A stretch of DNA of 32,590 nt from Thiogranum sp. (GTDB lineage: Bacteria > Pseudomonadota > Gammaproteobacteria > DSM-19610). Positions 1 through 32,590 of this stretch are shown piece by piece. The position numbers were made by a program, and so were the translations under genes. The stretch covers positions 1-32,590 of the forward strand of contig JASBST010000009.1 of NCBI GenBank assembly GCA_030148775.1, read 5' to 3'. The notes beneath the pieces are model-generated. The model did not search any database and was not told the DNA's origin. It saw only the letters and a list, made by a program, of their open reading frames with translations. Positions within the stretch are counted from its first letter, which is position 1; each line of letters starts with the position of its first letter.

Positions 1-3000
1 CCCACTGCGGCGGCTCCGCCGACCGCGCTGGTCAGTATGGTGACACCCGCTGACTGATCCAGATTCGCCAGTGGCGCAACGGGTTGATTGTTGATGGCTT
101 GCTGCGTGGTGGTCGTGCCAATGTTAGAGAACACGCCGCCCACAACACCGGAAGCCACCTGAACCGGCGCGCTTGCTGCTAATGCGGGGTTGAGCAACGC
201 ACCGGCTGCTGCACCCGTGGCGGCGCCTGTAACAGCGCCAGTGGCGAATCCAACTGAACCAGCCAGTAGATAGTCTTGGAAGCTTGCATTCGGCCCCAAA
301 GTATTCAAACCCACAATTGTGCCACTTATGGCACCGGCAATACCTCCATACACCGCACCGGCCGCCGCACCGGCTGCATTGAGCACGACCTGCCCACTCG
401 GATCATTAAAGTTGATTGGGTTATTATTCACATAGGCATAGTGATTAATCCCTCCCGCAAAACCAATCGGGTCTTCGGAGTTGAACCGTCCCACCTCCGG
501 ATCATAATACCGCGCCCGGTAGTAATACAACCCCGTCTCCCGATCATACTGCCGCCCCGTATACAGCAGATCATCGCCGCTGCGCGGCACCGCCAGACTC
601 AACGGCGCACCGAACGCATCATAAGCACTGCGCTCCTCCACCGCCCCCGCGTGCCCCGTCAAGGCCGTCACACTGTTGAGCTGATCGTGATGAAACGTGT
701 AGTTGGTCCAGTCATTGGGGTCATTGCTGTGGTAAACAAACCCGTTGACCAGCTCATCCACCACCACACCCCGCAGGTACTTGGTCAGTAACCGGCCGTC
801 GCTGGCATAACTCGCCTCCAGATGCTCGCCCTCCAGATGGTACAGCTCACCGCTCTTGCGCACCCGGTAATCGTTGGCGTCGTAACCCATGAACGTGAAC
901 CCCGTGGTCACCACCGCCGCCACCTGCCCCTTGCCATTGTAGCTCAGACTGTACAAGGCCTTGCTCCCGTCCCGCTTCTGTGTCAACCGCCCCGCCTCGT
1001 CATACACAAACCGACGGACAATGAACGGCGAGCTCGCGCTCCCCAGCCGGATGTTGATCAACCGGTTGCCCCGCGGCGGCGCGCTGCAGTCCGTCGGGTG
1101 ATAGCAGTAATACTGCAGACTGCCGTTGAGGTTGGCCAGCTTGCGGTTGCCCACCCGGTCGTAGGTATAGGCCCGGTCTTCGGCGTCCACGCTGCTGTCG
1201 ACCCCCGTGAGGCGGTACAGGGCATCATAGGTATAGGCGGTGCTCTTGCCGCTGACCCCATCGGTAATAGCGGTGATGTTGCCCAGGTTGTCCCGCTGAT
1301 AATCCAGATCCTCCACCACAGTCTTGTCGGCGCTGAGGTTTTTCAATCCAATCAGTCTGTTATCGTCATCGTAGCGGTAATCGGTCTGGGCGCCGTTGCT
1401 GAGTATCCGGTTGCGCAATCGCCCGGCCCCGTCGTAATGGTAACTGACCTGCAGGAAGGCCGGGTTGCTCATGGCGATCAAACGGTTGGCGCCGTCATAC
1501 TGATAGCGGGTCTCATCACCCTGATAATCCGTCTTGCGGATCAGGTTGCCCACAAGATCATAGGACCACTGCAGGCTCCGCCCCTGGCGGCTGTCGGTCT
1601 TGGATGCCAGCCGATGGCGGTTGGTGTAGGTATAGGTATAGGTCACCTCGCCATTGGCCACTTGCACCAGGTCGCCGAAGGCGTCGTAGGTGAAGCGCTC
1701 CTGCGAACTGTCGCTCAGGTACTCGGTCAGGATGCGGCGGTTGAGGTTGTCGTAGGTATTGCGCACCTGGCGCCCCGAGCGATCTTCGGTCAGCAGCACG
1801 TTGCCGGCCTCATCGTACAGCAGCACCCGGTCGGTTTTATCGGGGTCTTCGACCAGCGGGTCGACGGTCTCTATCAACCGGCCCAGGTCATCGTACACGA
1901 AACGCGTCACTTGCCCTTCCGCGTCGGTGATCGATGTGATGTTACCGGTCAGATCATAGGTATAGCGGGTCTCACCGCCCAGCGCATCGCGCTCCAGGGT
2001 CAGGCGGTTGAGTTCGTCGTACTCACGGTACACTGTCGCTCCCTGGGCGTTTTTCGGCTGCACACCGGCGATAGCGTTGGCGTCGATCAGGTGGGTGATA
2101 TTGCCATTGGCGTCATAGCGGGTCCGCGTGACCCGCCCGAGCGGGCTGATCGTCTCCGTACGACGGCCCAGCGCATCGTACTTGTAGCGGGTGGTGTTGC
2201 CGTTGGCGTCGGTGGTGGCGACCAGCCTGCCAGCCAGATCATAGGTCATCTCGCTGCGATGCCCGTTGGCGTCGATCACTGCGGTGCGACGGTTCATGGC
2301 GTCATACTCATAATGAGTGACATTGCCGTTGGCATCGGTTCTGGTTAGCAGATTGCCATTGGCATCATAGGCGAATCGCGTCCGGCCGAAGCCTCCCAGG
2401 ATATCCTGAGTGATGACCCGCCGATCCGCCGCGTCATAAAAGTGTGTGGTTTCGGTGCAGGTCACGTAAAAGCCGGACGGCGCGGCGCAGCCGGAGCGCG
2501 CCCCGCCGAGTAAATAGTGCATTTTTTCCTGCACGACTTTACCGTTGGCATCATACACCGTCTCCTGGATGTCGCCGCGCGGACTGGTGATGCGGACCAC
2601 CCGGTCCAAGGCATCGTACGCAAAATAGGTATTCAGAGAAAGCGGCGTGGCGTCGGTGGCCGACGTACGTCTTTTAAGAGTCTGCTTGACAACCCGGCCC
2701 AGGCTGTCGTAGCTGAAAATGGTCGTAATACTGCTGCCGCCGGTGCCGCCACTGACGGTCAGGGACGTCAGATTGATGCCGTTGGACTCATAGACGTAAT
2801 CGGTTACACGCCGGCGCGCTAGGTTGGCCGGGTCGATATATTCGGTTTTCTGTTTTAACTGGCCGAATGCTGGGCCCGTGGCGTAATAGGTGTAGGACAG
2901 CAGCAGCACATTGGGTGTGCCGTTGAGCGTGGCGCGCACTTCTTTCAGTTTGCCACGCACGCCCTCGGACGTGGTCGTCGTGTAATAGACACGGGTAAAG

Positions 3001-6000
3001 GTGTTTCCGCGTTTATCGACGGTGATGGTCGGCTGATCGAAGATCCCGTAGTCAGTATCGACAGTATTATTCAACGGATCGATCTCCCGGGAAACACGCC
3101 CGAAGTTGTTCGAGCCCGCTGCGGTGACCGCGCGGTTGGATTGATAGGAATATTGCGTCTCGTAACCCAGGGCGTCGGTCTTGCGATAGCGCAGGCCGTC
3201 GGCGTTGTTATCGAATTGCAGGATGGCGCCGTCGGGTTCCTTGAGCTTGATAAGCGCGCCATTGTCCTTGTCGTAGAAATGCTCGCGCACGAAGCCGCGG
3301 GGATCGGTGACGCGGGTACGCTGGCGATACAGATCGTAGTCCAGCGTTTCTGTCTCGCCCAAGGTGTTGGCGTAGTTGAATGCCTTGTTGTTGCGGTAGT
3401 AGGCGAAGGCGGTCTTCGCTTTTTGCCCCGCCCGGTCCTGGGGCTTGATCAGTTCGTTCAGCAGGTGGGTGCCGGGGTGGTAGGTGTAGTCCAGGGTCTG
3501 GTTCAGCGGATCGAACACGGCGTCCAGGTTGCCGTCGGCGTCGTAGCTGTAGGTCCAGGTGCGGCCGGTCCAGTCGCTGATAGTATGAACATGTTGGGTG
3601 GCACCGACGTAGGTCAGCGTTAGACCAGTGCGCCCGCTAATGTCCAGGTTGTCGGTGACACTGGTCAGGCGGTTCGCGCCGTCGTAGCCCAGGGTCAGGC
3701 GGTTGTTGTAGGGATCTTCGATGTAGTCCAGGCGGGCGGTAAGATTGGGTGTATTCACCAGGCTGGCGCTGCCCGAGAATACGTACTTCACGCCATTGCG
3801 GAAAGTCAGGGTGAATTGCCCGCTAGCGGGTGTGTTCAGCGCCAAGATGTCGAACTCGCCGGGCGGATTTTCCGCCACTGCGCGCGTAGCGCTGCCGTCG
3901 GCATTGAGGAGATAAGTGTGCTCCCCGCCCCGTTCGTCGATAAAGGTAATAGACGAAGTGGTGCCATTGCCGTTTTCGGCGGCTTGCGCCGTGGTGCAAT
4001 TGGGGCACTTGCCGTAGTCATTGGCGCGCAGGCTCATGTTATAGGAATGGGTCCAGCCAAAGCCGAGTGGCCCGTCCTGGTCGGCCCGCGCCGGGCTAGA
4101 GTTGTACGAGCGGGTGAAGGCGTAATCCAACCCGCGACCCTTGATGGTTAAATCGGTCTCGTCGTGGTACATGTTGCCGGTCACTGTTGAAACGGGGTCG
4201 GTAGTGGACGGCGTGCGGATGAGATCGTTGTTAGTGACCGCCACCAGGTTCTGATTGGTGAAAACCTCGTTATCGAACACAGGTTTGACCACCGAGCCGC
4301 TCACATCGGATAAGGACAAGCTGCTGCTCCCGTCCACCCAGCCGCCGCCGGCGGAAATACTGTCGTTGCTGATGCTGTAGCTCTGGCTGGCGAGCTGGTT
4401 GGTGGTATCGTCGTAGACCTTTTGCAGATAGACGCTGAAGATGTTGAAACCGGTGTTGGTCTTACGGCTGGGGATCTTATATTCACAGCGCCCCGGATTG
4501 CTGCCCACGGTGCCGCCGAACATCAACGCATCGCGAATGGTCTGCACCAGGCCGGCACTGTGGATGTCGGCCGCAGCCTGGAAATCGCGGAACACGAAAT
4601 CCGCCGGTACGAAGCCCTGCAACTGATCCAAGTAGTCGAATATACCGCCCGACCCGATGCCGAAGAAACTGATGTAATAGCTTTCGAATCCGCTCAGCAG
4701 TTGATTGAGCGTCGTGCCGCTGGCGTAGGAATAGCCGCAGATGCTGCCCGCGTCCAAAGTGGCATTGCCGCCGTATTGCGCGATTAGGTCACGGATCGCC
4801 TGCTCTTGGCTGTCGAAGCAGCCCACGTTACCATGCCAGTAGTCGTTGTAATAGCTGAGTCGTGCCGCGCGCAGTTCGCTGTTGATGGCAGGGTACTTCT
4901 TGAGGACATCAAACCCTTCAACGCCCGTGGCGGTGGTATGCGACCAGGTGGTGGGCCGGGTGCTGTACACGTCTCGTACACTGATGGCGAAGGGCGACGG
5001 CGCCGAAGTGGTAAAGCCGAAGGTGCCGTACATGCTATTGACCGTGGCCGCGGATCCGTCAGCCAAATCCAGCAATTGGGCGCCCGAGGCCAGGGCCATC
5101 TGGATGCCACGCACCGTGGATACGGCGTCGAAACCCGTCAGCTCCTGCCAGATCTCGTGTTCAAGCGAGGATCCTTCGTGCCCCAACAACTCGAAGTGGT
5201 CGCTGGCGTACGTAGCTGGGGCATTGTTGCGCCAGGAGCCGTTGAATCGCACGCCCTTCATATCGATGAGCAGACCACCCGGCATAATGGAATAGGCGGT
5301 GTCGCCCAGGTAGTCCACGTCGTAGGTCGAGCTGACGATGCCCACGAAGCCTTCCATGGGGGAGATGACGTGATTGACGGCATCGAGGCGCCGAGTGTTT
5401 TCGACGAAACGGGTGTAGTACAGGTTCATCGCCACGTTCAGCAGGCCACCGGTCAGCTCGTCCTGTGCGATGGGATCATCCAGCAAACGCCCTTCTCCAG
5501 CATCGATCACGCCGTTTCCGTTGCTGTCCACGTAGGGGACACCGCTGCCGTCGTTGACGATGGGGTAGGCCCCGTTCGCCGCCAGTAGCTGATCTGCAGC
5601 GCGATGTACTTGGGACCAGTTGGAGGTGTCGCCACCTGTGCCGATCACGTAGTAGCCGCCGAACATCAGGTTGTTGTAGGTAGCCGAAATGACGTTGTTC
5701 GCGCCGCCGGTTGTGGACGGTGCCCCATCCAGATCAAAGGTGACGTCGAACAATCGGCCCAGAAATTGCGCCTGATCATTCTGCCAGGCGATGAGGATCG
5801 GCGTGTCAATGACCTGACCGTCGAGCCTGACCGTCATCTGGTGGTGCTCGAACGGATCGCCGGGGATCTGGTTGCCCTCGAAGTAGCTGAGCGTGATGCG
5901 TTTGGAGGACAGGTCGGCCAGGGCGATGGGATCGGACGAGGACGACAGGAGGAAGGGCCCGACGAGACCGCCTGTGAACGCGAAGTTACCGAGCGAATAG

Positions 6001-6926
6001 CGGATGGTCAGAAACTTTGCCCAGTCCGGATCGTTGGCCGCGTCATGATCGGCAATGCTATCGTAGGTCTGCACGGCGCTGACAACCTGGTACGGCAGTG
6101 AGGCGGGCAGCAGGCCGTCACCGAGCGGGATGATGACACCGGGATCGGCGACATCTTCTAATGTTTTCCCGGGGAAATTGATTTTGAGATAATCCAGTAT
6201 CTGCGCTTCGTAGATTTCAGTCGGGCCTTTGTCCCGGAACGCGGCGTCATCGTTCTTGATCGCATTGTAATAGCGACCGTAGTCGAAGTTGACCACACAG
6301 TAGACATCGATGTTCTGGTTATGGAACTCGCGCCGCTTGAACGAAGGATCGACGTCGATCCAATGGCAACGCGACGGTGTCGCGGTGCAGTTCACGCCGT
6401 TGTCGATCGCGCCGCGGTAGTGGTCGTATGGGACCTGCACCTGAACCCAGGTGTGTTCGAATTCGATGAACTGACGATCGGGCGTCAGTTTAACGCCCTG
6501 AATACCCTGGTCGTCCAGGATCGCGGCGGCCAGATCGATGTCTCTTACCGTGAGCCAGTTCGCGGCGTCCGCAGACGGCACACTGATCGTACCGACAGCA
6601 TAGCGTGCCGGCATACCCTGCGAGCGGTACATGGCGATCAGGACCGAGGCAATGTCCACATCGCTGCCGCGTTTTCCGCCGTAGGTGTTGAGCGTGTTGG
6701 AACGCGAGCCGTGGTAGAGGGCGTATTCGTGGGTGTTGCGCACGTACTCGTAGATAGCCGCGGGAGTTTGTAGTTCCGCGGCTTTCTGGGCTAAGTCGGT
6801 GCCGGCGAAGATCACTTCGCGCGTGGCCGCCAGCGGGTCGGCGACCACCTCGGTAATGAGTAGCCCGGCCATGATTACGACGGCCAATATCTGGCGTTTT
6901 ATGACAGCAAGGTTGAATCCCTTCAT
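1..6926 (-). CDS. Giant transglutaminase-like / RHS-repeat protein, C-terminus beyond window
   Basis: An open frame of about 2308 codons starts at the ATG at 6926, after an AAAGAGA stretch, and has no stop before base 1. I sampled the frame at several distant points (near 4000, 2300 and 490) and it stays in register. Residues 1-29 look like a signal peptide. Residues about 50-195 resemble a transglutaminase-like fold: the block GSDVDIASVL (87-96) followed by GMPAR, H158 in EHTWVQV and Asp in WIDVDPS (about 189-195). The position where the catalytic Cys normally sits is Asp89. A DUF6531-like RHS entry segment (GPLGFGWTHSYN) lies near residue 950, followed by many YD repeats and the conserved RHS core end (ARYYDPEVGRFNSEDPIGF) near 2140-2160. 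After the core a Gly/Ala-rich hydrophobic pretoxin-like stretch begins; the terminal domain is not visible. In RHS polymorphic proteins that end carries the effector. It is the last visible gene of a run with the 7744 and 9034 genes. Confidence 0.93.
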   Translation of the reverse strand, partial: MKGFNLAVIKRQILAVVIMAGLLITEVVADPLAATREVIFAGTDLAQKAAELQTPAAIYEYVRNTHEYALYHGSRSNTLNTYGGKRGSDVDIASVLIAMYRSQGMPARYAVGTISVPSADAANWLTVRDIDLAAAILDDQGIQGVKLTPDRQFIEFEHTWVQVQVPYDHYRGAIDNGVNCTATPSRCHWIDVDPSFKRREFHNQNIDVYCVVNFDYGRYYNAIKNDDAAFRDKGPTEIYEAQILDYLKINFPGKTLEDVADPGVIIPLGDGLLPASLPYQVVSAVQTYDSIADHDAANDPDWAKFLTIRYSLGNFAFTGGLVGPFLLSSSSDPIALADLSSKRITLSYFEGNQIPGDPFEHHQMTVRLDGQVIDTPILIAWQNDQAQFLGRLFDVTFDLDGAPSTTGGANNVISATYNNLMFGGYYVIGTGGDTSNWSQVHRAADQLLAANGAYPIVNDGSGVPYVDSNGNGVIDAGEGRLLDDPIAQDELTGGLLNVAMNLYYTRFVENTRRLDAVNHVISPMEGFVGIVSSTYDVDYLGDTAYSIMPGGLLIDMKGVRFNGSWRNNAPATYASDHFELLGHEGSSLEHEIWQELTGFDAVSTVRGIQMALASGAQLLDLADGSAATVNSMYGTFGFTTSAPSPFAISVRDVYSTRPTTWSHTTATGVEGFDVLKKYPAINSELRAARLSYYNDYWHGNVGCFDSQEQAIRDLIAQYGGNATLDAGSICGYSYASGTTLNQLLSGFESYYISFFGIGSGGIFDYLDQLQGFVPADFVFRDFQAAADIHSAGLVQTIRDALMFGGTVGSNPGRCEYKIPSRKTNTGFNIFSVYLQKVYDDTTNQLASQSYSISNDSISAGGGWVDGSSSLSLSDVSGSVVKPVFDNEVFTNQNLVAVTNNDLIRTPSTTDPVSTVTGNMYHDETDLTIKGRGLDYAFTRSYNSSPARADQDGPLGFGWTHSYNMSLRANDYGKCPNCTTAQAAENGNGTTSSITFIDERGGEHTYLLNADGSATRAVAENPPGEFDILALNTPASGQFTLTFRNGVKYVFSGSASLVNTPNLTARLDYIEDPYNNRLTLGYDGANRLTSVTDNLDISGRTGLTLTYVGATQHVHTISDWTGRTWTYSYDADGNLDAVFDPLNQTLDYTYHPGTHLLNELIKPQDRAGQKAKTAFAYYRNNKAFNYANTLGETETLDYDLYRQRTRVTDPRGFVREHFYDKDNGALIKLKEPDGAILQFDNNADGLRYRKTDALGYETQYSYQSNRAVTAAGSNNFGRVSREIDPLNNTVDTDYGIFDQPTITVDKRGNTFTRVYYTTTTSEGVRGKLKEVRATLNGTPNVLLLSYTYYATGPAFGQLKQKTEYIDPANLARRRVTDYVYESNGINLTSLTVSGGTGGSSITTIFSYDSLGRVVKQTLKRRTSATDATPLSLNTYFAYDALDRVVRITSPRGDIQETVYDANGKVVQEKMHYLLGGARSGCAAPSGFYVTCTETTHFYDAADRRVITQDILGGFGRTRFAYDANGNLLTRTDANGNVTHYEYDAMNRRTAVIDANGHRSEMTYDLAGRLVATTDANGNTTRYKYDALGRRTETISPLGRVTRTRYDANGNITHLIDANAIAGVQPKNAQGATVYREYDELNRLTLERDALGGETRYTYDLTGNITSITDAEGQVTRFVYDDLGRLIETVDPLVEDPDKTDRVLLYDEAGNVLLTEDRSGRQVRNTYDNLNRRILTEYLSDSSQERFTYDAFGDLVQVANGEVTYTYTYTNRHRLASKTDSRQGRSLQWSYDLVGNLIRKTDYQGDETRYQYDGANRLIAMSNPAFLQVSYHYDGAGRLRNRILSNGAQTDYRYDDDNRLIGLKNLSADKTVVEDLDYQRDNLGNITAITDGVSGKSTAYTYDALYRLTGVDSSVDAEDRAYTYDRVGNRKLANLNGSLQYYCYHPTDCSAPPRGNRLINIRLGSASSPFIVRRFVYDEAGRLTQKRDGSKALYSLSYNGKGQVAAVVTTGFTFMGYDANDYRVRKSGELYHLEGEHLEASYASDGRLLTKYLRGVVVDELVNGFVYHSNDPNDWTNYTFHHDQLNSVTALTGHAGAVEERSAYDAFGAPLSLAVPRSGDDLLYTGRQYDRETGLYYYRARYYDPEVGRFNSEDPIGFAGGINHYAYVNNNPINFNDPSGQVVLNAAGAAAGAVYGGIAGAISGTIVGLNTLGPNASFQDYLLAGSVGFATGAVTGAATGAAAGALLNPALAASAPVQVASGVVGGVFSNIGTTTTQQAINNQPVAPLANLDQSAGVTILTSAVGGAAAV

Positions 6927-6985
6927 GATGTATCTCTTTATATTGCGTTTGTCTGTTATGCTAGTTGTCAGTCCGTAGCTTTCCA

Positions 6986-7744
6986 TCACCACGTCCGCCG
7001 ATGCTGCGTGCGGTTAGTAATCGTGGGCGACACCGGTTTTTCATCACCGTCATGGAGTCGCGGCCTCTGCGCCCCAGGACTCAAGGTGGCGGCCAAATCG
7101 CGCAAGCGCTGCTGGCGCTCCGCAGCAGGCAGCACGAGGGCGGCCTCGATTTCGGTGTCCAGCCCGTCAATCCGTGTCAAGGCATGCGTCGTCACCGGCG
7201 TGACAATGGCGCTACGCTTGCCGGCGGTACCTGGTTGCACACCGGTGAAATAATTCACGATGGAATCCAAAAACGACGGCGATGACCTCTGCGCGCCAAC
7301 GGCTTTTTCGCGTAACGCACGACCCTTGTGGCGCAAGTTGGCGACAGCACTGCGCAGCCTGCCGATGTCCGCCGCCCGCGCCTTACGCCAGGCGGCTTCC
7401 GGCGACACCGAGGGGGCAGTGGACTGCGCACCCGCGGATTGAATCCGTATCGGTGTGTTTGCCGAGTGCTCGGCGAGGGCTTTTACGAACTCGCGGACCG
7501 CCTTGATCTCATCCTGCAACGCCACGGCGGTCGGATCGGACGTATAAGTACGCTTAGCTCGCAGCACCGCCTGCCCGACGGCGCGCACAGCGTCGCGGGT
7601 TTCGGGATTCAGCTCGCTGGCATGCGTGGTGTTATCCGCCTGTACGCTGACCGATAAAAAGACCAAACCGATAATCGGTCCGAACGCTATTGAACGACGG
7701 ATACAACGCATCCGCCTCTGCAGTCCCTTGTCGTTATTGAACAC
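6986..7744 (-). CDS. Exported protein of unknown function in the RHS operon
   Basis: This is a 252-codon frame that I do not recognise. The start is taken as GTG at 7744 because AAGGGGA lies at good spacing upstream. An internal ATG at 7711 (MRCIRRS) is the alternative and would put the N-terminus closer to the hydrophobic segment. A basic stretch followed by IAFGPIIGLVFLSVSVQA is a convincing Sec signal peptide with a cleavage site near QA/DN. The mature part is Ala/Arg-rich, probably largely helical, with no cysteine-based lipobox and no clear catalytic motif. It lies 21 bases downstream of the IPTL-CTERM toroid/LRR gene and about 60 bases upstream of the RHS gene, so it is probably co-transcribed with both. 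A role as chaperone or accessory factor for the RHS protein is possible but only positional. Confidence 0.75.
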   Translation of the reverse strand: MFNNDKGLQRRMRCIRRSIAFGPIIGLVFLSVSVQADNTTHASELNPETRDAVRAVGQAVLRAKRTYTSDPTAVALQDEIKAVREFVKALAEHSANTPIRIQSAGAQSTAPSVSPEAAWRKARAADIGRLRSAVANLRHKGRALREKAVGAQRSSPSFLDSIVNYFTGVQPGTAGKRSAIVTPVTTHALTRIDGLDTEIEAALVLPAAERQQRLRDLAATLSPGAQRPRLHDGDEKPVSPTITNRTQHRRTW

Positions 7745-7765
7745 GAGTCGTCCCCTTTATTCTGC

Positions 7766-9034
7766 TTAAGCTTGAAGTGCTTCGTGCCGGTTATCACGCT
7801 GCCGTCGGGCGGCACCGATGAGCAACAGCGTCGCCATGATGATCACACCCCATTCCGGCAAAGTCGGAATGTCGTTGTCATAGTCGTTATCCGCGACGAC
7901 TACGGGATTTCCATCAAGCAGGAGCGTCGCTAATTGGGTTAGCCCGTCGATCGGCGCCGTAGACGTGATGTTGTTGTTGCGCAAATCCGCCGACTGCAGG
8001 TTCGAAGCCCACTGAAGCCCGGTCAGATCACCGATGTCTTTGCCGACGGCGGTCAACGTCGTCAAGCGCGCCAGCTCGCTGCGGTCCAGACTATCCATCG
8101 CATTGCGGCCTAAGGCATTGTTGATGGCCGCGCGCAGGTTCTTGTCGGGAATCGCCACGGCAGTCTGATTGGCGGCGCTGTCGGTGCCGTCCGCCGTAGC
8201 AAAAGCGCGTATCGCCAAGGCGGTATCGTAGACACTACCGGACCAACTTCCATTGTTGCCGCTCTGTGTCGCCGCCAATCGGTCCAGCCAGGGCTGTGCG
8301 GCGGCGGTATTGCCGGCCAACACCGCTGCGCGTGCCGCCAGCGCGACCAGGCTGATTGGCGTACTGGTCGTGATCCGGCCGGACAGGGTGGCCAAGCCGT
8401 TATTGACCGGCGTCGTCAGGCTTGGATCCGTGGTTTCCAAAGCGGCCAATGTGAGCAATACCATCGCGGTGGTATAAGGGTCGCTGACCGGTTCCAACGC
8501 AACTGCCCAGCCGCGATCGGAGCCGCTGAGCTGAGACAGTTTCAGGGTGTTGATCGCGGCTTGCACATTGGCGCCAGCCCCGAGCGACGCGAGGCTATTC
8601 AAGACAATGGCGGTATCCAGCGGGGCTTGGCGGTAGATGGCGCTGAGCCCCCATGCCTCTCGACCCGCAACGCCCACCTTTTGGGCCTCGACGAGCCGCT
8701 CGATGTCATCGGAGACATCATCACCACGCGCGCCAAGGGTCAGTGCGCGCCGGGCACCAAAATCCGCGTTGGGGCTGGCGTGATTCTCCAGCCAGGTGAT
8801 ACCTTTAAAATACGCGCCGCTACGTTGCCCGGCAGCGCGTAACGCCTGTACGGCTTCGGTGGTAAAGAGCAGCTTTTCCGCGTTGGACAAGCCCCAACCA
8901 CCATCGGCGCGCTGTTGGCTGGTCAGCCAGTCGGTAGCGCGCTCGATGTTATCCTGGTAAAAGGCCAGGCTCGCGGACGAATAGAGCGATAAGGTAACCA
9001 ACCAGAAACCACCGAAGCGTTTAATTCCATCCAT
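7766..9034 (-). CDS. Alpha-toroid (prenyltransferase/squalene-oxidase repeat) plus LRR protein with IPTL-CTERM sorting signal
   Basis: The protein has 422 codons. The ATG at 9034 is preferred because AAGGAGG sits just upstream; an in-frame ATG at 9052 would place that ribosome site inside the gene. A signal peptide ends near SLAF (about 25). Residues about 25-280 contain repeats of the terpenoid-cyclase-like toroid type (WLTSQQRADGGWGLSN, NGSWSGSVYDTALAIRAF). A short leucine-rich-repeat block follows at about 300-375 (LQSADLRNNNITS). The C-terminus has DNDIPTLPEWG at about 386-396, a hydrophobic helix and a basic tail (RRQRDNR), the tripartite IPTL-CTERM signal recognised by exosortase H. The xrtH gene lies just upstream on the same strand, so this is a predicted cognate substrate. 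The toroid is probably structural or protein-binding here; no enzyme activity can be read from the sequence. Confidence 0.9.
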   Translation of the reverse strand: MDGIKRFGGFWLVTLSLYSSASLAFYQDNIERATDWLTSQQRADGGWGLSNAEKLLFTTEAVQALRAAGQRSGAYFKGITWLENHASPNADFGARRALTLGARGDDVSDDIERLVEAQKVGVAGREAWGLSAIYRQAPLDTAIVLNSLASLGAGANVQAAINTLKLSQLSGSDRGWAVALEPVSDPYTTAMVLLTLAALETTDPSLTTPVNNGLATLSGRITTSTPISLVALAARAAVLAGNTAAAQPWLDRLAATQSGNNGSWSGSVYDTALAIRAFATADGTDSAANQTAVAIPDKNLRAAINNALGRNAMDSLDRSELARLTTLTAVGKDIGDLTGLQWASNLQSADLRNNNITSTAPIDGLTQLATLLLDGNPVVVADNDYDNDIPTLPEWGVIIMATLLLIGAARRQRDNRHEALQA

Positions 9035-9159
9035 AGCCGCCCTCCTTGTCATTGTGTCGTGGCGTGTTAGAGCTACCCTAGCAACGGATTATGACCTTCG
9101 TATGAAAACAACAGCGCCCGGCTGACGCGTATATTGGGCGGCGAATGACACAGGGGCAG

Positions 9160-9777
9160 TTAGCGACGGACGAACAGTCGCCGGGTCGCGGCAACCATCA
9201 GACCCACGGCTACCAGCGATAGCGCTAGTCGTCCGCCGTTGTTCATATAGTTCATCGCCTGCACCAGTAGCGAGGCTGACAGCTGATCCGGCGCGACATT
9301 GAATAACACTACATCCTCCAGTGCGCCGGCCAACACCAGCGGCACATCAATCATCTCCACCAGAATCAATAGCGGTAACGCGAAGAGCACCATCGAGATA
9401 CGTTCCGCTCGGGCCCGAACCGGCCAGAGCATCGCCGCGCCGATCAGTACAATGACAGGCTGGAAGGCGTGGCCTGCCAGGGTCACGCTGGAAACTTCCG
9501 TGCCGTCGGGAACCGAGTGTCCGGCGATGTTGCGGGCGCCGGTGGTTCGCGCCCGCAACGCGAAGACACGCTCGCCGCTGGCCTGTTCTACCCGCAGGGA
9601 GCGAATCTGATAGTGCGGCGTCAACTGGGTGAACGACCAGCGGTAGAGGGGAATCAACGTGCCCGCCAACGGATCGCCCCAGGTCCACACCGCGCTGGTG
9701 AGACCAAGCCAGACCGCTGCGGCAACGGCTACACGGCGGGCGAGTGTTTTAGTGCGGGCGATCGCGACTGCACCCAT
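9160..9777 (-). CDS. Exosortase H-associated membrane protein
   Basis: This is a membrane protein of about 205 residues with an N-terminal helix (about 14-30), a periplasmic section of about 80 residues, and hydrophobic segments near 105-120, 128-150 and 175-200. It matches in size, layout and position the small membrane protein commonly encoded beside exosortase H. Its start lies inside the end of xrtH: GTG at 9789 and ATG at 9777 are both in frame, and I prefer the ATG, which has GGTGGA upstream. That gives an overlap of about 49 bases, pointing to translational coupling. Its exact role in IPTL-CTERM processing is not known to me. The 125-base gap to the next gene (9034) is free of coding potential. 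Confidence 0.8.
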   Translation of the reverse strand: MGAVAIARTKTLARRVAVAAAVWLGLTSAVWTWGDPLAGTLIPLYRWSFTQLTPHYQIRSLRVEQASGERVFALRARTTGARNIAGHSVPDGTEVSSVTLAGHAFQPVIVLIGAAMLWPVRARAERISMVLFALPLLILVEMIDVPLVLAGALEDVVLFNVAPDQLSASLLVQAMNYMNNGGRLALSLVAVGLMVAATRRLFVRR

Positions 9778-10244
9778 TGCATCCACCACAAATAGAAGAG
9801 GAAGCCAACGGCGATGATCAGCGTTGGCGCAATGTACCCGTGTAACGCGGCAAACAGCTCGCGGTCATGCCGCAGAGCAAAGTAAAGACCCACAATGCGG
9901 GCTTGATTGGCCAGATAGATGAGTAAAACACCCAGCGTCAGGCCAACCAGTTTGTGTCGCCACGAACTGCGAAACGCGGCGATCGCGGCGACGATCAAAA
10001 ACATGGACTCGGTCCCTTCGCACCCGCTCAGAACCGACAACCGCACCTGGGGTGAAACCAGACTGGATCCCCGTGCCTGCACAGATTCCTGCGGGTTCAG
10101 TCTGTTGATCAGCCATACACTCGGTTTGACGGTGGCGATATCGATGGCCGCTTTTTCCACAACGGTACCGCGACCGGCCTGATATCCGACCTGCAGTACG
10201 GAAAAGACCAGGACAAATATAACGAGAAGGCGAAGCACCTGCAT
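9729..10244 (-). CDS. xrtH: Exosortase H
   Basis: This polytopic inner-membrane cysteine transpeptidase-like enzyme is predicted to recognise IPTL-CTERM tails, cut them and sort the proteins to the surface. With the start at 10244 (MQVLRLLVIF) it has 171 residues, the usual length for XrtH. The exosortase triad is visible: C75 in LSGCEGTES, R116 in NQARIVGLY and H135 in ALHGYIAP, each next to a membrane helix. The reading frame stays open upstream to 10493, but that stretch is Arg/Ser-rich and not protein-like for this family. A GTG at 10286 with GAGG upstream is an alternative start, and the Shine-Dalgarno for 10244 is weak. Two IPTL-CTERM proteins are encoded on the same strand, one on each side, making a self-contained sorting locus. 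Family assignment is firm; the start is less so. Confidence 0.9.
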   Translation of the reverse strand: MQVLRLLVIFVLVFSVLQVGYQAGRGTVVEKAAIDIATVKPSVWLINRLNPQESVQARGSSLVSPQVRLSVLSGCEGTESMFLIVAAIAAFRSSWRHKLVGLTLGVLLIYLANQARIVGLYFALRHDRELFAALHGYIAPTLIIAVGFLFYLWWMQWVQSRSPALKHSPAV

Positions 10245-10514
10245 ATGGAGTAACTCGGCGTCCCTGTGCGTTGGTATTTTGAGCACCCGCGCCCAACCTC
10301 GCTGTATGCGCTGGATCGGACGCTGCGGGGCTACGCTAACAATGAAACGTTTCAGTCGTGTGACGACGCAAGAGATACAATGGCGACTTTGACTGCTATT
10401 TCCGGCAATTCGAGAACGCTCCCCCGAGCGGGAGGTAATCGGTAACCGGCAGACCATAACGGCGTCTCCCACCGTCGGACGTATGGCAATCAACCGCGAA
10501 ACAAGGCCACGAGC
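10245..10514 (-). other. Upstream region of xrtH, no gene seen
   Basis: The frame of xrtH continues open through most of this stretch, but the translation is low-complexity Arg/Ser/Ile and resembles no exosortase N-terminus. I see no convincing terminator or promoter. It may be leader sequence for xrtH after the LVIVD gene. Confidence 0.4.
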
Positions 10515-11693
10515 TCACGGCGAGAGCTTAAAGACCGCCGACTGCGTCACCGCATAGAGAGCACCATCCTGGTAGCGCGCTTCTGCCACCGCATCGTCAA
10601 AGTAGATGAGCTTAAAGTTGTCCGACGTCAGCGGCGTCCCGAGCTCATGGTAAACGAGGGCGCCGGCTTTAGTGACCGGTTGACCGTTCTGCTCGATTGT
10701 AGCGGGTGTGGCGGTCAGATCGATCGCCACCACCATGATATTTTGATTGATCGTAACGCGACCGGCGTGGCCGGGAAGAAGCACCAGTGCTCGGCGCTGC
10801 GGATCGGCCGCGTCACTGACATCCAGTATCTCGAGCCCCTGCGTGGTGATCAGGTAGGCGGTGTCGCCACCGACCGCGACGTCCCAAGCCGTTTGAGAAA
10901 AATAATGGCCAACCACGGCTAACTGCGAGGGGTTGGCGGCATTCACCAGGAACAACCCCCCGTCGCGCGTGGCGATGAAAACTGTGCTACCGGCCGCATC
11001 CAGTGCGCGAGCCTGTGTTTTAATCTCGACTAAACCCTGGTCGCGCCGGTTCTTGTTGATTGTTTGTAGCTGCGACGTGGCCTCAAACGCTATGCTATCT
11101 AGCGATTGCGGCGCTTGTTTGTCGGTGATATCGAACACCAGTAACCCATGCTCATAGGCCGCTTGGAAGAGGACGTCGCCCTGAATGAAGCTTTCGAGCC
11201 CACCCCAAAAAGTCTCGACTTTTTCCACGACACGCGGATTGGCGGGGTCACTGAGGTCGACTCTGATCAACCCCTGTCCGCTGGTGTCAAGATACAAATA
11301 GCCATCGACGCCGAACTTCATGCGCACCACGGCCCAGGCCTTATCGAGATGACCCACTTCAGTAAAATTGACGGCGTCGATCACGCGCAGACGAAAAGAC
11401 AATCCGCTCGCGGAATTCGGCGCACCGCGCAAGTCTTCTTCCATCGTCACCACAAGCGGTCCATTTGTCGCCAGATCGTTCGTCCGTGCCGTCGATAATT
11501 GTGTGGTCGCCAACGAATCCACCACTGTAAAATCCGTCCTATCCTGGGCTAGATCGGCGGCCTGAATAGTTACAGAAGAGGGCGTGACAGGCACCACGGC
11601 GGACGAAGGATGACCACCGCCGGAACCGCCACCGCAGGCACTCAGCGCGACGACGGTCGCGGAGAGCCATAACCGATTGATTAAATTTTGCAT
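10515..11693 (-). CDS. LVIVD-repeat lipoprotein, predicted beta-propeller
   Basis: The protein has 392 codons with the start ATG at 11693. The N-terminus is a lipoprotein signal peptide with lipobox LSAC (Cys at about 20) followed by a Gly/Ser-rich linker, so it is probably anchored to the outer membrane. The rest contains repeated segments of the LVIVD type: GLIRVDLSDPANPRVVEKV, LLVFDITDKQAP, LEILDVSDAADP. Such repeats occur in surface proteins that probably fold as beta-propellers; no enzymatic function is implied. It lies between the IPTL-CTERM S8 protease (about 105 bases upstream) and xrtH. It has no IPTL tail, so it is not itself an exosortase substrate. It may be a structural or binding partner of the surface proteins encoded around it, but that rests on position alone. 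Confidence 0.85.
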   Translation of the reverse strand: MQNLINRLWLSATVVALSACGGGSGGGHPSSAVVPVTPSSVTIQAADLAQDRTDFTVVDSLATTQLSTARTNDLATNGPLVVTMEEDLRGAPNSASGLSFRLRVIDAVNFTEVGHLDKAWAVVRMKFGVDGYLYLDTSGQGLIRVDLSDPANPRVVEKVETFWGGLESFIQGDVLFQAAYEHGLLVFDITDKQAPQSLDSIAFEATSQLQTINKNRRDQGLVEIKTQARALDAAGSTVFIATRDGGLFLVNAANPSQLAVVGHYFSQTAWDVAVGGDTAYLITTQGLEILDVSDAADPQRRALVLLPGHAGRVTINQNIMVVAIDLTATPATIEQNGQPVTKAGALVYHELGTPLTSDNFKLIYFDDAVAEARYQDGALYAVTQSAVFKLSP

Positions 11694-11799
11694 GATTTTT
11701 TACCCGGTCCCTCAGTACGCACCTGTCGTGCGACGAGAGTATATCGGGCGAACAGCACACGACAAGGTGGAAACACCGAAAGTCACATAACGGTAACAT

Positions 11800-14505
11800 T
11801 TAGGCGCATAACCGTGGTTTGACGCCGACGCGGTTTATCCCGGTGAGCAACAACAACGCCGCAAACAGGATCGCACCCCATTGGGGTAATGTCGGGATAT
11901 CATTATCGACCCGGTCCACCGGGGGACTGTCCAGGATGGGTTGGTTGGTTGTCGCCGTGTTGTCCCCGGTTTGACTGTCCGGCGTGTCGGCGCGGGTGCT
12001 GACCGAGAGTGTGGTCAGTCGGGGCGCAGTTGTCTTGACGTCGAAAATGACGCGAAAACTGCGAACCGCTCCGGCAGCCAACGCGTCGGCAGATCGACAG
12101 GTCACCACATTGCCGCTGACGTCGCAATTCGCCGGCAGCGCCGGGTTAACGGCATAAGCGTTGCTATCAAAGGTGAAGGCGGTCGTCATACCAACAGCAT
12201 AGTCCGGTCCGTTATTGGCAATCTGAGCCGTATACTGAACCGTACCGCCAAACCACGGCGGATCCGGTGATGTGGTTACCGAAGTCACGGCCAAATCGGA
12301 CCGAGCGTTGGGATTGGTGGACCAACTCAACGTAATGACTCCATTATTTGCGGCTGCGCCGTTTTGTTTGGCATCCACTGCAATGGCATACGTCTGCCCG
12401 GCGCCGGCCCGAAATACCGCTTGACTGGTGCCTGGTGCGCCGCCGTCATCGTCGTCGGACACGACTTCTGAAAGCGCTGTGACATCCGTTCCTTGATAAA
12501 CACCTAGCAACGTGTCGAATCCACTGCCTGCGGTGTCCATGATGACCTGACCCGTTTGAGGTGCTGTCCATTGAAACCAGACCGAGCCTGTACCCGCCTG
12601 CCCGGCGTGCAATGGCTCGCCGGGCTCGGTAGTCGCCATCCGGATATTCGCCGGTGCCGATGACGGCGAGATCGACCCGTTGCTGCTAGACAACGTCTCG
12701 GCGTTGACAAAGTCATCGTTGCCTGGAGGGGTAAAACGGGTGTTTGCGAACACCAGCCCACTGGCGCCATTTTTACCGTCCACCGCGACGTAGTAGCTCT
12801 TTCCCAACTGAAAATTGAAGACCAGACTACTGTTGCCGTTCGGCGAACCGTCATCGTCATTGGCGGCCACGGGTGTCAGCGCATTCACCGCATCCCCCGT
12901 GTAAACCGCAAGCAGCGTGTCAATTGAACTGCCGTGGGTATCCACCCCGACGTCGCCCCGTTCGCTACTGTCGGGAAACCTAAACCATAATGAGTGACCG
13001 CCGGTGTTGCCCGCATGATTCGGTTCGGCCGACTCCTTCGCAGCGTTGATATTATTATAGGATTGACCGGCAAAGCCGACGCCGAGAAGATAATTTGGTG
13101 TGCCGAAATCATCCCCATAGGGATGAATCGCATCCGACAAGTTCAAGCGTGGGAAACTTAAGTTGTTACGCAGGTCTGTCAGGATTACCGTGGATTTGGC
13201 GAGTCGTCGCGCCATCTCTGACGCCCAGGAGCTTGGCGGAGTACCGTTATAAACGGCGGGTGACGGTATTAAATTTGACAGCACAGCGGCGACGCCAGAG
13301 GACATCGCGGTGGCCTGGGATGTTCCGCTGCCGCTGAGCCCGGCAGCGTCAATGACAGCGCCTGGCGCCCAGAGCGCCATCGTCCACCAGCTATTGGAAA
13401 AACAGGTGACCTGATCCGCCCGGGTGGTCGCGTCAGCACAAAGTCCCGGGTAGGTCCTGCTGCCGACATTCGCGTCGTACACGCCGCCGACCCCGACGAT
13501 TTGACTGTTATCGGCGGGGCATCCGATCTGGTCAGCGAGCGCTTCATTTCCAGCGGCGGCAATCGGCAGAATACCGGCCGCCCGAGCATTCAAACCCGGG
13601 GTGTAGTACACGTCGCACCCGCCGACGCCACCAACCCCACGGCTCAGGCTCATGTTGATGACGCGGATATCGTAAACACCTTTATTGGCAATCGCCCAGT
13701 TGATACCGCCGATCACCGCCGAATCGGTCGTCGTTGTCGCCCCCCTAAAGACATCGTAACTGGCGATTTTTGCGCTTGGAGCCACACCCGCGACAATCCC
13801 TGCCATCGCTGTACCGTGGCCCGAGCCATCCGCGGATCCGTTGTTGGAATAAACCACCCTACATCCCGCCGGAACACCCGGCGAGGTGCAACTACCAAAG
13901 GCCGCATTGGTAAAGTCCACACCGGTGTCAATGACGGCCACCGTCGCCCCCTGGCCCGTCTGACCGATCGTCACTGCACTGGATTGACGAATCAGGGGTA
14001 ATGATTGCGCCAGCACCGGTTTGACGATTCGATCCGGATAGACATGCAGCACCTCGGGTTGCGCGAGTAGCGTATCCAGTGCTTTTCTGGTGTTAAAACG
14101 GATATAAGCTAGGGGCAAATGACTGTAGTCTGTCTCTGTTTTATAGTCCGCTGACGTCAGCAACGACAATGCGCGTTGTTTTATGTCTGCGTACTGCGCC
14201 ATCTTGAAGTTGATAATGAACGGATTATCTCTCTTCATGCCCTGCGCCACTTGCTGCCTCTGTGCAGCCAGATCGACCGGGGCACCGTCAAATTCTACAA
14301 TTAGGGATTGAGGTTTTCCCCGTCGCATTTGATCCAGCATGGCTGGGGGCACTCCTTTGTCCAGAGCCATTCTCTCAGCCGCGCTGATCGCTTCCTGCGG
14401 GACCGACAAAGGGCTGCTAGGCTGAGGTGCAACGGCATATATCGACCCGCTGACACATGCCACAGAGAGTGCGAAAAGTTTTCTAAGCAGGTGACAATAA
14501 CTCAT
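11800..14505 (-). CDS. Subtilisin-family (S8) serine protease with IPTL-CTERM sorting signal
   Basis: The protein has 901 codons. The ATG at 14505 has GAGGA about 7 bases upstream; an in-frame upstream ATG lacks a signal-peptide-like start. It has a signal peptide (to about 25), an inhibitor-like propeptide, and then the S8 domain with D193 (VAVIDTGVD), H230 (GSGHGTAMAG), oxyanion N320 (AAAGNE) and S396 (SGTSQATAMS), so it should be active. Two similar beta-sandwich modules follow at about 465-600 and 610-735, each with DTLL-VYTG/YQG and DDDG, resembling pre-peptidase-type domains. A DUF11/CARDB-like domain comes at about 740-855, and the IPTLPQWG tail starts at about 870 with a hydrophobic helix and a basic end. 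It is a predicted XrtH substrate at the cell surface. A csrA paralogue lies 148 bases upstream, and its leader has four GGA triplets. A paralogue at 18242-20494 has a different C-terminus. Confidence 0.93.
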   Translation of the reverse strand: MSYCHLLRKLFALSVACVSGSIYAVAPQPSSPLSVPQEAISAAERMALDKGVPPAMLDQMRRGKPQSLIVEFDGAPVDLAAQRQQVAQGMKRDNPFIINFKMAQYADIKQRALSLLTSADYKTETDYSHLPLAYIRFNTRKALDTLLAQPEVLHVYPDRIVKPVLAQSLPLIRQSSAVTIGQTGQGATVAVIDTGVDFTNAAFGSCTSPGVPAGCRVVYSNNGSADGSGHGTAMAGIVAGVAPSAKIASYDVFRGATTTTDSAVIGGINWAIANKGVYDIRVINMSLSRGVGGVGGCDVYYTPGLNARAAGILPIAAAGNEALADQIGCPADNSQIVGVGGVYDANVGSRTYPGLCADATTRADQVTCFSNSWWTMALWAPGAVIDAAGLSGSGTSQATAMSSGVAAVLSNLIPSPAVYNGTPPSSWASEMARRLAKSTVILTDLRNNLSFPRLNLSDAIHPYGDDFGTPNYLLGVGFAGQSYNNINAAKESAEPNHAGNTGGHSLWFRFPDSSERGDVGVDTHGSSIDTLLAVYTGDAVNALTPVAANDDDGSPNGNSSLVFNFQLGKSYYVAVDGKNGASGLVFANTRFTPPGNDDFVNAETLSSSNGSISPSSAPANIRMATTEPGEPLHAGQAGTGSVWFQWTAPQTGQVIMDTAGSGFDTLLGVYQGTDVTALSEVVSDDDDGGAPGTSQAVFRAGAGQTYAIAVDAKQNGAAANNGVITLSWSTNPNARSDLAVTSVTTSPDPPWFGGTVQYTAQIANNGPDYAVGMTTAFTFDSNAYAVNPALPANCDVSGNVVTCRSADALAAGAVRSFRVIFDVKTTAPRLTTLSVSTRADTPDSQTGDNTATTNQPILDSPPVDRVDNDIPTLPQWGAILFAALLLLTGINRVGVKPRLCA

Positions 14506-14653
14506 GGGAGCGTCCTCGATTGCTCTTAATTCCGGGTTCCTTCGCCGCAATTTGTTCCGGCATGTCGGCAATTTAAGAGCGAATCGTTACGAGAAAATGA
14601 CCCTGCTATGTATACACACCAAATACTTCTTTACGATGGCGTTCAGACGGCGC

Positions 14654-14821
14654 TTATCTTTTCAATTTGATGCGCTGGCATAGTTCTTCTCGGCGGATAT
14701 GGACGTCTTTTGCCGCACTAATACCGATACGAACTTTGCTCCCTTTTATGCTAAGCACAATCACTTTAACACCGTTACCGATATGAAAGCTTTCTCCTGT
14801 ACGTCGCGTAAAGACCAGCAT
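14654..14821 (-). CDS. csrA: CsrA/RsmA-family translational regulator, short paralogue
   Basis: A 55-codon gene starts with ATG at 14821 after a strong GGAGGGG ribosome site and stops with TAA at 14654-14656. The protein begins MLVFTRRTGESFHIGNG and continues with KVRIGISAAKDVHIRREEL, which matches CsrA along its whole length. CsrA dimers bind GGA motifs in mRNA leaders and change translation or stability. R44 of the RNA-binding surface is kept, while the usual Leu4 is Phe. It ends shortly after the core fold (QRIKLKR), without the longer tail of housekeeping CsrA. It lies between an XRE regulator and the IPTL-CTERM protease, on the same strand as both. Extra csrA copies are known on plasmids and ICEs, for example in Legionella and Pseudomonas, where they can rewire host and element regulation. 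That fits the TraG gene at the window's right edge. Confidence 0.93.
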   Translation of the reverse strand: MLVFTRRTGESFHIGNGVKVIVLSIKGSKVRIGISAAKDVHIRREELCQRIKLKR

Positions 14822-15086
14822 GCTCCCCTCCACGGAAAGGCTTTAATGATCGCCCCACCATACACGGCCGTTTTAGAATTGCGATTCTTATCGCGTGAGT
14901 TTTGGCTGAAATATGCGTCAATTTCTTCAAAACAGCACCTAGCTTCAACAATGAGAAACTAGCTGACTGGCCTCGTTACTACAGGACATCGGCAGGTCGG
15001 TACTGGAGCGGGCTAAGCCAACACGCTATCCGAAGTTCGGTTACCGGACGGGATTACGCATGCGATCGAAAAACGCCTATTCTATT
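14822..15086. other. Intergenic stretch between XRE regulator and csrA
   Basis: There are 265 bases without a credible gene. The stretch appears more AT-rich than the flanking cargo and probably contains the csrA promoter, but I could not pick a well-spaced -35/-10 pair. Short frames here have no recognisable product. Confidence 0.4.
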
Positions 15087-15479
15087 TCATCGGTCATCAA
15101 TGAACCGACACCCACACCGCTCAAGGTAAATCACCAGCAAATCTGGACGATCTCTGGCGCACTGCTTCACCAGCTCAAGAAATTGAGCGGTCCGTATGAC
15201 CGGTCCGATGACCAGCTGCTGAAGCGGCTGCACGATATCACTGGCCGCTTCCGGGTCCGACGACTCGATCAGGCGTTGAAGGGGCACTTCCAAGCCATGC
15301 GCAATTTTTTCAATATTATCAATGCCGATATTGTGCTCCGCACGTTCAACGGCGCCGATGTAGGAGCGATTCAGGCCGGAGATGGCCGCCAGGATATCTT
15401 GCGAATAGTTTTTTAAGTGTCGTATCTCGCGCACCTGAAAAGCAATCACCTTCCGTGCGGTACATTGATCCTTCGACAT
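15087..15479 (-). CDS. XRE-family helix-turn-helix regulator
   Basis: This is a 130-residue protein. The ATG at 15479 is chosen because GGAGG lies at correct spacing; an in-frame ATG at 15515 lies upstream of it and would make the site internal. Residues about 10-70 form a Cro/C1-type HTH (SQDILAAISGLNRSYIGAVERAEHNIGIDNIEKIAHGL read in parts), with the typical LNRSYIGAVERAEHN recognition and turn region. The C-terminal 60 residues are helical, with no recognised ligand or peptidase domain. Such small regulators typically control mobile elements or an adjacent operon and often bind near their own start. It is upstream of csrA on the same strand and divergent from the HPt/ANTAR pair, with about 730 bases of non-coding DNA in between. 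Confidence 0.88.
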   Translation of the reverse strand: MSKDQCTARKVIAFQVREIRHLKNYSQDILAAISGLNRSYIGAVERAEHNIGIDNIEKIAHGLEVPLQRLIESSDPEAASDIVQPLQQLVIGPVIRTAQFLELVKQCARDRPDLLVIYLERCGCRFIDDR

Positions 15480-15666
15480 AGTCACAGACCTCCAAAGTCC
15501 AAAAAATGTCGCCAAATCCCACTCACGTCGGGTAATCCGTTCGGGTTAGTGAAAGATCGGGTACCTACTGGTGAATCACGTCGGAGGTAATTAGCTTTTG
15601 GCGACGCATTGTCACTTGCAAAACATGTCAAGCACGGGGGAACCCAGAGCCTTCGATTGGGAGGTG

Positions 15667-15694
15667 TTTTATAGCGAATATGTGCTACATAAAA
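15667..15694. promoter_or_regulatory. Imperfect inverted repeat, possible operator
   Basis: The 28-base segment has identical 6-base outer arms (TTTTAT / ATAAAA) and a partly symmetrical centre (AGC and GCT in offset positions). It lies about 190 bases upstream of the XRE gene start. Symmetrical AT-ended sites of this size suit XRE dimers, but no second copy was found, so this is a weak call. Confidence 0.2.
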
Positions 15695-15997
15695 CGCGCA
15701 CCACAAGACGGCCGGAAACCGGAAACGGCAACCGAACGAAGCACAAGACTTCGCAAGCCGCGAAAATACTCGCTTGGAAACAAGGGATTGGCTTGACGTG
15801 TTACTGACGCTGCGGCGGGCCAGAGCATGACCCAGATGCCTGAGAGCAGCCTCTGTAGTTAAACATAGAATCGCGGACGATGCAAAAATATGTTGCCGGA
15901 ACGGGGATCCGCGTAGCGGTGTCTCTGGGCCGCTATTTAATTGATATTCAGACAGTTAGATGCCCCGCACCCAATAGAGAGAAGCCACACAAAGCTA

Positions 15998-16025
15998 CTG
16001 ACAAGCAATAGCTTGATGATAAAAT
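15998..16025 (+). promoter_or_regulatory. Sigma70-like promoter for the HPt/ANTAR operon
   Basis: CTGACA (15998-16003) is separated by 16 bases from TAAAAT (16020-16025), each one or two mismatches from consensus. It reads towards the HPt gene and would leave a leader of about 175 bases. Prediction by eye only. Confidence 0.4.
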
Positions 16026-16209
16026 ACCTGTTAACAGTATGGCGCGGCTGTTGCGGCGCCCATCGCATGACGTATGGATGGAAAACCCCATCAGTGTTGC
16101 TACGCCGACAACTCGGCCCTGGGAATCGCAGTTCACGCTTTGGGCCAGGAACGAGCTCGCCACTAGGCAACGGACACAGCAAGGAAGAACAACATCGATA
16201 GGGAAAATC

Positions 16210-16593
16210 ATGTCAATCAACGAAGCGGAACTCGTGCTGGATAAGGCGCGCTTTGCGCGTATTGTCGGAGAAAGCCAGGCGCAAGACACCGCCACACAAC
16301 TGGCCGACGCATTTTCAACACAGGTCGCGCAGATTGTCGACGATATCAGCAATCTACTAGACGGTGAAGAATTCCCTGAACGGGCCGTTCGCGGCCTTCT
16401 ACACCGCCTGCGAGGTTCGGCCGAAATTCTCGGGGCCGGTCTACTTTCCGATTTGACACGCAGTCTGCTGGAACATGACCAGCGCACGTTCAACGCTGCC
16501 ATTAAAATGACCCTTCCCTCGCTCTTTGAAACCATCGATCAAACACTGGCGGAAATCCAAACCTTGGCCAGAGAGCTCAAACCGCGGCCATGA
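16210..16593 (+). CDS. HPt-domain phosphotransfer protein
   Basis: The protein has 127 residues with its start at the ATG at 16210, preceded by ATAGGG. The upstream in-frame extension to 16039 lies over the leader and does not look like protein. The single domain is HPt: the phospho-accepting His is H65 in LLHRLRGSAEILG, which has the HxxxG spacing, and the rest is helical. HPt proteins carry phosphoryl groups from the receiver of a hybrid kinase to a second receiver. Its stop codon overlaps the ATG of the response regulator by four bases (ATGA), so the two are translationally coupled and probably partners. No kinase is adjacent. The hybrid kinase at 23753-26368 is the nearest plausible donor. 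Confidence 0.85.
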   Translation: MSINEAELVLDKARFARIVGESQAQDTATQLADAFSTQVAQIVDDISNLLDGEEFPERAVRGLLHRLRGSAEILGAGLLSDLTRSLLEHDQRTFNAAIKMTLPSLFETIDQTLAEIQTLARELKPRP

Positions 16594-17222
16594 CGAATAC
16601 CGGCCAACCCTTGCCATTGCCGCGAATACTCCTAGTCGACGATGATCTTGTCCAATGTACGCTGATCCAATGCAGCCTGGACCCAGCCTCGTATTCGCTC
16701 ACCGTGGCCCACAATAAACAACAGGCGTTGGAACTGTGCGATGGCCGGTTTTTCGAGCTCGCGATTCTCGACTATGAGCTGCCGGATGGGAGTGGCGCGG
16801 AGCTCGCCAATACACTTCGAAAAATTTATAACATCCCGTTTGTCTTTCTCACTATGGTCGATGACCGCAAGCGGGCCCAGCGTCCCATCGAACTCGGGGC
16901 GCTCAGCTATCTGGTCAAACCGGTCTCACCGAGGCAACTCGTGATTATGGTTGGAAATGCATTTGCAGAAATCGAACACCGCCGCGACCTTCAAAAAGCC
17001 GTTGAAATCCATGGGGCGATTGGTCTGGCGCTGGGGATCATCATGAACAACGCCCAAGTATCCAAGAACGAGGCACTGATGCACTTGAGAGATTTCTGCC
17101 AACCACGTAATCTGTCCATGCGTGCTGTCGCTGACCAGATTGTAGCGGCCTATGATGATTACACCAAGACCAAACACCAAAAACCGTTTGATCTTGCCAA
17201 GGTATTGCGATCAGTTAATTAA
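16590..17222 (+). CDS. Response regulator with ANTAR RNA-binding output (AmiR/NasT-type)
   Basis: The protein has 210 residues. Residues about 11-125 are a receiver with acidic DDD at 17-19, phospho-acceptor D61 (AILDYELPDG), T88 (FLTM) and K110 (YLVKPVS), so all key residues are present. A short helix (HRRDLQKAVEIHGAIG) leads into an ANTAR domain at about 140-195 with the typical IGLALGIIMN opening, the middle pattern NEALMHLRDF, and MRAVADQIV. ANTAR proteins bind twin hexaloop RNA hairpins and prevent transcription termination, usually after phosphorylation-driven dimerisation. It overlaps the HPt gene by ATGA. Its RNA target is not evident; leaders of the surface-protein operons in this window are candidates. 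Confidence 0.92.
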   Translation: MTNTGQPLPLPRILLVDDDLVQCTLIQCSLDPASYSLTVAHNKQQALELCDGRFFELAILDYELPDGSGAELANTLRKIYNIPFVFLTMVDDRKRAQRPIELGALSYLVKPVSPRQLVIMVGNAFAEIEHRRDLQKAVEIHGAIGLALGIIMNNAQVSKNEALMHLRDFCQPRNLSMRAVADQIVAAYDDYTKTKHQKPFDLAKVLRSVN

Positions 17223-17265
17223 GGCAAATATATTAGAGCAACCGTTATTTGCAGGAGCTTCACCC

Positions 17266-17697
17266 ATGCACACCACTCGTTTACTTGTCGGGCTACTGCT
17301 TTTCAGTCTATCTGCACATCGTGCTTTTGCCGCTGATGTGTCAACATCCGCTCTGTCGGAAACGCCAGAAAGTACCGCATACGGCCTGACGCAGGCGAAC
17401 CCCATCAAGGTCGGCGGGTTCAAACAGGTGGGCTCCAGAAAGGTGTACCAGTACATTTCACAGCTGACCGGTCCGAATGGCGAAGCCATTTCATTTCAGC
17501 GGCAAGGGAGCTGCTGTCCATTCGAGACCAAGAACACCCCCTTTTCCGAGGTCAGTACGACCGGCTTGCTCGATATCTTCTGGATAAAATACGAGGGTAT
17601 CCAGGCGCCCGTCAAGCTCTATATAAACAGCTATGATTTTGAGATGCCCAAAGCACCGGCGGGATTCAAATTAAAAAGTAGTGTCGATAAAAAATAG
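17266..17697 (+). CDS. Small exported protein, conserved family of unknown function
   Basis: The protein has 143 residues, with ATG at 17266 preceded by AGGAGC. A clear signal peptide (LLVGLLLFSLSAHRAFA) is cleaved near residue 23. The mature part contains YGLTQANPIKVGG, then LTGPNGEAISFQRQGSCCPF and a C-terminal LYINSYDFEMPKAPAGF. This pattern resembles, from memory, a family of small exported proteins frequently and probably wrongly annotated as 2-dehydro-3-deoxyphosphooctonate aldolase. Nothing here looks like that enzyme. The adjacent Cys pair in GSCCPF is the most striking feature. It lies 43 bases after the ANTAR gene on the same strand and may be co-transcribed. Its stop is only 5 bases from the stop of the converging Sel1-repeat gene. 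Confidence 0.8.
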   Translation: MHTTRLLVGLLLFSLSAHRAFAADVSTSALSETPESTAYGLTQANPIKVGGFKQVGSRKVYQYISQLTGPNGEAISFQRQGSCCPFETKNTPFSEVSTTGLLDIFWIKYEGIQAPVKLYINSYDFEMPKAPAGFKLKSSVDKK

Positions 17698-17702
17698 CCC
17701 GT

Positions 17703-18224
17703 TCATCTACTGATTTCCCTATTGTTTACCGCCCTACGCGGATTCTTTCCGTACATGTCCCGATAGCCAGCGGAACGTTCCAGGGCCTCCGCAAGCTGTC
17801 CATTCGACATCCGCGTGACAAGCGCATCGCGCTCAGTGACAATAAACGGATCGCCATAACGTGTCCCTACATCCATCCATGCATAGGCCTCGACAATATC
17901 CTGAGGCACCCCATGTCCCAGCTCATATAAGGTCCCAAGGAGATATTGCGCTGTTGGCTCTCCTTCAACCGCCGCTTTTCTGAACCATTTGGCTGCCTGC
18001 CCGTAGTCTCGATCGAGACCGTCAACCCCTTGATTATACAAATTGCCGAGCGTAACCCGAACCGCAAGATTGCCCTGATCGGCCGCTTGAGTGCACGGTG
18101 CAACCGCTTTGGCATTCTCGTTTCGCTTTAACAGGTTGTAACACGCGTCATAGTCACTTTCAGCCCGCACAGTCGAAGCCCCCAGCACGAGCCAGATAAA
18201 CGAAAAAAACAGGCATTTTTTCAT
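17703..18224 (-). CDS. Exported Sel1-repeat (TPR-like) protein
   Basis: The protein has 173 residues. The ATG at 18224 (MKKCLFFSF) has AGGAAGG upstream; a TTG at 18245 in frame is less likely. The signal peptide ends near VRA/ES. Two Sel1-like repeats are visible: A-RVTLGNLYNQGV-DY-QAAKWFRKAA and TAQYLLGTLYELGHGV--D-VEAYAWMDVG. Sel1 repeats form a helical solenoid that mediates protein contacts and is common in periplasmic or secreted proteins. The gene begins 17 bases after the stop of the S8/dockerin protease and is almost certainly in the same operon, so it could be an adaptor or partner of that protease. No catalytic motif is seen. Confidence 0.87.
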   Translation of the reverse strand: MKKCLFFSFIWLVLGASTVRAESDYDACYNLLKRNENAKAVAPCTQAADQGNLAVRVTLGNLYNQGVDGLDRDYGQAAKWFRKAAVEGEPTAQYLLGTLYELGHGVPQDIVEAYAWMDVGTRYGDPFIVTERDALVTRMSNGQLAEALERSAGYRDMYGKNPRRAVNNREISR

Positions 18225-18241
18225 TGGAGGAACCTTCCTTA

Positions 18242-20494
18242 TCAAGGCGCAGTGCCGTTCATAATAGCGCGCTGCAACAGCAAGACATCCGCGGCATCAA
18301 GAACTCTGTCCCCATTCAGGTCTGCCAATGTCTGTTCGAGTGCGGTCGGCTGAATACTGCCGAGGACCAGTCGCGTAAGAACCACCAGATCACCGGCGTT
18401 GATATTGCCATCGGGCGTCCCTCGGGGCCCGAGATCGCCACGATTGGAGGCATTGGGGTCGATGCCATATACATTGACCTCATCGCCATCGGTTACCCCA
18501 TCGCCATCAGAATCCGGATTGGTCGGAACAGTACCGTAGGTATTAACCTCTTGCCCGTCGGACAAGCCATCATTATCCGTATCGGCTATTAACGGATCGG
18601 TGCCATACGTCGGCTCATCCACGTCATCAAGCCCATCATTGTCATCGTCGGTGTCGCAAGCATCACACTGGGCATCGCCATCGTTGTTTTTCTGTAATGG
18701 GTTGGAGACATTCGGGCAGTTATCTAATGCGTCAATAACTGTATCGCCATCGGTATCCACGTATCCCCAATTGATGGCAACCGTACCGGCGCCGGCATTT
18801 TTTCCATCAATAGCTATCGCATAAGTTGTGCCCGCATTTGCCGAAAATGTAATCTTACTCGTCGTCGCACCCGCAGCATCGTCATTCTCGGCGACATTTA
18901 CGAGTGACGTAATGGCGTTCCCTGTATACGCAGCTAGAAGTGTATCGAAGTCACTCCCCGATGTGTCCCAGCTGACAGACCCCGTTATGGGTGCCTGCCA
19001 TGTCCACCATACAGATTTACCACCAGGCAGATTGGCTATCTGGGGTTCGCCGGACTCTAAGGTAGCATTGTTATTGTTGGCGTAAGCAGTTCCTGACTGG
19101 CTGATCAAAGGAATAGCACTGGCTAATTGATCGTTTAGTGCGCCAACGGCACCCAACAAATCCAATCTGGGCGCGGTAATACCATTGCGGCTATCCGTGA
19201 TCGGTAGCCCCGTGCCTGTCAACCGGGATACAGTTTCGTCCAGTGTGTCTGCCGGATACGCGGCACGTAAGACGGCAACGGCGCCACTAACGTGCGGTGT
19301 CGCCTGAGAAGTTCCACCTAGATTTAAACCCGCTGCATTAATCATAGCGCCAGGCGCCAACATCGTCAGAAAATAGGCGCTGTTTGAAAAACAGGTAATC
19401 TGATCCGCCGCTGTTGTACTGTCCGTACATAACACCGTACGGTCAGGGTTTAACCACGACGGGCCGCCCACATTCGCGTCATACACCGCTCCAACCGATA
19501 TGACACCAGGCGTACACGCGGGAATCCCAATTGCGTCACTTTTTGCCTCGTTACCTGACGCTGCCACAGTTAGTATCCCGTTGGCACGCGCACTATCAAT
19601 ACTCGCCTTGAACGGGTTATTCTGCGATGGTGGCCCGACGCCCGAACACGGGTCTTGAAAAGCGCTACCACCCAAGCTCATATTGATAGCAACTATATTG
19701 TACGTATCTTTTAGCGCTATTGTATCGTCGATAGCTTGGTTTATATCAGAGGCGAACGCCCCACCTCCATCAAATACATCGAATGCGATTATTGAGCTTC
19801 CGGTCGCAATACCCGCCGCGATCCCAGCAACGTTGGTTCCATGCCCGTTATCATCGAGCTGATTGTCATCGGGTGCGGTGTCTTTCGCAAAGACGACGCG
19901 GCAACCAGCTGGCGTAGATGGCGCTGTGCACGACCCGAAAGCACTCCGGGTATAGTCCACCCCCGTATCCAATACGGCGACTGACACGCCTTGGCCAGTG
20001 ACACCCAGCGTCAGCGCTTTGTCTTGTTGGATCAAGGGCGCACTCTGGCTCAAATACATGCGGAGTTTTATGTTTTTGTGGATTGCGGAAACGCCGGGAA
20101 GTCGCTGTAACGCACGCACCAGCGCCGCCGATCGTGTCTTCACATGCAGAAGCGGCAAATTGTGATAATCACGTGTGATGGTTGAACTGTCGAATCGTAT
20201 CGAACTAAGTACATTTTTCTTTATCGTTCGAAGTTCATTTGCAATGTCAGCGCGTAAAGCCGCGTTGTTAAAGGCTAGGTTCCGTCTGTTTCGGAGCGTT
20301 GAATATTTTTTCTTTAAATCGGCAACATCAAATTCCACAAGAAAATTATATTCACCGGAAGCTGTTAACAGTTCGGATAGGGAGCTAGCGCCATTTAGGG
20401 AGCCCGTATCGGAAGGTTGTGCAAACGACGCCTCACTAAATACACCGCCCAGCAACATCAATGTCAGGGCGATGATTCCAACCGGTGTTTCCAT
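18242..20494 (-). CDS. Subtilisin-family (S8) serine protease with TSP3 repeats and C-terminal dockerin
   Basis: The protein has 750 residues, with ATG at 20494 preceded by AAAGG. The signal peptide ends near SFA/QP (25). After a propeptide, the S8 domain has D176 (VAVLDTGVD), H218 (DNGHGTNVAG), N315 (AASGNE) and S396 (GGTSQATPHVSG), all intact. One pre-peptidase-like beta-sandwich (about 465-580) follows. Next come calcium-binding thrombospondin type 3 repeats at about 585-690 (DTDGD, DDDNDGLDD, DTDNDGLSDGQE, DSDGDGVTDGDE), and then a dockerin-like pair of F-hand loops (DGNINAGD at about 694, DLNGDRVLDAAD at about 725). It is clearly paralogous to the IPTL-CTERM protease at 11800-14505 through propeptide and catalytic region, but the tail is different and there is no IPTL signal. 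A cohesin partner is not visible in the window. Confidence 0.93.
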   Translation of the reverse strand: METPVGIIALTLMLLGGVFSEASFAQPSDTGSLNGASSLSELLTASGEYNFLVEFDVADLKKKYSTLRNRRNLAFNNAALRADIANELRTIKKNVLSSIRFDSSTITRDYHNLPLLHVKTRSAALVRALQRLPGVSAIHKNIKLRMYLSQSAPLIQQDKALTLGVTGQGVSVAVLDTGVDYTRSAFGSCTAPSTPAGCRVVFAKDTAPDDNQLDDNGHGTNVAGIAAGIATGSSIIAFDVFDGGGAFASDINQAIDDTIALKDTYNIVAINMSLGGSAFQDPCSGVGPPSQNNPFKASIDSARANGILTVAASGNEAKSDAIGIPACTPGVISVGAVYDANVGGPSWLNPDRTVLCTDSTTAADQITCFSNSAYFLTMLAPGAMINAAGLNLGGTSQATPHVSGAVAVLRAAYPADTLDETVSRLTGTGLPITDSRNGITAPRLDLLGAVGALNDQLASAIPLISQSGTAYANNNNATLESGEPQIANLPGGKSVWWTWQAPITGSVSWDTSGSDFDTLLAAYTGNAITSLVNVAENDDAAGATTSKITFSANAGTTYAIAIDGKNAGAGTVAINWGYVDTDGDTVIDALDNCPNVSNPLQKNNDGDAQCDACDTDDDNDGLDDVDEPTYGTDPLIADTDNDGLSDGQEVNTYGTVPTNPDSDGDGVTDGDEVNVYGIDPNASNRGDLGPRGTPDGNINAGDLVVLTRLVLGSIQPTALEQTLADLNGDRVLDAADVLLLQRAIMNGTAP

Positions 20495-20624
20495 GAGAAG
20501 AGCCTTTGCTTTTTTGTCTTATAGGATATTAATGGCCCGTCGCGAATTACTCCCACTCACTCCAGAGCCATCTCGGCGCTGAAAAGGACCCCACGACCTG
20601 CTCCCAGTAGGCTGTCTGGCTATT

Positions 20625-23600
20625 CTACTCGCTACAGCCTAGAGTCGCCAAATATGGGCGGCCTACGCCTGTAATATATTGTTTTTTATTGTCAATATCG
20701 GACACGGTCGACACCAACGAAGCCTGTGGGCCAAATACGATCGGCGCCGAGGTGATCACGGTAAACGAACTGCTCCTGGCGTCTCTGGCCTTGCATCGGT
20801 TTCGTAACAGATGTTTAGCCGCCTTCTTCGGTCGCTTTGCTGCTCTTTGCAACTGGATAACAGGGGCATCGATTACCACCGTTCCATCAATGCCGTACTC
20901 AGAAGAGGCTTCAATCAACGAGTTTGCGTCCTGTACCAAAAGTCCTGCGTGGATGCGTATATCCCCACCGGTTCCACTGACTGCGTTAGCTTGGATAGAA
21001 CTATCGGTTAACAGCACCAATTTCGGGTCAATAAAAATATTTCCAGCGCTACCATTACTGCCGAGCACGCTAGTTGACAGTCTGGCACGATTTAGCTCCA
21101 ATAGTTTATTGGTGAGCAACGTTATATTACCGCCACCGCCAGCTAATGCCTCGGTTGATATTTCGCTATCGTGTATGCGAATGGTACCGGAATTTGTCAG
21201 TGTTATTGTTCCTGCATCGCCGTCACCGATATTAGAGGCGCGTATAGTCGTACCATTCTCTATACGCAAGTCACCTCCCTCAATACGAATCGCACCGCCG
21301 GCACTTGAACCCTCTGACTGAGACGTAATCGTTGCTGCCCACAAATCCACCTTTCGAGCACCGATCACAATAGCACCACCCGATCCGGAACCGGCAGTAT
21401 CCGCAAAAATACGACTGCGTGAAACGTGGATATTTTCGATATTTTTCAGAGCAATCGATCCGCCGTCTCCAGAACCATTTGACGAAGAGGATATCGTTGC
21501 TCCGTCCAAAACGTTTACTTTCTTTCCGGTTACCTCGATATTGCCCGCATTACCTTCATCCGTTGTTATAGACTTAATAGCCGATCGATCGGCAATTGTT
21601 GTGTTTCCTCCGGATATCGAAATTTCACCTGCATTTCCCACACCATGTGTGCTCGCGGACAACACAAAGCCATCGGTTGCGTCGATTTGCCGCGCGCTGA
21701 CGGTAATCGACCCGGCATCGCCGCTTTCTCCAACCGTTTCCGTAGTTACCGTGGAAGGCTGCGCCCAACGATCACTTTTTGGCGAATCGGAGCCGTTTAG
21801 TGTAATACGATCCGCTAGAAGCGAAATATTTCCACCAGCCCCTGCTTTATTCACCATCGTCCTTATCTTAGCGCCATTTCCGATGTTTATCTCGTTAGCC
21901 TCGATCTTGATAGAGCCGGCGTGGCCGGTGGTATGTCGTGCGTCGGCATTGATGCCCGCTTGATATTGAACCTCGAGTGCACCTTCATTTGAGAGTCGAG
22001 GCAGCTCACTTCTGGATATGAGACTGGCCTCAAATCCGACCGTCGGCGCCACATCCAACGCCTTGCGGCCATGGGAACGTATCGTGATAGAGTCGGCCGT
22101 AATCTGGATATCGCCGCCGTCCGATTCAGCCTTTGGTCTAAAGGACCGATTGAAGTTTTCATCAACATCGGGCTGGACTTTGTCAGTGCGGGAGTTAATC
22201 TGAGCGCGGCCAAGAATACTGACATCGCCAGCCGCCAGAGTTATATTGCCCGCATCGCCTTCCGAAAAGCTGGAAGTAACGATACCTGAGGGCGGAGCCA
22301 CGTTCTCGCGGGCGATCTGGTTTCTTAAATCACTAGTATCCGCCCGCCAGTTTCTTGCCCATTGGTCAAATGCCGTATCGAATGCGATTTGTTGGTCTGG
22401 GCTCAGGTTGCTGAAATAGCCTGGATCGCTTATATCCTTTATGATCATGTCAAGTAAGGCCGTTTGCCCGTTTTCTTCCAGGTACCAGCCAAATGAGTTT
22501 GGTTCCCAGAAAAGGCTATCCGATAGGATGACAGTATCCGCTGACACCGTGATATTGCCGCTGTTTCCTTTAGTCGGACTGTATGGAATAACAAAGATAG
22601 AACCACCGCCCGACAAATCATTGGGAGTGCCCGCCAAGCCTGTCGTTGATTCGATGCGACCACCTTCCAACAACTCGACGCGACTGGCCCGGATGTCGAT
22701 ATCACCGGCGTCTCCGTCACCTAACGTTTTACTTTCAATCACTGATCCGTTTTCAATGCGAACTATCGAATCGGCATTCAATCGAATATCACCAGCCCGA
22801 GCATCTGCAGTGGTACTGGTAGACAACTCCGACCGATGGTTCATTGCCAAACTCTTGGCAGTAACATTGATTGCTCCGCCTTCACCATTCCCGTCGCTCC
22901 CTGCCACTATCCGGCTACTGTCAAGCACTATCCGCCCACCGCGAATGTAAATTGAACCAGCCGTGCCACCGGAGGTAGATATCTGCGAATCGTCCGTTAT
23001 TGTGATGCCCGATAAGGCTGGAGCGCCGCCAGTGCCAGGCTCGTTTTGGCCGATTGTGACAGTGCCCTTTCCGGAAACGGCACTGATTCGCACATCACCA
23101 CCTTGTGTATTAACGGTCGCACCCTTAACGTTGATGTCGCCTGCGGTTATAGACATCGAGTAACCGGCGCTCTGTAATTGAGCGCCCTCTAGGGTAATAT
23201 CCGAAATATTCGAGTCAAGAAAGCCATAGGCCACCGGGTTTCCCACCGTCAGTACGGACTGTTGCGGATTCGTGGCATCAAATCGCCCCGCCTTTCCCAA
23301 CAAAAGGTAATGCGCCGTGGATACATTAAACGCTCCATCTATATTCAAAGTGGCGTTTGGGCCGAGCACAACGCCGGCAGGATTAATAAGATAGAGGTTT
23401 GCCTTAGGAATGGCGACATTAAGCCTGCCATCGATGGAGGACAAGTTACCACCCGTGACCCGCGAAATCACATTACTGATGTCTGGAGTACCGTTGAAGG
23501 TTGCGGATTCCATGTTATTCAAGGTGAACTGATAAAAACTATGGAACAAATTACTGCCAACCTGGGTTCCGCGATCGGCACTGATCTGAAAATCCGGACC

Positions 23601-23747
23601 GACCAATGCCCCGGGGGCTCCCAAGGTACCGTCGAAGGTGACTTCGGCGCCTAATTCACCGCCGCGGCCAAGGATGATCGACAGCGTCGCAGCGAGGATT
23701 GCCTGGGAGGTAATCCGTCGGAAGCGGGTAATACGTTTGTCTTTCAT
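20625..23747 (-). CDS. TpsA two-partner-secretion exoprotein, FHA-like beta-helix
   Basis: The protein has 1040 residues, with ATG at 23747 and GAGGGATAA upstream. The N-terminus has a signal peptide (to about 34) and a TPS domain at about 35-190, including LFHSFYQFTL, FNGTPDISNVISRVTGG and INPAGVVLGPNA (120-131). The hallmark NPNG motif reads NPAG here. The rest is a long series of beta-helix repeats with GDAGxI/GNAGxI, DxxxI and S-I-S/N patterns, as in filamentous haemagglutinin. The last 100 residues hold a Lys/Arg-rich segment with one Cys and GIDGTVVID, similar to FHA-like proteins of cyanobacteria. TpsA proteins cross the outer membrane through a TpsB partner, here the 29434-31119 gene of the same operon. 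The start is 5 bases after the stop of the sensor kinase. The likely role is surface adhesin or matrix protein. Confidence 0.93.
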   Translation of the reverse strand: MKDKRITRFRRITSQAILAATLSIILGRGGELGAEVTFDGTLGAPGALVGPDFQISADRGTQVGSNLFHSFYQFTLNNMESATFNGTPDISNVISRVTGGNLSSIDGRLNVAIPKANLYLINPAGVVLGPNATLNIDGAFNVSTAHYLLLGKAGRFDATNPQQSVLTVGNPVAYGFLDSNISDITLEGAQLQSAGYSMSITAGDINVKGATVNTQGGDVRISAVSGKGTVTIGQNEPGTGGAPALSGITITDDSQISTSGGTAGSIYIRGGRIVLDSSRIVAGSDGNGEGGAINVTAKSLAMNHRSELSTSTTADARAGDIRLNADSIVRIENGSVIESKTLGDGDAGDIDIRASRVELLEGGRIESTTGLAGTPNDLSGGGSIFVIPYSPTKGNSGNITVSADTVILSDSLFWEPNSFGWYLEENGQTALLDMIIKDISDPGYFSNLSPDQQIAFDTAFDQWARNWRADTSDLRNQIARENVAPPSGIVTSSFSEGDAGNITLAAGDVSILGRAQINSRTDKVQPDVDENFNRSFRPKAESDGGDIQITADSITIRSHGRKALDVAPTVGFEASLISRSELPRLSNEGALEVQYQAGINADARHTTGHAGSIKIEANEINIGNGAKIRTMVNKAGAGGNISLLADRITLNGSDSPKSDRWAQPSTVTTETVGESGDAGSITVSARQIDATDGFVLSASTHGVGNAGEISISGGNTTIADRSAIKSITTDEGNAGNIEVTGKKVNVLDGATISSSSNGSGDGGSIALKNIENIHVSRSRIFADTAGSGSGGAIVIGARKVDLWAATITSQSEGSSAGGAIRIEGGDLRIENGTTIRASNIGDGDAGTITLTNSGTIRIHDSEISTEALAGGGGNITLLTNKLLELNRARLSTSVLGSNGSAGNIFIDPKLVLLTDSSIQANAVSGTGGDIRIHAGLLVQDANSLIEASSEYGIDGTVVIDAPVIQLQRAAKRPKKAAKHLLRNRCKARDARSSSFTVITSAPIVFGPQASLVSTVSDIDNKKQYITGVGRPYLATLGCSE

Positions 23748-23752
23748 AGCAT

Positions 23753-26368
23753 TTATCCCTCGTTATTCTTTCTTGTCTCGTGTCTAGTTGACGCGCGGCT
23801 TCCAGGCGTTACGGTATTTGGCTCCAGCAGGCGAGCCATCAGCGCGATCAATTCATCCGGTGCAGTGGTCTTTGGCAGTTGCCGGGTGATCGCCGTCGGT
23901 TCCACGGGGGCTTCTGTCATCGAGGTCGATGTGACCAGCAAGATCGGCAGGCGGGGGGCTACGTCATCCAGTTGCCTGATAGCTTGGGCTAACGCGGTTC
24001 CCATTATGTCTGGCAGATTCTGATCCAGGATGAGGATGTCAAACGGTGTTTTTTGTACTTGCTCAATGGCCTCCGCACCGCAAACGACCGCGGTGACGTT
24101 ATAACCGGCCCTGATCAGTATTTCCGACCAGGCCAGGCGTACGATTTCGTTGTCGTCGACCAGTAGCACCCGGCGCTGAGGCCGATCACCCTGAGCTTCT
24201 ATAGCAACGGCGCCCGTTTGGGGCTGATACGTATACCCGTCGTCCAACGACGCAAGATACAACAACCGTCTCAGCGTCACGCCGCTGACCGTCCTGGGCA
24301 CCTCGGCGCCCTGCCCGAAGCACCAGACAGAGTCTCGTACGGTTTCGCGCAAGGCGCGATCGCAGATAACCCGGATAGTGGGTACGGACGACGCCGCGGA
24401 GTCGGCGTCGACAATCATCACCGCTGGTTGTACTGGCGTCGGTGAGTTCAAACTAACGCCTAGCGCGTCGAGTGTGCGCAGCACGCGGGGCTCTCCCGTG
24501 GTGGCAACCACGGGCGGTAACGACGGCGCGTATTCTCCACGCGATGTGTCATCCTGCTTCAACGGCAGGGTCATGTGAATGGCCGTCCCTTGCCCTTCCC
24601 GAGAATCTAGTCTTAGCGTGCCGTTCAAGCTATCGACCAGCTTTCGGACAATGGCCATGCCGAGCCCGACACCGGGCATATCATTGTTAAAGCGCTGATA
24701 CTTGTCGAACAAATGGGAAATCTTGTCCTGCGGTATTCCACCGCCTTCGTCCTCAATTTCAAACCGAACCGTCTGGGGATTAGCCCCTGGACTCACACGC
24801 AGAAAAATACGTCCTTGTTTAGAATATTTCAGGGCATTGGACAGCACGTTTTGCAACAGGCGCATGATGGCTGTTTCGGCGCCTTGTCGCATCGGAGCGA
24901 CGGCCGCTGAAACTGCCAGTGTCAACCTCAACCCTTTTGCCGCGGCCAGGGGTAAGGCGCTGGTATACATCTCAGTGACAAGGGCATATAAATCGAAGGG
25001 TGTTTCAGCCGGCCGATAGGCCTTATCCTCTATTTTCGAGAGTTCCAGAAGTTCGTCGACTTCGTGTCCGAGCACGCTCGCAGCCCGACCCAACCAGGCA
25101 AGGTAACGGGCGCGGGTATGGTCATCTTTGGCCTTTTTGACTAAATCGATAGTCGATAACAATGCCCCCACTGGGGTGCGCAGGTCGTGACTGACTGCGC
25201 TGACAAAATCCTTCTGCGCCTCGACGCGGGTGCGCGCAATCAGGATCGCCTTTTGCGCTTGATAGGTACGGATCAGTAGACGGGTTCCTGTCAGCAATAA
25301 AGCGCTGGTAATCGCGGCGGCGCTTGGAAGATAGGCGCCACTCATCAGAACACCCAGTGTCAATCCGTAGACACCGATTACCAACACGGCAAGCACAACA
25401 CTCGCGCGCAATACGCTTGTCGTCAACGGCCAGATCAACAGCGTCGAGGCTAGCAGCGCCAGCATTGGCCACCGCGTGGGTTCCCTGATCAACGACCGGT
25501 TTAACAAAGCGCTAACGAAATTGGCCTGCACGAGGACACCGGGTTGGCGAAACGAGGACGCGGTTGGCGACAAGGGTAGCGGCAGCGCCAACCGGTCGAT
25601 GTCAGATAACACGCTGCCAATTATTACAATTTTATCTTTCAGGCTTGCTTGTATCCGCCGCCGTTGCGGCGAGTCTTCCACTAGGGTTGCAGCCGAAATA
25701 ACGGGAATGGCCTGAACAATACGGTAGTTCAGCAACCCAGGGGCGTAGTGGCCACCGACGGCGCGGACGAGTTGTCCGGCAAAAGTCGGGACGGCGCTGC
25801 CGCCGGTGCCCAGGAACTCGGTGTGGCGCCGGATGACACGATCCGCATCCAATCTTAAAACATCGCTGCCGATACCGTAACGCGGGTCTACCAGAGATAG
25901 AAAAGGGCCATAGAGGGGCTTGGGTCTCAGGTTCTCGTCGATGGAATGGGCCACCGTGACCGCAATGTCCGCCTTGCGTAAAGCCTGTAGGCCGCGCATC
26001 AGCGCGTGATCAGTATTGGGAAAACGTTGTTCGTAACCGCGCGCCGGCAATACGATATCAAATCCGACAGCCCGCGGCTTCGCCGTCGCCAGCCAATCGA
26101 ATAGCCGACCATAATATGGATGCCAGAGCGCCAGCGGGGTATGCGAGGCTTTGAGGGTGGCCTCATCGATCGCAATGACCACAACCCGGGAATCGGCCAC
26201 TTCCGGACGTACCGCCCGCAATACCCGGAATTGCGAATCCAGCAACCAGCTATCGGCGACGGCGAAGCCGCCGTAGTGGTTCACCAACACTACTGCGCTC
26301 AGGATCAGAATCGCCAGCCACCCCTCGGACCCACGACGCAGTCGGTATACAAAAGGTCGGAACCTCAT
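23753..26368 (-). CDS. CHASE2-domain hybrid histidine kinase
   Basis: The protein has 871 residues, with ATG at 26368 overlapping the CHAT stop by ATGA. Domains: an N-terminal membrane helix (about 17-35), a periplasmic CHASE2 sensor (about 36-295), three membrane helices (about 300-365), HisKA with H394 (SAVSHDLRTP), HATPase (N511 in NVLSNALKYS, EDEGGGIP at 539-546, GVGLGMAI at 566-573), and a C-terminal receiver (about 733-850) with D738/D739 and phospho-acceptor D782 (LILDQNLPD). Between kinase and receiver, about 625-715, lies a segment with VMIVDADS and other receiver-like pieces but no obvious phospho-Asp, possibly a degenerate receiver. No DNA-binding output is present, so the terminal receiver probably acts by phosphotransfer. 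The HPt/ANTAR pair at 16210-17222 is a candidate downstream path. Confidence 0.94.
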   Translation of the reverse strand: MRFRPFVYRLRRGSEGWLAILILSAVVLVNHYGGFAVADSWLLDSQFRVLRAVRPEVADSRVVVIAIDEATLKASHTPLALWHPYYGRLFDWLATAKPRAVGFDIVLPARGYEQRFPNTDHALMRGLQALRKADIAVTVAHSIDENLRPKPLYGPFLSLVDPRYGIGSDVLRLDADRVIRRHTEFLGTGGSAVPTFAGQLVRAVGGHYAPGLLNYRIVQAIPVISAATLVEDSPQRRRIQASLKDKIVIIGSVLSDIDRLALPLPLSPTASSFRQPGVLVQANFVSALLNRSLIREPTRWPMLALLASTLLIWPLTTSVLRASVVLAVLVIGVYGLTLGVLMSGAYLPSAAAITSALLLTGTRLLIRTYQAQKAILIARTRVEAQKDFVSAVSHDLRTPVGALLSTIDLVKKAKDDHTRARYLAWLGRAASVLGHEVDELLELSKIEDKAYRPAETPFDLYALVTEMYTSALPLAAAKGLRLTLAVSAAVAPMRQGAETAIMRLLQNVLSNALKYSKQGRIFLRVSPGANPQTVRFEIEDEGGGIPQDKISHLFDKYQRFNNDMPGVGLGMAIVRKLVDSLNGTLRLDSREGQGTAIHMTLPLKQDDTSRGEYAPSLPPVVATTGEPRVLRTLDALGVSLNSPTPVQPAVMIVDADSAASSVPTIRVICDRALRETVRDSVWCFGQGAEVPRTVSGVTLRRLLYLASLDDGYTYQPQTGAVAIEAQGDRPQRRVLLVDDNEIVRLAWSEILIRAGYNVTAVVCGAEAIEQVQKTPFDILILDQNLPDIMGTALAQAIRQLDDVAPRLPILLVTSTSMTEAPVEPTAITRQLPKTTAPDELIALMARLLEPNTVTPGSRASTRHETRKNNEG

Positions 26369-28566
26369 TGCCAGTTACCTACGAGTACGAAAGCGGACCA
26401 GTAACGGGGGTTTCGGTATTGCGGGAGGGACAACATCTGCTGCTGCGCGAGCTGGAGTGCGCGCGCTCGGCTATTTTCCGGCAGTGTCAGTTGTCGGTAA
26501 AACGCGGCCATCAAAGCCTCGGTCGCCGGATCGCTAACTTGCCACAGGCTAGCCAGTACCGTCTGCGCCCCGGACTTCACCGCCAATCCCCCCAGCCCCA
26601 AAGCGGCACGGGCGTCACCGGCGGCCGTCGAACAGGCACTCAAAGTCAACAACTCAACCGGAGTATCGAGAAAACGTCCGGCGGTCAGCACCGATTGAAT
26701 ATCATTGATCCCCAGTTTCCCGTCATACGATAAAATGTAGGAGGTCCGCGCATCGGGCTCGAACCGTCCGTGCGAGGCCAAATGCAGAATGGGGTACGTG
26801 GTTTTAGCGAGTTCGTCTTCCAGTGCGGGCAGCGTGAAAGCGTGATTGAGTAAAAGCACCGAGGGATAATGATCGGCCAATGCAGTCACTTCCTGTTTAA
26901 CGAACGGCAGCTCGGTATAGCCCTGCACACTGTCGGAAACACCCGCAATCAACATCCGCAGCTGGCGCCCCCGCATAGTCTGTGGATCGGTCAGCGCCAG
27001 CCCGGGCGTGGTGGCCACCGCATAGCGTTCGATCAGGAAGTGTTCGCCGTCGAACAGGGCGGCCAATGGCACCATCTGCAGCGTCGCATTTGGCACGAAG
27101 ACCAGTGTTTCCGGTTGCCTCTCGTCAAGTAGGGGTTGAAGGGGCTGAATCAGCCAGCGATAAATCTCTTGGGCACTGGCTTGGTATACCGTCTGAGCAC
27201 CCAGCTGTAGATTCGTGCGCAGACTATAGAGAGCGTGATCCAGCGCCAGTTTCGTGACCGGGACGCGGACGTGGGTGATGAAATCCGAACCGCTAACAAG
27301 CAGTTCCAGTCGGTCGTCGAGGGCGATAGGATATATCACCAGGGTCGCGCGATCGATCTGCTCAATACCTTTGGTGCGATTCTGAAGATCGGCCACACAA
27401 TCGTCTTTAAAATAACGATGCAAAGCCTCCGCCCGCGTCAGCTCGACGATGCGGCGGACTTCCTCCAGTCGAATGGCCGTTTTCTCACTACTTTGTTCGT
27501 CTACGTTACTTGACAATATGATTGCCGCTGCTTCTTCCAACAAGGTCTGGATGGGTTGTCCGCGCCAGCCGTCGCTGAATAGGCTCAGTCTGTCCGAGCT
27601 CGTCTGCAGCAGCGCAACCGCTTCACGGTAGGCCGCCAGGGCCGCGGGTTTTTCGTGGAGCTGTTTATGCAGCCGGGCCAGCTGCCAGTGCAACCGCACG
27701 AGTAGCGGCGTTGTATTCGCTCGTTGGGCAGAGAACAACGCTTTGCGCGACAAAGTGAGCGCTTCTTTAAAACGGCCTGTGTCGCTATACAAGGTGCTGA
27801 GCGCCATCAAGGCCCTGGCCCGGGCATTGTCATCCGCATCGCTGGCGGCGATCTGTTCGGCTTCGTGCAACAGCCGGTAACGCTGTTCCTGTACCGAGGC
27901 TTCCGTATGGGGCAACTCGCTGAGTCGCTGGGCCGCACTGAGCAGTAGAGGCAATTTGCGTGCATCAAGCGGCATCGCGCTCAATCCCGGCAGCGTCCGC
28001 TGCAATCCGGCCAGGGCGTCGGCGTTACGCGCAAGAGCAATCAGCGCCTGTACGCGGTTCAATTCGATTTTAATTCGCAGGTGCGTGGGCGAATGCGGTA
28101 GCAGCTGTAACGCCTGTTGGTAGTCACGTAGGGCGTATGCCGCACGCGCTTGCGCCATATAGACGTTACCGCGGTTGTTTAGCGCCACGGCCCTTGCCGG
28201 AACGCCGCTCGGCAATTGTCGGATCAGGGCATTCAGCGTCGCTTCTGCCCGTTCATAATGGCCGGCTGCAATCTTAATGGCCGCGGTCAGCAAGCCAACC
28301 TCGACCGACCGGTGACCGCCGCTGCGGATATCCAGGATTTCGGCCTGAATACTGGCTTTACGGGCGTTGGACAAGTCGCCGGCCTGCAACCAGTGGTCGG
28401 CCTGCTGGAGCCTAAGGGCGAGTTGACGCACGTCGTCCGTCGGCTGCGGCGCAGTGCTTGCCGGGGCGGGTAAACCGGCAGCGGCTTGTTGAGCACACAG
28501 GCCTTGCAGGGGCAGGGTGACCCCGTAAAACATGCCCATCACCATGAAAACAGCCGATGGTTTCAT
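26365..28566 (-). CDS. Exported TPR-CHAT caspase-like protease
   Basis: The protein has 733 residues. The ATG at 28566 (MKPSAVFMVMGMF) overlaps the stop of the FecR-like gene by ATGA, and the upstream in-frame extension lies over that gene. A signal peptide ends near LCA/QQ (about 25). Residues about 45-330 hold TPR-like helical repeats (ALNNRGNVYMAQ, ALMALSTLYSDTGRFKEALTL). Residues about 400-733 are a CHAT domain with the catalytic His H599 (LHLASHGRF) and Cys C645 (LSACSTAAG), plus the typical GLGGLAVKSGAQTVLASLW and final ALQLAQQQML near the end. Both catalytic residues are intact. CHAT proteins are caspase/separase-fold cysteine proteases; most described ones act in the cytoplasm, while this one is predicted to be exported. 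Its place in a two-partner secretion operon suggests that TpsA or a surface protein is the substrate. Confidence 0.94.
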   Translation of the reverse strand: MKPSAVFMVMGMFYGVTLPLQGLCAQQAAAGLPAPASTAPQPTDDVRQLALRLQQADHWLQAGDLSNARKASIQAEILDIRSGGHRSVEVGLLTAAIKIAAGHYERAEATLNALIRQLPSGVPARAVALNNRGNVYMAQARAAYALRDYQQALQLLPHSPTHLRIKIELNRVQALIALARNADALAGLQRTLPGLSAMPLDARKLPLLLSAAQRLSELPHTEASVQEQRYRLLHEAEQIAASDADDNARARALMALSTLYSDTGRFKEALTLSRKALFSAQRANTTPLLVRLHWQLARLHKQLHEKPAALAAYREAVALLQTSSDRLSLFSDGWRGQPIQTLLEEAAAIILSSNVDEQSSEKTAIRLEEVRRIVELTRAEALHRYFKDDCVADLQNRTKGIEQIDRATLVIYPIALDDRLELLVSGSDFITHVRVPVTKLALDHALYSLRTNLQLGAQTVYQASAQEIYRWLIQPLQPLLDERQPETLVFVPNATLQMVPLAALFDGEHFLIERYAVATTPGLALTDPQTMRGRQLRMLIAGVSDSVQGYTELPFVKQEVTALADHYPSVLLLNHAFTLPALEDELAKTTYPILHLASHGRFEPDARTSYILSYDGKLGINDIQSVLTAGRFLDTPVELLTLSACSTAAGDARAALGLGGLAVKSGAQTVLASLWQVSDPATEALMAAFYRQLTLPENSRARALQLAQQQMLSLPQYRNPRYWSAFVLVGNWQ

Positions 28567-29414
28567 GGTTCCAGGGTTCGATAGGCCCGAAGGCGTGCTT
28601 GATTGGGGGAAGACTTGGCCAGTTCTCGCCAGATATGCATGGCGTCGCTGCGGAAACCGGCCTGTTCCAGCAGCAAGGCGCAGGCGACTTGCTTGGCAGT
28701 GGGCTGAGAGCAATCGCCGAGCTGCCTGCGCCACTCCAATTGGGCGGCATCGGCCACTATAAAATTGCCCTGTGCGCGCGTTTCCCGTCCATCCATCCGA
28801 CGCCCGGTCAGGATCCACGTATAGCGCTTACGCGCCTTCAGAAGCAACGTGGGCGGTACCTGCATGCCAGGTTCGGCGCGATCCTGGGTATAGAGGGGTC
28901 TGGCCTCCGCATCGAATAGCGTGAAGGAAACCGGCCCGATCAGCTCTGAGGTGACCCAGCGAAATTCCGGCGACGATTCGATCAGCGTGCCATTGGGACT
29001 CAATTGATGCAAGGCGGTTTGCTGGGAGTCGCCGCGCGTGCGCGTTGAGGCTTGTTCGATCAAGCCTTCCTGCAGTTGCAAGTTACGACCGGGAAACAGG
29101 TCGCGCTGTTTGGGCGGATGACCGCTCACCAGTGTAAGCCCGTGACCGGACAGCCGTACTTTGGCCGGCCCGGTGACTACGAACTCATACAGCGGCCGGG
29201 TCAGCACCAGGGTAAGCTGACCGCCCTCGGCAACCTCGATGGAATCACCGTCATAGCACACCGAGAATGGCGAGAGCGGACGTTGATCGGCGGTGGCTTG
29301 GCCCTTAAGATCTGTCACCAGAGCGCGCCCGATACCCGCTGCCTGTATCATCGTGGTGACCGCCAGTAAGGTGATAACGACGACCCCCGCCAGTACAGTG
29401 GTTTCTAATTTCAT
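28563..29414 (-). CDS. FecR-like exported/membrane-anchored protein
   Basis: The protein has 283 residues. The ATG at 29414 is chosen for the strong AAGGAGG upstream. An N-terminal helix (about 7-26, GVVVITLLAVTTMIQAAG) is a signal peptide or anchor. Residues about 40-110 look like the FecR beta-domain (VCYDGDSIEVAEGGQLTLVL, FVVTGPAKVRL). Residues about 120-210 form a second beta-rich region (FRWVTSELIGPVSFTLFD). The C-terminus is a short helical piece with paired Cys (DCSQPTAKQVACALLLEQAG) and a TPR-like end. FecR domains usually sense periplasmic signals for ECF sigma factors, but no sigma gene is present. FecR-like proteins do occur beside CHAT and CHASE2 genes. It lies 19 bases after tpsB and overlaps the CHAT gene. 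It may be a periplasmic signal receiver or scaffold for the CHAT protein. Confidence 0.82.
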   Translation of the reverse strand: MKLETTVLAGVVVITLLAVTTMIQAAGIGRALVTDLKGQATADQRPLSPFSVCYDGDSIEVAEGGQLTLVLTRPLYEFVVTGPAKVRLSGHGLTLVSGHPPKQRDLFPGRNLQLQEGLIEQASTRTRGDSQQTALHQLSPNGTLIESSPEFRWVTSELIGPVSFTLFDAEARPLYTQDRAEPGMQVPPTLLLKARKRYTWILTGRRMDGRETRAQGNFIVADAAQLEWRRQLGDCSQPTAKQVACALLLEQAGFRSDAMHIWRELAKSSPNQARLRAYRTLEP

Positions 29415-29433
29415 GGTTGCTTCCCTCCTTTGA

Positions 29434-31119
29434 CTAATACCGCAACCCAACCTCTAGGCTGACGCCACGATCAACCAAGCCTTTGTCTGACACATCTATA
29501 TGCCGGAGTACCTGCGCCAGGTACACAGTGGCGTGAAAATGCTCGCCATACCGGTACAGCGCACCGATTCCGACACTGCCAATACTGCTCGGCGAGCTCG
29601 GCTGTCCGGTAGTGTCCACCCACCCTACATCGGTGAAGACGGCACCCTGGAGTTGGTGCCTGGGATAGCGATCGAACCCCAGACGATGACGATATTCCAA
29701 GGAGCCGACCGCAGCACGGTCACCCACCAGAATGCCTTCGCGGTAACCACGTACGCTATAAAAACCACCAATGATAGTTTTTTCGCTCGACAGCAAATGA
29801 TCGTTGCTCCAGGTGAAGTCCAGCCGACTGACCAGCTGCCCACGCGCACCCAGGGCGCGCACCCATTGCGCCTGGCTGCGTAGCACCAGATACTGGCTGT
29901 CGGGCAGGCTTTCGTGCCGAGTGGCGCCAAACCAGTCAGTGCCCACTATGGCGGTCAGCTGGGTGAACAACGCTTGTCGATTATCCCGGTATCGCCAACG
30001 CTGGAAGACGTCCAGGTGTGTGACTTTGCTCTTGCCGTCGACCACACCCGGTGTAAAGGAGAAAGGCTGACTCAATAACGAGGTGCTGGTTTTTTTGTGT
30101 TCAAGGCGCGTACCCACGACAAACTCACCATCGATGTCGTGATACAACGGCTGCGTGACTTCGACACCGATGGTATTGCTCCGATTCTGAATATCGATTG
30201 CCTGGAACGGAGCCGAAATAACCTGCGATTCTCCGTTGAGGTAATAGCCACGCACAGTAGTGTCGTAGCGATTAACTGGCAACGCATAGCTGGCCCAATA
30301 CTGATTCGTGCCATCCGTCACGCTGTAGGAGGCAGACGCCGTGTCACCGAAACCCGTCAGGTTCCGATAGACAACACTGAGGGTTGCCTGCTCGGAACCG
30401 ACACTGGGCGAGCGGTGGTTATCCCCCACCATGCTAATCTCGTAGGGTTTTGCTTCGGTAATCGCGACATCCAGATCGGCATGCCCCGGCTGTGCGGTAG
30501 GGCGCATTTGCGCCTTTATAGTTTCAATTAAGGGGCTCTGCTGAAAAAGCAGCAATCCCTTTTGCAGCGTGTTGGTGTTTAACGGATTGGTTGTAAACTG
30601 CTCGAGTCGCCCCCGTACATAGCGCTCATTAAGCCGCGTCAGCCCCTGTATATGGAGGGTATCCAAGCGCCCCTCGACAATATCATAGCGGATGGTGCCA
30701 TCTTCAACCGACTGGTCGGGGAGCAACGTACCGGAGTTTACATAACCCAAACGAATGTAGGCGAGTGTCAGGCGTTGGCGTATTGCCTGTAACTCTTCAA
30801 TGGAGAGAAAACGATGGGAAAACGGTGCCGTAATCGCACTGAGTTGCTCATTCGTGAAGACGGTGTTACCGCTGAAGCGGAAACTGTTAACCCATATGCG
30901 CGGGCTCTTGGAAATTGGTGCGGAAGGGGCCGGCTCCGGCACTGTAGGTAGTTCAAAATCCAGTCTCTCAGGTGTCTGATAAGTTGGGGTTTCCGGCGCG
31001 AAATAGGTTTCCGGCAGGCGCTGCGACTCGTCCCGAGGCGAATTCGGCGTTGCCGATTGGGCTGGACCCGCAAGGATGACCCCAATCATAGCCATAACGA
31101 CCTGATTACCAGATTTCAT
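29434..31119 (-). CDS. TpsB outer-membrane transporter (ShlB/FhaC/HecB family)
   Basis: The protein has 561 residues from the ATG at 31119 (MKSGNQVVMAM). A GTG at 31134 is an alternative start; neither has a strong Shine-Dalgarno. A signal peptide ends near QSA/TP (23). A Pro-rich linker (about 25-72) precedes one or two POTRA domains (about 73-225; VNSFRFSGNTVF, GYVNSGTLLPDQ, IVEGRLDTLHIQG). A 16-strand-type barrel follows to the C-terminus with the family motif VRGYRE at 456-461 and a terminal aromatic residue (GLRY). TpsB proteins recognise the TPS domain of a TpsA in the periplasm and pass it across the outer membrane; the cognate TpsA is the last gene of the operon (20625-23747). This gene is first in the operon, and the promoter should lie in the 31120-31395 region. 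Confidence 0.94.
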   Translation of the reverse strand: MKSGNQVVMAMIGVILAGPAQSATPNSPRDESQRLPETYFAPETPTYQTPERLDFELPTVPEPAPSAPISKSPRIWVNSFRFSGNTVFTNEQLSAITAPFSHRFLSIEELQAIRQRLTLAYIRLGYVNSGTLLPDQSVEDGTIRYDIVEGRLDTLHIQGLTRLNERYVRGRLEQFTTNPLNTNTLQKGLLLFQQSPLIETIKAQMRPTAQPGHADLDVAITEAKPYEISMVGDNHRSPSVGSEQATLSVVYRNLTGFGDTASASYSVTDGTNQYWASYALPVNRYDTTVRGYYLNGESQVISAPFQAIDIQNRSNTIGVEVTQPLYHDIDGEFVVGTRLEHKKTSTSLLSQPFSFTPGVVDGKSKVTHLDVFQRWRYRDNRQALFTQLTAIVGTDWFGATRHESLPDSQYLVLRSQAQWVRALGARGQLVSRLDFTWSNDHLLSSEKTIIGGFYSVRGYREGILVGDRAAVGSLEYRHRLGFDRYPRHQLQGAVFTDVGWVDTTGQPSSPSSIGSVGIGALYRYGEHFHATVYLAQVLRHIDVSDKGLVDRGVSLEVGLRY

Positions 31120-31395
31120 AAATTTGCCGCGCACTTACGTTGTTCTTAGACGGCGTCGCGGGATTTCAGGCGGGTTTAATGCAAAGACATCGGACGATTT
31201 CCTGTCGCCTGTTTTCATCCCTGTTTAACGACTTATGGAACAAGAGTCTACCAGATTCTTTCTTCAGGGCAGAGGAATCCGTCAGAAATTGGTCGTTGCG
31301 GTAGTATCATTTGCCTAATATTTGCGGCATTTAGGTTTAAATTTCAGCTTGTCTAAAGTTACCCCGACAATGATTGTTCTTGATAGGATACGACA
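31120..31395. other. Divergent intergenic region between tpsB and small ORF
   Basis: This AT-richer stretch holds the presumed promoters of the five-gene operon (minus) and of the small plus-strand ORF. I see no clear consensus pair for either direction, and no operator-like repeat. It is also a plausible boundary between conjugation module and cargo. Confidence 0.4.
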
Positions 31396-31614
31396 ATGAA
31401 AGTGTCCCTGAAACGTCTGGGTGAGACGTTAGCCGCGGCAGTTCGACTCGCTCTGAAGCTAATAGCTGGGGCAATAGGACTGCTCGCCCGCAGCGCCCGA
31501 ACGACTCCAGCAGACGACGAGCTCAACAACTCGTTTCGTGGTGGCGTTATGAACCACCGCACTGGAAAGTTTGACGATGGAAGCGATCCCGCAGGTTGGT
31601 ACGAACGCGATTAG
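31396..31614 (+). CDS. Small basic protein beside TraG, function unknown
   Basis: A 72-codon ORF starts with ATG at 31396, with AGGA about 8 bases upstream. The N-terminal half is a basic amphipathic or hydrophobic helix (LALKLIAGAIGLLA). The C-terminal half is polar with SFRGGVMNHRTGKFDDG and ends PAGWYERD, a pattern that looks conserved rather than random and that I vaguely associate with small ORFs near ICE genes. Its stop overlaps the TraG stop, with the two genes converging. The good ribosome site and well-structured C-terminus argue for a real gene. The function is unknown. Confidence 0.6.
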   Translation: MKVSLKRLGETLAAAVRLALKLIAGAIGLLARSARTTPADDELNNSFRGGVMNHRTGKFDDGSDPAGWYERD

Positions 31615-32590
31615 CGACGAGCTCCTTTCGACAGCAGTGTTTTGCCGATTGAGCCTCCTTGGCGACCCGCTTCCTGGGCAGGGTTTCGAAGTGGGCTGGT
31701 AGCCGCCTCAATCGATCGCCCTACATGCAAGCCTGCCCATGCCATCATCCCGCTCCAGACCAATGGTAGACCTAGATAGAGGCTGGTCGTGATCATATTG
31801 AGCAGCATGCGCTTGCTGTCGTGTTCACCGGGATTCGCAAAGATCTGCAGAAAGACATTCACATCCGGATACATGGACCGGATTAGATTCTGATCCACCC
31901 ACATTGCCAAATACCAGAGCACACTCCAGAACTTAACCGTAAAGATGGCCATCGCACCTATGACCATAATGGATATGGAATAGCGGGACAGCAAGACGAC
32001 CATGGGAAGCAAGGCGTATACGCCGAGCAGGAGCAGGGCCTGTACCATCGGGAGGGCTTGAAGGACAGCGGTCATGGTGACAGAAAACAGGGCTGACGTG
32101 ACCAGCACCCCACCCGATGCCAAACCGCCCTTAGCAGCATTCTCCACCGTGCTCAGCAGGCTCGTGCTTCCGGAGTTATTCGCAACCAGATCATTGTTTG
32201 ACCACGTGGGTGGTGAATTTGTCAGAACGGCTTTGGCGACCGCATCGTTTTGCTGTTCGCTGGCCAGCGCAGGTGCGATGGCCACTACGAGACCCGAGAG
32301 ACCAGCCGAGGTGGCGTCAGCCTCGTTAATCATCTTTTCACGCAGGCCAATCGAGGCGTCCTCCCACCACTGCTTGCAGTAAGGCCTTCCCCAGGTGGGT
32401 GGTGCGGCAGGATCATATTCGGTATCGCGGGCAGCATTGTAGGCCCAGCCGCTGACCTGCGTGGTGGCGCGCAGCGTGCCGTAGTAACCGGGCGTATCTC
32501 GATAGACATGCGATCCCATCCAGTCGGGATCGTCGGAGCCATAGGTTGTCAGCAGGGCATTGACCGCGGCGGTGGTGGGCCGTTCTGCCT
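31611..32590 (-). CDS. TraG-like conjugal transfer protein of ICE type, N-terminus beyond window
   Basis: The frame is open from the right edge to TAA at 31611-31613, so only the last 326 codons are present. An internal ATG at 32519 is not a start, since coding continues upstream (TTYGSDDPDWMGS). The segment YRDTPGYYGTLRATTQVSGWAYNAARDTEYD, read in parts, and KQWWEDASIGLR strongly recall the TraG N-terminal-domain mating-pair protein of PFGI-1/GI-type ICEs. Hydrophobic segments near the C-terminal half (ALLLLGVYALLPMVVLL, SISIMVIGAMAIFTVKFW) fit its inner-membrane location. TraG-like proteins stabilise mating pairs and belong to the type IV secretion module. This is the only direct conjugation gene in view. 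It suggests that the rest of the T4SS module lies to the right. Confidence 0.88.
   Translation of the reverse strand, partial: AERPTTAAVNALLTTYGSDDPDWMGSHVYRDTPGYYGTLRATTQVSGWAYNAARDTEYDPAAPPTWGRPYCKQWWEDASIGLREKMINEADATSAGLSGLVVAIAPALASEQQNDAVAKAVLTNSPPTWSNNDLVANNSGSTSLLSTVENAAKGGLASGGVLVTSALFSVTMTAVLQALPMVQALLLLGVYALLPMVVLLSRYSISIMVIGAMAIFTVKFWSVLWYLAMWVDQNLIRSMYPDVNVFLQIFANPGEHDSKRMLLNMITTSLYLGLPLVWSGMMAWAGLHVGRSIEAATSPLRNPAQEAGRQGGSIGKTLLSKGARR

Follow-up and report, generated by a model that had tools for sequence, protein, structure and literature searches.

The window, by which we mean the whole 32,590-nucleotide stretch of Thiogranum sp. DNA analyzed here, contains five minus-strand genes encoding, in order, TpsB, a DUF928-like protein, a TPR-CHAT protease, a CHASE2 hybrid histidine kinase, and TpsA. 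We tentatively propose, with somewhat less than even confidence, that they form a two-partner secretion system equipped with a caspase-like protease dedicated to processing and a sensor that spans the envelope. The features considered are as follows.

29434 to 31119, minus strand: TpsB, predicted exoprotein transporter with POTRA and a ShlB/FhaC-type outer-membrane barrel (Pfam POTRA_2 1e-15, ShlB 2e-32; ATG start)
28563 to 29414, minus strand: DUF928-like protein, FN3/Ig-like domain plus helical hairpin (PF06051 E 2.5e-4, under the curated cut-off; model pLDDT 68)
26365 to 28566, minus strand: predicted TPR-CHAT cysteine protease, 733 aa, His599/Cys645 (PF12770 2.2e-58; model pLDDT 89.4)
23753 to 26368, minus strand: CHASE2 receptor, hybrid histidine kinase (CHASE2 9.2e-29, HisKA, HATPase_c, receiver domain)
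20625 to 23747, minus strand: TpsA, TPS-domain exoprotein (PF05860 4.4e-34, TIGR01901 1.3e-19)
20628 to 20795, minus strand: TpsA C-terminal tail starting at the conserved Cys and running out to the C-terminus, a degenerate copy of the CHAT-associated tail (alignment; leave-one-out 10.8 bits)
16210 to 16593, plus strand: Hpt protein (PF01627 4.5e-6 for frame 16039-16593; start 16210 chosen by eye)
16590 to 17222, plus strand: receiver-ANTAR response regulator, ATGA overlap with the Hpt gene (PF00072 3.8e-19, PF03861 3e-9)

The coordinates bear out the close same-strand arrangement of the five genes given in a preliminary description of this DNA. ATGA overlaps join the DUF928-like gene to the CHAT gene and the CHAT gene to the CHASE2 gene, 5 bases separate CHASE2 from TpsA, and the DUF928-like gene, whose ATG at 29414 is preceded by AAAGGAGG, lies 19 bases from TpsB. 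A promoter and terminator scan gave nothing over the shuffled background (12 versus 9.4; 16 versus 13.7), so the support for co-transcription is the gene spacing. Neither Rfam nor tRNA scanning gave any match in the window. Pfam and NCBIfam searches found a TPS domain in the exoprotein and a POTRA/ShlB-type transporter nearby on the same strand, which places the pair in two-partner secretion. As in other type Vb systems (FhaB/FhaC, HMW1), exoprotein and transporter are encoded together, but this set adds the TPR-CHAT, DUF928, and CHASE2 proteins, and most of its TpsAs carry a Cys/Arg tail. FhaB is processed by SphB1/DegP/CtpA, and HMW1 is anchored by a C-terminal disulfide.

The gene set is conserved in other genomes. 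In a phylogenetic tree, the window-type CHATs form a clade that splits cleanly from the others (90 versus 26, support 0.98), and this clade is present under more than 10 group names in record titles. Among the carriers are Azospirillum rugosum IMMIB AFH-6 (locus L078) and Desulfobacter latus AcRS2 (locus L116), both culturable and probably non-pathogenic. TpsA or TpsB was found in 31 of the 36 window-type loci whose flanks extend 4.5 kb or more to both sides of the CHAT gene, compared with 0 of 28 for other CHATs (p 2e-13). These counts address chance as the cause of the grouping; they also confirm that the families co-occur elsewhere and exclude the contrary. Three loci without detected DUF928 or CHASE2 keep TpsB, CHAT, and TpsA, so it is the TPS genes that seem to be the invariable partner. 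In L109 and L097, DUF928 and/or CHASE2 adjoin CHAT and no TPS gene lies within the fetched locus, and three loci have no partner gene at all beside CHAT. TPS proteins are encoded elsewhere in 9 of the 10 genomes whose CHAT locus is incomplete or has no TPS gene. According to its annotation, a plasmid of Nostoc UHCC 0302 carries in a row CHASE2, DUF928, an S-layer family protein, ShlB, CHAT, and a filamentous hemagglutinin; on pANACY.04 of Anabaena cylindrica, a filamentous hemagglutinin-CHAT pair adjoins DUF928-CHASE2. One further cyanobacterial plasmid has DUF928-CHAT next to RTX-type genes, and another has CHAT with no annotated TPS gene within 12 kb.

Gene order and strand vary from locus to locus, as might be expected of a loose island of surface and signaling genes with no joint function, and an exosortase, subtilases, and an RHS protein are also encoded in the window. 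We nevertheless consider such an island very improbable: the neighbor counts, the DUF928 linkage, and the gene fusions described below already contradict it, and it would need these fusions and linkages to have arisen from faulty assembly, yet the Desulfonema magnum genome is complete. In the open-access literature searched, no paper combines "CHAT domain" with "CHASE2", "CHASE2 domain", "two-partner secretion", or "filamentous hemagglutinin", and among the matches listed, a CHAT term never accompanies ShlB, CHASE2, or the haemagglutination activity domain.

The protein encoded between the transporter and exoprotein genes has a CHAT domain (PF12770, 2.2e-58) with a His-Cys dyad and is thus a predicted CHAT peptidase. 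Both residues, His599 and Cys645, are intact at the positions first described and are invariant in 92 of 92 alignment rows. The dyad is also kept in 10 of 10 long TpsA-CHAT frames and in the 26 other CHATs of the tree; to judge from sequence, its invariance therefore argues for activity but not for a TpsA-related role. The signal peptide attributed to this protein is a more doubtful matter: the heuristic applied is non-discriminating, since it accepts 22 of 28 other CHATs as well as 74 of the 90 window-type ones, and no 19-residue segment of the protein has a mean hydropathy >1.6. The closest solved folds to its model (pLDDT 89.4) are Csx29/TPR-CHAT of Craspase and separase, with 8eey_B as the best match (E 6.8e-15), and the CHAT profile matched TPR proteins only among the 60 matches listed from solved structures. 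Csx29, from type III-E CRISPR, shares the TPR plus CHAT architecture and the dyad with the window CHAT, whereas the latter is encoded with TPS genes. The NCBIfam model of Csx29 gave no match to the window CHAT at E<=0.01, and a Pfam scan of 19 window proteins showed no Cas match (gRAMP/Cas7-11 context). Another CHAT protease, HetF of Anabaena, functions at the divisome and in heterocyst development and is reported to cleave PatU3 (PMC12288457).

The second gene was previously described as FecR-like. This identity was rejected: PF04773 matches nothing in the window down to a threshold of E<=1, and the one place in the genome where it does match lies on a different contig. The C-terminal part of the product instead matches DUF928 (PF06051) at E 2.5e-4 and 21.3 bits, under the curated cut-off of 26. 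All 48 other rows of the DUF928 alignment match PF06051 at E<=0.01, a count that is circular because these rows are 48 of 54 listed frames that were themselves selected by an HMM started from Pfam hits to DUF928. The AlphaFold model shows an FN3/Ig-like sandwich and a helical hairpin, with a beta-rich N-terminus of low confidence (pLDDT 68). A fold search with this model reached a best E of 2.4e-3 and returned many FN3/Ig-like domains and no confident relative, and a profile search of solved structures gave none at E<=1. In 200 Pseudomonadota genomes, DUF928 had four matches, all adjoining a window-type CHAT.

The CHASE2 receptor contains CHASE2, HisKA, and HATPase_c domains and is therefore a CHASE2 sensor kinase, as proposed earlier; the receiver domain was absent from that description. 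A kinase is a rare variant; the output domain of the CHASE2 protein is a nucleotide cyclase in 29 of 36 cases. Hydrophobic stretches (residues 17-35 and 302-339) flank the CHASE2 domain and are consistent with the periplasm-facing orientation suggested for it, which is putative. The plus-strand Hpt protein might act with the hybrid kinase in a phosphorelay, and the receiver-ANTAR regulator is a possible terminal regulator of such a relay. CHASE2 ligands are described as unknown in the accessible parts of two papers (PMC5192318, PMC10581220).

Similar pairings have been described. In the Burkholderia BiofilmReg operon, which comprises a response regulator, a LysM-FecR protein, and a CHASE2 kinase, an exported accessory protein is likewise paired with a CHASE2 kinase, and insertion into the response-regulator gene is reported to have abolished biofilm; the accessory protein is LysM-FecR rather than DUF928, and the part of the paper seen names no CHAT or TPS gene (PMC5192318). 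The second gene of the window has no LysM or FecR match in Pfam and so does not belong to this type. CHASE2 and DUF928 are also close together in a Nostoc cluster with WD40 genes, for which the available text names no CHAT or TPS gene (PMC5587647). A Trichodesmium metacaspase likewise combines a caspase fold with CHASE2 but is of the Peptidase C14 type and a single polypeptide, with no TPS gene mentioned in the portion consulted (PMC2853523).

The CHAT enzyme could instead be a signal-generating protease with DUF928 or the periplasmic portion of CHASE2 as its target when TpsA/TpsB is engaged, TpsA itself not being a substrate. We regard this as unlikely, although DUF928 occurs solely beside window-type CHATs in the 200-genome sample, 20 of 90 loci have CHASE2 as the immediate same-strand neighbor of CHAT, and in Sinorhizobium meliloti CHASE2 cyclases reportedly respond via the outer-membrane barrel NsrA (PMC13001267). 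The loci that retain TpsB, CHAT, and TpsA without detected DUF928 or CHASE2 are hard to reconcile with it, and the fusion partner of CHAT is TpsA, with a conserved tail at the joint.

This tail, Cys…SSFVVxGR[GD]GLP, is common to the CHAT-linked TpsAs. It scored at least 15 bits in leave-one-out comparison in 47 of 51 linked TpsAs and in 0 of 28 from genomes without a window-type CHAT (those examined), a comparison in which tail presence is confounded with TpsA subfamily. Pfam and NCBIfam had no match to the tail in the proteins scanned. The Arg is found in 39 of 51 linked TpsAs and is absent from 12. The window TpsA keeps SSSF and the second Cys near the end but has lost the Arg, replaced by Ser, and GLP, and scores only 10.8 bits; the proposed cut residue therefore fits the window copy poorly. 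Nine other genomes yielded 31 window-type TPS frames, of which 11 had no 15-bit tail (3 of these being incomplete frames), and the tails of a Thiotrichaceae genome were mostly weak. The tail could also be a structural cap or anchor instead of a substrate.

TpsA and CHAT are fused in D. magnum (frames L214 and L215) and relatives, with a TPS domain and TPR-CHAT in one frame in seven cases. Of 10 long frames, 9 have the tail where TpsA meets CHAT, with Arg/Lys before Asp/Glu in 8 of those 9, and the fused frame L252 has no tail. A protease fused to the tail of an exported protein suggests that it trims or releases that protein. The D. magnum genome encodes 11 TPS proteins, several of them tail-bearing, and 6 CHAT matches (E<=1e-86). 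Such an excess over CHATs, together with the invariant dyad and a TPR domain that would suit the holding of chains, is compatible with a periplasmic quality-control protease that clears stalled or unsecreted TpsA, the tail marking failed export. We find this rather improbable: fusing a degradation enzyme to the end of TpsA would be wasteful, and the fusions would better fit processing in cis. The same excess, and the short conserved motif followed by a variable tail in the TpsA alignment, would also suit an enzyme that, in the manner of a sortase or PorU of the T9SS, cleaves the tail and attaches TpsA to some molecule on the surface. The likeness to sortase-type C-terminal signal peptidases is the conserved C-terminal tail, and ligation is hypothetical; no result indicates ligation chemistry or an acceptor, and the CHAT model is nearest to the proteases Csx29 and separase. 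We consider joining the less credible of these two alternatives.

Under the processing scheme that we favor, TpsB would export TpsA with the N-terminus leading, and the tail, with its Cys and usually Arg, would exit the periplasm last or remain there. The TPR-CHAT protease, presumably exported, may be kept near TpsB/TpsA by its own TPR superhelix and would cut TpsA at or near the tail, so that TpsA matures or is let go by the outer membrane. Together, DUF928 and the CHASE2 receptor would report or gate the state of TpsA across the inner membrane, usually through a cyclic nucleotide and in the window through the histidine kinase with its receiver, possibly via the Hpt and ANTAR proteins. Co-occurrence, the DUF928 linkage, the associated tail, and the fusions that carry it at their junction thus speak for the sensing-and-processing system with CHAT acting on TpsA that was first suggested, and the Arg-less tail of the window's own TpsA speaks against it. 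The original choice of maturing, releasing, or destroying TpsA narrows to a cut at or near its C-terminus as the likeliest case. We put forward more guardedly, as a conceivable generalization, a two-partner secretion subtype, spread over many groups of bacteria, in which a Cys/Arg C-terminal tag on TpsA is read by a dedicated periplasmic TPR-CHAT of caspase fold, the folded protease at the end of the in cis forms plugs the pore until self-cut, and DUF928 provides the coupling to CHASE2 receptors that are interchangeable in output (cyclase, Ser/Thr kinase, or phosphorelay).

The scheme resembles LapG/LapD in outline, where a periplasmic cysteine protease and an inner-membrane nucleotide-signaling protein control release of the LapA adhesin; that system differs in its protease fold, type I exporter, and retention module at the adhesin N-terminus. 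To our knowledge, characterized CHAT proteases (Craspase, HetF, separase-like) act inside cells, whereas the CHAT clade here is mostly tied to an outer-membrane secretion pathway. The fusions and common tail point to a likely substrate and to the region where it would be cut, and the system would supply a gene context for CHASE2 domains and DUF928. A candidate TpsB-CHAT fusion in L082, where a single frame contained both domains, was rejected: an ambiguous codon separates the end of the barrel from a Met followed by a signal-peptide-like stretch, and the frame is most likely two genes.

The cassette occupies the minus strand between 31119 and 20625, in the order TpsB, a DUF928-like gene, a TPR-CHAT protease, a CHASE2-HisKA-HATPase_c-receiver protein and TpsA. 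The gene coordinates of the preliminary description, its two ATGA overlaps, its 5-base and 19-base gaps and its His599/Cys645 pair in the CHAT protease are all correct; its name for the second gene, FecR-like, did not hold, as Pfam FecR gave no match at E ≤ 1. This gene matches DUF928 weakly (E 2.5e-4, under the cut-off), and its predicted model (pLDDT 68) combines an FN3/Ig-like sandwich with a helical hairpin; the β-rich N-terminus of the model is uncertain. The model of the window CHAT was good (pLDDT 89.4, pTM 0.87), and the closest solved folds were Csx29/TPR-CHAT of Craspase, followed by separase and the anti-sigma factor DdvA. DdvA, a transmembrane protein (8rot, 8rw5; E about 1e-12), is, judged by the predicted model, a membrane-linked relative of this fold.

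Window-like CHATs (E ≤ 1e-77) were found in 10 of 200 Pseudomonadota genomes, the window's own included, at 12 places, and the next match reached only 2e-33. We examined 20 regions from other genomes (11 at window-like CHATs and 9 at other CHATs), and a GTDB contig scan queried with an alignment of ten window-like CHATs yielded 80 named loci, which rank top among at least 537. By record title, these best 80 came from Gamma-, Beta- and Alphaproteobacteria, Magnetococcales, Nitrospirota, Desulfobacterota groups, Scalindua, Acidobacteria, Myxococcota, Rokubacteria, Binatia, Spartobacteria and Nostocaceae. Neighbors were typed with HMMs grown from window seeds and from seeds verified by Pfam. Among the 90 window-type loci (window included, two duplicates of one contig removed, three pairs of CHATs >90% identical), many on short contigs, TpsB was present at 63, DUF928 at 52, TpsA at 50 and CHASE2 at 37, and 9 had no partner. 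The 28 other-CHAT loci (9 of the first regions and 19 of 20 later ones, one duplicate being removed) had CHASE2 at 4 and no TpsB, TpsA or DUF928.

In the 36 window-type loci flanked on either side by 4.5 kb or more (window excluded, partners counted locus-wide), all four partners occurred at 9, TpsB, TpsA and DUF928 at 11, TpsB, TpsA and CHASE2 at 3, and TpsB and TpsA at 3; the remainder had TpsA only (3), TpsB only (2), DUF928 and CHASE2 (1), CHASE2 only (1) or none (3). The gene-neighborhood comparison proposed in the preliminary description thus revealed co-occurrence beyond the window: TpsA or TpsB was present at 31 of these 36 loci versus 0 of the 28 other-CHAT loci (Fisher p 2e-13, a guide only, since the loci are related by descent, some contigs carry two and the 28 were taken without a flank requirement). 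The 13 of the 28 that have 3 kb on both sides likewise had no TPS genes. A CHAT-domain tree separated the 90 window-type sequences from 26 others with support of 0.98, two other CHATs being left out because their domain ends were too short. Ten genomes with empty (three), TPS-less (two) or one-side-cut loci (five) were checked for TPS proteins elsewhere, and nine had at least one.

DUF928 is the sharpest link to the window-type CHAT: its four matches across the 200 genomes each lie within 3 kb of one, the window's own copy falling under the threshold of this search. CHASE2 occurs in 132 of the 200 genomes, so its presence alone means little. The outputs of 36 cassette CHASE2 proteins were nucleotide cyclase in 29, histidine kinase in 2 (window and locus L042) and Ser/Thr kinase in 1 (locus L040), with no visible output domain in 4, contig ends cutting some frames; the window is therefore a kinase variant. 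Its CHASE2 kinase also carries a receiver domain, and two further genes lie on the same contig:

16210-17222, plus strand, whereas the cassette is on the minus strand: genes for an Hpt protein and a receiver-ANTAR regulator that overlap by ATGA.

From proximity only, a four-step phosphorelay of the hybrid CHASE2 kinase with the Hpt and receiver-ANTAR proteins is possible.

We aligned the C-termini of 53 linked TpsA frames >600 aa (51 once copies were removed). Their shared tail consists of an invariant Cys followed by S-[ST]-[FL]-V-x-x-G-R-[GDE]-G-[LV]-P-x-x-P-[GD], with Cys in 51/51, Ser in 44/51, Phe or Leu in 50/51, Arg in 39/51 and the two Pro in 41/51 and 44/51; a second Cys lies within the last 15 residues in 44/51. 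In leave-one-out scoring, with rows ≥70% identical excluded from training, 47/51 reached 15 bits. Neither Pfam nor NCBIfam had a model over the tail in the window TpsA or in the four proteins scanned per library. As controls, we hand-picked 40 of 112 TPS matches outside linked loci and scored the longest open frame per stretch; 21 of the 40 had a frame matching the TpsA HMM, the others being more distant TPS kinds. Six controls reached 15 bits, all among the 12 from genomes counted CHAT-positive, versus 0 of 28 from genomes counted CHAT-negative (0 of 22 without the six cut by contig ends). Three of the six come from genome G157, where the only CHAT seen was a 68-residue fragment at a contig edge, with none at E ≤ 1e-15; counted as CHAT-negative, it changes the split to 3/9 versus 3/31. 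In the nine genomes found above to have TPS proteins elsewhere (30 stretches), 20 of 31 window-type TPS frames (>150 bits) bore the tail at ≥15 bits and 11 did not, three of these being cut short. The tail is confounded with TpsA subfamily. The window genome's second TPS protein (G000:C108:18389-19078), which is long (3418 aa), has no tail.

Gene fusion is a classic sign of joint action. Desulfonema magnum (NZ_CP061800.1, a complete genome going by its title) has two frames (L214 and L215; 1479 and 2684 aa), both with Pfam TPS and CHAT matches, in the order TPS domain, solenoid-like sequence, tail and TPR-CHAT. Among 147 genomes of its class, 23 had matches at E ≤ 1e-40; ten matches, in five genomes, were frames >1000 aa, and all ten were examined. 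Seven (L214, L215, L246, L247, L249, L251 and L252) have both domains by HMM, TPS N-terminal and TPR-CHAT C-terminal, and L248, L250 and L253 have CHAT and tail with no TPS match in the frame, L250 beginning at a contig edge. The tail lies between solenoid and TPR in nine of the ten (≥16.9 bits) and is absent only from L252. Read by eye, seven of these nine have Arg at the Arg position, and the other two have Lys and Pro there; the next residue is Asp or Glu. The His–Cys dyad is intact in 10/10, and the ten stretches contain no N. Because its place is fixed in the fusions, the tail is suggested to be a joint to be cut. An apparent TpsB-CHAT fusion was an artefact.

TPS exoproteins pass through the barrel N-terminus first and C-terminus last, as established for FhaB. 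A folded C-terminal TPR-CHAT, as in the fusions, would not be expected to get through the barrel and would be held in the periplasm until cut. Given this order of export, we favor, from sequence, a reading in which CHAT, acting in cis or in trans, would cleave TpsA in the tail or close to it and so mature or release the exoprotein; DUF928 and CHASE2 would form the putative sensor arm. The 11 TPS proteins of D. magnum, all tailed, versus six window-type CHATs fit a tag that a shared enzyme recognizes. Against cleavage stand the window's own tail, which lacks the Arg, the tail-less L252 fusion, weak tails in genome G200, a cyanobacterial plasmid (pREC3, described below) on which DUF928-CHAT adjoins RTX-type genes, and a Pseudanabaena plasmid CHAT with no annotated TPS gene within 12 kb. 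A subtilase gene (18242-20494, minus strand) begins 130 bases past TpsA on the same strand; its product, which has TSP3 repeats and a C-terminus resembling a dockerin, could be a second protease acting on TpsA.

Cassette-like sets are already in databases as annotated genes. Among 33 plasmid records with a match, four were examined, and gene annotation gave a cassette-like set in two (Nostoc UHCC 0302 and Anabaena cylindrica), so the mention of similar cyanobacterial sets in the preliminary description was right. On Acaryochloris marina plasmid pREC3 (L243), two annotated toxin-activating lysine-acyltransferases and a calcium-binding protein lie beside DUF928 and a CHAT protein that is very long; RTX-type is our own reading of these genes, and CHAT with DUF928 may work for other exporters. 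The cyanobacterial plasmids with related sets include ones that are typed as conjugative or mobilizable. In the window, a TraG N-terminal-like gene (31611-32588, minus strand), cut by the window end, lies upstream of the cassette, which may have been carried as cargo at one edge of a conjugative element.

The consulted portions of published reports describe a Burkholderia operon that encodes a LysM-FecR protein together with a CHASE2 kinase and in which disrupting the response-regulator gene by insertion abolished biofilm (PMC5192318); Sinorhizobium meliloti CHASE2 cyclases that work together with NsrA, an outer-membrane barrel (PMC13001267); an MtxA gene preceding a CHASE2 cyclase gene (PMC4439547); CHASE2 and DUF928 close to WD40 genes in Nostoc (PMC5587647); a CHASE2-bearing metacaspase in Trichodesmium (PMC2853523); receiver-domain genes near TPR-CHAT genes in Thioploca and Maribeggiatoa (PMC5108060); and the cutting of PatU3 by HetF (PMC12288457). 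CHAT with TPS genes is not described in the open-access literature searched or in the portions consulted of the nearest printed items, and we rate the cassette as a new variant of two-partner secretion.

Elsewhere in the window, 7766-14571 (minus strand) is a small sorting island, in which an exosortase, nearest to NCBIfam XrtM but under its cut-off, is flanked by two IPTL-CTERM-tailed proteins, one with LRR matches and the other a subtilase. A frame of at least 2330 aa (3-6992, minus strand), open at the window end, has transglutaminase-like and RHS repeat regions.
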